Source: Pirellulales bacterium (lineage in GTDB: Bacteria > Planctomycetota > Planctomycetia > Pirellulales > Lacipirellulaceae). Taken from it: 51,741 nt of DNA. The stretch is from NCBI GenBank assembly GCA_022448265.1, contig JAKVCC010000023.1, positions 1-51,741 on the forward strand, written 5' to 3'. This document shows positions 1-51,741 of the stretch, one piece after another. Made by a program: the position numbers and the translations under genes. Numbering within the stretch: the stretch's first letter is position 1; each line of letters starts with the position of its first letter. The notes beneath the pieces are model-generated. The model saw only the letters and a list, made by a program, of their open reading frames with translations. It did not search any database and was not told the DNA's origin.

Positions 1-195
1 GGTCGGGCCAATCCTAATTTGAGGTCGGGCATCGACGCCAATCTGAACCGCTCGGCCCGCGGTTTCCATCCGGGTGGTGTAAATGCTTCCCAAGTTGATG
101 GGTCGGTTCGATTCTATTCAGATGGTACTGACAAATGGGTTTGGCGAGCACTAAGCACTTCCGCTGGTGGCGAAACGAATACGGACGATATTTAA
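1..195 (+). CDS. DUF1559 pseudopilin-like protein, C-terminal part (5' end outside window)
   Basis: Reading frame 1 is open from the first base to TAA at 193-195, giving 64 residues. It carries the C-terminal signature of planctomycete DUF1559 (SBP_bac_10) proteins: [12 protein letters not shown], an exact H-X9-DG motif, followed by SVRFYSDGTDKWVWRAL. In this family the N-terminus is a type IV prepilin-like leader and helix and the remainder is a periplasmic/extracellular domain; the molecular role is unknown. The start and leader lie upstream of the window. Compare the complete homologue at 6979-7905 and the variant at 28326-28973. Confidence 0.85.
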   Translation, partial: GRANPNLRSGIDANLNRSARGFHPGGVNASQVDGSVRFYSDGTDKWVWRALSTSAGGETNTDDI

Positions 196-212
196 ATTTT
201 TCGCTCCAGGCA

Positions 213-1406
213 TCAATCCCCTCCCGCCAGGTCGCTCATCATCATCCGGTAATAGAAGTCCTCCGCCTGTTCGACCTGCGCAAGCTCCACGAACTCGTGG
301 GGCGTGTGCGCCTGATCGATGCTTCCCGGTCCAAAAATTATACTCGGCACTCCATGTTGCGCGAGGGTCGACGCGTCGCAGCTAAACGGCACGCCGACAA
401 GTTCGGAGTGGAGATCCATATCGCGAAGAATCTCTCCCGCGCGCTCCACCAGCGGAAGGTGCGCTGGCGTTTCCACCGGCGTGGTTAGGACTGTGGGCGG
501 TTCCATATGGCAGGTCAGGCCGTGCAGCGATGTCTTGAGCTGGTCGAGTATGCCGGCATAGTGGCTTAGCACATCGTCCACATCCTCGCCTGGAAGCAGT
601 CGCCGATCAATCTCGATCGTGGCGAGGTCAGGTACGACGTTGACTTGTGTTCCGCCCTGAATGAGACCGATGCTGCAGGTAGCACTACCGAGTAACGGAT
701 GGCTGCGGGACTCCAGCCGCTGGGAATCCTGATCGATAGCCCGAATAACCTCGGCCATGTGGACAATGGCATTGGTGCCCAGATGAGGCTTCGCACTGTG
801 CGCCTCCTTGCCCTGAACCACCACCCGCCAGCGCAAACAGCCTTTGCATGCAGTTGTCACGCGAAGTTCTGTCGGTTCGGCCACAACAGCCGCATCAGCT
901 TCTAAAGATTTACATAATGCCTGGACGCCGCCAAAGGAAAACTCTTCATCCACCGTCGCCGCCAGCAAAATCTCACAGGGCGGCTTGCGCCCACTCGCCT
1001 GGACGCGGGCGAGCGCATGCAACATCGCGGCCAGGCCCCCTTTATTATCACAGGATCCGCGACCCACAAGAAATCCGTCGCAGATAGTCGGCTCAAACGG
1101 GTTTTCCATACCGAGCGTTCCAACCGTGTCGGTGTGGGCCTCAAAAACAATCCGCCGCTGTGGTTGCTCGCCGGCAATACAGGCCATGACATTGGGCCGA
1201 TCGGCAAAGACTTCATGCGTCGTAGATTCAATGCCGTGTTCGTGGCAGAAAGATTCGACGTACGACGCCATTGCTGCCTCGGGCCGCCCCTCGGCATAGG
1301 CCGGATTCACGCTATTGATGCGAACCATATCTTGAAGAGTCGTAACTACATTGCCTGACATACGAATAATACTCTCAGAAGTTTGGTTGGGACGAATTTT
1401 GGCCAT
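213..1406 (-). CDS. M20 family metallopeptidase / acetylornithine deacetylase-like amidohydrolase
   Basis: 397 residues, usual length for the ArgE/DapE/CPG2 family of cytoplasmic di-zinc amidohydrolases that remove acyl groups from amino acids or cleave small peptides. Metal-ligand motifs are in the expected order: HTDTV (H91, D93), GRGSCDNKGG (bridging D120), VDEEFSFGG (catalytic E154 and ligand E155), AEPTEL (E177) and a late AHTPHEF histidine. The dimerisation domain would be the middle region containing GKEAHSAKPHLGTNA. The ATG at 1406 is preceded by a weak AGG; a second ATG at codon 16 is possible. It is convergent with the DUF1559 gene and has no operon partner, so the exact substrate (acetylornithine, succinyl-diaminopimelate or other) cannot be fixed. 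Confidence 0.85.
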   Translation of the reverse strand: MAKIRPNQTSESIIRMSGNVVTTLQDMVRINSVNPAYAEGRPEAAMASYVESFCHEHGIESTTHEVFADRPNVMACIAGEQPQRRIVFEAHTDTVGTLGMENPFEPTICDGFLVGRGSCDNKGGLAAMLHALARVQASGRKPPCEILLAATVDEEFSFGGVQALCKSLEADAAVVAEPTELRVTTACKGCLRWRVVVQGKEAHSAKPHLGTNAIVHMAEVIRAIDQDSQRLESRSHPLLGSATCSIGLIQGGTQVNVVPDLATIEIDRRLLPGEDVDDVLSHYAGILDQLKTSLHGLTCHMEPPTVLTTPVETPAHLPLVERAGEILRDMDLHSELVGVPFSCDASTLAQHGVPSIIFGPGSIDQAHTPHEFVELAQVEQAEDFYYRMMMSDLAGGD

Positions 1407-1805
1407 CTTAGCCTACGGAAAGCCGTTCGTCTGCACTTGATCTGAATCGGGCGCGCGGCCGCTGTTCTTCTTCCGCTGGAGCCTACGGACTCGCTCCGGA
1501 AGAACGGCAAAGCACTTAACCCTGTTTCTCACGCTTAGGCTGGTGCTAAGGCGGAGCAAGATGAAACCCCTAATACCCGCCGCCACTCGCCACCTCCCCT
1601 AAGATACGATTACGGAAAATTCGCATCAGCTGCGCAGGGATCAACAAAATCGATTACGGATGGTGGCATGGATTGATTAACAATATCTCTATTGAGCAAC
1701 TCTCTGAAATGTGCGAGTTGAATTTTCTTCCGAGTGGCTTGGTCGTCGTACCGTGGTGGTTGGTGATTGCGCTCCGCAACGAGGCCACAATGGCCGCCAA
1801 TCCCA
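1407..1805. other. Intergenic region with an imperfect inverted repeat
   Basis: No convincing gene. The arms TTCTTCCG (1468-1475) and CGGAAGAA (1497-1504) form an 8-bp stem with further partial pairing outside it. No T-run follows, so it is not a clear terminator. Short minus-strand ORFs of 50-69 codons directly downstream of the FG-GAP gene show no family signature. Confidence 0.4.
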
Positions 1806-4229
1806 TCATGGCACTCCACCCAGAAGGAGCTTTTCTAATACCACCGTCGTGTAATCCTGCTGATCCTCAACGATCTGAATCACCTGGTCGGCTACAATAT
1901 CGTGGAACAACTGGGTGCGTCCGGTTACTGGCCAAAAAACGCTCAACCGTGTGATCCGCTCTGCACCGCCCAGGCCGAGTGTCTGGCGGAGCGGGTTGGC
2001 GCCGAAGCTGCCGCCGCTATTGACGTGTCGGTAGATTGAACGAGTGGCGCCACCCTCATCGATCACCACGTGGATGCGGGCGCCGATCGCTGCGCGGTTA
2101 GAGCTGACACCAACCAGTTTGATGCCAATCCAGTGGTTTCCGAATCCAGGGTTCTCGAAGAGTGCGTCTCCGTACTTATCGCCCGGGTAGGCACCGCCCA
2201 TCTGTTGGAACACATCAGCGTCGCCATCGTTATCGAGATCCGCAAAGGCGACGCCATGTCCCTTTTGCAGATGGCCAAATCCACCAGCCATCGTCACGTT
2301 AGTAAAACGTTTGCCGCGCTGATTAAGGAACATCAAATTAGGCATCAAGCTCTCGTAAGCCGGATCACCGGTACCCAAATAAAAATCCAGGTAGCCGTCG
2401 TTGTCCAGGTCGCCAAAATTCGAACCCATCGGCAACATCGGAAGCTCTAGGCCTTGCTCTGCTGCCACGTTTTCAAACCCCCCTTGGCCATCGCCTCGGT
2501 ACAATCGGGGCAGCTCGTAGTCGCTCGATTGGCCCAGATAATGGGCCGCCAGTCGATCAACACGGCCCGTGTAGCTGGAAACAAACAAATCCAGCACGCC
2601 GTCGTTATCGAAATCCCAGAACCACGTGGGGAAGCTCCGAATCGGCTGCTCAATTCCTAGATCAGGAGCCACGTCGGCAAAGGTGCCGTCGCCGTTATTC
2701 CTATAAAGACGGTTGGGCGACGCCAGATTTGACACGTACAGGTCGCAAAAACCATCTGCGTCGAAGTCGCCCCAGGTAGTGCCCTTCGTATAACCGAGGT
2801 TCTCCACACCAGCGATCGCCGCGACGTCGGTAAAGGTTTCGTCGCCGTTATTGCGAAACAACTGGCAGGGCGCGGTCAACTGCCGCGTATGCTCATTGCC
2901 GATAAACAGGTCCAAATCCCCGTCGTTGTCGTAGTCAGCCCATGCTGCAGTTTGCGTAGGGTAGTGGACGTCTCCCAGTCCGGCCGCATAGGTAACATCT
3001 GTGAATGTGCCATCACCATTATTGCGGATGAGCGAATTTGGCTGCCGTCCTGCCCGATCCAGCCAGGCGCCCCGCAGAACCAGGATGTCAAGGTGCCCAT
3101 CGTTGTTAAAGTCGGTCTGCATGATATTCAAACCGCCGCACAGGCCGCTCAAACCCGACTCCACCGTGCGGTCTGAAAACGTGCCATCCGCGCCGTTGGC
3201 AAACATACGAAGCTGGCCGGAAGGATCCCAAGTAGAAGTGACGATATCCGGATAAGCGTTGTTGTCGAAGTCGTCGACGATAGCGCTTCCGCACAAGTTG
3301 AACGTGTTGAGCTCGAGTTGCTGAGCGATGTTGACGAAGCGCGGAAAATCGCGGACCTCACTCTGAAAAACGTGCTCGGGTATCAACATTCCGGGCGGCA
3401 CCTCATCGGGATATTTGCCCAGCGTCATATAGGCCACATTCACCAGCCACCGCGACGCTAGATAGATATTAAGGGCTGCAGGAGGGCTGTTGGCGTCGGC
3501 CTCGGACCGAATCACGTCCTGAAAAAGCCGGATGGCCTGGTTCGACCCCTCCACCTGGGTATGCACTCCCGCACCCCGAATGGGCACGATGCAACTCTCC
3601 GGTGTGTTTTGCGCACAGCAATTCTCAGCCTCTCCTAACTGCAAATAGGCCACACCAAGCCGAAATCGCAAGTAGTTGATCTGTTCCCCCTCCAAATCAG
3701 CTGCGGACGCCAGATCGATGGCGCGCCGGAGGTAGGAAATCCCCGCCATGAGGTCGCCATGCAGGACACAGGCTTCACCGGCAGCAAAGTACTGATAGAA
3801 CGCGTTACGACCGGAGGCCCCCTTACCCAGCTGGTCGACTTGCTGCTTAAGTTGCTGTTTTTCTTGTGTCCCTAGGTATGGGTTGTCGGTCGGCGTAGCC
3901 TGAGCCAATTGGGCCAGGTCGCTGAGCATGCGTGCGTGACCGTGTGCGAGCCCAGCTGAACTGGTATCTGAGCACCCGGTACCGAGTATCACAATGCCGA
4001 GTTGCCAAGTGAGCGCCAGGAGAGCGCACCCGACACCGCGTCCAGCGCTCCAGTCCACAGCGCCGCAGGGGCGCGCCAAGAACTCGCCGCCAAAAACAAT
4101 TGGCCGCCGCGCCCTGTCCCCAAGGATTGCGCACTGCGACCTGAACCCGTAGCCGGCCTGTTGAGACCTTCGGAAGAACTTCCAGCACCTATCAAGCATC
4201 ATGAAATTTACCCCACTGATGCTAAGCAT
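1806..4229 (-). CDS. FG-GAP/VCBS repeat protein with C-terminal ASPIC/UnbV domain (CRTAC1-like), N-terminal TPR-like part
   Basis: 807 residues. A hydrophobic stretch ending in ILGTGC around residues 75-87 looks like a lipoprotein or signal anchor, preceded by an unusually long N-terminus; the true start may be internal. For example, ATG at 4202 has GTGGGG just upstream. Residues ~100-280 are helical and TPR-like (FAAGEACVLHGDL, LGVAYLQLGEAENC). Then at least seven calcium-binding FG-GAP loops follow of the type DFDNNAYPD, DFNNDGHLD, DYDNDGDLD, DFDADGFCD, DFDNDGVLD, DLDNDGYLD, DLDNDGDAD: a seven-bladed propeller. Residues ~700-790 (GNHWIGIKLVG, GARIHVV, LGLGGAERI) are the ASPIC/UnbV domain. 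Such proteins are exported and are thought to bind carbohydrate or protein; no enzymatic activity is known. It lies 100 bp downstream of a second protein of the same type and is probably co-transcribed with it. Confidence 0.85.
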   Translation of the reverse strand: MLSISGVNFMMLDRCWKFFRRSQQAGYGFRSQCAILGDRARRPIVFGGEFLARPCGAVDWSAGRGVGCALLALTWQLGIVILGTGCSDTSSAGLAHGHARMLSDLAQLAQATPTDNPYLGTQEKQQLKQQVDQLGKGASGRNAFYQYFAAGEACVLHGDLMAGISYLRRAIDLASAADLEGEQINYLRFRLGVAYLQLGEAENCCAQNTPESCIVPIRGAGVHTQVEGSNQAIRLFQDVIRSEADANSPPAALNIYLASRWLVNVAYMTLGKYPDEVPPGMLIPEHVFQSEVRDFPRFVNIAQQLELNTFNLCGSAIVDDFDNNAYPDIVTSTWDPSGQLRMFANGADGTFSDRTVESGLSGLCGGLNIMQTDFNNDGHLDILVLRGAWLDRAGRQPNSLIRNNGDGTFTDVTYAAGLGDVHYPTQTAAWADYDNDGDLDLFIGNEHTRQLTAPCQLFRNNGDETFTDVAAIAGVENLGYTKGTTWGDFDADGFCDLYVSNLASPNRLYRNNGDGTFADVAPDLGIEQPIRSFPTWFWDFDNDGVLDLFVSSYTGRVDRLAAHYLGQSSDYELPRLYRGDGQGGFENVAAEQGLELPMLPMGSNFGDLDNDGYLDFYLGTGDPAYESLMPNLMFLNQRGKRFTNVTMAGGFGHLQKGHGVAFADLDNDGDADVFQQMGGAYPGDKYGDALFENPGFGNHWIGIKLVGVSSNRAAIGARIHVVIDEGGATRSIYRHVNSGGSFGANPLRQTLGLGGAERITRLSVFWPVTGRTQLFHDIVADQVIQIVEDQQDYTTVVLEKLLLGGVP

Positions 4230-4330
4230 GGATATTTTCTATGGATCAAGCGAGCGGATCAACGACCCGTTTAGCCACCCGGCTCTCCCCAGAAAAACGA
4301 GGGGGCAGTGGCCCTATGGCAGCGCAAAGA

Positions 4331-6679
4331 TCATTCATTCAAAACTGGCGACGCTTCTGACTGTAGTATTGTCGAACTTGGAACGCCCGTCACGGTCCTG
4401 AGACGGTGGACCTGGTCGATGGCCGGATTCTCTAGCCGAACCGTACGGCCATCGGGCCATTGAACCGTGATTTCGGAAACTTGCGTTTCGCCCCCCAAGC
4501 CCACGTGAACTGTGGGCGCATGTTGCGACTGTAGTGAATCGCCGGCCACGACGGCGGCCACATGGGTCCTTTGCGGTGTCTTGACGACGACACGGGCCCC
4601 TAATCCCCCGTGGGGCTGATCGGCGAACTCCAGAGCAATCCAGTGACCAGATTTTTCGATTTGGTTCCGCAGCAGGTAGACCGTTGGGTGGGAGCCCAGC
4701 TGTTTTCCTGTAAATACCAAGTCCACCCGTCCATCTCCATCCAGGTCGTCGCTCAAACTGTTACGCGAATCCAACTCTGACGCCACGCCCGCCAAAAAAC
4801 CGATACTTATAAAGGCGTCTCCCCCTTCGTTCAGGAGTAGCACGTTGTGTTCGTATCCATTCCACGAGATAGGGCTAAGCTCTTTGGCCAATGTAAGTTT
4901 TAATAACTGACTGAGTTGCTTGTCATGCTTTGAACTCCCCGTATATATGTCGTGGCACCAAAAACGGGTGCAGTAGTCTTGGGCTGTCTTTCCGCTGAGG
5001 TGTCCGTTGACAACGTACAGGTCGCGGTCTCCGTCATTATCGATATCCGGCGAGGTGGTTCCCCACGACCAACCAGTACGGGCAATCTGGTCGTTAAAGG
5101 GTGCCTGCCGAAAGTGACTGCCCGAAGCCAGGTACATACGATTTCCATAGCCCATAGCATTCCGTAGTTGCTGATGCTGAGGGAAGTCTTCGCGTCCCAA
5201 TCCCAGCTGGTCCAGCCGCCGGGCGGTTGTGGAAGACATGCCAATCATCGTAAAGTCCAGTTGCCCGTCCATGTTATAGTCGCCAAAGCTGAGCGCCATC
5301 CCAAAGGCATGTCGCTGGTCGACTAGCTGCTCGGTCACGTCTGTAAATTTGCCACCGCCCTCGTTTCGGTAGACATCCAGCCCCGCAAAGTCGCTGGCCA
5401 CCAACAGATCGAGGTCGCTGTCGCCATCGAGATCAACGAAACTCGCTGAGTAGGTGCGGCGGAAACGCTTTTCATTAAGGCCAGCTCTAGAAGTGATGTC
5501 GCGGAAGCTGCCGCCACCCTGATTCTCAAACAAATAGCAGGGTAAGCCGTCATTGGCGTCGTAGTACGGTGTGGGCATTTGTCCCGCCATATAAGGCAGC
5601 TTATGCTGCCCAACGAAGAGGTCCAAATCTCCATCGGCGTCGATGTCGCCGGCGGTTGCCGCCATGGGTTCTTCCAGGCTTCTCGGGTCGACGCCCAACC
5701 TGACCGGCGGCGTCGAAAAGCGGCGGCTGGCATCTGCCGCAAAAAGCAATATGTCGTTGCGCAGGCAGGCGGCCACCAGGTCGGCGGTCCCATCACCAGT
5801 AAAGTCGGCCAGCACTGCCGCGCCAATACGCCCCTTGGGTGGATGAGCAAGTAGCTGCCCCTGCTCGAAGACCCAATTGCCACGGTTCCAGAGTACTCGG
5901 TTGAGGGTCGGGAATAACAATTCCGATAGGCCGTCGTTATCCAAATCGCCCGCGATCATTGGTCCCAGCGCGTAAGGACCATCCAGCGGAATCGCGGCTG
6001 CCTCGACAAACAGTGGCTCTCCCGCGCGGCGCGTAAGCTGCAATCGACTGGCATCGATGTGATGAGCGACGAGAGACCCCGCCGGGTCCGCCTGCGGAGA
6101 CCACTGGACTTGGAGGTCGCCTCTGACAATGTAACGGTCGCCGCTATCTGAATTGGCCACATGCAGTCTGATCGATACCACCGAACGGGGCGCATCGTCG
6201 GACGGTTCAAACTCTGCGTGGTGCCATTCGGATTCGATCAACTTCCAACCGGCTGATTTCCGCTGCGCCAGCCATTTACGCCAACTTTGAGGATTGAATT
6301 GAGTGACATCCTCTCCAGAGGTCGTCAGAATTTCCACGCCATGATCACGTCGGCCCGGAGATCCAAGCTGGCCAAGGACGAGGGTCTCGAACGGGAATTC
6401 TGCCAGCACGGCCCCTTTGTCGGTAGCGGCCCGTAGCAAATCCCACAGACGGACAAACGGCCGCTCATACTTCTGCGCTTCGACCTCACTGATCCAAACA
6501 GTTGCATCAAGCCGTTGGCGCTCCCGCTCGATGCTTGAGGGAGGACTTGTAGCATTGGCATTAGGAGACACTGCGTCGGGCACGCCGGCGTGCTGCTCCG
6601 GCTGACATGCGCTTGATGCAAGCAGCAGCAGCGCGGCAATAAAGACAAGCGCCGGCAACCATGGGGGCTTTGTACTCAT
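4331..6679 (-). CDS. FG-GAP/VCBS repeat lipoprotein with ASPIC/UnbV domain
   Basis: 782 residues. The N-terminus MSTKPPWLPALVFIAALLLL followed by ASSAC is a signal peptide with a lipobox-like cysteine, so a lipoprotein is likely. Residues ~60-200 form a domain of unknown type. FG-GAP loops follow: DLDNDGLSE, DFTGDGTAD, DIDADGDLD, DLDGDSDLD, DYNMDGQLD, DIDNDGDRD, DLDGDGRVD, so again about seven blades. Residues ~670-755 (GHWIALEF, GGLGARVVV, VHVGLGGETQVSEITVQWP) are an ASPIC/UnbV domain. It is first in a two-gene minus-strand unit with the 807-residue protein; the two have the same propeller-plus-UnbV core but different N-terminal parts, which suggests an old tandem duplication with diverged partners. 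Function unknown; cell-surface binding is an inference. Confidence 0.85.
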   Translation of the reverse strand: MSTKPPWLPALVFIAALLLLASSACQPEQHAGVPDAVSPNANATSPPSSIERERQRLDATVWISEVEAQKYERPFVRLWDLLRAATDKGAVLAEFPFETLVLGQLGSPGRRDHGVEILTTSGEDVTQFNPQSWRKWLAQRKSAGWKLIESEWHHAEFEPSDDAPRSVVSIRLHVANSDSGDRYIVRGDLQVQWSPQADPAGSLVAHHIDASRLQLTRRAGEPLFVEAAAIPLDGPYALGPMIAGDLDNDGLSELLFPTLNRVLWNRGNWVFEQGQLLAHPPKGRIGAAVLADFTGDGTADLVAACLRNDILLFAADASRRFSTPPVRLGVDPRSLEEPMAATAGDIDADGDLDLFVGQHKLPYMAGQMPTPYYDANDGLPCYLFENQGGGSFRDITSRAGLNEKRFRRTYSASFVDLDGDSDLDLLVASDFAGLDVYRNEGGGKFTDVTEQLVDQRHAFGMALSFGDYNMDGQLDFTMIGMSSTTARRLDQLGLGREDFPQHQQLRNAMGYGNRMYLASGSHFRQAPFNDQIARTGWSWGTTSPDIDNDGDRDLYVVNGHLSGKTAQDYCTRFWCHDIYTGSSKHDKQLSQLLKLTLAKELSPISWNGYEHNVLLLNEGGDAFISIGFLAGVASELDSRNSLSDDLDGDGRVDLVFTGKQLGSHPTVYLLRNQIEKSGHWIALEFADQPHGGLGARVVVKTPQRTHVAAVVAGDSLQSQHAPTVHVGLGGETQVSEITVQWPDGRTVRLENPAIDQVHRLRTVTGVPSSTILQSEASPVLNE

Positions 6680-6978
6680 GAATCGAAGACCACACCTCTA
6701 AAACTACATGACCACCACAGTAAACACCTAATTCTCCCGGATTAGAACAACCGGTCAATTTCTCATTTTCTGCCATCGTGTAGACCGTGTCCAGCAGCAG
6801 AAAGAAGTGTTGATTACCTTTTGGCCCAACTTTGAGTGCAGGTCGCCGTCACACTCCCAGGGGTGGGTCCAAAATACTTGTTCCACGGTCGATAATATGT
6901 ACAATCAAACCATTACAAAGACCAGTTCTAAGATATTTTTAAGGTCCCTACCCCCCCTCTAACGAATATTGTTTTCAC
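6680..6978. other. Divergent intergenic region
   Basis: About 300 bp between the start of the FG-GAP lipoprotein (minus) and a DUF1559 gene (plus), so it must hold promoters for both. It is AT-rich near 6900-6975. I see no clear Shine-Dalgarno before ATG 6979, no repeat and no RNA gene. Confidence 0.4.
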
Positions 6979-7905
6979 ATGCGCAGCAGCCGGCAAGTCG
7001 GATTCACCCTCGTAGAATTACTGGTTGTCATTGCGATCATTGGCGTATTGATTGCATTACTGCTGCCGGCAGTACAGGCTGCGCGCGAGGCGGCGCGCCG
7101 CACCCAGTGTGTGAACCATCTTAAACAGGCTGCCCTGGCGATGCATCTCTACGTCGAAGCAAAAGGTACCTTTCCAGTCGGTTCGCGAAGCAACCCACGG
7201 CAAACTTGGACCATGTACCTCTGGCCGTTCATTGAACAAACGGCCCTGGATGGTGCCAACGACCTCACCAATCCGTTCTACGCCCCCCCGGGCACGATCG
7301 GCGGCACTCTGGACGGACTGACAGGACAAATCGTGCCGATGTATTATTGTCCAAGCGATGCAGTGGGCGTCGATCAAAGCGCAGGTCATTATCAGCGGCG
7401 CCGCGGCAACTATGTCGTCAACTGGGGTAACTCGACCTATGGCCAGAAAGTTGAGCCAGAGTTTATTGCCCCATTTTCCCATGAAGATGGCGACCGCAGT
7501 ACACCCCGCAGCACGAGGTTTTCGCAGATAGAGGATGGTACTTCCAATACCTTACTAATGGCAGAAGTTCATAAGGCGTGGAGTATCCATGACAACGATT
7601 GGCGCGGCGATATTCAAAACGACGACGCAGTCTGTCGATTCCACACCCTGTTGACACCCAATACGTCAGCCCCCGATGTGATCGCAGGTGGCTGGTTTCA
7701 GCGCACAGGCGATCCCGCGATGCCTGCTGTCACGGGGGCCTATGATGCCCAAGTTGCCGCCGCCCGCAGTCGCCATCCCGGTGGCGTGAACGCGTCGATG
7801 TGCGACGCCTCCGTCCGGTTTTTTGCCGATGATGTGGCCCTTCTTCCATGGCAAGCGCAGGGCACGATAAACGGCGACCCGGAGGAACCGGTGGGTGGAC
7901 TTTGA
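6979..7905 (+). CDS. DUF1559 domain protein with prepilin-type N-terminus
   Basis: 308 residues. The start MRSSRQVG is followed by [20 protein letters not shown], a type IV prepilin leader with cleavage expected after Gly8 and E+5 present, then [15 protein letters not shown] typical of DUF1559. The mid region has YYCPSDA and [10 protein letters not shown]-like motifs (here [10 protein letters not shown]). The C-terminal H-X9-DG motif is altered: [12 protein letters not shown], with Ala in place of the conserved Gly. The family is greatly expanded in planctomycetes, with proteins presumed to be pseudopilin-like and exported; role unknown. Ends 87 bp before the convergent GH78 gene, and stands alone. 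Confidence 0.9.
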
Positions 7906-7992
7906 CCTCTCCCGGGTTATGTCAACGGGGCATGTGAATAGCGCAAGGCAGCAGGCCGAGCATCCGCGTGAACCTGCGTCGGCAAAGGGGAC

Positions 7993-10900
7993 CTATTCGA
8001 CTGCGAAGCTGTAGGACCCCGAGCCGACTGTGAATAGCGCATAGCCGTCGCTCATTTGGACAAACGCGACACCGCGCGTATTGGCTATGCCTTTTCCCTC
8101 ACGCAACACGGTCCGACCACCTTCTTCAATTGTCGCATGCTCATTGCCAAGCATAGGGACACTAACCCTGGCCGTCGTATTGGCCGGGATCGTGACGTCC
8201 AGCTTGAACGTGTTGGCTTCGCGCCGCCAGTGGCTGACCACTTCGCCGTAAATGGAATCGTAACGCGCCTTGGCCCACGTAAGATCTCCCAGGAGGTGCG
8301 GCTTGACGATGATTTGCTTATAGCCGCATCCATCTGGGTCGGCATCAATACCCGCCAGCACCTTGAAAAACCACTCGCTCACTGAGCCCAGGAAGGGATG
8401 ATTGTGCGAGATATTATTACCTCCAGGCCAGAACTCCCAGAGGGTGGTGGCGCCGTTGGCGATCATGTGTCCCCAAGACGGTTCGGTAGTTTGCGTCGCC
8501 AGCTTGTACGCGACGTCCGCATGGCCGTGCATCGAAAGCGCCAGCATCAGGTAGCGCGTTCCCTGAGGACCCGTACTAAGATGAAATCCCCGATCCTTGA
8601 CGTCTTTGACAAGATTCTGAGCGACGGCTGCACGGTGGCCGTCGGGGACGATACCCAGGTAGAGCGCAAAGGCATTGCCAGCCTGGGCGCCTTCGCCGTA
8701 CTGATTCGTCTCGGGATTGAAGAACTTGTCATTGATTGCCTTGCCAATACGAATCTTAAGATCGGTGTAGGTGCGAGCATCGGAATCCTCCCCCAGGACG
8801 CCGGCGATGCGCGACATGAAAAGGGCGTCCTGATAAAAGTTGCAAGTGGCAAGCAATAGCTTGAGCCCATCATCATTTACGGGCGCTCCCCAATCGCCGT
8901 AATTGCCACCTACATTGTTTTCCCAGATCAGATCGGGATTGTCATCCAGAATATAATTGAGCGCGAGTTGCAATTCCGTATAGTGTTTGCGGAGGATGTC
9001 GCTATCGCCGTAGTTTTGATACATGGTCCACGCAAGAATCGTGAAACAATCGTGCCAACCCGGTGCGCTGTATCCACCCCACCCGGTCCAGGGAATACTG
9101 TCGTGCACGCCACCCTGGGGATTCTGATCCTCGGCATAGTCCTCCATGAATTTGTAGTAGAGATTCGCCATATCGAAGTTGTAGTAGGTGGAAGGCACCA
9201 TCACCTGCACGTCGCCTCCCCATCCCGCTCGTTCGCCCCGATTGCAGCACGATCCGGGCACACTGTGAAAGTTGTCGCGCACCGTCCACGTGACCATCTC
9301 TTGAATTTGGTTTATCAACTCATTCGAACACGTGAATTCGCCCGCCCGCGGAATGTCGGAATGGACCACGATGCCTTCGAGAGTGCCTGGCTCGGGCGCA
9401 CCCGGGTATCCGGTCATCTCAACGTAGCGAAATCCGTGATAGGTGAACCGGGGCTCCCACACCTCGAGCCCCTGCCCTTTCAAAACATAGACGTCGGTCG
9501 CTCTGGCGGAGGTAATAATATTGGTCTGATCGGCCGTGCCGTCTTTGTGAAGCAGTTCGGTATGTTTTAGCGTAACGGCAGTGCCCGCCGGCCCTTCCAC
9601 CTTGAGCCGGACACGCCCCGCAATGTTTTGCCCCAAGTCAAATACGTAGACACCCTCTTTTGGACTGGTCGTGCGCACCGGCGCTATCGTTTGGATGACT
9701 CGGATCGGCTGGACGGCCTGAGCCTTTAACCTGGCGTCGGTACTCTCCACCTCCTTGGCAACATTCCAATCGGAGTCGTCGTATGCCGGGCGGTCCCAGC
9801 CCGGTCGTTCCAATCGGGCGTCATATGTCTCGCCATGGAAGATGTGGTCGGTCAGTATGGGCCCTCCTGCAGTCTTCCACTGGTTGTCGCTGACGACGCG
9901 CATCTGCGACCCGTCCGCAAAGGTGATATTCATTTGCAAAATCATTTTCATAGAACCCGACCCCGTGCCGAAGCCCGCGTGGTGGCCGTGCCCGAGCATC
10001 ATACTGACGACGTTTTCCCCTTGCCGCAAATACCTGGTCACATCGTAGGTGGAGTAGATGGTCGACTTTTTGTAGTCTGTCCAGCCGGGATCCAATTCGT
10101 GATCGCCCACTCTTTCACCATTGATTCGCAATTCGTAGTAGCCTAAGCCCGAGGTATACACTCGGGCGCGCGCTAGAGTCTTATCAATGCTGAACGACCT
10201 GCGCAGCAAATTGTCTTGGACATCCATTCTGACCTGGTTTCGGAGTCCACCCGGATGGTGCTCGTGGGGATTGGTCCGCTGAACGCAAACAGCAACAAAA
10301 TTGTCGCCTTCTTTAAGGAAGGGCGCGACGAAAAAGGCGAAATCACGGTTGTCGGCAGTTTGAGCCACCAGCTTGTCGTTGACGAATATCCAGACTTTTT
10401 GCAGGGCCATGCGAAAATTGAGTAGTCGCGGCCCAAGCCGGCCGTCGGTATCTTTGGTTGCCCGAATCGTCGTGCGGTACCAGGCGTAGCCAACTTGCGT
10501 TGCCAGTGGGTCAGCCGGTGCGCCCTCTCCGACCGGTTCGTACTTGTCGTAAATCGTGCTGGCGCGCAAAACGTTCCAGTCCGAATCGTCAAACGAGCTC
10601 AAGGCGCAGTTGGGAACCGGGGCTGGAAGCTTATTATTGAACTTTACCTTCCACTGGCCCACGACGGGTGGTCGGTTAGACGCTCCGATCCAATGACCGG
10701 TCCAGTCCTGCGGGTGCAGCAACCCTATTTCAAACCAAGTTGGTTTGCTGTAGCCACTTGATTGGCCGTCTTGATCCCAGATGCGCACTTTCCAATAACA
10801 CCGAATCCCGGAAGTCAGCGGCTGACCGGCATACCGGACGTGGGTCGACTGGGGCGAGTCAACTTTTCCACTATCCCATAGGTCTCCCTTGCCGGCGTCG

Positions 10901-11151
10901 AGCTGTGCCGGACTGCTTGCCACTAGTAGCTGATAGGCACTCTGCCGAGCACCCCGCTGGTCACTCGTGATCGCCCAGCAAAACCGGGGCCGCTGGCTAT
11001 CTAGCCCCAGCGGTGTTTTTTGGTATTCGCACCGGAGCCGGCTTACGGCAAGCGAAATCTCGTTTGCCGCTGACGTCGCCCCCAGGAGGTTGCTGGCATG
11101 GCAGGTCAAAAGAGTCCATACAACGGCCTTGCACAAGGATATAGATGACAT
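7993..11151 (-). CDS. Secreted alpha-L-rhamnosidase, GH78
   Basis: About 1052 residues from ATG 11151, chosen because the resulting MSSISLCKAVVWTLL segment is a signal peptide ending near LLGATSAA; an in-frame ATG 22 codons upstream would bury it. It follows the GH78 multidomain plan: N-terminal sandwich (VSRLRCEYQKTPLGLD, RPRFCWAI), a Bac_rhamnosid_N-like module (LARARVYTSGLGYYELRING, DPGWTDYKKSTIYSTYDVT), a second beta domain (VFDLGQNIAGRVRL, FTYHGFRYVEM), the six-hairpin catalytic barrel with the signature GERAGWGGDVQV, and the late GATTLWEFW segment that carries the presumed catalytic base. The C-terminal beta domain follows. It hydrolyses terminal alpha-L-rhamnose from glycans outside the cytoplasm. 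It is divergent from a Gfo/Idh/MocA gene; plant or algal rhamnose-rich polysaccharide is the likely target. Confidence 0.93.
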   Translation of the reverse strand: MSSISLCKAVVWTLLTCHASNLLGATSAANEISLAVSRLRCEYQKTPLGLDSQRPRFCWAITSDQRGARQSAYQLLVASSPAQLDAGKGDLWDSGKVDSPQSTHVRYAGQPLTSGIRCYWKVRIWDQDGQSSGYSKPTWFEIGLLHPQDWTGHWIGASNRPPVVGQWKVKFNNKLPAPVPNCALSSFDDSDWNVLRASTIYDKYEPVGEGAPADPLATQVGYAWYRTTIRATKDTDGRLGPRLLNFRMALQKVWIFVNDKLVAQTADNRDFAFFVAPFLKEGDNFVAVCVQRTNPHEHHPGGLRNQVRMDVQDNLLRRSFSIDKTLARARVYTSGLGYYELRINGERVGDHELDPGWTDYKKSTIYSTYDVTRYLRQGENVVSMMLGHGHHAGFGTGSGSMKMILQMNITFADGSQMRVVSDNQWKTAGGPILTDHIFHGETYDARLERPGWDRPAYDDSDWNVAKEVESTDARLKAQAVQPIRVIQTIAPVRTTSPKEGVYVFDLGQNIAGRVRLKVEGPAGTAVTLKHTELLHKDGTADQTNIITSARATDVYVLKGQGLEVWEPRFTYHGFRYVEMTGYPGAPEPGTLEGIVVHSDIPRAGEFTCSNELINQIQEMVTWTVRDNFHSVPGSCCNRGERAGWGGDVQVMVPSTYYNFDMANLYYKFMEDYAEDQNPQGGVHDSIPWTGWGGYSAPGWHDCFTILAWTMYQNYGDSDILRKHYTELQLALNYILDDNPDLIWENNVGGNYGDWGAPVNDDGLKLLLATCNFYQDALFMSRIAGVLGEDSDARTYTDLKIRIGKAINDKFFNPETNQYGEGAQAGNAFALYLGIVPDGHRAAVAQNLVKDVKDRGFHLSTGPQGTRYLMLALSMHGHADVAYKLATQTTEPSWGHMIANGATTLWEFWPGGNNISHNHPFLGSVSEWFFKVLAGIDADPDGCGYKQIIVKPHLLGDLTWAKARYDSIYGEVVSHWRREANTFKLDVTIPANTTARVSVPMLGNEHATIEEGGRTVLREGKGIANTRGVAFVQMSDGYALFTVGSGSYSFAVE

Positions 11152-11485
11152 TCGCAAAGTTGACACTCCTTTTCCGGACTCCCGAAACGACCACCAGAAT
11201 ACAAGTTGGAAAAACATCGGAAACGCAAGTATTGACTATGAACGTTAGAACAGATTTCAGCGCAAGTTGTCCACCCACGACGACTAGCGGGAAGCAGCCC
11301 TCGGGTACAACGCTTCCGCCTATTTCATGGGCGCCCGTTGTCCGACGCAGGCGCAATTGGTGAATCTGCGGTATTTTATTTGAAAGGCGATCATTTTCAA
11401 GTGACCGGTGGGCCGTTAAAATTGGCATCTCTCCGGAGGGATAGCGCACGACTATGTTTTCCATTCAAAGAATAGGCCTGCGAAA
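11152..11485. other. Divergent intergenic region between GH78 and Gfo/Idh/MocA genes
   Basis: About 330 bp between two divergent starts; presumably contains both promoters. AGGAGT lies 14 nt upstream of the GH78 ATG, and AGG about 9 nt upstream of ATG 11486. I see no repeat or RNA structure I can defend. Confidence 0.4.
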
Positions 11486-12601
11486 ATGAGCGATAAGCAA
11501 ATCAACGTAGCGATGGTGGGACTAGGTTTTGGGGCCGAGTTTATTCCGATCTACCAGCACCACCCCAACGCCCAGGTCGTCGCTATCTGCCAGCGTACAG
11601 AAAGCAAGTTGAACGAGGTGGGCGACGCCACCGGCATCTCCGCGCGATATACACAGTACGAAGACGTTTTGGCGGACGGCAATGTTGACTTCGTGCACAT
11701 CAATTCGCCGATTCCCGATCATGCTTGGATGAGCATCGAGGCGCTGAAGGCGGGCAAGCACGTGATGTGTACGGTGCCGATGGCGACCACTATTGAAGAT
11801 TGCGAGAAGGTCTGCCAGGCGGTCGCCGACTCGGGACGCAAGTACATGATGGCGGAGACGGTTGTCTACAGTCGCGAGTTCTTGTTTTTGAAGCAGCTTT
11901 ACGAAGAAGGCGAGTTGGGCAAGCTGCAGTACATGCAGGCAAGCCACCCCCAGGACATGGATGGATGGCCTGAGTACTGGGAGCGGATGATCCCGATGCA
12001 CTATGCAACACACGTAGTCAGCCCCGTACTGGGCCTAGTCGACGGTTTAGCCGAATATGTTTCGTGCATCGGCTCGGGAACCGTACGGCAGGAGATTCAA
12101 GAAAAGTCGGGTAACAAGTTTGCGGTTGAGGCGTGCCATATCAAGATTAAGGACTCGGATGTTGGTGCCCACATTTGGCGATTTCTCTACGACACGGCCA
12201 GGCAATACCGCGAAAGTTTTGACGTGTATGGCACGCAAAAGAGCTTTGAGTGGTCGCTCACCGAGGGGGGCCAACACATTATGCATACGGCAAAGAAGCC
12301 GGAACCGGAGATCGCGGCTTCCGTAACGGTCCCCGATTTCGCCCATTTACTTCCGGAAGAGATCCGCAAGTTCACGCAGACGATCGAAGACGCTGAGCAC
12401 CTTTCATTCGTGCAAGGCGGTGGCCACGGCGGATCGCATCCGCATTTGGTAAATGAGTTCGTCCGCGCGCTGCTGGATGATCGCGACCCCTGGCCAAACG
12501 CAGTGCAGTCGGCGAACTGGACCTGCGTCGGCATCTGCGCGCACGAGTCGGCGCTAAAGGGCGGCCAAATCGAGCACCTGCCAGACTTTTCGGATACGTA
12601 G
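11486..12601 (+). CDS. Gfo/Idh/MocA family NAD(P)-dependent oxidoreductase
   Basis: 371 residues. The N-terminal Rossmann fold starts at VAMVGLGFGAEF (GxGxxx dinucleotide loop, residues ~8-19), then VVAICQRTESK, VDFVHINSPIPDH and KAGKHVMCTVPMA. In most family members the last element ends in EKP; here TVP replaces it, so the conserved lysine is missing. The C-terminal alpha/beta domain contains HPQDMDGWPEYW and the HYATHVVSP histidine region. Family members oxidise or reduce sugars, inositols and related polyols; the substrate here is unknown. No signal peptide, so cytoplasmic. Proximity to GH78 and a tagaturonate epimerase suggests a uronate or deoxy-sugar pathway, which is inference. Confidence 0.88.
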   Translation: MSDKQINVAMVGLGFGAEFIPIYQHHPNAQVVAICQRTESKLNEVGDATGISARYTQYEDVLADGNVDFVHINSPIPDHAWMSIEALKAGKHVMCTVPMATTIEDCEKVCQAVADSGRKYMMAETVVYSREFLFLKQLYEEGELGKLQYMQASHPQDMDGWPEYWERMIPMHYATHVVSPVLGLVDGLAEYVSCIGSGTVRQEIQEKSGNKFAVEACHIKIKDSDVGAHIWRFLYDTARQYRESFDVYGTQKSFEWSLTEGGQHIMHTAKKPEPEIAASVTVPDFAHLLPEEIRKFTQTIEDAEHLSFVQGGGHGGSHPHLVNEFVRALLDDRDPWPNAVQSANWTCVGICAHESALKGGQIEHLPDFSDT

Positions 12602-12820
12602 CATAAACCCTTGTGGACCCAAAGCCATTGTGCCCCACGGTTGCGCTAATGGTGTGATGTTACTGAAAGTCTTGCGGGGGATTGTCCCGCCAAACCAAAC
12701 GGGAAGAACATCCGTCGCCGATGGATTTCCGCCTGTCAATCGAATCCTAAACGGCAATCGCGGCAACCTTATTGAGATCGTTCTTGTTCAAGTGCTGCCG
12801 CGGAACGTCCTGCCTGGGGG

Positions 12821-12994
12821 CTACCGGCCGCCCGAAACACCCCCTGGGTCGTAGTCTATATTGAGCATCACTGGATGCGCGATCGGACCGACGGTGGTCT
12901 CCACCTCATGTCCGCGGCTCTCCAGGCAATCACCTCCGCCTTTAATTCGGCTGGCGGTGCGAACAGCAACGAAACAAGCCACAAGCCTGCGAAG
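12821..12994 (-). pseudogene. Possible remnant of a gamma-glutamyltransferase-like C-terminus
   Basis: A 58-codon stop-to-stop minus-strand frame inside an otherwise empty 420-bp gap (12602-13020). It contains LESRGHEVETTVGPIAHPVM and then LNIDYDPGGVSGGR before TAG. The spacing 'LExxGHxV ... D..G...GGxD' recalls the end of the gamma-glutamyltransferase small subunit, but no start, no catalytic Thr region and no DPR ending are present. Recognition rests on this short stretch only, so it may be chance. Confidence 0.25.
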
Positions 12995-13020
12995 TTAGGT
13001 CACATCGTGTTAGTCATTGG

Positions 13021-13422
13021 TTAAAAAACGTCTTGACCAAATCTAGATGGCAAGAGGTCATCCAGCTGCAGCTGTAGCTCTTGCCCACCATCGCAGCTAC
13101 AAAGTATGACCGCCTGGGGTCCAAATTCGTGGATCACCTGGCGGCAAGCACCGCACGGAGGCGTTGGCGTTTTCGTAGGCGTGTAGATCGCCACTGCAAC
13201 AATCTCGCGCTGGCCATCCGATATGGCATTGAAGACAGAAGACCGTTCTGCGCAAATTGTTAACCCGTAAGAGGCATTTTCGACATTGCAGCCTGAGTAA
13301 ATGTTTCCGCTAGCGGACAGGGCTGCTGCCCCCACCGGAAACCGGCTGTAATCACAATAAGCGTTTTCGATTGCGCACTTGGCACGTTCGATGAGTTCTT
13401 TTTGCAGCGAGGCGGATAACAA
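13021..13422 (-). CDS. cdd: Cytidine deaminase
   Basis: 133 residues, normal for the small homotetrameric zinc cytidine deaminase of pyrimidine salvage (cytidine/deoxycytidine to uridine/deoxyuridine, cytoplasmic). The substrate-binding YSRFPVGAA and NVENASYG segments and the zinc site C57-A58-E59 plus PCGAC (C90, C93) are all intact. The frame begins at TTG (13422) with AGGTGA about 8 nt upstream, and no ATG exists near the N-terminus, so a TTG start is likely. It begins 27 bp after the stop of the tagaturonate epimerase-like gene on the same strand, so the two may be co-transcribed although the functions are unrelated. Confidence 0.95.
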   Translation of the reverse strand: MLSASLQKELIERAKCAIENAYCDYSRFPVGAAALSASGNIYSGCNVENASYGLTICAERSSVFNAISDGQREIVAVAIYTPTKTPTPPCGACRQVIHEFGPQAVILCSCDGGQELQLQLDDLLPSRFGQDVF

Positions 13423-13449
13423 GGCGATTTCACCTAGAGAGTTGTTTGC

Positions 13450-14763
13450 TTACATTTCTGCGGTAAGTGCCAAGAGGTGGCGCTCGAAGTGTTCGGCCAG
13501 GATCTCTGTGTAGACCTCAATATGACTCTCCAGCAACTCATGAACGGTCGATCCAAATTCCGGATGCGTGAGTACTGAACCAAATGTGCAGTGGAGTATT
13601 TGACGACCAGGCTGCAAAAATCCTTTTCCCATTGGCACGTCGCACCAACGCTCCAGGTAGAGCTGCTCCAGTTGAGTTGATTCCGAGATTTCATCGGGCG
13701 GCGGCACCGAATCAAGAGTCGCCGATACGTGATAAGTCGCCTTATCGGTATCATATCTTTGCCGCGCAAATTTCACGATCTGGCGAAACAACCCTTCGTC
13801 GTGCCGCAATACCACACGCAGTGCCTCAAGATAACTCGTTCCGGCGGTTTTGACATGGAAGTGCCCTCGGGTCGAGCGGGCCAAAGGTCCGTAAATCGAC
13901 AATTTATCGGAGCCGGAATGAAGGCTTAGCTTATAGGGACCAAGCAAACTCGAAATAGCGAAATGGTCGTCAAGCGACCTCCGGAGAGCCTCCACATCAC
14001 CCTTGTAGTCGACGCCCTTCTCAAAATCCCCCAGGAAGCGCGGTGCCAGGCTCACCAACTTCATGCCACGGCGCAGGCACTGATCGGCAATAATATAGTG
14101 TTCTGCCAGGGTGGTCGGCTGCTCGGTTTCGTCGACGCTCAGCTCTATTTCGTAGTCGCAATTGCCCGCCGCTTGCACCGAGCCAATATGGTCGCCCAGG
14201 AGGACAGCAAGGTTGATGGCAAGTCCGTATTTAACGGCACATCGCATGCAAGCCTCTTCATCCAGCAAAACCCGCGTTCCGGTCGGCAGGACCACGGCCT
14301 GGTCCAAGTAGATTTCCCACCAGTCGATTTGGCTGCGAACGGCGGAAAATTTTTCTCGCAGCTCATGCTGGTTGTAGCTGTCGGCCCGTGCATCGACACG
14401 ATCCGACGGATCGATGGTAAAAAAAGTAAAGCCTGCCGCCGCGGTGGCATCAATGTCTTCGGTCGTTTTCAGGTGGTCGGCATCGGCCCCCGTCTGGCCG
14501 GTCCACCCGGCACTGCGCATCCCTTGATTGGCACAGCGCATGACGACATCCGGACTCCGCCCGGTACGCAACATTTCGCGAATCGACTGCTGCGGGAAAA
14601 TAGGTTGAATCCCAGCGCCAGCGCGTTGCATCGCTTCGACATGGCCCGCGGTCGCCAGCCCAATACGATCGCCAAATCCAAAGCTGGGGGCAATGCCCAG
14701 TGTCGTGCAGGGAGTTTCGAGGTGCGACGTCATGGTTGGCAAGTTTCGAGGTTCCTGGTCCAT
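13450..14763 (-). CDS. uxaE: Tagaturonate epimerase family protein (UxaE-like)
   Basis: About 437 residues from ATG 14763; ATG 14733 is an alternative and the open frame extends to a TTG at 14820. Family-like segments are SFGFGDRIGLATAGHVEAM, PIFPQQSIREMLRTGR, GADADHLKTTEDI, AAGFTFFTIDPSDRVD, YKLSLHSGSDKLSIYG and HVKTAGTSYLEALR. UxaE is a metal-dependent C4 epimerase that interconverts D-tagaturonate and D-fructuronate, letting galacturonate breakdown enter the glucuronate branch. The His and Asp of the LHSGSDK loop and the HFHVKT histidines are likely metal or substrate ligands. It sits upstream of cdd in a minus-strand pair and a few kb from a rhamnosidase, which fits pectin/rhamnogalacturonan use. 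No dehydrogenases of the uronate pathway are visible here apart from the Gfo/Idh/MocA gene. Confidence 0.75.
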   Translation of the reverse strand: MDQEPRNLPTMTSHLETPCTTLGIAPSFGFGDRIGLATAGHVEAMQRAGAGIQPIFPQQSIREMLRTGRSPDVVMRCANQGMRSAGWTGQTGADADHLKTTEDIDATAAAGFTFFTIDPSDRVDARADSYNQHELREKFSAVRSQIDWWEIYLDQAVVLPTGTRVLLDEEACMRCAVKYGLAINLAVLLGDHIGSVQAAGNCDYEIELSVDETEQPTTLAEHYIIADQCLRRGMKLVSLAPRFLGDFEKGVDYKGDVEALRRSLDDHFAISSLLGPYKLSLHSGSDKLSIYGPLARSTRGHFHVKTAGTSYLEALRVVLRHDEGLFRQIVKFARQRYDTDKATYHVSATLDSVPPPDEISESTQLEQLYLERWCDVPMGKGFLQPGRQILHCTFGSVLTHPEFGSTVHELLESHIEVYTEILAEHFERHLLALTAEM

Positions 14764-14951
14764 GCTGGCTGGGGGGATCCGTATTATGTTCTGGGCGCTG
14801 TGCCGGCCGCCAGGGCGCAATAATGCGTATACTACGACTATTGCCTTGCTGGAGTAAGACCGTTGGCCATAGGTGACTGTGTGATATAGTTAGCAAGCGT
14901 TACTGGCTAAGGTGTGGCCGTCATCATGGTTTTTTTGTTGGGAGAACGGGC

Positions 14952-15692
14952 ATGTCCGAGGGTTTTTTGGTTCTGGCTATCTTTAGCCTCTATCTGGGCG
15001 GGTGTGTGGGCGTGGCAGGTGATCCGCAGGGGCTGCTAACGTATCGAGTGCGGCGCGGGACGCCGGGGGCCATTGACGCGGATTGGGATAAAGGCCCGTG
15101 GAAACAGGCCCCGTCGCTGGAGATTCGGCAGTACATGGGTGAAAGACCCGAGCACCGACCCGGCGCGCAGGCCAAGGTCCTTTACGACGATGAAAATATC
15201 TATGTGACCTTTCGCGTAGAAGATCGGTACGTGCGGGCGGTGGCCCAGGAAAATCAGGATTCCGTTTGTGCCGACAGCTGTGTCGAGTTCTTTTTCACGC
15301 CAGGGATCGATCCCAATCTGGGCTACTTCAATCTAGAAACCAACTGCGGCGGAACGGCCTTGTTCCACTACGGAAAAAATCCCGGTAGCGAGCGAACCTT
15401 AATAAGCAACGCTGACATTGGTCGGATTGAAATCGCCCACTCACTACCGAAGGTTGTCGAGCCAGAAATCATCGAGCCGACCACCTGGACACTGCAATAT
15501 CGCCTTCCCTTTAAGGTGTTGGAGCGGTATTGCCCGATCGTGCGGCCCGCCGCGGGTGTCGTCTGGCGGGCCAATTTCTATAAATGTGCCGACCAGACAT
15601 CGCATCCCCACTGGCTTACTTGGTCACACGTAGATAATCCCCAACCCAATTTTCATCTGCCACAATTCTTTGGGAAAATCGTTTTTGATTAA
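14952..15692 (+). CDS. Secreted/lipoprotein carbohydrate-binding CBM9-like protein
   Basis: 246 residues. MSEGFLVLAIFSLYLGGC carries a lipobox (LGGC), so it is probably a lipoprotein. The body is a single beta-sandwich of the carbohydrate-binding family 9-like type: the opening IDADWDKGPWKQAP, the AKVLYDDENIYVTFRVED strand pair, DSCVEFFFTP, YFNLETNCGGTALFHYG, and the closing WRANFYKCADQTSHPHWLTW. Such stand-alone CBM9-like proteins in planctomycetes bind sugars or accompany glycoside hydrolases. No catalytic domain is attached. It follows the UxaE-like gene divergently (130 bp), so it may share its control region. Confidence 0.75.
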   Translation: MSEGFLVLAIFSLYLGGCVGVAGDPQGLLTYRVRRGTPGAIDADWDKGPWKQAPSLEIRQYMGERPEHRPGAQAKVLYDDENIYVTFRVEDRYVRAVAQENQDSVCADSCVEFFFTPGIDPNLGYFNLETNCGGTALFHYGKNPGSERTLISNADIGRIEIAHSLPKVVEPEIIEPTTWTLQYRLPFKVLERYCPIVRPAAGVVWRANFYKCADQTSHPHWLTWSHVDNPQPNFHLPQFFGKIVFD

Positions 15693-15710
15693 AACCTCAC
15701 AACCGAGATA

Positions 15711-15941
15711 GCGGCGCTATTTACTTTCCCAGGAGAAGCCGATCAAGATCGGTCCAAGTTCATCCGATACGCCAAGTACATCACGTTCCAACTGGCCGAG
15801 GTGGCCGTGCCTCGGCGACTGTTTCCCAGCCGTTCCTATACCAAGACCGTGAATCTCTACGATTCGATCCAGGTGGTCAGGTCACCCAAGTCGGCGACCT
15901 GGGCTCGACTACAAGTGATCGAACCATCCAGGAGTCACTAA
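15711..15941 (+). pseudogene. IS1380-like transposase remnant (C-terminal part)
   Basis: An open frame of 76 codons without a plausible start contains KFIRYAKYITFQLAEVAVPR, which matches the near-C-terminal signature of IS1380-type (DDE group 1) transposases, where a 'hAr...FQLAEVAvPR.LF' block follows the last catalytic residue. Everything upstream of it is missing, and the downstream part has drifted. The frame ends with TAA directly before the ATG of the amidohydrolase gene. A matching N-terminal piece of the same transposase type is found at 27311-27439. Confidence 0.6.
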
Positions 15942-15942
15942 C

Positions 15943-16797
15943 ATGTCTATCTCAAACATTGGCGGCACAAACTTGTTGGTCTGGATATTGCTTCTCACCG
16001 CGGCAATTGCTTCGACCAGTGAAACAGCCTGGTCACAAACCCGCAACATCCGCGTAGCGATCATTCAATTCGATGCAATTCCTGAGGAAGTGGATCGCAA
16101 CCTGAACGCAATGGAAAGACTCGCCCGGCAGGCAGTCGCAGGCCGTGCGCGGTGGGTTGTGTTTCACGAAGGGACGGTCTGCGACTACACGAACAATTTG
16201 GAACAGTTGGCTGAAACGGTGCCTGAAGGCAAATCAACTATCCGCATGGAACGGCTGGCCAGGGAATTAGACTGCTACATCTCGTTCGGTCTTTCAGAAA
16301 AGGACAAAGACCGACGCTATATCACTCAAGTTTTTGTCGGCAAAGATGGTTATTTTTATCATTATCGAAAAACATGGCTCCACAAGAGTCCCGAAGACCT
16401 GGGATTCCGCAACGAGCTTGCTCGCTACGACCCTGGAACGGGTCCAGAGCTTTTCAGTATCGACGGCGTCCAGGCCACCTGCTTTATTTGTGCCGACGCT
16501 ATGGCTCCGCGTTGCATCCAGCGTGCTAAGCTACTGCACCCCCAAGTTGTCTTCTACCCGGTCAACATCGCGACCAAGGACCCAACCTGGGTACGTAAAA
16601 TCATCTCGGACTGCGCGAAACAAATCAACGCGCCGTTTGTCACGGCCAACCGGGTTGGCCCCTCCTGGGTGCATCGCGAAGCCAACGGAGGTTCTGCCAT
16701 CTACTCCAGTCAAGGCACGCTCTTAGCGGGTGCCAATTCGGAGGGCCGGGAAGAAATTGTGTTTCACGACCTGGAGATTGCGCCGCGGTCCCCCTAA
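15943..16797 (+). CDS. Exported carbon-nitrogen hydrolase (nitrilase superfamily)
   Basis: 284 residues. An N-terminal hydrophobic segment (LLVWILLLTAAIASTSETAW) ending near WSQ predicts export, unusual for this mostly cytoplasmic superfamily. The nitrilase Glu-Lys-Cys triad is complete: E76 in FHEGT, K143 in YRKTWL, C183 in CFICADAM. RVAIIQFDAIPEEVDRNLNA is the typical first strand. Members hydrolyse amides, nitriles or N-carbamoyl compounds; substrate unknown. Its ATG lies one base after the stop of a transposase remnant, so its original promoter region may have been replaced. Confidence 0.85.
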   Translation: MSISNIGGTNLLVWILLLTAAIASTSETAWSQTRNIRVAIIQFDAIPEEVDRNLNAMERLARQAVAGRARWVVFHEGTVCDYTNNLEQLAETVPEGKSTIRMERLARELDCYISFGLSEKDKDRRYITQVFVGKDGYFYHYRKTWLHKSPEDLGFRNELARYDPGTGPELFSIDGVQATCFICADAMAPRCIQRAKLLHPQVVFYPVNIATKDPTWVRKIISDCAKQINAPFVTANRVGPSWVHREANGGSAIYSSQGTLLAGANSEGREEIVFHDLEIAPRSP

Positions 16798-16856
16798 TTC
16801 AACGCGCATACTTTGCACGCGCCTAAATTCCATTCGATAACTGCCCCCCAATACGA

Positions 16857-16910
16857 CACAAAAGCTGGGTCCCCTGCCTCCTCCGTGTTACTTGTGCAAA
16901 TCAAATTGCC
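16857..16910. repeat. Dispersed ~54-bp repeat, copy 1
   Basis: Starts CACAAAAGC and shares the pattern 'CRCARAAGC ... CCCC...CTCCTCCGTGTT...TTG..AAAT' with copies at 19142-19195 and 27484-27537, all on the same strand and all intergenic. By-eye similarity is about 65-70 percent, so it is a degenerate repeat if real. Confidence 0.35.
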
Positions 16911-17307
16911 TACTCATTTACAGAAAAGAGCAGGTCGTCTGCCCACAAAAATCCTTGCGCGCTTTACTGGCTTAAAAACAAATAAAAAGGGGACCGTCCA
17001 TTGTCGAAGTTGCCCATCCCTGCCACCAGTGAATGGTCAGCACACACCACGAGGCGCAACCGAATGTCCGAGCGAAGAGATACCTGCAGATCAAAGTATT
17101 GCCACCGCACCATTATAGGATTTTCCGCTATCTCCCTGTAAAAACAGGTCATGAACGTAAAAACATTGTGCTTCGCCCCTAGTTTAGGTATAGTGAGTTT
17201 GCAAGAACTGATAGTGCTGCCTTATCGCTGAGAATAGCCTTTGTTGGTCAAGGGCATCTCGATATTTCGCAAACCTGAGTACTGCTAGTGTTGCTGCAAT
17301 TCTTTGT

Positions 17308-17331
17308 CGGCTAATTTAGCCGCTCTTTTTT
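17308..17331 (+). terminator. Terminator-like hairpin with T-run
   Basis: CGGCTA (17308-17313) pairs with TAGCCG (17317-17322) over a 3-nt loop, and TTTTTT follows a few bases later (17325-17331). It is ~510 bp beyond the upstream gene and ~130 bp before the next, so it could end a leader or the upstream transcript. Confidence 0.45.
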
Positions 17332-17393
17332 CCAGAACGTTTTTTCCGTTCTGTCGATCTTTTTGTTCATCGTTTTATTTTTGAGGTAGTCTC

Positions 17394-17450
17394 ATGCACC
17401 GGTGGCCGATGTTTAGCCACCACTCACTTCCACACGAGGTTCGGAACTAA
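17394..17450 (+). CDS. Possible 18-residue leader ORF overlapping the PEP-CTERM gene start
   Basis: ATG 17394 is preceded by TTGAGGTAG (GAGG about 7-8 nt upstream). It encodes MHRWPMFSHHSLPHEVRN and stops with TAA whose last A is the first base of the next gene's ATG (TAATG). That arrangement would allow termination-reinitiation. With only 18 codons it may be fortuitous. Confidence 0.35.
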   Translation: MHRWPMFSHHSLPHEVRN

Positions 17451-19000
17451 TGCGTACAGTTGGTTTGCTTCTTCTTGCGATGCTTACAGCATCATTTTCG
17501 TCAGCCCACGCGCTGACACTCACCAGCCACTTCACCACCGGGTCGGGACTGACTGCGGAAGAATTGAAAAGCGATCAGCAATGGGGGCAGCTTTTCGAGA
17601 TCGACACTTTTGACTCCATCACCGAGATCTCGATCGATTCAGTGGCCCTCTACCTCTACCGCCAAAACATGCAAAACGGCAAAACAATCACAGCGTCCAT
17701 TCGGTCGAGTTGGAATGGGCCTATCTTGTGGGAATCAACTATTGCGGCAAACGACGTTGAACGGGACAATTCCGCTAATCAATCAACAATTCACGATGTA
17801 GTGAACTTCGCTGCGCCGGCGGCCACTTTTCTGACCGAAACTGAGTACTACCTACGCGTCGATACGACCTCGAACGAAAAGGTCTACATCCACTACGACG
17901 AAGCTTCTTCCTACAGCCCCGGAAGCCTTGTGAACAAGGACGGCGTAGAGGAAGGCAGTAGCAAAGATCTCCTCTTCGGGATCGAGGGCTCTTACGCTGT
18001 GCCCGAGCCCTCCACGGCGCTACTGTTTGGCCTTGGCCTGGCATGCTGGGCCAACGTCTGCGGACGCCGAGTGAAACTGATGAGACTAAGTGTAAGTGTA
18101 ATGTTGTTACTGGTGGTTTCTTTGCCAACCTATGCTGCTGTCATTCAGCATACCGACACATTTGACGACTTGAGCGACACGCCGCCTGACGCAACGTGGA
18201 CGGTTACGGGCGACCCCTTGCATAACGGATCGGGTCAACTGGTATTTGATGAATATTACGATGCGCCGGCTAGAATACAGAGGACCTTTGGAGCCGGCGA
18301 TTTCGTTGCGGACCTGTCGTTCAGTTCGGTGGACTTTGGTATTGGCGGAGCATACCCTAAGGTTATATACCATATTGTCGATTTTCCTGATGAGTTTCAG
18401 GTGAAGCTATACGAGACCTCTCCTCAAACCCATCCCCAAGACATACGTCTAAATGTTAAGTCGAAGATTGATGGGGTTTGGCAAGGGGATGTTAATCAGG
18501 TTGTGGGGAAGCTTGAAGACGGCTTTACCTGGGATCTCCAGGTTGCTTACGAAGAGGCCACAAAGAAGTACACGGTCAACAGCTCAACTAATGGCGACCC
18601 GGATATTGTCGTTGAGTCGCCTGCCTTCTATGCATCGACCGTGGACAGGTATGAGTATATTCATCTTCTTGCAGGCACTGATCCTCTAGCTCTGCTTGAC
18701 TCTTACAGCATGGTTTCAGAGCCAGCAACTCTTGAGGGCGACTTTAACATGGACGGTGTTATCGACAGCTTGGATCTTGGCATTTTGCTGGGCAACTTTG
18801 GTACCACCGGGACTCCGGAAACGGGTGAGCTCAACGGGACGGCGCCGGTAGATAGCCTGGACTTGGGCATCCTGCTGGGCAGCTTTGGGGCCTCGCCGCT
18901 GGCCGCGACAGCAGTTCCCGAACCGTCGACCCTCGTGTCGCTAGCTGGCGCGATTCTCTGCGGCCTCGCCGTTCGACGCCGGCAGCCTTACGGAAGCTGA
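17450..19000 (+). CDS. Tandem fusion of two PEP-CTERM secreted proteins, second half with dockerin-like repeats
   Basis: 516 residues in one uninterrupted frame. Residues 1-22 (MRTVGLLLLAMLTASFSSAHA) are a signal peptide; residues 23-185 are a beta-rich passenger; then VPEPSTALLFGLGLACWANV plus CGRR is a complete PEP-CTERM sorting tail (motif, transmembrane helix, basic end). Immediately afterwards M211 (ATG 18080) begins MRLSVSVMLLLVVSLPTYAA, a second signal peptide, followed by a lectin-like beta domain (~230-420). Dockerin-like calcium loops follow (GDFNMDGVIDSLDLGILLGN and a degenerate second, GELNGTAPVDSLDLGILLGS), and a second VPEPSTLVSLAGAILCGLAV tail plus RRR. Each half is a normal exosortase/archaeosortase substrate on its own. 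Either one stop codon was lost, or two ORFs once overlapped (a one-base shift would give ATGA at 18080), or translation of the second half starts at 18080. Confidence 0.8.
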   Translation: MRTVGLLLLAMLTASFSSAHALTLTSHFTTGSGLTAEELKSDQQWGQLFEIDTFDSITEISIDSVALYLYRQNMQNGKTITASIRSSWNGPILWESTIAANDVERDNSANQSTIHDVVNFAAPAATFLTETEYYLRVDTTSNEKVYIHYDEASSYSPGSLVNKDGVEEGSSKDLLFGIEGSYAVPEPSTALLFGLGLACWANVCGRRVKLMRLSVSVMLLLVVSLPTYAAVIQHTDTFDDLSDTPPDATWTVTGDPLHNGSGQLVFDEYYDAPARIQRTFGAGDFVADLSFSSVDFGIGGAYPKVIYHIVDFPDEFQVKLYETSPQTHPQDIRLNVKSKIDGVWQGDVNQVVGKLEDGFTWDLQVAYEEATKKYTVNSSTNGDPDIVVESPAFYASTVDRYEYIHLLAGTDPLALLDSYSMVSEPATLEGDFNMDGVIDSLDLGILLGNFGTTGTPETGELNGTAPVDSLDLGILLGSFGASPLAATAVPEPSTLVSLAGAILCGLAVRRRQPYGS

Positions 19001-19380
19001 CGATGCCGATGGGGGCGCACTGGACTGTCTCGCGAGAGTTTAAAAGAAACCTCAGTTCGCACATCCGCCGAACGGCTTAATTATTAACCACTATCCGGGC
19101 CGGCGGTCATACCTTGTTCGATACCTCGCCATCCAACGCTGCACAGAAGCAGGGGCCCCCGCTTCCTCCTTATTGCTTGCGGAAATAACTTTATCTATCA
19201 TTCTATTTCCTAAACATTCTTTTCAGAGATGTGAAATAGAATCGCCCTTCACCAAAAGGGTGGCCTGCGGCTGGGCTGTTATCTTTTTTGCGTCACCTTA
19301 GGGAGTTGCCTGAGTTAGATTGCGCCACTTCACCAGATTCCAATAAATGCGACCCTATTGGATCATGGGCGCCCGGAAAA
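19001..19380. other. Intergenic region before the acyltransferase gene
   Basis: About 380 bp with no gene I can support. It contains copy 2 of the dispersed repeat at 19142-19195 and AT-rich sequence around 19185-19240. The in-frame extension of the next gene back to 19288 has no family resemblance. Confidence 0.4.
19142..19195. repeat. Dispersed ~54-bp repeat, copy 2
   Basis: Begins CACAGAAGCAGGGGCCCCCG and continues in register with copy 1 (16857) and copy 3 (27484). Intergenic, downstream of the PEP-CTERM fusion gene. Confidence 0.35.
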
Positions 19381-21525
19381 ATGAACACCATGTGTCAAAC
19401 CGAGTTAACTCCAGCCTTGGTATCTAAGTTGCCAACAAAACGTTACCACGATCTCGACGCACTACGCGCCACCGCCATGCTGCTGGGAATTCTTCTACAC
19501 AGCCTGATGTCGTTGGTCGGCATTCCCTTTTGGCCAGCGCAAGACATTCAACAAAACCCGGCCGTTTATGGCACGCTTTTGACTATTATTCATGGCTTCC
19601 GCATGCCTTTGTTTTTTTTAGTCAGTGGATTCTTCACCGCCATGATGTGGAGAAGCCGCGGCTTGGCTCAGCTGGTCAAGCATCGAGCCCAGCGAATCCT
19701 TTTGCCCTTGATCGTGGGCATCGCCGTACTGGGCCCCATGATTAACAACATGGGCCGCCTGGCTGAACTCAAACAATCCCAGAGGCGAGTTGACAATCAA
19801 CAAGGCGTTGAATTTCTTGGTGATGCGGAAGAATCCATTTGGAATGCCGCCAAAAAAGGTGACGTTGTAGCGATCACCCGTCACTTGGCTAACGGTTCTG
19901 ACATCAACGGGAAGGACGACAAGCAAGCCACACCTTTGCATTGGGCCGCAGGACTTGGCCACCCCGATGCCGTTGATTTCCTTGTCCAGAACGGTGCTGA
20001 GGTGGATAGCCGTGATGGTAGAAGATCGACGCCGCTGCACTGGGCAGCGTTTTTTAGCCAACCTGAATCTATGCGCCGGCTGATCATCCATCACGCTAAC
20101 GTCGACAGCAAAAACGACGATCAAACGACTCCTTTGGAGGCTGCCAAGTTCGATCGGCGTATTACTCAATGGATTGCCCAGATCCTGGGAATAAGAATTG
20201 ATCTATCTACCGTCATGGCAACCCGAGATGAGGTAGTTGTCCTGCTCAGCGGATCAACTGCTGGAACTGAAAAAGACATCGAATCCATCTGGGAGGCGGC
20301 CCAAAAAGGCGACCTTGAATTCATCACCACACACGCCGACACGGGCGGTGACATCAATGCTCCAGAACCTACCAGCGGGAGCTCACCCCTGCTGATCGCT
20401 GCGTTGTATGGCCAGCTAGAAGCTGCCCGTTCGTTGATTGAACACGGTGCGGATATCCAAAATAAGAATCCTGACGGATCAACCCCCTTACACGTCGCGG
20501 CTTTTTTTGGTTATCGCGAGATCGTCGAGTTATTGCTCGCTGAAGGCGCCGATCCGAACCTTAAAAACAACAAGGGCGAGACTCCGTTGGATACGGTATC
20601 CGCATCGTGGAACCCGGCACTGGAGGGCCTATACCAATGGATTGCCAGCATGCTCAAGTTGGAATTGGATTATGACCGCATCAGCAAAGCCCGGCCAGAA
20701 ATCGCGCGAATTCTGGACGGAGGAGACCGCCAGCATGAATTGCTCGGTAAGCTCGTCTCTTTCTACCAAAACAACTACACTGCCTTCGGAACCTTTGTCT
20801 TTCACCACCTCTGGTTCCTGTACGATTTATTACTGTTGATTATCGTGTTTTTTGTATTTGCCTGCTTGGCAGATACTTTTGGCTGGAACCGGTTACCTGC
20901 CTGGGTGATTAGCTCTTCTTTTTGCTGGTTATGGTTGGTGCCACTGACCTTTGTGCCACAATATTTTATGAATGGTTTCGGTGCTGACACCTCGATCTTC
21001 CTGACGCCTAATTGGACGAAGCTAGCCTACTACGGAATCTTTTTTGGCTTTGGTGCGATGTGTTTCAGTTGCCGCGATTTTGAAAAAAACGTCGGCCGTT
21101 ATTGGCCCGCCTGCTTCCTCCTGGCAATTCCTACTTTTGTAGCAGGCTTGTATTTTATGAATCAGCGTGGGGAAGACGATTTTCGCAACCACGCCTGCTT
21201 TAATTTCTGTGCCGCAACCTACGCATGGCTGGTAATCTTTGGAATGATCGGATTCTTCCGAAAATATTTTTCCAGTGAAAACAAAACCATTCGTTACATT
21301 TCCGACTCTTCCTACTGGCTCTATCTCGCTCATCTGCCCCTAGTGCAAGTTTTGCAAATCTGGGTAAGCGATTGGCCCTATCCGAGTTTTTTGAAGCTGA
21401 CCTTTGTTTGTGTTGTCACCTCGAGCGTGTTGTTGCTGATGTACGAGTACCTGGTGCGCTATACCTGGGTGGGCACGATGCTTAACGGCAAGCGGACACG
21501 ACCACAATCTTCAATGCCCCCATAA
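19381..21525 (+). CDS. Acyltransferase-3 family membrane protein with inserted ankyrin repeats
   Basis: 714 residues from ATG 19381 (an upstream in-frame ATG at 19288 adds 31 residues without homology). Residues ~20-135 are the start of an acyltransferase-3 (OafA/OpgC-like) membrane domain: RYHDLDALRATAMLLGILLH with the conserved TM1 histidine, then GFRMPLFFLVSGFFTAMMW. Residues ~151-290 and ~301-447 are two related ankyrin blocks, each starting ESIW(N/E)AA(K/Q)KGD, with consensus repeats (TPLHWAAGLGHPDAVDFLVQ; TPLHVAAFFGYREIVELLLA) and ending in a shared cap (QWIA..L.....D......R.E...LL.G). Residues ~470-705 return to about eight hydrophobic helices ending in YISDSSYWLYLAHLPLVQVL, a typical acyltransferase-3 end. 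The enzyme part would transfer an acyl group to an extracytoplasmic glycan; the ankyrin part presumably binds a protein. Loop sidedness is not resolved. Confidence 0.85.
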   Translation: MNTMCQTELTPALVSKLPTKRYHDLDALRATAMLLGILLHSLMSLVGIPFWPAQDIQQNPAVYGTLLTIIHGFRMPLFFLVSGFFTAMMWRSRGLAQLVKHRAQRILLPLIVGIAVLGPMINNMGRLAELKQSQRRVDNQQGVEFLGDAEESIWNAAKKGDVVAITRHLANGSDINGKDDKQATPLHWAAGLGHPDAVDFLVQNGAEVDSRDGRRSTPLHWAAFFSQPESMRRLIIHHANVDSKNDDQTTPLEAAKFDRRITQWIAQILGIRIDLSTVMATRDEVVVLLSGSTAGTEKDIESIWEAAQKGDLEFITTHADTGGDINAPEPTSGSSPLLIAALYGQLEAARSLIEHGADIQNKNPDGSTPLHVAAFFGYREIVELLLAEGADPNLKNNKGETPLDTVSASWNPALEGLYQWIASMLKLELDYDRISKARPEIARILDGGDRQHELLGKLVSFYQNNYTAFGTFVFHHLWFLYDLLLLIIVFFVFACLADTFGWNRLPAWVISSSFCWLWLVPLTFVPQYFMNGFGADTSIFLTPNWTKLAYYGIFFGFGAMCFSCRDFEKNVGRYWPACFLLAIPTFVAGLYFMNQRGEDDFRNHACFNFCAATYAWLVIFGMIGFFRKYFSSENKTIRYISDSSYWLYLAHLPLVQVLQIWVSDWPYPSFLKLTFVCVVTSSVLLLMYEYLVRYTWVGTMLNGKRTRPQSSMPP

Positions 21526-22284
21526 TAAAACCGTTGCGCAGCCAGCGGCTGTCACACTTACTCGCACTCACCGGCTATCCTCTAAAAACGAGCAGAACCC
21601 AAGTCCTACTAAAACAATATCATCCGGCCCTGAGAATTAGTTCGATTCTCTTTTGCTCAATAGACGTTTGAATTTCATCACGCGCAGGCTTCAGAAAACC
21701 CGACGAGCGACGGCGGAATTGTGCAGCAGGCGAAACATCGAGACTCCCGCCAGCACGCAATTTTGGATACGACGTGATCACGTGATGATGAGCCCAGCCT
21801 AACCAACGACATTCAACCCCTTAGGCAACACGCTTTCATGGTAAACAGTCACAAGACACAGACGACGCTTGCGCACGAAAAAACAGGCGCTCCGTCCACA
21901 CTCTGGCGTGCAAAATCGCTGACCTTCATTTCGATTCAACTTCGGTAGAGTTGTCGCGGTCGACACGACCCGCAAGACGGTAGGCGGCGCGGATTGCCTG
22001 ATGCCCGTTGAAAGTTCCCCGAGAACTATGGCCGTTATTCTTCTTCCTCCGGCAGACAAGGATTACTTGCTAGAGTTGCCGCGATCGACGCTCAAAGCAC
22101 CTTATCTTCGGCTAGTTCTAGAGCAGCCTTTTCGGAGAAAACATTTTGGGAAGCTTCTCGACTAAACCAGCAATAACCAACAGTCCTCAAATCTTCATTT
22201 CACCAGCAGATCATTGAGCTCAGCTGAACTCTTTTACGGGACGAGGTTGCCGTAGTTGCTTGACTTCACACGGACTACAATCGA
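21526..22284. other. Gene-poor region
   Basis: About 760 bp between convergent genes. The longest ORF (21799-22059, minus, 86 codons) has no recognisable motif. A perfect 12-bp palindrome ACGTGATCACGT lies at 21772-21783. No RNA gene or mobile element recognised. Confidence 0.4.
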
Positions 22285-23505
22285 CTAGAACTCGGCGACG
22301 ACAGCGATAGCCCCAATTCGCAGATCACCGATATCGCCTTGAATCTTTTCACTCTTAGCGAATCCTTCCTTCGGGGCAGAAAGACGCACGGCGCGGGCTC
22401 CATCGGGAATCCTCACGCGGCAGTGAAATTTCGTTTTCCCGCCACCGTCAACGCCACTGATGTATTCTGTGGCACGCACGCTAATTGGGTCGGCAGCGCG
22501 GCCGAAGTCGGCAATCCAATCAGCCCGAACGGCATCCCATTGCGTGAGCACGCCGTTCGTAGGCCGGACCACACAACGATGCGATCCCAGCAGCACGTCG
22601 TCTTGATCAAACCAAGTGAAGCGGGCCTCGCAGCCGCCTTTCCTGCGCTGCCATTGTGCCTCAATTGACAGACGACAGTACGACCGGGAATCCGGCAGCG
22701 GATATGCTTTGGACAGCGTGCTGCTCCCTGATGACTGTCTCGTCTTTGACTGGTTGCACACCGACATTGCTCGCTCAACAACCACCTGGCGTGTTGGCAT
22801 TAATTCTCCAGCCGTGGAGATTTGCTCTAGATAGATCTGGTCGAGCCACAATTCTGCCGTGCCAGGGCGTGAGGATCGCAGGTAAGCCCAGATGTTGTGC
22901 GTGTGCGCTGGAGTCTTGAATACATGCGATTGTGGGATCCAGCTGTCGTCGCTCTTCTTGTTATCCGTTTTCGCAGCCGGCTCCAGCGGAAACTCTACCT
23001 GATGGAACGCGTCGAAGTTTGCGTCCATGAAATTAAAAGAAAAGTAGGGGCGTCCCTCGCCGCGAACAAACCGGGTCTTCTGCCTGAACATCAGGCGATA
23101 CTCGGTGAATGGCTTGACCGCAAACGGACGTAACGTGGCCAACAGCCAATCGCTCTCACAATCTGAATCGTCGTTGAGGTGCCAGGCGGGCACGTCGTCG
23201 GTAGTCACCTCGTGCTGAGCCTTCATCACCTGTCGGTTGCTCACAGTCACCCGAGGCGTGGCAAACAGCCTCAGGCGTTCTCCACACCGATAAAGGTAGT
23301 TGTGCGAGATCTCGTCCGGTCGATCCAAGTCGGCGGGCAACCGAATTTCGCCCAATTGCGGCGGTACTCCTTGACCGGACGCAAGCGGACACATCAGCCT
23401 AGCCAAGCAACTGGCATAGACGATCATGCTCACCAGAGTACAACGAGGCGATCTTCGATCCTTTTGCATCAGCACCAACTTTCCAGTCAATGAAATAGCC
23501 ATCAT
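22285..23505 (-). CDS. Secreted beta-rich protein of unknown function coupled to a sulfatase
   Basis: 406 residues. After a short N-terminus there is a hydrophobic export signal (TLVSMIVYASCLARLMCPLA, ending near SGQG). The rest is predicted beta-sandwich: a region around residues 75-235 (SDWLLATLRPFAVKPFTEYR, AYLRSSRPGTAELWLDQIYL) resembles carbohydrate-binding jelly-rolls, and a second similar unit (CRLSIEAQW, EARFTWFDQDDVLL, DGARAVRLSA) follows. No catalytic motif seen. Its ATG overlaps the sulfatase stop by 4 bp (ATGA), so translation is coupled; it probably acts on or binds the same extracellular sulfated glycan. Family not recognised. Confidence 0.65.
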   Translation of the reverse strand: MMAISLTGKLVLMQKDRRSPRCTLVSMIVYASCLARLMCPLASGQGVPPQLGEIRLPADLDRPDEISHNYLYRCGERLRLFATPRVTVSNRQVMKAQHEVTTDDVPAWHLNDDSDCESDWLLATLRPFAVKPFTEYRLMFRQKTRFVRGEGRPYFSFNFMDANFDAFHQVEFPLEPAAKTDNKKSDDSWIPQSHVFKTPAHTHNIWAYLRSSRPGTAELWLDQIYLEQISTAGELMPTRQVVVERAMSVCNQSKTRQSSGSSTLSKAYPLPDSRSYCRLSIEAQWQRRKGGCEARFTWFDQDDVLLGSHRCVVRPTNGVLTQWDAVRADWIADFGRAADPISVRATEYISGVDGGGKTKFHCRVRIPDGARAVRLSAPKEGFAKSEKIQGDIGDLRIGAIAVVAEF

Positions 23506-24974
23506 CGCTCACCACCAAACGTGCCGGAGAAGGAGCGGGTTCGGTAGAGCGGATCGTCCTGACTTTCGGCTCGAATCCGATCGCGCCTTTCTTTGGCGTC
23601 AGGGTCCTCGGTAATCGGCTGGCGAAGCGTTTGCCTAGCCCAAGCGGCATACTTTTCCTTTAATTCACGCAGCTTGTCGGGGCGCAGCGAACGGAGGTCG
23701 TTGATCTGCTCAGGGTCCTCGCGGACGTTGAATAGCCCTTGGCCGATCACGGTATAGACCAGAACCCAATCACCATCACGGATGGCCCAATCGTCCTGAC
23801 TAGTAGATTCACACCAATAGAGCGTTTCGTGTGGTGGATCCGTTCGCTCACCTCGCATGTAAGGCAGCAAGTTGACACCGTCGAATTGTGGATCCAGTCC
23901 GCTTGCCGCCGCCGCGAGCGCTGTCGGAAGCAGGTCCATGTGCATCATCGGTTCACGATAGACGCGTCCGGCCGGTAGCCTGTCGGGCCAACTGACGATA
24001 GTCGGAATCCGGATCCCGCCCTCCAGGAAATCAAACTTTCCGCCCCGAAAAGGCCAGTTGAGTTGCGCCTCAGTCACGCCACCACCGTTGTCGCTGCTGT
24101 AGATGATCAGCGTGTTCTCGCGAATACCCAATGCCTCGAGCTTGTCGATAATCATGCCAACCGAAGCATCTAACTCGTCGTACATCGCTCGGGTAGTCTG
24201 AGCGTTCGCACCGAGCCCTAGCGATTCGTACTTCTCCCAGGTTTCCTTTGGTACATGCAACGGTACGTGAGGGCAGTGATGGGCGACATACAGAAAGAAC
24301 GGTTTGTCCTTATCCTGCGCGATGCTCTCCTCAATGAACCTAACGCTCTGCGATCCAATTTCGCGCGTGAGATACTGCATCCGGTCGACCGGTCGGCCCT
24401 GATCGAAAATCGGCGCATAAGTGATCAGGCCTCGCACGGGGTCATTGCCAACGTCCGGCTTCCAGTAGTCGTGCGTTGAGTTCAGCCAGTACCAATGGCG
24501 ATCAAAGCCCTTATTCTCAGGACGGTTAAAGGACCAGACCTCGCCGCCAAGATGCCATTTTCCGATGATGGCCGTTGTGTAGCCGAGTTCCTTAAAATAC
24601 TGGGGTGCAATTTTCGTCCCCTTGGGGAATCCGACCCAACCCTCGTTGACCGTGTAGATCCCGAATCGATGCTGATAGCGGCCTGTTAAAAGTGCCGCGC
24701 GCGACGGTGTACACATGGATCCGTTGGCGTAGGCTTCGCTGAAACGGATACCGTCTTCCGCTAGCCGATCGAGGTTCGGTGTATAAATCGGGGTAGCGTG
24801 CGGATTGGACGCCACGTCGGCAATGCCCTGGTCGTCGGCCAAAATGATCACAATGTTTGGCGGCGACGACGCAATCGCCTGAGACCGAACCGTTTGCGGT
24901 AATCCTAACAGAAGGACGCACACAAGAAGTTTTGTTCCGCTCGCATTAAACGCTCGATATCGATGGAAGATCAT
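23502..24974 (-). CDS. Secreted sulfatase (arylsulfatase family, formylglycine type)
   Basis: 490 residues from ATG 24974, chosen because it gives a signal peptide (LLVCVLLLGLPQTVRSQA) right at the N-terminus and has AGGAAAG upstream; the frame is open 93 codons further only because it runs through an old pseudogene. The alkaline-phosphatase-superfamily sulfatase fold is clear: NIVIILADDQG with metal ligands D47-D48, SMCTPSRAALLTGR with C88 as the residue converted to formylglycine (C-x-P-S-R), GKWHLGG, and the later SDNGG metal site. Removes sulfate esters from extracellular substrates; planctomycetes use many of them on algal or animal sulfated polysaccharides. First gene of a two-gene coupled unit with the 406-residue protein. 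Confidence 0.92.
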   Translation of the reverse strand: MIFHRYRAFNASGTKLLVCVLLLGLPQTVRSQAIASSPPNIVIILADDQGIADVASNPHATPIYTPNLDRLAEDGIRFSEAYANGSMCTPSRAALLTGRYQHRFGIYTVNEGWVGFPKGTKIAPQYFKELGYTTAIIGKWHLGGEVWSFNRPENKGFDRHWYWLNSTHDYWKPDVGNDPVRGLITYAPIFDQGRPVDRMQYLTREIGSQSVRFIEESIAQDKDKPFFLYVAHHCPHVPLHVPKETWEKYESLGLGANAQTTRAMYDELDASVGMIIDKLEALGIRENTLIIYSSDNGGGVTEAQLNWPFRGGKFDFLEGGIRIPTIVSWPDRLPAGRVYREPMMHMDLLPTALAAAASGLDPQFDGVNLLPYMRGERTDPPHETLYWCESTSQDDWAIRDGDWVLVYTVIGQGLFNVREDPEQINDLRSLRPDKLRELKEKYAAWARQTLRQPITEDPDAKERRDRIRAESQDDPLYRTRSFSGTFGGER

Positions 24975-25000
24975 ATCTACGTTTCTTTCCTCGATTAATT

Positions 25001-25233
25001 TCAGATCCTGATGACAGGGCCCAAATCGCCCCCTTTTTGCATCGCGTCCCGTAAGTCTAACCGCAATCCAGCTTGCAATTTTATTCCCGACCAGAAGGGC
25101 ACCGGTAACATTGCTCGACCAGCACGGGACAAATGCATTTTTCAAACAACCCGATTCCTTCTGCATCCGCTCCAGTCGCCACTTGCGCCGCCGCTGACGC
25201 AATGACAAAAATGTGGAGCATCTTTTTGACCAT
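25001..25233 (-). pseudogene. Frameshifted remnant of a PSCyt1 (planctomycete cytochrome c) protein N-terminus
   Basis: ATG 25233 starts MVKKMLHIFVIASAAAQVAT, a signal peptide, then GLFEKCICPVLVEQCYRCPS, which corresponds to the 'FFEkkIRPvLvekCYkCHs' heme motif of PSCyt1 domains in DUF1549/DUF1553 proteins; the heme-ligand histidine is replaced by proline. The frame stops at 25081, but a shifted frame directly after reads KLQAGLRLDLRDAMQKGGDL GP before TGA at 25001, which is the next conserved PSCyt1 block ('GGLRLDsreallkGGdsGp'). So one frameshift and loss of several hundred downstream codons. It lies directly upstream of, and on the same strand as, the sulfatase. Confidence 0.75.
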
Positions 25234-25493
25234 GAAAGGCGCAGCTTTATCATGTGAACGCCAGATTAGCCTAAGAGCCCTATGTTCTTCCAATCTACCA
25301 TACCCAGCTATTGTTTCACCAGCAACTTTGCGCGACACCCCCTGCTCGGCAAGGCCTATGGCACATTGTCAATGCTGCCTTCAGTAGGTGCGCCCTGCCG
25401 TCTAGGTCAGGTCGAGTCTGGTTTCGGTCGCTCTGGTTCCGTGTTATATTCCGAGTTCACTAGACACCCAACACAGAACCCAGGCAGACAGAA

Positions 25494-26252
25494 ATGGAGC
25501 TTCCCAATAGGCGAACCGCGCTGGCCTTCCTAGCGCATCCCGACGATGCAGAAATTCTCTGCGCAGGCAGCCTGATCCGACTGGCTGCTGCGGGCTGGGA
25601 AGTGCACATTGCCACTGCGACGCCGGGCGACTGTGGATCAAGCACATTGCCTGCGGACGAGATCGCCGAGATCCGTCGTGCGGAGGGGGCGGCAGCGGCT
25701 GGCAAGATTGGCGCGACCTACCATTGCCTCGAGGAACGTGACGTGACTGTCGTATTCGACAAGTCAGCGAATCGCAAGGCCATTGACTTGTTTCGCAAGG
25801 TAGCTCCGACGCTTGTATTTACCCATCCGCGGATCGACTATATGACCGATCACGAGCAAGTGCATCAATTGGCACGCAGCGCAGCATTTGCATATTCGGT
25901 CCCAAATGCGTCTGCGCTGCCGCTAGTCGATGGGTCCGTCATTCCCTGGTGCTACTATTGTGACCCCATCGAAGGAATTGATGCGTATTCCGGAGAACTG
26001 GTGCGTCCGACGGTATGCGTTGATATATCCGAGGTGATTGATCGGAAGAGCGAAATGCTTGCTTGCCATGCTTCGCAGCGCGAATGGCTGCGCGCCCACC
26101 ATGGAATGGACGAGTATATTGAAGCGATGAAACGGCATAGCGCGATACGTGGCAAGCAGCTAGGCACAAATTACGCTGAAGCGTTTGTCCAGCACCGTGG
26201 ACACCCTTATCCCCAGTCTGACATCCTAAAAGATTTACTTGGAGGCGAGTGA
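25494..26252 (+). CDS. PIG-L/LmbE family N-deacetylase
   Basis: 252 residues. The AHPDD zinc motif at 14-18 and the later DHEQVH (HxxH-like) are the hallmarks of the zinc deacetylases acting on N-acetylglucosaminyl compounds (GlcNAc-PI, GlcNAc-inositol, bacillithiol precursors, chito-sugars). No signal peptide, so cytoplasmic. The gene overlaps the next ORF by 4 bp (GTGA at 26249-26252), and the partner is a glucosamine-6-phosphate deaminase-like protein, which makes deacetylation of an N-acetylated amino sugar followed by deamination the most economical pathway. Confidence 0.88.
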
Positions 26253-27184
26253 GGTCGATGGCACGTCCAATTAGCAAGGTCGCTCCCGCCTGGTGGGATT
26301 ACACAACTCTTGAACCCGACGTGCTGGCAGATGCAGCCCGTCTCAATGCTGACGATTTGGTAGGGCTGTCGCGAGAGGGATTTGAAGTCGTCCTGTACGA
26401 TACATTAGAAGAACTTTACTGCGCCGAGGCCCTGGAATACGTACAAGCCTGGCAGCAGGCGACCCCTGACAACCCGGTTGGAATCTGTGGTCCGATCGGC
26501 CCCACAGAGCAACTACCCTTGGTCGCGCAGATTGTCAACTCACTTGAGTTGGACCTTGGCAATGCCCATTTTTGGGGTATGGACGAGTGGATCGAGGACG
26601 ACAAGCCGGTACCGAACGATCATCCCCTTTCCTTCGCCAAAGCCGACATGGAGCTCTGCTTCAATCGTATCCGTCCTGGCCTGTGCATGCCGCGTGAAAA
26701 TATTCATTTCCCTACGGATCTGCAAGCGTATTCGAAAAGTTACGACGACGTACGGTGTGTGCTGATGCAAGGCGGACAAGGCGAAGTCAAACATTGGGCC
26801 TTCAACGATCCACCCAGACGTGAAGGCGCGTATCTGGATCAGCCTCCGGCACCCGAAGAATACCGCAAGCTGGCAACTCGCATCACCGACTTGCACCCAA
26901 TGACCATCATTCAGAATGCGCGTACTTCAGGGGGAGGATATGTGTCTCAAGTCCCCATTTGCGCTGCCACAGTCGGGCCCGTGGAAACCTGGAAGGCCGA
27001 CTGCGTATCGATCTGGCACCCAGGCCATCATGACAACCCCTTTGGAATGCGCCTCTCGGCATTGATGATCTCCAAAAAACTTGCCGACACTGCGGTACCC
27101 ATGTCGCTCTTAGCGGATCATCCTCATGTACGTTTCAACTATTACCGGGGCGGCATCGGTACCGTGGAAGTAGAAATACACTGA
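26249..27184 (+). CDS. NagB-like glucosamine-6-phosphate deaminase/isomerase family protein
   Basis: About 308-311 residues; either GTG 26249 (GGAGG 3 nt upstream) or ATG 26258 may be used. Matches the NagB/6-phosphogluconolactonase fold: the phosphate-loop-like [22 protein letters not shown] in place of NMDEY, and [14 protein letters not shown] in place of the usual GxGxDGHxAFNEP, keeping the His, Ala-Phe-Asn and Pro but replacing the Asp-Gly before the His by Val-Lys. Homologues convert glucosamine-6-P to fructose-6-P and ammonia. The diverged active-site loop suggests a related substrate. Translationally coupled to the PIG-L deacetylase; cytoplasmic. Confidence 0.78.
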
Positions 27185-27310
27185 TTGAGAAGATGTGGGG
27201 GAATCTGGCAAGAAACAACCTGATTCGCAGTGACTTTTGACCGCGACCCATGAAATCCCGCACATAGCTAAAATACTGGACCACAGACTGGCCGAAATCG
27301 CCGAAGATCT

Positions 27311-27439
27311 GTGAGTCCCATTCGACTGCCGTTTGAAGCTCAAGTTGCTCGTATTGCTCGTAGCCAGACTACCGCGGACGGCGGGCTGCTTGCCTACCGC
27401 GACCTTGATGAAGCGTTTGCGCTAGACGCAATAGCCTAA
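27311..27439 (+). pseudogene. IS1380-like transposase remnant (N-terminal part)
   Basis: GTG 27311 opens a 42-codon frame with LPFEAQVARIARSQTTADGG and then LLAYRDLDEAFALD before TAA. This is the opening of IS1380-type transposases ('...TaDGGLvl.ReLDe..gL'). The rest of the transposase is absent, so only the element's left part remains. It complements the C-terminal piece at 15711-15941 but is 11 kb away. Confidence 0.6.
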
Positions 27440-27483
27440 GACACGTTTCAGGAGAGTTAAATCGGCGGCCCGCCCCAACACCT

Positions 27484-27537
27484 CGCAAAAGCAGCCGCCC
27501 CGGTCTTCTCCGTGTTGCTCGGAAAAAACAAATTCCC
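27484..27537. repeat. Dispersed ~54-bp repeat, copy 3
   Basis: Begins CGCAAAAGCAG and aligns with the copies at 16857 and 19142 through TCTCCGTGTTGCTCGGAAA. Intergenic, 45 bp after the IS1380-like remnant and upstream of the aquaporin gene. Confidence 0.35.
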
Positions 27538-27621
27538 TATTATTGGGAATGTGGCACGTTACTCACGGCATCTCCAGTGAGCGTTCCTTAACTATTGAGC
27601 TGGAACAAATCACATGCATTC

Positions 27622-28287
27622 ATGAACAAGAAACTACTTGCAAAACTCCTGGCTGAATTTACCGGCACGTGCTTTCTGGCAATGGTGGTAATTGGTTCTG
27701 GAATCATGGCCGAGAACCTCTCTTCCGATCAGTTGAGTATTCTGTTGGCCAATACCATAGCTACAGGAGCTGGCCTTACGGCTTTGATATGGATTTTCAT
27801 TTCCATCTCTGGAGCCCACTTTAACCCAGCAGTCAGCTTGGTAATATTTCTAAAAAAGGAAATAGGGTTAAATGAATTGCTTTATTTTATTTGCGTTCAA
27901 TTTAGCGGAGGATTTCTTGGGGCTGTTTTAGCCAATACGATGTTTGGACTAGAGTGCATCCAAGTATCAGAGACTGCCAGGAATGGTTACAATATTTATT
28001 TAAGCGAATTCATAGCAACTTTTGGCTTGGTGATAACCATACTTGGAGCAAGACAATTAAGCCTGATAGCTGTTGCACCAGCAGTAGGGCTATATATCTC
28101 CGCAGGCTACTGGTTTACTTCATCAACGTCCTTTGCAAATCCGGCCGTCACCCTCGCAAGAGGATTTAGCAATACATTTACTGGTATTGATCCACAATTC
28201 GTGTCGGCCTTTATTATTTTTCAACTACTAGGTGCTTACACAGCAATGTTATTTATGAATTTCCTGCAGAACGAACAAGCAAGCTAA
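27622..28287 (+). CDS. MIP/aquaporin family channel
   Basis: 221 residues from ATG 27622 (the frame also opens at TTG 27595). The MIP fold has two half-membrane NPA loops, GAHFNPAVS and SFANPAVT, and six hydrophobic helices, e.g. LAEFTGTCFLAMVVIGSGIM and FICVQFSGGFLGAVLANTMF. The second loop SFANPAVTLARGFSNTFTGI resembles aquaporins that accompany bacterial arsenic-resistance genes, but no ars genes are adjacent here. It passes water or small neutral solutes across the inner membrane. The coding sequence is markedly AT-richer than its neighbours and follows a transposase remnant, which suggests recent acquisition. Confidence 0.9.
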   Translation: MNKKLLAKLLAEFTGTCFLAMVVIGSGIMAENLSSDQLSILLANTIATGAGLTALIWIFISISGAHFNPAVSLVIFLKKEIGLNELLYFICVQFSGGFLGAVLANTMFGLECIQVSETARNGYNIYLSEFIATFGLVITILGARQLSLIAVAPAVGLYISAGYWFTSSTSFANPAVTLARGFSNTFTGIDPQFVSAFIIFQLLGAYTAMLFMNFLQNEQAS

Positions 28288-28325
28288 ACCAGTTATAGCT
28301 TTCGTTTAAAGGTTGAGGTTGTAAC

Positions 28326-28973
28326 ATGAAACGCCGTGGCCTTACCGATGAGCGAGGTTTCACACTCGTCGAGCTTTTGGTCGTGATTGCTATTATCGGG
28401 GTTCTGATCGGCCTCCTGCTCCCAGCAGTCCAAAGTGCTCGCGAGGCGGCGCGGCGAACTGAGTGCAAGTCGAACTTGAGGCAAATCGGCCTGGCGCTGA
28501 CTCAGTATCTTGACATTCAAGGCCACCGTGCAGTTTTCCCCGAGGCCGTCATATTGCCTTCGGTAGTTCCACTGGATCCAAAGGACCGCAGTACCTGGCC
28601 ACTCTTTAAGGTGCTGGCCGCCTATACTGAGGGCAATCAACAAATGTATCGATGTCCGAGCGATGCAGGGCCCTTGCGTTATAACGAAGACCGAGCATCT
28701 TACGACGGTTATGTCCGTCCTGATGGGACGCCGTATTCGAATGGGGATTCATACTTTGATAACGAGGGGCTAAGTTATGAGTATCCGTCGTATCGACTCG
28801 AGGGGCGAACTCGACAGCAAGTACTCGAGACGCGGCGTGGCAACACACGGGGCTCCGGAGAAGTGTGGATTATCTTCGACTTCGAGTCCTTTCACGGTGC
28901 GCCGGGTGACGATGGCTCGCGCAACTTCCTCTATCTCGATGGGCACGTCGATGCCCTGATCGTGGCTGATTAA
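28326..28973 (+). CDS. DUF1559/prepilin-type protein, short variant
   Basis: 215 residues. Residues ~11-35 give [20 protein letters not shown], a prepilin leader with cleavage expected after the Gly preceding Phe, followed by [20 protein letters not shown] as in DUF1559. [12 protein letters not shown] segment lies mid-way. The C-terminus is [10 protein letters not shown]...[12 protein letters not shown]: the His and the Asp-Gly are separated by 14 residues instead of 9, so the H-X9-DG element is expanded. GAGG upstream of ATG at about 8 nt. Presumably exported like other pseudopilins. Followed after 17 bp by a small membrane-anchored protein, so they probably form an operon. Confidence 0.85.
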
Positions 28974-28990
28974 TTCCAAGGAGAGTAGCT

Positions 28991-29542
28991 ATGGGCAAGA
29001 AAAAAGCGGGGCTGGTAATTGCGTTTCTTGTAGCGATTGCTGGAGCAGGGTGGGCGATGGGTTTTTTTGCGTTAGAAGATCCTGCCGTGACAGAGGCGAA
29101 GAAGATGGCAGACGAATTAGCCACCAAAATGGACACGCTCAGCCCGGAACAGCGACAGGCTGAGTTCGGCGCGTTGCGCGAAAAAACGCGTGACCTCCCC
29201 GAGGAGAAAAGACGCGCCGTCTACGGGGGGATGGGTCAGTTTTTCATGCAGCGACTCGACAAGTTGCTGGTAATGCCGCCCGCAGAGCGCAACGCTGAAC
29301 TCGACATATGGATCGATCGCATGGAAACAATGCGCAAGTCAATGAAAGAGGGCGGCGACGAAGGGGGCTGGAGAGAGCGCTACGCTAACATGTCCGAAGC
29401 TGAGCGTGATCAGCGACGGAAACAGCGCCTCGATCGTTCGAGCCCTGACATGCGAGCCAAGTTTGATCGCCTGTGGGACCTTCTAAATGACCGACGCACC
29501 GAGCGGGGCATGGAGCCGTTCGACATGTTTGGCGGACGTTAG
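28991..29542 (+). CDS. Small membrane-anchored, highly charged helical protein
   Basis: 183 residues with a strong Shine-Dalgarno (AAGGAGA, 7 nt). MGKKKAGLVIAFLVAIAGAG is a signal anchor with the rest outside the cytoplasm. The remainder is almost entirely charged helix (KKMADELATKMDTLSPEQRQ, EAERDQRRKQRLDRSSPDMR) with short repeated phrases 'LSPEQRQAE', 'LPEEKRRAV', 'MPPAERNAE', 'MSEAERDQR', suggesting three to four helical repeats. No family recognised. Position 17 bp after a DUF1559 gene suggests a joint role. Confidence 0.7.
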   Translation: MGKKKAGLVIAFLVAIAGAGWAMGFFALEDPAVTEAKKMADELATKMDTLSPEQRQAEFGALREKTRDLPEEKRRAVYGGMGQFFMQRLDKLLVMPPAERNAELDIWIDRMETMRKSMKEGGDEGGWRERYANMSEAERDQRRKQRLDRSSPDMRAKFDRLWDLLNDRRTERGMEPFDMFGGR

Positions 29543-29850
29543 CATCTAATGGGCTGGCGTTCAAACGTGGTGCGCCAGTTCGTCTGCAGAAATCAACTAC
29601 TGAAATCTACCTGACCGAAAACCGTCTAACGACCGGCCACGGCCGTTTGCACAGCAAGTTTGCGCCGATGGCATTTGGGAATACTATTCGCCCGCCCAAT
29701 TGAGCAGGCCGGGCAGAACAACGAGACGGAAACTGGTTTCGGTACGCTAATGTGATAACACGCGCTTCGTGAGCGCAAATGCCGTTGCCGCAGCATCCAC
29801 ATCCATTTCATCGCACGCTGGAGATGCCATCACCTTTCGTTTGGGTCCGC
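29543..29850. other. Intergenic region with two hairpins between convergent genes
   Basis: CTGGCG (29554-29559) pairs with CGCCAG (29573-29578), directly after the helical-protein stop, but lacks a T-run. A second hairpin, GCGCT/AGCGC, is at 29762-29776. No gene seen. Confidence 0.4.
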
Positions 29851-30573
29851 CTATCTGGGCTTGAGCCGGCTCTTGAGAAACCGTTCTACATTCTGCCAGT
29901 AAGACGGTCGGACCTCGAAGAACAGGTGGTGCCCGTCTTGTCCGTAAGGCGGACAGACGATGAGCTGAGCATGTTTTCCGGCCGCTCGCAGACCTGTGTG
30001 AATCTGTCGGCTGAGGCTCACGTGGTCGGCTTGCCGGGTGTCATTTTTTGCCACAAGAATCAAGGTTGGGGCAGAAACGTTTTCAGCATCGGCAAGGAAT
30101 CGGCGGAGTGCACCTCTGCCGTGAGCCGGAGCCATCAATACAACGGCTCGAAGATCTTGTCGCCTTGTTGAGGCCATGAAGGCCAACAGGCCTCCACGAG
30201 AGAAACCAGTGATGGCTAATTGCGCGTTGTCTACTTGATCTAAACGCTTGACAAAATCGATGGCAGCCGCCGTGTCCTTGGCATGCGTTGCCATGGACGG
30301 ATCATTCCTCCTGATCGGGGCAAAACCGACAAAACCGGCGTTGGCCAGGGCATTAACCACCGCTGATGGGTTGCCCCCGATAATCGATCCTATCCCGCCG
30401 TGCAGGAACAGGACAGTTGGAAACGGACCGATGCCCGCAGGTGTGGCTAGATACCCCTTGATCTGCTGCGAACCAGACTGAAAGGAAACCTCTTTTCCAA
30501 AACTCTCAAGTCTGTCGCCCATGATTGCGACCACCGCAAGTGCGGCTGACAGGATGGTGTAGAATCGCTTCAT
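29851..30573 (-). CDS. Exported alpha/beta hydrolase (dienelactone hydrolase-like)
   Basis: 240 residues. N-terminal hydrophobic segment MKRFYTILSAALAVVAIMG suggests export. The alpha/beta-hydrolase core is clear: FPTVLFLHGG oxyanion region, nucleophile elbow GFSRGG (S125), acid D178 in VAKNDT, and histidine H215 or H216 in GQDGHHLFF. The opening QQIKGYLATPAGIGPFPTVL is typical of dienelactone hydrolase/prolyl-oligopeptidase-like esterases. Substrate unknown. No operon partner. Confidence 0.85.
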   Translation of the reverse strand: MKRFYTILSAALAVVAIMGDRLESFGKEVSFQSGSQQIKGYLATPAGIGPFPTVLFLHGGIGSIIGGNPSAVVNALANAGFVGFAPIRRNDPSMATHAKDTAAAIDFVKRLDQVDNAQLAITGFSRGGLLAFMASTRRQDLRAVVLMAPAHGRGALRRFLADAENVSAPTLILVAKNDTRQADHVSLSRQIHTGLRAAGKHAQLIVCPPYGQDGHHLFFEVRPSYWQNVERFLKSRLKPR

Positions 30574-31300
30574 GGCAGATTGCGCTCTGTCAAATTTGAA
30601 ACTGGAAAACTGCCCTACTAGTTGAACCCCGATAACGGACTAAGGTTTCGATGTATTCTCCATCTATTGGTTGGCAGGTTCTCAACCCTGGAATAGTCTG
30701 GAAAAACAAAAACCTGTCACAAACGTACGTACCTCGCTGCCCTTTCAGCCTTTCTCGCCTGTTAGTAGTGAGTGCTAAGGGACAGGTGGTCTACCAAGCT
30801 GGGAAGCAGGCTTGCCGCGTCTTTCCCCACCGGAAGAAAAATGGAGCGCAGGCGGGAGTGAATTGCAATTTCCAGATCCTGTCGCCACTAGACTACCTAG
30901 CCGAATTCACTCAGCACATTCCGGCGAAAAGCTCGCATCTCATTGCCATTACAGCTGGTACTTCAACAAGTCCCAAGGCATGTGTAAGAAGGCGAAAGTT
31001 GCATCCTTTCTTCCGCGCGCTGCGTTTACATTTTGCTAATTATTCCTCTATCTATCTAACCGACTCCACTTTTGACGGCCCATTGTACTAAGCAAGGTAT
31101 TCTGTGCTGTTGAGATTTCGTATGCTTATCTCTTGTCAACCTGCCAACCTTACTCTGAACGACCTATCAAATAAAACGGCCATCGTTCGGCAACAACAGA
31201 ATCAGGCCTGTTAACAATGGAAGTTGGCGACAAACTTGCCCCCAAAAAAAAGAGTTTCAGAGCACAGATAGCCCGGCAATCAAATCGAGGACCAATAAAA
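30574..31300. other. Intergenic region with repeat copy A
   Basis: Over 700 bp. An open 146-codon plus frame (30651-31091) has no family signature apart from the repeated GQVVYQAGKQAC stretch described separately. Gene status unlikely. Confidence 0.4.
30779..30827 (+). repeat. 49-bp repeat, copy A (partner at 36621-36669)
   Basis: 40 of 49 bases match the partner by eye, beginning GGGACAGGTGG and including CTACCAA and CAGGCTTGC. Read in the same frame, both encode GQV.YQ..KQAC. Here the surrounding frame has decayed. Confidence 0.55.
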
Positions 31301-34105
31301 ATGCATCGCTCTCAATCTCGACTGCTTTCGTTATCCAACTGGCTCTGTTCTGCCTTGCTCTTGATTACTTTATCGCCTCATTTCTGCAGGGCAGCAGACA
31401 ACCAGGAACCGCTGTCTTTACTGAAGCAGGCAAATACCACCTTACAGCGAACAACGGCGGTCGATGTCACTTTAGTAGAGCTTGCCCAGGCAGCCACTGG
31501 CAAACTTGTCCGTCCTCTTAAGCTGTCGCTTCAAGCCGGGAGCCCTGTCGATCTGATCTACCATTTACCAGCCCTTGCTACGTGTGAGGAATTCACTGTT
31601 CAAGTCGCCACGCAAGATTTTCCCAAAAACCAACTTCCCCGTGTCGAACTACTGGCATCGACGTTGTCAGCGCAATCCGGTTTTCAAACGTTACGCTCCT
31701 TGGCGGTCAAAGCAACCAATAAGCCCCAAGTACAAAAGCTCCCTCCAACGGCAGCACATTGGATAATTGTCCGCATCAGTTCCCATCATGATATCACGCT
31801 ACCGCTGCTGAATATCGCCGTCCATGGGCACGTTGGCCCACCACAGTCACAGTATGCGTTTAAGGAAGCCCCTGCCAAAGCCTTCGATGTTCTGGCAGAA
31901 GTACAAAATTCTGTCCGTTTAGACCTTAGCGACGATGAACTCTCACTCTATCAGGATGTAGCCGATGGCGAACTCTCTGAGTGGACGTTTGCCGAAGCTG
32001 CATTACTAAGCAGTGGCATCTACGACCGCGATCAACGGCGAACCTATTTAGAACAAATCCAGCAAATCACCGAAGAGGCCAAGGCGGCCACCGCATCAAG
32101 CAAATCTGCCTATGAAAAAGGCGCGCAACTCTTGAAATGGCTTCACAAGAATGTGATGGCCAATGGATACGAAGAACAGCAGACCGACCTGGCAACGATT
32201 CTGACAACCGGAAAATTCAACTGCGTTTCTTCAGCAACACTCTATAACATTGTGGGTCGTCGCCTCGACCTCGACTTACGCGCAATTGAAGTCCCAAAAC
32301 ACGCCTTTTCAATTCTTTACGAAGGCTCGCAACACGCGGATGTCGAAACAACGATCTCCGTTGGCTTCAACCCTGCTCGAGATCGAGAAGCGCTAACTCA
32401 GTTTCAAGAACAAACAGGATTTCAATACATCCCAGACCGTCATCAAGATAAACGTCGCGAAGTCAACGAAACCGGGCTGCTCGCTCTTACCTGCTACAAC
32501 CACGGAGTGCACCATACGAAACAAGGGCAATATCCCCAGGCACTGACGGCTTACTTTCGAGCTCTGAATCTTGACCCTGAGTCTCCTTCTGCAATTCAAG
32601 GCGCGTTGAGTGTTTTTGCCCTCTGGGCCAAAACTCTAGCTGAAGCCGAAAACTTCCAGCAGTCCCTCACTGTGGTGCAGGCGGGCTTAAGGCTAGCACC
32701 GAAGGACCGAACGTTGATACACAACCAACGCGTCTTCTGGCAAACATGGGCACTCGCCGAAATAAAAGCCGACCGGAAAGAATCCGCACTGGACATATTG
32801 CGCGACGCCCATCAGAAACTCCCGGAGGCGGGCTTCGATGAAATGCAATCGTATGTTTTCATCCATGCGGGCGAAAACCTAGTACTCGCCGAGCAATGGG
32901 AACCAGCCCTAAATTTGGCCGCCACCGGCCTGAAACAAGTCTCCGAAGCTGCTCAACACGAACTGCATAAATGGCAAACTACTGTTTATCAACGCTGGTC
33001 CCACATGGCCATAGAGGCGGAGGACTTTTCCTTGGCAATCAACGTGCTTGCACAAGCACGACAAGCACATCCCCAAGAACGTCGCTTCTTACAAAACACA
33101 AACTACGCAATCCAAGAATGGCTCGCCAGTGAACTAAATAGCAAGGGCCTCTCCGCTGCCGAGCAACTGTTCGACAAACTCGCAATGCGTTTCGACGACG
33201 CCCCATCGATCCAACGAGTGCTGGACGGTTTTTTACAAAGAACTGTACAACACCTCGTCACACAAGATCCTGCGGAAGCAATCTCTTTGGTCCGCCGCCA
33301 CGCAAAAACTCTTGGGCCAAAAGCCTTTCGAGACCTCCACATCCTTATTTTTGACCAGCAGGCCACTGCGCTTGTGTCCCTTCAAAAATGGGAGGAAGCC
33401 ATCGCCGCCTACCAACAAGGGCTCAATTTCCTCCCCAAAGATCGCCATCTTGAGAATAACTTAGTGGTTGTTTGGGACCAGTGGGCGCAAACATTTCGTG
33501 AGACGCACAACTGGTCAGCGGCGGCAGATATTTTTGCACAAGCCTTGGAGACAAATCTTGACGAGAGAGGATTTCAAAGCAAACTTAGTTTCTGCATCCA
33601 GGAGCTGGTGCGAGAGGCCAGGGCAACAACAGGGACCGCTATTGCCGAGAAACACCTTGCAACATGGCAAACCAAATTCCCAGAACTCAGGGAGCTCAAA
33701 AAAGCCGCAACATTCTATGTCCAACAGGAAACAAAGCAGCACCGGCAAGCAGGGCAACATAAGCTGGCCCTCCTTGTCGTTGACCGGTGCGAGCACTTAC
33801 TCGAATCATCTACCCACCGACGATTGTTACAATTTAATTGTGACCAATGGGCGCAATCTCATACCAAAAAGAAAGCCTGGCAAGCTGCAATCGACGCCTA
33901 CACTGAAGGACTCACACTGCTACCGAAAGATCACCATCTGCAGCGAAACGCAATCGCAACATGGCAACAATGGGCAGCAACTTACATCGAATCGAAAGAG
34001 TGGAACAGCGCAATCTCAATCTATCAGAAAGCCCTGCAAAACCACCCTGGGAACAACAGGCTGAAACAAGGCCTAAACTTCTGCCAGCAACAGCTAGACA
34101 ACTAG
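31301..34105 (+). CDS. Exported transglutaminase-like protein with long TPR array
   Basis: 934 residues from ATG 31301, chosen because a GAGG lies about 10 nt upstream and the N-terminus becomes a signal peptide (SNWLCSALLLITLSPHFCRA). Residues ~30-220 hold beta-rich sequence. Residues ~290-365 resemble the transglutaminase/SirB1-type papain-like core: C308 in GKFNCVSSATLYNIVG, H334 in VPKHAFSILYEG and VETTISVGFNP as the third-residue region. From ~385 to the end there are many TPR-like repeats (HHTKQGQYPQALTAYFRALN; a repeated 'W..A...Y..GL..LPKD.HL..N....W.QWA' unit appears at least twice near 690-740 and 850-900). Likely acts outside the cytoplasm on protein or peptide amide bonds; substrate unknown. 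AT-richer than the genes around it. Confidence 0.75.
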   Translation: MHRSQSRLLSLSNWLCSALLLITLSPHFCRAADNQEPLSLLKQANTTLQRTTAVDVTLVELAQAATGKLVRPLKLSLQAGSPVDLIYHLPALATCEEFTVQVATQDFPKNQLPRVELLASTLSAQSGFQTLRSLAVKATNKPQVQKLPPTAAHWIIVRISSHHDITLPLLNIAVHGHVGPPQSQYAFKEAPAKAFDVLAEVQNSVRLDLSDDELSLYQDVADGELSEWTFAEAALLSSGIYDRDQRRTYLEQIQQITEEAKAATASSKSAYEKGAQLLKWLHKNVMANGYEEQQTDLATILTTGKFNCVSSATLYNIVGRRLDLDLRAIEVPKHAFSILYEGSQHADVETTISVGFNPARDREALTQFQEQTGFQYIPDRHQDKRREVNETGLLALTCYNHGVHHTKQGQYPQALTAYFRALNLDPESPSAIQGALSVFALWAKTLAEAENFQQSLTVVQAGLRLAPKDRTLIHNQRVFWQTWALAEIKADRKESALDILRDAHQKLPEAGFDEMQSYVFIHAGENLVLAEQWEPALNLAATGLKQVSEAAQHELHKWQTTVYQRWSHMAIEAEDFSLAINVLAQARQAHPQERRFLQNTNYAIQEWLASELNSKGLSAAEQLFDKLAMRFDDAPSIQRVLDGFLQRTVQHLVTQDPAEAISLVRRHAKTLGPKAFRDLHILIFDQQATALVSLQKWEEAIAAYQQGLNFLPKDRHLENNLVVVWDQWAQTFRETHNWSAAADIFAQALETNLDERGFQSKLSFCIQELVREARATTGTAIAEKHLATWQTKFPELRELKKAATFYVQQETKQHRQAGQHKLALLVVDRCEHLLESSTHRRLLQFNCDQWAQSHTKKKAWQAAIDAYTEGLTLLPKDHHLQRNAIATWQQWAATYIESKEWNSAISIYQKALQNHPGNNRLKQGLNFCQQQLDN

Positions 34106-34649
34106 TCCCATCAGCAACCCATCGCCGCGCCGCTGCAACGCGAAGCAGCTTACAAAACACAACCATAATCTACTCTCAGGAAACGCCGAACGTGGCAATA
34201 ACAGGTGAGCGATATCTATGCCTACGCCCCCCCCATTGCCCCTGCCCTATTACTAGGGCATAAACCGCATCGAATCTCGTGTCATCCAAGGGTTGCCGCA
34301 AAACGCATAGCACAATGAGGAACCCTATCTAGGAGATGCGGGTTGAAAACAGCGTTGATACCTAAAGGCGTTTCTGCGCGGCGCCCCGCAGCAATAGGAG
34401 GCGTCGTCGATGGCGCGGTGTGGCACGACCCCCCCTCGCCACCACAGCAAGAACCCAGCGACGGTTCGGGCTAAGACTCTTCTAGCCGGAACGCCTCAGT
34501 TCACCATGCAGTAGCATGAATTGCATTTTTATGCCAGACTCTGCTACGACACGATTCATCCTGGCAGACTGCGTTACCTTCTACTGAACCCGCTGGCCAA
34601 ACGCCGCGGGCGTAAAGACCGGCACTCACACTTAAATGGCGAGCAATTG
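34106..34649. other. Intergenic region with one hairpin
   Basis: TGCCCTA (34243-34249) pairs with TAGGGCA (34254-34260) over a 4-nt loop, 140 bp after the TPR gene stop; no T-run. The in-frame extension of the next gene to 34521 shows no homology. Nothing else recognised. Confidence 0.4.
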
Positions 34650-36512
34650 ATGGAACCCAAAATCACTTTTTTGCAACTAAAAGAATATATGCGTGATGTC
34701 ATCAGTGACAAACACAAGGCTACAAAATGCAACTACCTGATTGAGCCTCAAAAGAATTCATTCTACGAATGGGAAGACTTTAATACTTCCAATCCGACAT
34801 TGATGCGAGTTCAAGGCAAGACCCTTCTTGGCTACAGGGCCGGCGGCACCGACACCTGTTATGTCATTTCTCCAAATGGAGACATTAGCTGGGGAAGCGA
34901 ATTGGGAATCGCCATCCTAGACGACAAGGGGGAAAATGTAACGCAAAGGTTCCCTCTTCCAATATTCCGATCACAAAGACGCATTGACTTCCCAAAAACC
35001 ATATCGCAATACAAAGAAGTTGTAGACGCTACTCCGGACGAAGACATTGCATATCACGATTTCAGGTTGATCAATTTAGATGCTTATGTGTACATCTACT
35101 ATCACAACGGAAAAATAGCCGACTTCCTTGATTTCATCGTCAAAATGCCAGAGGACATTTTCCTTTCGAAAATTAAAGACTGCGAAAAACTAATTGCGAA
35201 AAACCAGGTCACTACAGAAGAATGGTTTTCCATTTGGGCAGATTCTGAGTGGGAAAATGCAGGCATTGACGGCAATCGCAATTTCTACGGCGGCCGCTTG
35301 CCGAAGAACAACATCTCCATATACAAACTCAAGAACGGTGACATACATTGCACTCACAGGCCGGCACCGGATAACGCCATTCTCAATATTGGAAAAAACA
35401 CCTCGGTCGATACAACTGAAGATGGCATTCCCAAGCTGGGGACTTTAGAAACATGCGTCCGCGCCGACTGCTTCGACAACTCCCACCTTGGAAGCAATGG
35501 CACCGAAACACTTGCAACAATTCTAGGCCAGGAGGTTCTGATTTGCGTAACCCATGGCGTGCACAATCTTGCATTTTCCAATTCTCCAAGACCGGCCCGC
35601 AACCTGTGCTATTTGCCTTTTTTCCGAGTTAAGGACTACGAAACTGGTGAAGTTCTGCATTGGTCTCGAGAGCCGATCATGCTCATTGATGACCAATGGT
35701 CTGAATACACCTTCTATGGGAATTGGGTGGCATCACTGGACGAGTTTTGTTACACGTCCTTCCCCGGTGGCCAGCTTCCAGAAATTGAGGGCAAGAACGC
35801 TGAGGATGACTTGTTTTATTGCCCCATTGGCATAGGAGACACTGCCACAGGGAGGTTGTCATTCAAACCAAAAGACCTTTTGAGCCAAAGCGTGATGGAG
35901 AACATCAGGGACTACAAGTATTTCAATCAAAAAAAGAAAGAACTAGATGTCCCGGCAAATACCTACCACTTCAAAGAACCGATCAGTGGATGGACTTTCT
36001 CAATAGAAAATATCGCAAATCAAATGTCCATCATCGGCCATGTCCAAACTGAACTGATCGACGAAACACATCAACGCCCAGTCCACAAGGACGCTCAAAG
36101 CTTTGACTTTTCAATGAGCCTCTTTGATGGCCGAAGCATCTTCTACAGCGACGAGCTTGGATATGTCGCACTTATTCAAGGAGTCACTTTTGCCAAGGAG
36201 AATGGAAAAGATGTCTCCAGAATAGGCTACGGAGTCATCCTCATGCACAAAGAAGACCCTAATCGCATACTGTTTCGAAGCTTCAAAAGCGTTACGCCAA
36301 TTGAAACTTTGGATGGAATTACTTACGACAAACACTTCAAACAATTCACCCATGAGGAAATACTGTCGTTCATTCCGGCAAACGTTAAAACCATAAAAGA
36401 AACAATGACGAAGTTTGAGCCCTCTGGTTACACATACCCTTCGACCCACACGAGGTGGCTAAGAGACAAAGCTGCGGGCAAATCGTCTTTCGATGTGATT
36501 GAGTTTCCCTAA
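34650..36512 (+). CDS. Five-bladed propeller glycosidase-like protein (GH43/GH130-like, distant)
   Basis: About 620 residues from ATG 34650. No signal peptide. A GH130-like hallmark is seen near residues 270-340: DNSHLGSNGTETLA, VTHGVHNLAF, then RNLCYLPFFRVKDYETGEVL and HWSREPIM, which parallels 'GSN..P..T..GWL..yHGv...YrlGa.LLDl.dP..v..Rs..PIl' of beta-mannoside phosphorylases. A second similar pattern occurs near residues 505-560: VALIQGVTFAKEN, GYGVILMHKEDPNRILFRSF and KSVTPIE. The N-terminal 120 residues and the region between have no signature I know. Assignment is by pattern only. If correct it would cleave or phosphorolyse beta-linked oligosaccharides in the cytoplasm. AT-rich relative to most of the window, no operon partner. 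Confidence 0.5.
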   Translation: MEPKITFLQLKEYMRDVISDKHKATKCNYLIEPQKNSFYEWEDFNTSNPTLMRVQGKTLLGYRAGGTDTCYVISPNGDISWGSELGIAILDDKGENVTQRFPLPIFRSQRRIDFPKTISQYKEVVDATPDEDIAYHDFRLINLDAYVYIYYHNGKIADFLDFIVKMPEDIFLSKIKDCEKLIAKNQVTTEEWFSIWADSEWENAGIDGNRNFYGGRLPKNNISIYKLKNGDIHCTHRPAPDNAILNIGKNTSVDTTEDGIPKLGTLETCVRADCFDNSHLGSNGTETLATILGQEVLICVTHGVHNLAFSNSPRPARNLCYLPFFRVKDYETGEVLHWSREPIMLIDDQWSEYTFYGNWVASLDEFCYTSFPGGQLPEIEGKNAEDDLFYCPIGIGDTATGRLSFKPKDLLSQSVMENIRDYKYFNQKKKELDVPANTYHFKEPISGWTFSIENIANQMSIIGHVQTELIDETHQRPVHKDAQSFDFSMSLFDGRSIFYSDELGYVALIQGVTFAKENGKDVSRIGYGVILMHKEDPNRILFRSFKSVTPIETLDGITYDKHFKQFTHEEILSFIPANVKTIKETMTKFEPSGYTYPSTHTRWLRDKAAGKSSFDVIEFP

Positions 36513-36967
36513 TGACTAACAGGCCCTCACGACAGGAATACACCGAGGAAATGAAACTTACCACCAGCCCATGACTTATTGCATTTTCTCCCTTTCTTAG
36601 ATGGCCAAGGCGCATGACATGGGACAGGTGGCCTACCAAACTAAGAAACAGGCTTGCAACGCCTTGCCCAGCCCAAAGGGACCCGAAACGGATACTAAGG
36701 GCGGCACTTAAAGACTGCCGCATGGTTTACTGCAGGCCAATAGGTTGGTGTCACCGTATTGGTTGCCGCACCGTGTCACCAGATAACTGAGTGTTCGGGC
36801 GTCGAAACCGACTACTGCCTGAAATACCGAGGGGTTAGCTGGACAGGTCACAAATTTGGTTTTGACATCATCCCCAAAACCTCCTACACTGCCGTGACCT
36901 GCCTAGATTCAATTGTCGCTAACGATACTGCGGCAAGGTTCTCGGAGATTTAAAACAGCAGAAGTTA
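36513..36967. other. Gene-poor region with a small ORF and repeat copy B
   Basis: Contains the 36-residue ORF and repeat described separately (36601-36711). The remaining sequence to 36967 has no gene I can support. Confidence 0.4.
36601..36711 (+). CDS. Small ORF (36 residues) containing repeat copy B
   Basis: ATG 36601 to TAA 36711 encodes MAKAHDMGQVAYQTKKQACN followed by ALPSPKGPETDTKGGT. The segment 36621-36669 matches copy A at 30779-30827 in 40 of 49 bases, in the same reading frame. No Shine-Dalgarno of note. It could be a genuine small protein family or a fragment of a decayed mobile gene; I do not recognise it. Confidence 0.35.
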   Translation: MAKAHDMGQVAYQTKKQACNALPSPKGPETDTKGGT

Positions 36968-37333
36968 ATGGCAGCCCAAGTACGATCGACAACACGACTA
37001 GATTCCTCACGGCTGAATTTCTCACGGCTGGCATCCGTGTCGATTTGCCTCTGCGCCGTTGCCGTCTTACCGTTTCCTCAGTTTGCCTTGCTGACATGCG
37101 GGGCAACGACTGAGGCGGAATCTCCCAGTCACGACGACCGAGAGAACTTAGAGGAAGAGCAGGTTGTTCGCCCTTCGGCGCGCCGCAACACGAAACACCG
37201 AGACCACAGCCTCCTTAGCAAGTCTCATGACACCCGTATTCCGCTCCGCCAAATCGCTGCATACGCCGGTTACCTCCCGACGATAGTCGGCCATCAGCTT
37301 GCCAATGGTCTCCGCGCACCTTTGCTAATCTAG
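36968..37333 (+). CDS. Hypothetical small secreted protein
   Basis: 121 residues from ATG 36968. A hydrophobic segment SVSICLCAVAVLPFPQFALL (residues ~24-43) could be a signal peptide; then a polar, charged stretch (EAESPSHDDRENLEEEQVV) and the ending PTIVGHQLANGLRAPLLI. The hydrophobic-then-acidic layout looks protein-like and not random, but there is no clear Shine-Dalgarno and I cannot place it in a family with certainty. It stands alone in a gene-poor region. Confidence 0.4.
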   Translation: MAAQVRSTTRLDSSRLNFSRLASVSICLCAVAVLPFPQFALLTCGATTEAESPSHDDRENLEEEQVVRPSARRNTKHRDHSLLSKSHDTRIPLRQIAAYAGYLPTIVGHQLANGLRAPLLI

Positions 37334-37729
37334 ACTGCGCCGACTCTCTGCGCGCCGTATCCCTAGCCAGCCTTGGGGTGGTTGTGCGCTTGCCGAAATT
37401 ATTCGCATCGGCTGCTGCGTTTTTAGACTACTTTACCTTTCTTGCCAACTTTTTGCGGTCGTATTTCTGAGGATTGCTTGCACGAACACCTTTCGCGCCA
37501 ACGCACAGAGCATGGACCCAGACTTGCAAACCCATCCGCCTTTGTTGTTTTAATAGGTTTCTCGGTAATCACAGGATCAATCGTGGCATTGGATATATAT
37601 GGCTACAGCTTCTTTGCCGAAATCTAATCAGAACTTTGCTGGCGAACTCGCCAGGAATCTTGTCGCTGAACTGACTGTTAGTTTCGTGGCCATCAGTCAG
37701 TTCGCGGTTCAGAATGAGGCCCCACTTCC
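37334..37729. other. Upstream region of the sulP-dabA cluster
   Basis: About 400 bp without a gene; the last 95 bp contain two stable hairpins listed separately, so this is the likely promoter and leader of the whole inorganic-carbon cluster. Confidence 0.45.
37639..37703 (+). promoter_or_regulatory. Two consecutive hairpins in the sulP leader
   Basis: CTGGCG (37639-37644) pairs with CGCCAG (37649-37654) over AACT. Then GAACTGACTG (37668-37677) pairs perfectly with CAGTCAGTTC (37694-37703), a 10-bp stem with a 16-nt loop. The second ends 26 bp before ATG 37730 and close to the GAGG at ~37715. It may be an operator, an mRNA structure controlling sulP translation, or an attenuator; no T-run follows. 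Confidence 0.45.
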
Positions 37730-39370
37730 ATGAGCCAGGAATCAACGCCAGCTCCCAGAGGAACACTCGAAGGACTTCGCAAGTTTTGGAAGCACGATAT
37801 TCTTTCGGGCTTTCTTGTGTTCCTGATCGCGCTGCCCCTTTGCCTTGGGATCTCGCTAGCGTCCGGATACCCGGCCATTGCGGGAATCTTCACCGCAATT
37901 ATCGGAGGATTGTTGGCGACGTTTTTCAGCAATTCAGAGCTTACCATCAAAGGACCTGCAGCAGGCCTTATTGTAATAGCACTTGGCTGTGTTACTGAAT
38001 TTGGTTTTACCGGGGGGGCGGATCCGGCTGCCGACATGCAAGCCTATCGACTCGCCCTTGGGGTCGGTGTTGCCGCAGGCATCCTTCAAATTCTCATCGG
38101 CATGTTTCGAGCTGGGATCCTCGGCGAGTTTTTTCCCACCGCAGCGATTCACGGATTACTCGCCTCGATCGGTGTGATCATCATAGCTAAGCAATTCCCG
38201 CTAACCTTGGGATTGGACTCGAAAGGCGAACCTTTAGAGCTACTTGCAAAGATCCCACAGTTCATCATGGAGATGAACCCAATTGTGGCACTCATTGGGA
38301 TCATCAGCCTGATCATTATGTTCGGTTACCCACTTATTAAGAGCCCACGCCTAAGGGCGATTCCCGCTCCTGTAGTAGTCCTTGCTATTACCGTTCCCTT
38401 GGGGATGTACTTCGATCTGGGGGAGGAACGCACCTATTCGTTCGGCGGCCACGATTACCCTCTTGGAGCAAATTTTCTCGTCAATGTCCCCAAAAACATG
38501 TTCAGCGCCATAACCTTTCCAGACTTCTCTGGCTTGGGCACTACGATAGCGCTGAAGTACATCATGATGTTCGCATTGATTGGAAGTTTGGAATCCCTTC
38601 TGAGCGCTAAAGCAATTGACGAAATCGATCCTTGGCGCAGAAAAACCAACCAGAACCGTGATCTGGCTGCCGTCGGACTAGGCAATACCCTCTGCGCTTT
38701 TGTTGGCGGGTTGCCGATGATCTCTGAAATCGTACGGAGCAAAGCCAATATCGACAACGGCGCCAAAACTCGATTTGCCAACATGTCTCATGGAATCTGC
38801 TTACTCGTCTTTGTCGCGCTCTTACCGGGCTTGATCAATCAGATCCCACTCGCTGCATTGGGCGCGATGTTGGTTCGCGTCGGCTTCCGCTTGGCGTCAC
38901 CACAAGAATTTCTCCACATGTACAAAGTTGGGCGCGAACAACTGGTCATTTTTGTTTCAACTATTGTAGGTGTGCTGGCGACAGATTTACTCATCGGCAT
39001 TGCCATCGGCATTGCCGTCAAGGCAGCCTTCCACATCTTTAATGGCGTGCCCTTGCTGTCTCTCTTTCGACTGCGAGTCAGCATCGAGCAGAGAGAGAAA
39101 GATGGGGTAACGGTTGCCGTAAGGGACTCTGCAGTGTTTAGCACGTGGATTAGCCTAAAGAGGAAATTAGAACCATTAAAAAGTGAGCCTAGGGTTGTTC
39201 TTGATTTTTCGGAGACCTGCTTTGTTGACCATACTGTCATGGAACGGCTCAAAGAAATGGAAAATGAATTCAAGGATAATGATTCAACATTGGTCATTAC
39301 TGGATTAGACCAGCATCAAAAGCTCTCGAACTATGCGACCGCCGGCCGAAAAAGGAGCCGCATTAGGTAG
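37730..39370 (+). CDS. SulP family anion transporter (bicarbonate or sulfate)
   Basis: 546 residues. SulP/SLC26 inner-membrane transporter: FWKHDILSGFLVFLIALPLC opening, the TM3-like region SNSELTIKGPAAGLIVIA, about 12 hydrophobic helices, GNTLCAFVGGLPMISEIVRS, and a C-terminal cytoplasmic STAS domain (RVVLDFSETCFVDHTVMERL, STLVITGLDQHQKL). SulP members carry sulfate, bicarbonate (BicA type), or chloride. Its position 104 bp upstream of dabA makes bicarbonate the best guess, with Na+ or H+ coupling unknown. First gene of the 11-gene same-strand cluster. Confidence 0.88.
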   Translation: MSQESTPAPRGTLEGLRKFWKHDILSGFLVFLIALPLCLGISLASGYPAIAGIFTAIIGGLLATFFSNSELTIKGPAAGLIVIALGCVTEFGFTGGADPAADMQAYRLALGVGVAAGILQILIGMFRAGILGEFFPTAAIHGLLASIGVIIIAKQFPLTLGLDSKGEPLELLAKIPQFIMEMNPIVALIGIISLIIMFGYPLIKSPRLRAIPAPVVVLAITVPLGMYFDLGEERTYSFGGHDYPLGANFLVNVPKNMFSAITFPDFSGLGTTIALKYIMMFALIGSLESLLSAKAIDEIDPWRRKTNQNRDLAAVGLGNTLCAFVGGLPMISEIVRSKANIDNGAKTRFANMSHGICLLVFVALLPGLINQIPLAALGAMLVRVGFRLASPQEFLHMYKVGREQLVIFVSTIVGVLATDLLIGIAIGIAVKAAFHIFNGVPLLSLFRLRVSIEQREKDGVTVAVRDSAVFSTWISLKRKLEPLKSEPRVVLDFSETCFVDHTVMERLKEMENEFKDNDSTLVITGLDQHQKLSNYATAGRKRSRIR

Positions 39371-39474
39371 GCATGGGGTTTGGCCATTTCCACCTTTACT
39401 GAGCTTTAAAATTAAGCAGCATCAACAGGCTGAATGTGCGGAGGGTCGTGAGATAAGCGACTGAGTCGGAACAA

Positions 39475-42348
39475 ATGTCGATGAAACCAAATTTTCAGGA
39501 TTTCCAAACGCTTTCCCCCGAAGAAGGAGAGCGAGTGCGGGACAGGGTCGCTGAGGCGTGTAAGCCAATTGCCCAGTCCTGGCCGATGAAGACATTCGCT
39601 TACCGCAATCCGTTGCGCGGCTTAGAGTCCTTGCCGTTTGACGAAGCGGTCAGCGAGGGCAAACAGCTGATTGGTGGAAACGGATACCTCTCGAATGAAG
39701 ACTATCGCCGCTTGTATCGCGAGGGACGCATTGCAGATCAGGCCATCGAACATGCCCTGCACACGGCTGGCATTGAGGCGGCAACCGAACCCGTAACCTT
39801 GGGTGATCGGAAAATTGAATTCTGGGAAGTGTTACGATTGCATCTACTGTTTGGCTTTGACGCACTCGACCCCGCCTTATTAACCTGGCAGCTTAGCGCC
39901 GGTTCGCTGCAACAAGATCTATGGCAAAGCAGCCTCTCTGCGCTGGGATTGGTCGATGCAGCACATGGCAGCAACGACCAACAGCGCCCTACCAATGCGC
40001 CCACAGATATCGATCTGCCAGCTGATCACACACTCAGCGACTGGCTTGATAAACTGGCCGGAGCGTCGTTGGTTGACCAGATTAATGATCAAATGATCAA
40101 ATGGAACGCCGCCTTTCTGGACGAGGGGATGGCCGGCTGGCAAATGCCCGGCAGACAGGCTGGCTTTTATGCCAGCTGGCGACAATTAGCTCAGCGGGAT
40201 TTCTCCGGACGCTTTCTGGGCATCAGACAGTTCGCTAACAAATGCCGCGCGTTACCCAATTCACCGGCAGACGCAATCGCCACCCATCTGACAACGCTGG
40301 AAATTCCCCAGGAACGTTGGCCTGACTATATGGCGCGACTGTTTGCCCAGTTGCCCGGTTGGGTAGGCTTTATTCGCTGGCGAAGCGAGAATCCCAATTA
40401 TGCGGCCCAAGCAGAACATCCGATGGACCCGGTCGAATACCTGGCCGTCCGACTGTTCTACGAAGTGGAGCTCGTCCAGGCATTCTGCCACCGGCAATGG
40501 TCTAGCAAAGGGACCCTGTCGGCACTGCGGTCTCACTGGGAGCAGAATCCAGTTAACGGGAGCCACCCAATAGATGCTATCACACACGGCATCTGTCGCG
40601 ACGGCTGGCGCTGCTACCAACTCGCCCAACGTCTGCAACTCACACCGCAAGACGTCCAGCAGCTGACCGCTGCCAACATCAAAGTTCTGCTGGGCTGGCT
40701 GGACGCACTACCAACAGGTCGGCACGGACCGATCTGGCTCAGCGCACTGGAATTCAGCTTTCGCGACCAACTCCTCGGCCAGCTGGCAGCCCAGCAAAAC
40801 GTGCCCCACAGCGCAGCCGACCGACCTCTGGCACAAATGGTGATGTGTATCGATACCCGGTCCGAATCGTTCCGCCGGCACATCGAAGCAGAGGGACCGT
40901 ACGAGACACTTGGGTATGCGGGGTTCTTTGGCATCGCGATGAGTCATCAAGCGTTCGACGGATCTGAACGGGCCGCCTTGTGCCCAGTGATCGTCGCACC
41001 CGGGTTTGAAGTCAGCGAAGTGCCGCGCGGCGATCAGGAGCAACCGCTTAAGCAGTATGCGTCGGGTTTCCGATGGCAACAACTGGGCCAGCACCTGTTT
41101 CATGACCTGAAGAGTAACCCGATCGGCTCGTTCATGTTGATTGACCTGCTCGGTCTGTTCTATACTGCGCGGTTGATCGGCAAGACGTTTCTGCAGACCC
41201 CTTATGAAACCATCAAGGCTACAGCTGCAAGGTGGTTTGTGCGGCCGGTCGCAACGCACATTCCCGTCGATCGAGTGGAAGAAGCAGACGCCCCGCCAGC
41301 CGATACGTTGGCTCACGGATTTACCCCGGACGAACAGGCCACCTTTGTGGAAAAAGGGTTGCGAGCCATCGGTCTGACCGAGAATTTTGGTCGGTTCATC
41401 GTGGCCTGTGGCCATGGCAGTACTTCCGAGAATAATCCGTATTTTGCTGCCTACAACTGCGGTGCCTGCGGCGGCGGTCATGGCGATCCTAATGCACGTG
41501 TGTTTGCCCGCATGGGAAATCAGCCGCACGTCCGTCGTATGCTCAAGAAAAATGGCCTGGAGATTCCCGACGACACCTGGTTCCTGGCGGCCAAACATAA
41601 CACTGCGACTGATCAGGTTTCGTTCTACGATGAGCAAGACATCCCGGCGAGCCACACTGCCGATCTGCAACGTCTGGTGGAAGACCTCAAAAAAGCCGGC
41701 CGCCACCAAGCGCTGGAACGCTGCCAGCGCACGCCAGCGGCACCGACTAACACTTCCCCGCAGGGCGCCGCAAGCCACATGGCCTCCAGAACAATTGACT
41801 GGGCCAATGTCCGACCGGAATGGGGCCTCTCCAGCAACGCAGCGTTCATCCTCGGACGCCGCGCGCTGACCAAGGGGCTCGATTTGGGAGGGCGGGTCTT
41901 TCTGCATTCGTACAATCCGGATACAGACACCGAGGGCGCCTTTCTGGAAGCACTGATGAACGCGCCGTTAGTCGTGGCACAATGGATCAGCATGGAATAT
42001 TACTTCTCTGCCGTGGATCCTGTCGTTTATGGCAGCGGCAGTAAAGTGACGCACAATGTGGTCTCCGGAGTCGGCGTAATGCACGGCAGCCATGGCGATC
42101 TGCAAGCGGGGCTGCCGCTGCAGAGCGTCAACAACGGCGCCAAACGCTATCACGAACCGGTCCGACTGCTAGCGATCATCGAGGCCCCCACCTCGCGCAT
42201 TGCAACAATAATTCAAAACCACACCACGTTGCAGAACCTGTTCCATAACCAGTGGGTCAATCTGGTGGCTTATGACCCAGGCAGAGGTGGATTTTTCCGT
42301 TATCGTCCCGACGCTACTTGGGAGGTCATCGATGTTCCCGCGGCTTGA
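39475..42348 (+). CDS. dabA: DabA, zinc-containing inorganic-carbon transporter subunit (UPF0753/DUF2309)
   Basis: 957 residues, full length for the family. DabA is a beta-carbonic-anhydrase-like peripheral membrane protein that, with a NuoL-like partner (DabB), hydrates CO2 vectorially to bicarbonate using an ion gradient. All four zinc-site residues are present: C458 and D460 in MCIDTRSESFRRH, H647 in CGHGSTSENNPYF, and C662 in AAYNCGACGGGHG; the 15-residue H-to-C spacing equals that of characterised DabA (H524/C539). The N-terminus has AYRNPLRGLESLPF, conserved in the family. Downstream is not a single dabB but an Mrp-like operon (48 bp to mrpE). The four ligands in place argue that it is active. 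Confidence 0.95.
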   Translation: MSMKPNFQDFQTLSPEEGERVRDRVAEACKPIAQSWPMKTFAYRNPLRGLESLPFDEAVSEGKQLIGGNGYLSNEDYRRLYREGRIADQAIEHALHTAGIEAATEPVTLGDRKIEFWEVLRLHLLFGFDALDPALLTWQLSAGSLQQDLWQSSLSALGLVDAAHGSNDQQRPTNAPTDIDLPADHTLSDWLDKLAGASLVDQINDQMIKWNAAFLDEGMAGWQMPGRQAGFYASWRQLAQRDFSGRFLGIRQFANKCRALPNSPADAIATHLTTLEIPQERWPDYMARLFAQLPGWVGFIRWRSENPNYAAQAEHPMDPVEYLAVRLFYEVELVQAFCHRQWSSKGTLSALRSHWEQNPVNGSHPIDAITHGICRDGWRCYQLAQRLQLTPQDVQQLTAANIKVLLGWLDALPTGRHGPIWLSALEFSFRDQLLGQLAAQQNVPHSAADRPLAQMVMCIDTRSESFRRHIEAEGPYETLGYAGFFGIAMSHQAFDGSERAALCPVIVAPGFEVSEVPRGDQEQPLKQYASGFRWQQLGQHLFHDLKSNPIGSFMLIDLLGLFYTARLIGKTFLQTPYETIKATAARWFVRPVATHIPVDRVEEADAPPADTLAHGFTPDEQATFVEKGLRAIGLTENFGRFIVACGHGSTSENNPYFAAYNCGACGGGHGDPNARVFARMGNQPHVRRMLKKNGLEIPDDTWFLAAKHNTATDQVSFYDEQDIPASHTADLQRLVEDLKKAGRHQALERCQRTPAAPTNTSPQGAASHMASRTIDWANVRPEWGLSSNAAFILGRRALTKGLDLGGRVFLHSYNPDTDTEGAFLEALMNAPLVVAQWISMEYYFSAVDPVVYGSGSKVTHNVVSGVGVMHGSHGDLQAGLPLQSVNNGAKRYHEPVRLLAIIEAPTSRIATIIQNHTTLQNLFHNQWVNLVAYDPGRGGFFRYRPDATWEVIDVPAA

Positions 42349-42396
42349 CTCCGAGGCGTTATCCGCAAACGACTATCACAGAATGACCTCAGATTT

Positions 42397-42900
42397 ATGA
42401 AACCAAACTATTACACCCTTCTGGCACTGAAGACCGGTCTGCTCACGCTCATCTGGTGCGCGCTCTCCAGTCCTGACATCTTCTCCGAGTCAGGTCTATG
42501 GGATGTCGTCATGGGGGCCGTTGCAGCCTTTACGGTGGCTTGGCTAAACACTGAACGCAAGGGCGTTTACGGCGCAATCCGTGTGGGACAACTGTTGGGC
42601 TATTGCCTCTGGCTGGCTGGCAGCATCTTCCGCAGCGGCTGTCATCTTTCTTTGCTGATTCTCAATCCAAGACTTCCCATTAACCCGAAGATGATCCGCC
42701 ACCGCTGCGAGCTGTCGAACGATTCCAGTGCCGTGCTGCTAGCAAACTCTATCACACTCACTCCCGGCACAATCACGGTCGAACTCGACTCACATGACCT
42801 GATCGTGCACACCATTGACGACAGCTCTGCTGCGGACGTGACCGACCGGCATATTGAACGGAAGATCGATGGCCTGTTTTCCACAAAAGGAATGTCATGA
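42397..42900 (+). CDS. mrpE: MrpE/MnhE-like cation antiporter subunit
   Basis: 167 residues. Two N-terminal hydrophobic helices (LLALKTGLLTLIWCALSS, WDVVMGAVAAFTVAWLN), a third around LGYCLWLAGSIFRSGCHLSL, and the typical C-terminal cytoplasmic part: LNPRLPINPKMIRH..., LLANSITLTPGTITVEL, and DLIVHTIDD. MrpE is a structural subunit of multi-subunit Na+/H+ antiporters, the counterpart of MbhA in archaeal membrane-bound hydrogenase. Overlaps mrpF by 4 bp (ATGA). Confidence 0.9.
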   Translation: MKPNYYTLLALKTGLLTLIWCALSSPDIFSESGLWDVVMGAVAAFTVAWLNTERKGVYGAIRVGQLLGYCLWLAGSIFRSGCHLSLLILNPRLPINPKMIRHRCELSNDSSAVLLANSITLTPGTITVELDSHDLIVHTIDDSSAADVTDRHIERKIDGLFSTKGMS

Positions 42901-43193
42901 TGGATTTCTTTCAAGCCACATTCATTCCAGGTGTCATGATGGGGCTCGCACTATTGAGTACCGCCTACCTGTACCGCGTCCTGTGCGGCCCAACGGTTTT
43001 TGACCGGATGCTGGGCCTCAACGGCATTTCGACGAAAGTGATCCTATTGCTCCTCGTGATCGGAACCGCGAACGATCGTGTGGACATGTTTGTCGATATC
43101 GCTTTGGGCTATGCCCTTCTGAATTTGGTAGGATCACTGGCAATCGCCAAGTACCTCGAACACCAGGGGGATGCGATTAATGCAATGGATTGA
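42897..43193 (+). CDS. mrpF: MrpF/MnhF-like cation antiporter subunit
   Basis: 98 residues, three hydrophobic helices. Signatures: YRVLCGPTVFDRMLGLNGIS (family 'RvirGPt..DRivalN' motif) and VDMFVDIALGYALLNLVGSL. Small membrane subunit of Mrp-type antiporters, MbhB equivalent. Overlaps both neighbours, which indicates tight translational coupling. Confidence 0.92.
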   Translation: MMDFFQATFIPGVMMGLALLSTAYLYRVLCGPTVFDRMLGLNGISTKVILLLLVIGTANDRVDMFVDIALGYALLNLVGSLAIAKYLEHQGDAINAMD

Positions 43194-43500
43194 CTCTGTA
43201 AAAGATCCGGCAGCGATGGCATTGATTCTGGTCGGGCTGTTCTTTTTGGTCGTGGCAGCGATCGGTGTGCTCCGCTTGCCAGATATTTATACGCGCTGCC
43301 ACGCAGTATCATTGGCCGATTCGCTGGGCGCTTTTTTTCTACTGGCAGGACTATCGCTGCACGCTAGCACCAACATGGTCCTGGTGAAGATTTTGGCGGT
43401 GCTGGTGCTACTCTACTTGCTCAACCCCGCGATTGCGCACCTGACTGTCCGCGCTGCGCATCGCTCGGGCCTCAAGCCCTGGAGCAGAGAAGACACATGA
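43180..43500 (+). CDS. mrpG: MrpG/MnhG-like cation antiporter subunit
   Basis: 106 residues from ATG 43180, chosen because AGGGGG (43165-43170) lies 9 nt upstream; ATG 43171 would leave only 0-1 nt. Family signature GVLRLPDIYTRCHAVSLADS and LGAFFLLAGLSL with three hydrophobic helices. Overlaps mrpF by 14 bp and the next gene by 4 bp. MbhC equivalent. Confidence 0.92.
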   Translation: MQWIDSVKDPAAMALILVGLFFLVVAAIGVLRLPDIYTRCHAVSLADSLGAFFLLAGLSLHASTNMVLVKILAVLVLLYLLNPAIAHLTVRAAHRSGLKPWSREDT

Positions 43501-44042
43501 TGGAATTTTTTGAAATTGCATTACTGATCCTGCTGATCACCACCGCCGTGGGTATCAGCCGCGTCAGAAACTTGATCAGCGCCGTCCTGGTTCTGGCCTG
43601 CTATAGCTTCCTGATGGCCGCTGTGTGGGCCCAGCTCGGCGCAGTCGATGTGGCGTTTGTCGAAGCAGTGGTGGGCGCGGGACTGGCCACGGTCTTGTTC
43701 CTACTGACACTGTTCCGCGCACGTGCGCAAGACACGCAGATTCGGCGGGCTCGCACGCCACTGGTTGCCTTGCTCGGCTTGCCCCTGCTGGGTTTCTTGC
43801 TGCTCTACGCCGCCGTGGATCTGCCACCCTATCCGGATGGACGGGATGGCCAGGATTTGGGCAAGGCGAGCACACGTGTGGCCGCCGAATACTTGCAAAA
43901 AAGCTATCAAAAGACCGAGACACCGAACGTCGTAACCGCAGTACTTATGGACTACCGTGCATTTGACACTCTGATTGAAACAGGTGTGATCTTTACTGCG
44001 GGTATCGCCTGCGCCTTGTTATTAAGGGACCGTGCAAAGTGA
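43497..44042 (+). CDS. MbhD/MbhE-like subunit (MrpA C-terminal part as a separate protein)
   Basis: 181 residues. N-terminal half is a DUF4040/MbhD-like membrane domain (NLISAVLVLACYSFLMAAVW, GAVDVAFVEAVVGAGLATVL); the C-terminal part carries the MbhE-like ETPNVVTAVLMDYRAFDTLI and ETGVIFTAGIACALLLR. In bacterial Mrp these segments are the C-terminal extension of the large MrpA; in Mbh they are separate MbhD and MbhE. Here they are fused to each other but detached from the NuoL-like subunit, which lies four genes downstream. Starts ATGATG within the mrpG stop and overlaps mrpB by GTGA. Confidence 0.85.
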   Translation: MMEFFEIALLILLITTAVGISRVRNLISAVLVLACYSFLMAAVWAQLGAVDVAFVEAVVGAGLATVLFLLTLFRARAQDTQIRRARTPLVALLGLPLLGFLLLYAAVDLPPYPDGRDGQDLGKASTRVAAEYLQKSYQKTETPNVVTAVLMDYRAFDTLIETGVIFTAGIACALLLRDRAK

Positions 44043-44488
44043 TCGAAGCCCACGACAGCCCCATTGTTCGCTCGGCCGGCAAGCTGCTGATTCCCTTGAT
44101 TCAGTTGTTTGCTTTGTATGTCCTGTTTTTTGGTCAGTACGGGCCGGGCGGGGGATTCGCTGGAGGCGTGATCCTGGGAACCAGTTTCCTATTGGCTATC
44201 CTGGTCCTGGGGCCCCAGGCGCCGCCCTGCCGTCTAGCGCACCAGCTCGAGCATGGAGACGGAGTAGGACTGATGATCTTTGTGGGCGTCGGCGGACTCT
44301 GTTTGATCGGTGGAGGCGAGTTCTTGAACTACTCGAACTTGCAACTCCCCAGTTTGGATGACGCAGCACGACGGTCTCTCGGTATCGTGCTGACGCAAAT
44401 TGGCGTGGCAGCTGATATCGCGGTGACAGCGCTGTCCATTGTGTTTAGCCTGGGCCGGCAGAACAGCCAGGAGGCATCGCATGAGTGA
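44039..44488 (+). CDS. mrpB: MrpB/MnhB-like cation antiporter subunit
   Basis: 149 residues, GTG start (44039) overlapping the previous stop as GTGA. MnhB signatures: SPIVRSAGKLLIPLIQLFAL, FGQYGPGGGFAGGVILGTSF, and a late helix IGVAADIAVTALSIVFSL. Four hydrophobic helices. MbhF equivalent. Overlaps mrpC by 8 bp. Confidence 0.9.
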   Translation: MIEAHDSPIVRSAGKLLIPLIQLFALYVLFFGQYGPGGGFAGGVILGTSFLLAILVLGPQAPPCRLAHQLEHGDGVGLMIFVGVGGLCLIGGGEFLNYSNLQLPSLDDAARRSLGIVLTQIGVAADIAVTALSIVFSLGRQNSQEASHE

Positions 44489-44885
44489 ACAGATCCAAGT
44501 GGCACTGAAAGAGGCACTGGAGCGTCCCAACCTGGTCGCCTTTGTAGTGCTTTTTTTGTGCGGTTTCTTTGTCATGACGACGAACTCGAACATGATCAAG
44601 AAGCTTATCGGCATTTATCTCCTGCAGACGAGCGTGTTGCTGCTGCTTGTCACCATCGGTGTCAAGCAAGATGCAAGCGTTCCAATCCTCATCGCAGACC
44701 ACACCGAATCCTCAGAAACGATCGTTCCCGCCGACTACTACGTCAATCCACTACCCCACGTTTTGACTTTGACCGCAATCGTGGTGCAGGTGGCAACGCT
44801 GGGAGTGTCGCTTGCCCTGGTTGCCGCTATTTACCGTAAATACAGCAGCCTGGATGAAAACGAGGTATTGCAGAGAATCGAATGA
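44481..44885 (+). CDS. mrpC: MrpC/NuoK-like subunit
   Basis: 134 residues from ATG 44481, with AGGAGG (44469-44474) 6 nt upstream. NuoK-like helices: NLVAFVVLFLCGFFVMTTN, KKLIGIYLLQTSVLLLLVTI, and HVLTLTAIVVQVATLGVSLA; PLPHVLTLTAIVV is the MrpC signature ('PlPqALvLTAIVI'). MbhG equivalent. ATGA overlap with mrpD. Confidence 0.92.
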   Translation: MSEQIQVALKEALERPNLVAFVVLFLCGFFVMTTNSNMIKKLIGIYLLQTSVLLLLVTIGVKQDASVPILIADHTESSETIVPADYYVNPLPHVLTLTAIVVQVATLGVSLALVAAIYRKYSSLDENEVLQRIE

Positions 44886-46369
44886 GAGATCACCTTCCCG
44901 TCATCTTGTTCCTGTTGCCCTTTGCCACCGCCATCTGCCTGCCGATGGTCGGGCTGAAAGCTCATAGATGGTGCCGTCCGTTGGCACTCGTGAGCCTGCT
45001 TGTGATGTTCGGGCTGGCAATCGTCAATCTGCTGCTCGTGCGAGAACATGGCGAGCAGAGTTATGGCTTGGCCGGCTGGCTGCCCGGCAGCGACCCGACA
45101 CTCGGCATCGAATGGGTCAACGATCACTTGGCGAGCGCCATGCTGGTCGCTATCAGTTTTCTGGCCTCGTTATGTTTGCTCTACAGTGGTTCGCTGACGC
45201 CCACCATCGGAAAACATCGCGTGGTGCCCTACTATACCCTCATCTTGTTGTTGATTTCCGCATTGACTGGAATTGTGTTTGCCGGTGACATATTCAACGT
45301 CTTTGTGTTCCTGGAAGTGGCCGCCCTTTCTGCGTACGCCCTGGTCGCGCTCGCTGGTGGCCGAGCGCTGATTGCCGCATTTCGGTATCTCATCCTGGGA
45401 ACCCTTGGTTCCACGTTCTACTTGCTGGGTGTGGTCTTCTTCTATGCCACCACCGGGACATTGAACATGGCGGAGATGTACCAGCAGTTCATTGCCTCGC
45501 CCGAGTTACTGCATTCAAGAGCTATCGTTGGCGGGATGACATTCCTGTTCCTCGGTTTGGGTATCAAGATGGCGCTGTTTCCCCTGCACGCCTGGCTTCC
45601 CGGCGCGTACACCCGCGCGCCGGACGCGATCTCTCCGCTGCTGGCAGGACTGATGACGAAAGTCGCCCTGTATGGGTGTGTTCGCATCCTGTTCTGGGGT
45701 CTGGCTGCCGGCAAGCTGCTGGAACCTGTGCCCGCACTGACACTGCTGGGCGGACTCGGCATGCTGGCCGCGCTGGCAGGATCCCTGTTGGCGTTGGCGC
45801 AACAGGAGCTGAAACGGATGTTCGCCTATGGTGGTATCTCCCACATTGGGCTGATTCTGATTGGCGTCAGTCAGACAAACCAAACCGCATTTGCCGGCAG
45901 CATGTTCTATCTGATGAACGACGCAATCATGCAGGCGGGTTTGTTCTTCATCGCAGGTGCAGCCATCCTGCACCATGGAGTACGAACGGTGACCGATCTG
46001 CCTCGCTTGCGACAGTCCCCCTGGCTGGTAGCAGCATTCATTGCCTTGGCCTTGAGCATGATTGGCATCCCACCCACCGGAGGATTCTTCGGAAAATGGC
46101 ACATTATCCTGGGTGCTCTTGAGGCAGAAAACTATCTCGCAATCACCGCAATCGTCGTCTCCACTTTGTTAACAATGGCTTATTTCCAACGCTTATTCCT
46201 CCGCATTTTCGGTCATAGCGAAGTGGTCCCGGACTCCGCTGAGGGATCGTTGGCCCTACCCGTCAAATTGGCCGTGGGACTAACTGCGATGCTCGTTGTT
46301 GTCCTCGGCCTCTGTAGTGGGCCCCTAATTGGATTCTTCCGGCTAACGGCCAGCGCCGCCGGTTTGTAA
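44882..46369 (+). CDS. mrpD: MrpD-like proton/cation-translocating subunit
   Basis: 495 residues, about 14 helices, NuoN/NuoM-like antiporter fold. Key sites: the TM5 glutamate in VFVFLEVAALSAYAL, the TM7 lysine in GIKMALFPLHAWLPGAY, and the TM8 lysine in GLMTKVALYG. In the TM12-like segment YLMNDAIMQAGLFFIAGA a glutamine stands where many MrpD/NuoL members have a lysine (K-A-x-L-F). MbhH equivalent and last of the Mrp-order genes. 29 bp before the NuoL-like gene. Confidence 0.9.
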   Translation: MRDHLPVILFLLPFATAICLPMVGLKAHRWCRPLALVSLLVMFGLAIVNLLLVREHGEQSYGLAGWLPGSDPTLGIEWVNDHLASAMLVAISFLASLCLLYSGSLTPTIGKHRVVPYYTLILLLISALTGIVFAGDIFNVFVFLEVAALSAYALVALAGGRALIAAFRYLILGTLGSTFYLLGVVFFYATTGTLNMAEMYQQFIASPELLHSRAIVGGMTFLFLGLGIKMALFPLHAWLPGAYTRAPDAISPLLAGLMTKVALYGCVRILFWGLAAGKLLEPVPALTLLGGLGMLAALAGSLLALAQQELKRMFAYGGISHIGLILIGVSQTNQTAFAGSMFYLMNDAIMQAGLFFIAGAAILHHGVRTVTDLPRLRQSPWLVAAFIALALSMIGIPPTGGFFGKWHIILGALEAENYLAITAIVVSTLLTMAYFQRLFLRIFGHSEVVPDSAEGSLALPVKLAVGLTAMLVVVLGLCSGPLIGFFRLTASAAGL

Positions 46370-46398
46370 GGAAAAGCGACTACGAGGTAACGAGACTC

Positions 46399-48450
46399 AT
46401 GTCGGATGTTTATATCCTGATCCCACTTTTACCGTTGCTCGCCAGCGTGCTTATCGCACTGTTCGGGTCGCGACTGGGCGAAAAATGCGCGCAGATCGGC
46501 GTGGCCGCTGTCGGGATTTCCTGTGCGCTGTCCGTCGCTGCCTTCGCGCACCTGCTGTACGAACCTGTTGCAATACATATCCCCCTCTACGAAATATTGC
46601 AGTCGGGCAATCTCAAAATCGACTTCGCATTACATCTCGACCAGCTCTCCGTTCTGGTTCTACTGTTGGTTACCGGCGTCGGCTTTGTGGTCCATGTATA
46701 CTCGGCCCGATACATGACGGGTGACGCACGGTTCACAAGGTTCTTCGCTGTGATGGCGTTGTTCACGTTCGGCATGGTCACGCTAGTCATGAGTCGTAAC
46801 CTGCTGATGCTGTTTATGTGCTGGGAAGTCATGGGAATCTGCTCCTACCTGCTAATATCCCATCAATCCAATCGTCAGGCGGCGTGTCAGGCAGCCACCA
46901 AGGCGTTCCTGGTGAATGCGGTTGCCGATGTCGGGCTGTTGTTCGGCATTGTGCTGACCTACACCACGTTCGGCACACTGGACATTCCAGACATTCTCCA
47001 AGGGGCGGAAAGCATCCGTGGCCAGACCATCAACCTGTTGTCCTGGTTCGGCCTCGAAGGGAAGGTCGAGACGGCCACGTTGATCACACTTTTTCTGTTC
47101 ATGGGTTGCCTGGGCAAGTCCGCCCAAGTTCCCTTCCACGTCTGGCTGCCCAATGCGATGGAGGCCCCGACTCCAGTCTCAGCGTTGATTCACGCCGCCA
47201 CTATGGTGAACGCCGGCCCCTATTTGCTGGTACGGTTTAGCGCCCTGGCGATGCTCTCACCGGTCGCCATGGCAGTGATCGCGATCGTGGGCGGCGCCAC
47301 CGCGCTGTTTGCCGGAATCGTCTCGCTGACCCAAAGTGACATCAAGAAAATACTGGCCTACTCCACGATCAGCCAGATCGGCTTCATGATTATGACCTGC
47401 GGCTTGGGTGCCTTTGTGGCGGCCATCTTTCACATGCTGGCGCACGGATTTTTGAAAGGCTTTCTGTTTCTTTCGACAGGCAATCAGCTGGCCAACGTCG
47501 GGACCCATACACACCACGGATCGACAGACACGCCCCGGCCATCGGCGGTCCTCTGCCTGGGCGCACTGTTGCTGGCCTGTGTCCCAGCGCTGGTGTTCTT
47601 CTGGGGGCAAGCGGAGTCTTTGTGGGCAACACATACACTCCAGGCACATATCGCTTTCTGGGTGATAGGCCTGCTCACTGTCTTTTTCACCGCAATGTAT
47701 CTGTTCCGTGGGATTGTTACCCTGTTTCACCCCTCGGAAGGCTTGCACCCACAGCTCTTTTCTGCACGTCATGTCAGCGGCATTGTCACTGGGGCGGTGG
47801 CGCTAAGCTTGCTACTACTGGCTGTGTGGACCGGATTTGTCCCGTTCCTCGTCGGCGTGGTTCAGCAGCCTTACGACACAGCGACAGACGGTGCCCTAGA
47901 GGTTCCGCGCATTTGGGCAATCGCGCTGGCCCTGTTGGCAGCTGCTGCTGGCTGGATCCTGGCCTACGCTCGCCATTGCCAAACCCGTTTGCGGGTGCCA
48001 GCGCAGTCTACCTGGTCCCAGACGATCTACCTGCTTTTTCTCAACAAGTTTTATTTCGACGAACTCTATACGGCATGCATCGTACAGCCGGCAATTCAAT
48101 TCAGCCGCTGGCTTTGGCGCAAAGTGGACATGGGTATCATCGATCGGCTAGTGATGGCCAGCGGCAGCAGATGTATTGCCCTAGCCCACACCTTGTGGCA
48201 GATCATGGATGTCCGTGCAATCCAGCGCACCGTCGGGCCGACTGCCGCCAGCAGTCTCCCTTTTGCCTGGTGGACCTCGGAGGCCACCGAGCGCGCTCCG
48301 GACGAACCACGCACCGACAAGAATGAAAGCGTGGGAACCAGTTCCGCTGAATTTCGAGACGTCGAACCACGTACGCTGCAGCACCATCTACTGTTACTAA
48401 TTGTCTGGCTGGTAGCAGCCATCGTGTTCTACTATTGGCTCGTGTCATAA
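46399..48450 (+). CDS. NuoL/MrpA-N-like (DabB-like) proton-translocating subunit
   Basis: 683 residues with GAGG upstream. NuoL family: LHLDQLSVLVLLLVTGVGF, MFMCWEVMGICSYLLISHQS (TM5 Glu), GKSAQVPFHVWLPNAMEAPT (TM7 Lys), PVSALIHAATMVNAGPYLLV, AHGFLKGFLFLSTG (lysine retained). The C-terminus has an extra helical extension typical of NuoL (YLLFLNKFYFDELYTACIVQ) and a final helix. It could serve as NuoL, MrpA-N, or as the DabB partner that DabA requires. It lacks the MbhD/E-like tail of true MrpA, which is encoded upstream. Confidence 0.92.
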   Translation: MSDVYILIPLLPLLASVLIALFGSRLGEKCAQIGVAAVGISCALSVAAFAHLLYEPVAIHIPLYEILQSGNLKIDFALHLDQLSVLVLLLVTGVGFVVHVYSARYMTGDARFTRFFAVMALFTFGMVTLVMSRNLLMLFMCWEVMGICSYLLISHQSNRQAACQAATKAFLVNAVADVGLLFGIVLTYTTFGTLDIPDILQGAESIRGQTINLLSWFGLEGKVETATLITLFLFMGCLGKSAQVPFHVWLPNAMEAPTPVSALIHAATMVNAGPYLLVRFSALAMLSPVAMAVIAIVGGATALFAGIVSLTQSDIKKILAYSTISQIGFMIMTCGLGAFVAAIFHMLAHGFLKGFLFLSTGNQLANVGTHTHHGSTDTPRPSAVLCLGALLLACVPALVFFWGQAESLWATHTLQAHIAFWVIGLLTVFFTAMYLFRGIVTLFHPSEGLHPQLFSARHVSGIVTGAVALSLLLLAVWTGFVPFLVGVVQQPYDTATDGALEVPRIWAIALALLAAAAGWILAYARHCQTRLRVPAQSTWSQTIYLLFLNKFYFDELYTACIVQPAIQFSRWLWRKVDMGIIDRLVMASGSRCIALAHTLWQIMDVRAIQRTVGPTAASSLPFAWWTSEATERAPDEPRTDKNESVGTSSAEFRDVEPRTLQHHLLLLIVWLVAAIVFYYWLVS

Positions 48451-48477
48451 CCAAGCCCGCCGAGAAAGTTTGATTTC

Positions 48478-49977
48478 ATGGAATCCAGTCCCCTGATCTC
48501 CTACATGATCGCTGTGCCCTTCCTGGGAATCGCACTGCTGGCACTTATTCGCAACACGTTGTGGTCGCGGTGCATTGCCCTCGGTAGCGCGCTGGCGACC
48601 CTGGTAATCTTTCTTTTTGTGTTCTTCAATTTTGACTCGACCAAAGCAGGGATGCAATTTATCCATGTGGTACCCTGGATTCCAGCGTTCAACATCAGGT
48701 ATGCGGTCGGCGTCGACGGAATCAGTATCCTACTGGTGCTGCTGACCACACTGCTGACCCCGCTCTGCGTGCTCTGTTCCTGGACGTCGATCACTGCGCA
48801 CGTGCGCGCATTCATGATGCTGATCCTGCTGGTCGAAGGAGCCATGCTGGTGGTCTTTACGGCCATGGACTTGTTCCTGTTTTTCGTCATGTGGGAAGTC
48901 ACGATGATTCCCATGTACTTCATGATCATCCTCTGGGGCGGGCCTGGACGCATCGCCGCAGGATTGAAATTCATCCTCTACAGTCTGACCGGCAGCCTAC
49001 TGTTGCTGGTAGGGATACTGGCATTGCACGTGCAAGCCGGCTACAGCTTTGACATCGCACATTTGGGACAAATCGGGCCAAAACTTTCCGGCACGTCGCA
49101 GTTCTGGATGTTCCTGGCCTTCCTGCTCGCCTTTATCATCAAACTGCCAATGTTTCCGTTTCACACCTGGCTGCCCGATGCACACGGCGAAGCGCCCACC
49201 GCGGGCAGCGTGATTCTGGCCGGGGTCCTTTTGAAAATGGGTGGCTATGGGTTATTACGTATCTGTCTGCCCTTTTTCCCGGATGCCGCGGTGACATTCG
49301 CCCCCTGGATGCTCGGGCTCTCGGTTGTGGGGATTTTGTACGGGGGCTTGATGGCGCTGGCCCAGGACGACATCAAGAAACTGGTAGCCTATTCTTCAAT
49401 CTCGCATATGGGATTCGTCACGCTGGGCATTTTCGTATTCAACCGAGAAGGAACCCAAGGCGCCATTCTGCAGATGTTCAACCATGGCATCGTGACCGGT
49501 GCGATGTTCTTGGCCGTAGGACTGTTGTATGAACGAACACACAGTCGCATGATTGGCGATTACGGCGGGCTCTACCGCCAGATGCCGCGTTTTGTTGCTT
49601 TCTTTTCCGTCTTTGCGGTCGCCTCATTTGGCCTGCCGGGAACATGTAGTTTCATTGGTGAAATCCTGGTGCTGATCGGAGCCGCCAAGGACCACATTGG
49701 CATCGTCCTGCCAGCCATGGGCGGCATTGTATTGGCGGCATCGTATATTCTCTGGATGTTGCAGCGGGTGATACTCGGACAACCGCAGACGCCGGTCGCC
49801 TCACAACTGCCAGACATCACGGCCCGAGAACTGACAATGCTCGTGCCGTTGGCCTTGATCGTCTTTGCTGTGGGCGTCTATCCGCGACCGCTTATGGAAT
49901 TGATGGACGCTTCTGTCACCAAGCTCGTGAACCTGGGAAATCAAGGTGTGCTACTTGAGATGCCGAGTCTTTTCTAG
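48478..49977 (+). CDS. NuoM-like proton-translocating subunit
   Basis: 499 residues. NuoM features: VGVDGISILLVLLTTLLTPL, FFVMWEVTMIPMYFMIILWG (TM5 Glu), IIKLPMFPFHTWLPDAHGEA (TM7 Lys), GVLLKMGGYGLLRICLPFFP (TM8 Lys), FNHGIVTGAMFLAVGLLYER. Third antiporter-like subunit of the cluster, 27 bp after the NuoL-like gene. No other complex I subunit genes (nuoA-J, N) are in the window, so it is not part of an ordinary nuo operon. Confidence 0.92.
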   Translation: MESSPLISYMIAVPFLGIALLALIRNTLWSRCIALGSALATLVIFLFVFFNFDSTKAGMQFIHVVPWIPAFNIRYAVGVDGISILLVLLTTLLTPLCVLCSWTSITAHVRAFMMLILLVEGAMLVVFTAMDLFLFFVMWEVTMIPMYFMIILWGGPGRIAAGLKFILYSLTGSLLLLVGILALHVQAGYSFDIAHLGQIGPKLSGTSQFWMFLAFLLAFIIKLPMFPFHTWLPDAHGEAPTAGSVILAGVLLKMGGYGLLRICLPFFPDAAVTFAPWMLGLSVVGILYGGLMALAQDDIKKLVAYSSISHMGFVTLGIFVFNREGTQGAILQMFNHGIVTGAMFLAVGLLYERTHSRMIGDYGGLYRQMPRFVAFFSVFAVASFGLPGTCSFIGEILVLIGAAKDHIGIVLPAMGGIVLAASYILWMLQRVILGQPQTPVASQLPDITARELTMLVPLALIVFAVGVYPRPLMELMDASVTKLVNLGNQGVLLEMPSLF

Positions 49978-49978
49978 A

Positions 49979-50287
49979 GTGTTACTCGCCACACAGAAGC
50001 TCATCGAAGAGATTTTCCATTTTCAACAGGGAATGTTTGACACCGAGAAAGGTCTGCTCGAGCGCCTTCTACAAAGCCAGCAGCCAAAATCCCTGTCCAT
50101 CACCTGCTCCGCCTCGCAGATCAAATCAATCAAGACATTGGCGTTTCCATTGATAGTCCCGAAAGATCGACCAGCCCGAATCCTCGGGCGGATCAACTTA
50201 GCAACTGGAAACGGTTCGGCAACGACATGTTTTGCCACCAGCCTGAAAGAGTGCGATATCGGTCGTCGTGGTGGTCCTGTTCACTAA
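49979..50287 (+). CDS. Doubtful 102-residue ORF after nuoM
   Basis: GTG 49979 immediately after the nuoM stop opens a frame with LIEEIFHFQQGMFDTEKGLL and SLSITCSASQIKSIKTLAFP, ending at 50287. No Shine-Dalgarno, no family signature, overlaps the convergent gene end by 4 bp. It may be a real accessory gene or a fragment. Confidence 0.25.
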   Translation: MLLATQKLIEEIFHFQQGMFDTEKGLLERLLQSQQPKSLSITCSASQIKSIKTLAFPLIVPKDRPARILGRINLATGNGSATTCFATSLKECDIGRRGGPVH

Positions 50288-51246
50288 AGACGTTTTTGAG
50301 GTAAACGCGGTGCCCCCCGAGATCGCTGGCCGGCCCACAGCCAGGCGAGGGCAGTCACCAATAGTGGCAACGAACCAGGTTCTGGAACGGCTGTGAACTC
50401 TATCCAGTCGCTCTCGTTGCGTTCACCCCAGGTAACGGAATTTTCCAGGCGAAAAGCTTTGCTGATGACCGTGTCTGCACGATCCATCCCGCGCGCTTCA
50501 TAATCGAAAAACAGCGAATCGGGCATCAATTCAAATAGCGAGACCCACTTGTCATCCGTGGTGTCGTTGAAAAGTAAGGCCACGTCAAAATCGTTGGATA
50601 AACGCATGTCAGCGTAACCCAGAAAATCACCGGCCTCGACCTCCAGCGTGGTGTAAGCGAGATCATCGTCCTGGTGTGTCCATATGCCATCAATAGTGGG
50701 GTAGTCGTTAAAAATTTGGGGGTAGGCATCGTCGAGGTTCAGGTGAAATAGTACGGCCGTGTAGTCCGTATCAGCGGCCGCGGTGATTTCGACCCGCTTA
50801 TTGACGATGGAGGGGTCTTCCTCACGAACCTCCTCGATGACACGGGTGATGCTGCCCGCGAAGGGGGCGTAGACTGGAATGGTCGTATTGTCACCGTTTT
50901 CCTGCTTGTGCGCATCATGGGGCGAATAGTAATGCTTCATGCTGCTTTCAGGTTCGGATGTGTCGGTGGCAAAAAAATTGTCGATTCCTGCGATGGCAGT
51001 CATGGCTGTCGGGGGGAGCGTGTCCCTGAAATACGTAAAGTCATGCCCAGCTCCCGAGCGGAATTTGGAGATCTCGAGAATCATGTCAAGGTCGGTGACA
51101 TGGGCTTCGACCAGCTCTGGATGCACTGCCGACGCCGGAGTGAGACCGATCGACCAGATGCAGCACACCAGGCAAAGGAGAAACTGGCCAGTCCCTCGTA
51201 TTGTGGTTGCCTGCCGGCGATCGAGTTGCATCGATTGGTGGGCCAT
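50284..51246 (-). CDS. PEP-CTERM exported protein with degenerate M23-like fold
   Basis: 320 residues from ATG 51246 (open frame begins at 51288; an internal ATG at codon 6 is also possible). Signal peptide TGQFLLCLVCCIWSIGLTPA ending near SAVH. The middle resembles the LytM/M23 beta-fold: TIPVYAPFAGSITRVIEEV, ITAAADTDYTAVLFHLNLDD, VEAGDFLGYADM, with only one of the zinc histidines obvious (LFHL), so probably not an active peptidase. The C-terminus AVPEPGSLPLLVTALAWLWA plus GQRSR is a PEP-CTERM sorting signal, so it is processed by an exosortase and ends at the cell surface. Convergent with the nuoM end. Confidence 0.8.
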   Translation of the reverse strand: MAHQSMQLDRRQATTIRGTGQFLLCLVCCIWSIGLTPASAVHPELVEAHVTDLDMILEISKFRSGAGHDFTYFRDTLPPTAMTAIAGIDNFFATDTSEPESSMKHYYSPHDAHKQENGDNTTIPVYAPFAGSITRVIEEVREEDPSIVNKRVEITAAADTDYTAVLFHLNLDDAYPQIFNDYPTIDGIWTHQDDDLAYTTLEVEAGDFLGYADMRLSNDFDVALLFNDTTDDKWVSLFELMPDSLFFDYEARGMDRADTVISKAFRLENSVTWGERNESDWIEFTAVPEPGSLPLLVTALAWLWAGQRSRGAPRLPQKRL

Positions 51247-51741
51247 TGGATCGATCTTTCGTTCTTTCGTTTTTACCCGTGAATTCAACCCGGCTTCAAA
51301 CCCGCGGCCATCACAGTCAGCTTAATCTCAGTCGGTTACTTCGGCTAGTCATTTCGTGGAGAACTCCCCGTGATGAGGCTCGTACCAGGGTCCTTGTCAG
51401 GAACTTATTACTAAAAAGTATTTTTGGTGCGTAACGGATTGCAGAAGTCATGTTCTGAGTCCTGTACCTGTCATTCACTCTGGTGGGATTCTCACGCCGC
51501 GGGGTGGTGCCTGCAATTCAGGATTCATGTCAGAATTTGCAACGAAGACGAGGACCGCACTTATGAAAGACTGAGGCCAAGTGGCCGGAGAAAACGGCAA
51601 ACTGCTTACTGCCTTGCATTTTGCATAACGCGAATCCTTTTGACCCTACACACGTTGATCGACTAAATATTCACGGATAACCGGCAACGCAACAGTCGGT
51701 TTCTGGAAATTATCCCCCTTTGGGTTCCCAGTCGACGCCGC
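51247..51741. other. Terminal intergenic region
   Basis: About 495 bp to the window end. ORFs of up to 80 codons show no family signature; nothing else recognised. Confidence 0.4.

Follow-up and report, generated by a model that had tools for sequence, protein, structure and literature searches.

In cyanobacterial NDH-1MS, the protein CupA sits on NdhF3/NdhD3, so that a NuoM-NuoL arm carries a CO2-hydrating protein at its NuoL end. In archaeal Mbh, the genes mbhA-H follow the order E-F-G-D/E-B-C-D. NDH-1MS is driven by ferredoxin oxidation. DAB2 of Halothiobacillus neapolitanus (DabA2-DabB2) works with two subunits, and a Glu in the membrane finger of DabA2 replaces K399/D400 of NuoL; mutation of this Glu abolishes activity (available text of PMC13144422). 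Purified DAB2 binds CO2 and does not hydrate it without a membrane potential, its authors concluded that the gradient drives the reaction, and vectorial CO2 hydration has been proposed for it. DAB2 appears to be proton-driven, while the related MpsAB has been argued to use sodium (same source, in the part available). In addition, clade C of the YbcC family in COGNAT has ybcC upstream of nuoL, together with SulP and NuoM (available text of PMC5700660). No description of DabA together with Mrp genes was found among the literature matches listed, including the available parts of PMC13144422, PMC5700660, PMC9080137, PMC10880623, PMC12628692 and PMC13399641; most subscription papers were beyond the reach of the search, so such a description may exist elsewhere.

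Gene content and order of the block

The window, that is, the whole stretch of 51,741 nucleotides from a Pirellulales bacterium analysed here, contains eleven genes in the order sulP, dabA, mrpE, mrpF, mrpG, mbhDE, mrpB, mrpC, mrpD, nuoL-like and nuoM-like. All of these reading frames are open and lie on the same strand, at the position given in the original prediction. Families were assigned with Pfam, which covered SulP to NuoL, and NCBIfam, which covered DabA to NuoM and gave no family for DabA:

37730..39370, + strand: SulP-family anion transporter, optional block member (Pfam Sulfate_transp, 195 bits)
39475..42348, + strand: DabA, beta-carbonic-anhydrase-like cytoplasmic subunit with a membrane finger (Pfam DabA, 883 bits; DabA2 of DAB2, 9rd0_A, E 1.1e-114)
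42397..42900, + strand: MrpE / MbhA-like (Pfam MNHE, 96 bits)
42897..43193, + strand: MrpF (Pfam MrpF_PhaF)
43171..43500, + strand: MrpG (Pfam PhaG_MnhG_YufB; TIGR01300 above cut-off)
43497..44042, + strand: fusion of MbhD and MbhE, equivalent to the C-terminal part of MrpA (Pfam MbhD, MbhE; NF009159 DUF4040 above cut-off)
44039..44488, + strand: MrpB (Pfam MnhB)
44484..44885, + strand: MrpC / NuoK-like (Pfam Oxidored_q2; best NCBIfam matches are MrpC)
44882..46369, + strand: MrpD, antiporter-like subunit (best PDB match 7qru_D, MrpD, 174 bits; Pfam Proton_antipo_M)
46399..48450, + strand: NuoL-like subunit, putatively acting as DabB (Pfam Proton_antipo_M and Proton_antipo_N; NCBIfam NDH_I_L, 495 bits, cut-off 407.5)
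48478..49977, + strand: NuoM-like antiporter-like subunit (NCBIfam NDH_I_M, TIGR01972, 590 bits, cut-off 263.8; PDB 8qby_M, 421 bits)

The original prediction described overlaps of mostly 4-14 bp from mrpE to mrpD. Five pairs overlap by 4-5 bp: mrpE/F, mrpG/mbhDE, mbhDE/mrpB and mrpC/D by 4 bp in the table of reading frames, and mrpB/C by about 5 bp from a chosen ATG at 44484, where the table gives a TTG at 44439. The genes mrpF and mrpG overlap by 23 bp, or by 14 bp when counted from a later in-frame ATG. The remaining genes are separated by 104 bp (sulP-dabA), 48 bp (dabA-mrpE), 29 bp (mrpD-nuoL) and 27 bp (nuoL-nuoM). Scans found 5 promoters and 19 terminators, against 7.7 and 14.9, respectively, expected in shuffled sequence; promoters thus did no better than the shuffled control and terminators came close to it, and neither scan marks the limits of a transcript.

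Among the block genes, Pfam and NCBIfam gave no redox-centre, NuoH-like or hydrogenase catalytic family, and after dabA there are antiporter-type membrane subunits only. Thus, neither the hydrogenase catalytic subunits that accompany mbhA-H nor the NuoH and peripheral redox arm of complex I are encoded here, and the block is not a remnant of either machine. The Mrp set is represented by E, F, G, B, C and D, with A present as two proteins, MbhDE and the NuoL-like subunit.

The original prediction had taken the gene order for that of archaeal mbhA-H rather than bacterial mrpABCDEFG, with the hydrogenase genes replaced by NuoL and NuoM. Nevertheless, two bacterial Mrp operons (L196 and L202, the latter with overlapping B and C frames) have the order E-F-G-DE-B-C-D, likewise with a split A, followed by two further antiporter-like genes, and no DabA in 18-20 kb. 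A similar layout with weaker matches is observed in L203, and a second Mrp operon of L161 shows the same order as far as its sequence reaches. The supposed Mbh order is therefore an ordinary bacterial Mrp layout and no special sign, and the notion of replaced hydrogenase genes was wrongly framed, since operons of this layout can encode three antiporter-like subunits with no DabA close by. Three of the four extra subunits of L196 and L202 were placed in the tree, and none groups with the NuoL or NuoM of the block. The existence of such operons also speaks for two machines encoded in one operon, namely an ordinary DabA-NuoL pump and an Mrp antiporter that exports the H+ or Na+ left by CO2 capture, both co-expressed but never joined in a single complex.

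DabA and its NuoL-like partner

The positions on which the comparison with DAB2 and complex I depends are the following:

40846..40860, + strand: DabA codons C458, D460 and R462, zinc Cys and Asp-Arg dyad (C351, D353 and R355 of DabA2)
41143..41145, + strand: D557 in the finger of DabA, corresponding to E444 of DabA2
41413..41460, + strand: DabA H647 and C662, the other zinc ligands (H524 and C539 of DabA2)
47608..47616, + strand: residues 404-406 (Q-A-E) of the NuoL-like subunit, at the break in TM12 (K399-D400 in complex I NuoL)

The zinc ligands and their 15-residue spacing, as originally proposed, agree with the DAB2 structure. In this PF10070 protein, the zinc Cys, His and Cys and the Asp-Arg dyad are all present; the first Cys, Asp and Arg occur in 67/67 aligned DabAs, the His and second Cys in all 66 rows reaching that far, and the His-to-Cys spacing in the window is 15. 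In DAB systems, an acidic residue of the finger enters the periplasmic half-channel of the partner. The finger residue, known here from sequence alignment, is also acidic, although it is Asp instead of Glu. Asp is found in 23/23 DabAs of the clade, and Glu in 34/34 others, which are those outside both the clade and the multi-antiporter type and come mostly from single-DabB systems. If inherited from one ancestor, the 23 Asp fingers may count as a single event. In the DabA tree, the 23 rows lie on one side of a branch with an SH-aLRT value of 88, below 95, while 22 of them are joined at 95. An AlphaFold model of DabA (pLDDT 81) compared by VIA-align has beta-carbonic anhydrases as its top matches, with carboxysomal beta-carbonic anhydrase 2fgy at Z 10.4. 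Foldseek found nothing under E 0.001 for this model in the PDB (copy to 2026-04-08), and DAB2 was absent among the 50 best matches listed.

The NuoL-like subunit might be taken for an addition to a missing DabB. The tree rules this out: the NuoLs of such blocks form one clade (support 100), which joins DabB with a support of 92, and DabB plus the multi-antiporter type with 96. Because these NuoLs form a clade next to DabB, the NuoL-like gene is, by its phylogenetic position, the DabB of this system, even though it is the eighth gene after dabA and not adjacent to it. As in DabB, the TM12 Lys is lost in 16/16 block NuoLs, with none within about four residues, whereas it is present in the complex I NuoL of the same genome, in E. 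coli NuoL and in 4/4 MrpA. The register of TM12 in the window is uncertain, since MAFFT sets Q-A and phmmer A-E opposite K399-D400; in a register anchored on an upstream Pro, Arg occurs there in 4/16 relatives, followed by Asp in 2. In these alignments, only the absence of Lys can be taken as firm at NuoL TM12. The loss of R175 was weakened as a special sign of DAB, because 4/4 MrpA are also without it.

The block NuoL keeps E144. Its model aligns with complex I NuoL across about 650 columns and includes a C-terminal helix of 55 residues, predicted with moderate confidence. After the column of E. coli residue 520, block NuoLs have a median of 150 residues, compared with 37 in DabB. Among the three antiporter-type subunits, a TM12 charge is lost in the NuoL-like one only. 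MrpD keeps its TM12 Lys in 16/16, while its TM11 His is changed to Asp in 16/16 (D347 in the window, codon 45920-45922), so this channel may function differently from those of other MrpD proteins. The NuoM-like subunit keeps the charge in TM12 and the channel E/K/H residues, seven positions being conserved in 16/16. In the small subunits there are residues particular to the group, with no Na+ site assignable among the alignment rows listed.

Conservation across genomes

The predicted link between DabA and a nine-gene antiporter set is common to loci from several phyla, the carriers including Planctomycetota, Myxococcota, Gammaproteobacteria and Nitrospirota. In 18 loci, the sequence extends 7.7 kb or more past a dabA of the clade on its downstream side, and in 15 of these the series from dabA to nuoM is complete, uninterrupted and in identical order. 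In two others (L158 and L159), a dabB-dabA pair is inserted between dabA and mrpE, and in one (L155, genome G1259) this DabA has no Mrp gene within about 12 kb. Of the 24 genomes found with this DabA, 19 have the Mrp genes directly after it and on its strand (gaps up to 478 bases), 2 have them after the inserted pair and 1 has none there, and in 2 the sequence ends at dabA. Wherever DNA extends past mrpD, it is followed by NuoL and then NuoM (16/16 loci, with L158 continued in L205). A 4-base overlap of dabA and mrpE is possible in 7 of 18 loci scanned, a count biased to short gaps, since the in-frame start nearest the stop was used and many starts are unplaced. A same-strand SulP gene lies upstream of dabA in 13 of the 21 loci holding upstream DNA; SulP, although present as predicted, is therefore an optional member.

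Within the taxonomic order of the bacterium, by contrast, MrpE stands beside DabA in 1/196 genomes and near relatives are without the link, so conservation fails close by and holds at a distance. This rarity is what favours an accidental meeting of sulP-dabA and an Mrp operon in a draft genome, an explanation that the 15 loci of identical order in several phyla and the parallel gene distances leave with practically no credibility. Gene distances of all nine partners correlate with those of DabA (r 0.50 to 0.95; equalled by no more than 2 of 2000 permutations), most closely for NuoL (r 0.952). A distant dabB, which the original prediction had named as a potential partner, does exist in the genome, but in an ordinary dabB-dabA pair apart from the block and thus with its own dabA; the complex I-type membrane genes are on another contig (C6).

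Separate machines in one operon would fit the loci in which a dabB-dabA pair parts dabA from mrpE, the one without nearby Mrp genes, and DAB2, which needs only two subunits (available text of PMC13144422). A further point against a single complex is that no MNHE match other than the MrpE of the block was found in the genome, so that Mrp could have no more than a general role in the balance of Na+ and pH. On the other hand, NuoL and NuoM follow MrpD in all 16 loci that run past it, the block NuoL retains an extended C-terminal portion mostly missing from single DabB, and DabA distances closely track those of NuoL, MrpB, MrpD and NuoM (r 0.91 to 0.95). Moreover, a NuoL reserved for DabA would presumably leave the Mrp set without its NuoL-like A part. 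Taken together, we regard two independent machines as unlikely, while giving them some weight.

Proposed mechanism and comparison with known systems

We consider it more likely than not that the block encodes one large, redox-free vectorial carbonic anhydrase driven by an ion gradient, in which an Mrp-like arm carries DabA on the NuoL at its tip. The membrane finger would anchor DabA, a zinc protein resembling beta-carbonic anhydrases, to the NuoL-like subunit; beyond NuoL, the arm would run on through NuoM, MrpD and the small Mrp subunits, much like the distal arm of complex I. Ions passing through NuoL down the proton gradient, and perhaps also down a sodium gradient, would drive the hydration of CO2 in one direction only, yielding cytoplasmic bicarbonate; NuoM and MrpD would be coupled to this flow as parts of the arm, and SulP would offer an optional, separate anion route. 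The comparison shows the gene content and order, their conservation across phyla, common descent, residue changes at the docking and channel sites and the predicted folds. The zinc chemistry, vectorial hydration and proton entry through NuoL are suggested by homology, while the joining of all subunits in one physical complex, a use of Na+ and a higher number of ions per CO2 than in DAB2 are things that we only infer. More tentatively, and perhaps slightly against the odds, several channels using proton and sodium gradients together might drive the reaction, as a redox-free, complex-I-like CO2 pump with DabA at the tip of a chimeric Mrp-NuoM-NuoL arm. It would form a third architecture beside NDH-1MS and two-subunit DAB, in bacteria of which nearly all have no detectable RuBisCO.

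The opposite direction, in which DabA would use the interconversion of CO2 and bicarbonate to power an export of ions by the arm, seems very improbable. Multiple membrane subunits would export more ions in such a scheme, but CO2 hydration near equilibrium yields little energy. The COGNAT authors did propose, before the function was known, that YbcC/NuoL use some exergonic reaction (available text of PMC5700660); against this, DAB2 without a membrane potential did not hydrate CO2, and the gradient was concluded to be the driver (available text of PMC13144422).

A DAB wired to a full Na+/H+ antiporter arm would make the choice between proton and sodium directly testable. RuBisCO was found in 1 of the 24 genomes with this DabA, so carboxylases that use bicarbonate, or a fixation path other than the Calvin cycle, may be what the system supplies.

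Compared with archaeal Mbh, the block is without hydrogenase catalytic or NuoH-like subunits. It agrees with Mrp/Mnh antiporters of the E-F-G-DE-B-C-D layout in these seven genes and their order and in having two more antiporter-like subunits, while L196 and L202 are without DabA in the stretch fetched. Like YbcC clade C, it has dabA before nuoL, with SulP and NuoM nearby, and a group resembling that clade is its sister in the DabA tree; nevertheless, clade-C-like loci (L013, L014, L018, L019 and others) have no Mrp E-F-G-DE-B-C genes and have mostly lost or changed the finger acid. NDH-1MS likewise has its CO2-hydrating protein where a NuoM-NuoL arm ends in NuoL, although here that protein is DabA and no redox part is encoded in the block. 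With DAB2, DAC and MpsAB it shares the zinc-site DabA, the membrane finger and a NuoL-like partner without the TM12 Lys, and it differs from them in its full-length NuoL partner with E144, its Asp finger and eight more antiporter-type genes. If the proposed reading is true, complex I, Mrp and DAB, families sharing NuoL-type subunits, would be linked in one assembly whose input is an ion gradient instead of electrons.

Composition and order of the DabA-Mrp block

Eleven genes lie on one strand of the window, from 37730 to 49977. Pfam and NCBIfam, each applied to ten of the eleven proteins (DabA has no NCBIfam family), identify them as SulP, DabA, MrpE, MrpF, MrpG, an MbhD and MbhE fusion (DE) that represents the C-terminal part of MrpA, MrpB, MrpC, MrpD, and NuoL-like and NuoM-like subunits. 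The genome is a 3.64 Mb draft, about 97% complete, with the block on contig 16. It probably belongs to a planctomycete, judging by the named organisms whose DabA is closest to that of the window and by gene families such as DUF1559, which are typical of planctomycetes. Its sole MrpE match is the one in the block. Contig 6 carries complex I-type membrane genes, and contig 27 a second DabA, preceded by a DabB of its own with 857 residues, DabB being the NuoL-like partner of ordinary DAB systems. Among the matches found, PF00361 antiporter-type subunits are confined to these three contigs. In the second DAB (locus L003, 1022-3595), DabB is followed by dabA, and the C-terminal part of DabB contains a second, partial antiporter-type match (PF00361 at 2786-3376); a relative in the same genus (L175) has a similarly long form. 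Elsewhere in the window, one ORF combines ankyrin repeats with an acyltransferase domain (19288-21525), and a 663-residue ORF upstream of the block (34521-36512) has no Pfam match at 1e-5.

Neighbourhoods were read with profile HMMs for the window's gene families and DabB, and within the scope of those families the series DabA-E-F-G-DE-B-C-D-NuoL-NuoM is whole and uninterrupted in 15 of the 18 loci in which the available sequence extends 7.7 kb or more past dabA.

Loci with the complete series, and inserted pairs
Complete series: window, L005, L007, L008, L009, L012, L154, L156, L157, L160, L161, L162, L164, L165, L167
L158, 8070-14171, opposite strand: dabB-dabA pair between dabA and mrpE
L159, 8021-14169, opposite strand: dabB-dabA pair between dabA and mrpE

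The two genomes with an insertion belong to the same phylum as the Nitrospirales carrier, and the series after the pair can be traced to mrpD in L159 and to nuoM in L158 (via L205). At the remaining locus, L155, dabA has no Mrp gene as a neighbour out to about 12 kb. Six further loci end at contig edges; Mrp genes run up to the edge in four (L004, L006, L010, L011), and in two (L163, L166) the contig stops at dabA. Overall, Mrp genes come next after dabA in 19 of 24 genomes. A same-strand SulP gene is found upstream of dabA in 13 of 21 loci, at 610 and 1337 bases in two of these, a weak 52-bit match in L005 being excluded. Of the eleven-gene order originally noticed, the dabA-to-nuoM series is generally retained, and SulP is an optional member. 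With mrpE taken to begin at the in-frame start codon closest to the end of dabA, the two genes would overlap by 4 bases in 7 of 18 loci and are separated by 3 to 478 bases in five; six are unplaced, including the window (a gap of 48 bases in its ORF table). The overlaps depend on this choice of start. In one genome, a second Mrp operon lies upstream of the block on the opposite strand (L161, 1-3650).

Distribution and descent

DabA is present in 96 of the 196 genomes of the window genome's order and MrpE in 14; ten have both, adjacent by coordinates in the window genome only. Among 392 genomes of the phylum, with up to two DabA candidates scored per genome, identity across most of the length of the window DabA is at most 43% for any other DabA, the top value being that of the genome's own second DabA; three matches of 50-53% are limited to the C-terminal third. 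Screening GTDB contigs with the window DabA yielded 26 loci, and genomes related to some of these contributed further ones; because this protein was the query seed, the sample is biased towards its relatives. At 46% identity or more over most of the available sequence, and with the central genome counted each time, DabA of the block kind occurs in 1 of 293 and 5 of 147 genomes of two gammaproteobacterial orders, and in 1 of 64, 3 of 235, and 9 of 198 genomes of the phyla of the Latescibacterota, Myxococcota, and Nitrospirales carriers, respectively. These, the window genome, and four more behind the GTDB-search loci make up the 24 genomes. In effect, the expected conservation of dabA-mrp linkage in relatives fails within the window's own order but is seen in distant phyla.

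In a tree of 67 DabAs, built without fragments of 600 residues or fewer (L011, L026, and others), the 23 block-kind rows, a label assigned by similarity and neighbourhood that takes in L155, L163, and L166, fall on one side of a branch with SH-aLRT support of 88 (95 for 22 of them). Their sister is a type that has multiple NuoM-like genes but lacks Mrp, and it resembles clade C as outlined in the COGNAT paper (PMC5700660). A second tree covers 71 NuoL/NuoM/MrpD-type proteins and was built after eleven DabB rows had been thinned out; in it, the 16 NuoL-like subunits form one clade (support 100) that joins DabB (92) and next the multi-antiporter type (96), separate from both included complex I NuoLs. 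The five NuoM-like subunits in the tree group with the complex I NuoM of this genome (100). In the 15 loci with the complete series, each of the nine partner genes has a distance matrix that correlates with that of DabA, with r from 0.50 (MrpF) to 0.952 (NuoL), and at most 2 of 2000 permutations reach the observed correlation.

Residues and models of the subunits

The zinc site described for DAB2, the DabA2-DabB2 system of Halothiobacillus neapolitanus, consists of C351, H524, and C539 with D353 and R355, and the finger residue E444 of its DabA occupies the place of NuoL K399/D400 (PMC13144422). The zinc-site residues are kept in all 67 aligned DabAs, one block-clade row stopping short of the His and Cys. 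No other 19-residue segment of DabA is as hydrophobic as the membrane finger, in which the residue in the place of E444 (D557 in the window) is Asp in 23 of 23 block-clade DabAs. It is Glu in all 34 rows that belong neither to this clade nor to the multi-antiporter type; nearly all of these have a single DabB as neighbour, although L021 and L170 show none. In the ten multi-antiporter rows the residue varies, with Asp in one. The layout NuoM-DabA-NuoL-NuoM-NuoM is found in L013, L019, L014, and L018, and from dabA onward in L028; such loci have at least four antiporter-type subunits, with an extra MrpD-like gene in L013, L019, and L028, and the finger acid is gone in L014, L018, and L019. The DabA model (pLDDT 81, 21 sequences) matches two-domain beta-carbonic anhydrases with Z of 9.3 to 10.4 over 271-320 residues (smaller ones, 6 or less); the first match by plain Foldseek is also a beta-carbonic anhydrase, albeit weak (E 0.0033).

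All 16 NuoL-like subunits lack a Lys at the K399 column and for about four residues to either side, the TM12 register being uncertain (MAFFT and phmmer are one residue apart in the window, and anchoring on the upstream Pro would place Arg at this column in 4 of 16). The complex I NuoL of this genome, that of E. coli, and 4 of 4 MrpA have this Lys; it is gone from the column in 31 of 31 DabBs, two of which have some Lys nearby. E144 is retained in all 16 NuoL-like subunits, whereas all 31 DabBs have lost it; R175, with which it pairs in complex I, is replaced by Ala or Ser in all 16 and is likewise missing from MrpA. Seven channel positions are retained in 16 of 16 NuoM-like subunits, as is the TM12 Lys in 16 of 16 block MrpDs. 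In these MrpDs the TM11 His is always Asp (window D347, codon 45920-45922), a residue found in none of nine other MrpD- or NuoN-type rows (His in eight, Tyr in NuoN).

Throughout its length, the NuoL-like model (pLDDT 73, 18 sequences) follows complex I NuoL, and it includes, with moderate confidence, a helix of 55 residues (550-604). A helix of this kind runs along NuoM and NuoN in complex I. Beyond the Ec520 column, the NuoL-like subunits have a median of 150 residues, versus 37 in single DabBs, whose range reaches 363, the genome's own DabB being among the long ones.

A putative complex and known DAB systems

The likeliest reading is that DabA and the NuoL-like subunit constitute the DAB unit, and that NuoM, MrpD, and the small Mrp subunits complete an arm whose architecture resembles the distal portion of complex I. 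By analogy with DAB2, the gradient would drive CO2 hydration. All these subunits may then assemble into one complex, in which Na+ could take part and more ions may be spent per CO2. The main alternative is that Mrp is co-expressed with the DabA-NuoL unit yet separate from it. The isolate names of some named carriers point to sea water, a slight hint that would be compatible with a sodium gradient.

RuBisCO large-chain matches occur in 1 of the 24 genomes, many of them drafts, so the block has no fixed association with the Calvin cycle; none was found in the window's draft genome. Other window genes include sulfatase, rhamnosidase, and DUF1559 families, which would suit a heterotroph. SulP and NuoM beside ybcC are already known, as reported in PMC5700660, and, among the matches listed from the open-access literature, none describes DabA together with Mrp genes. 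To the extent covered by those matches, the DabA-Mrp block is a previously undescribed variant of the DAB family.
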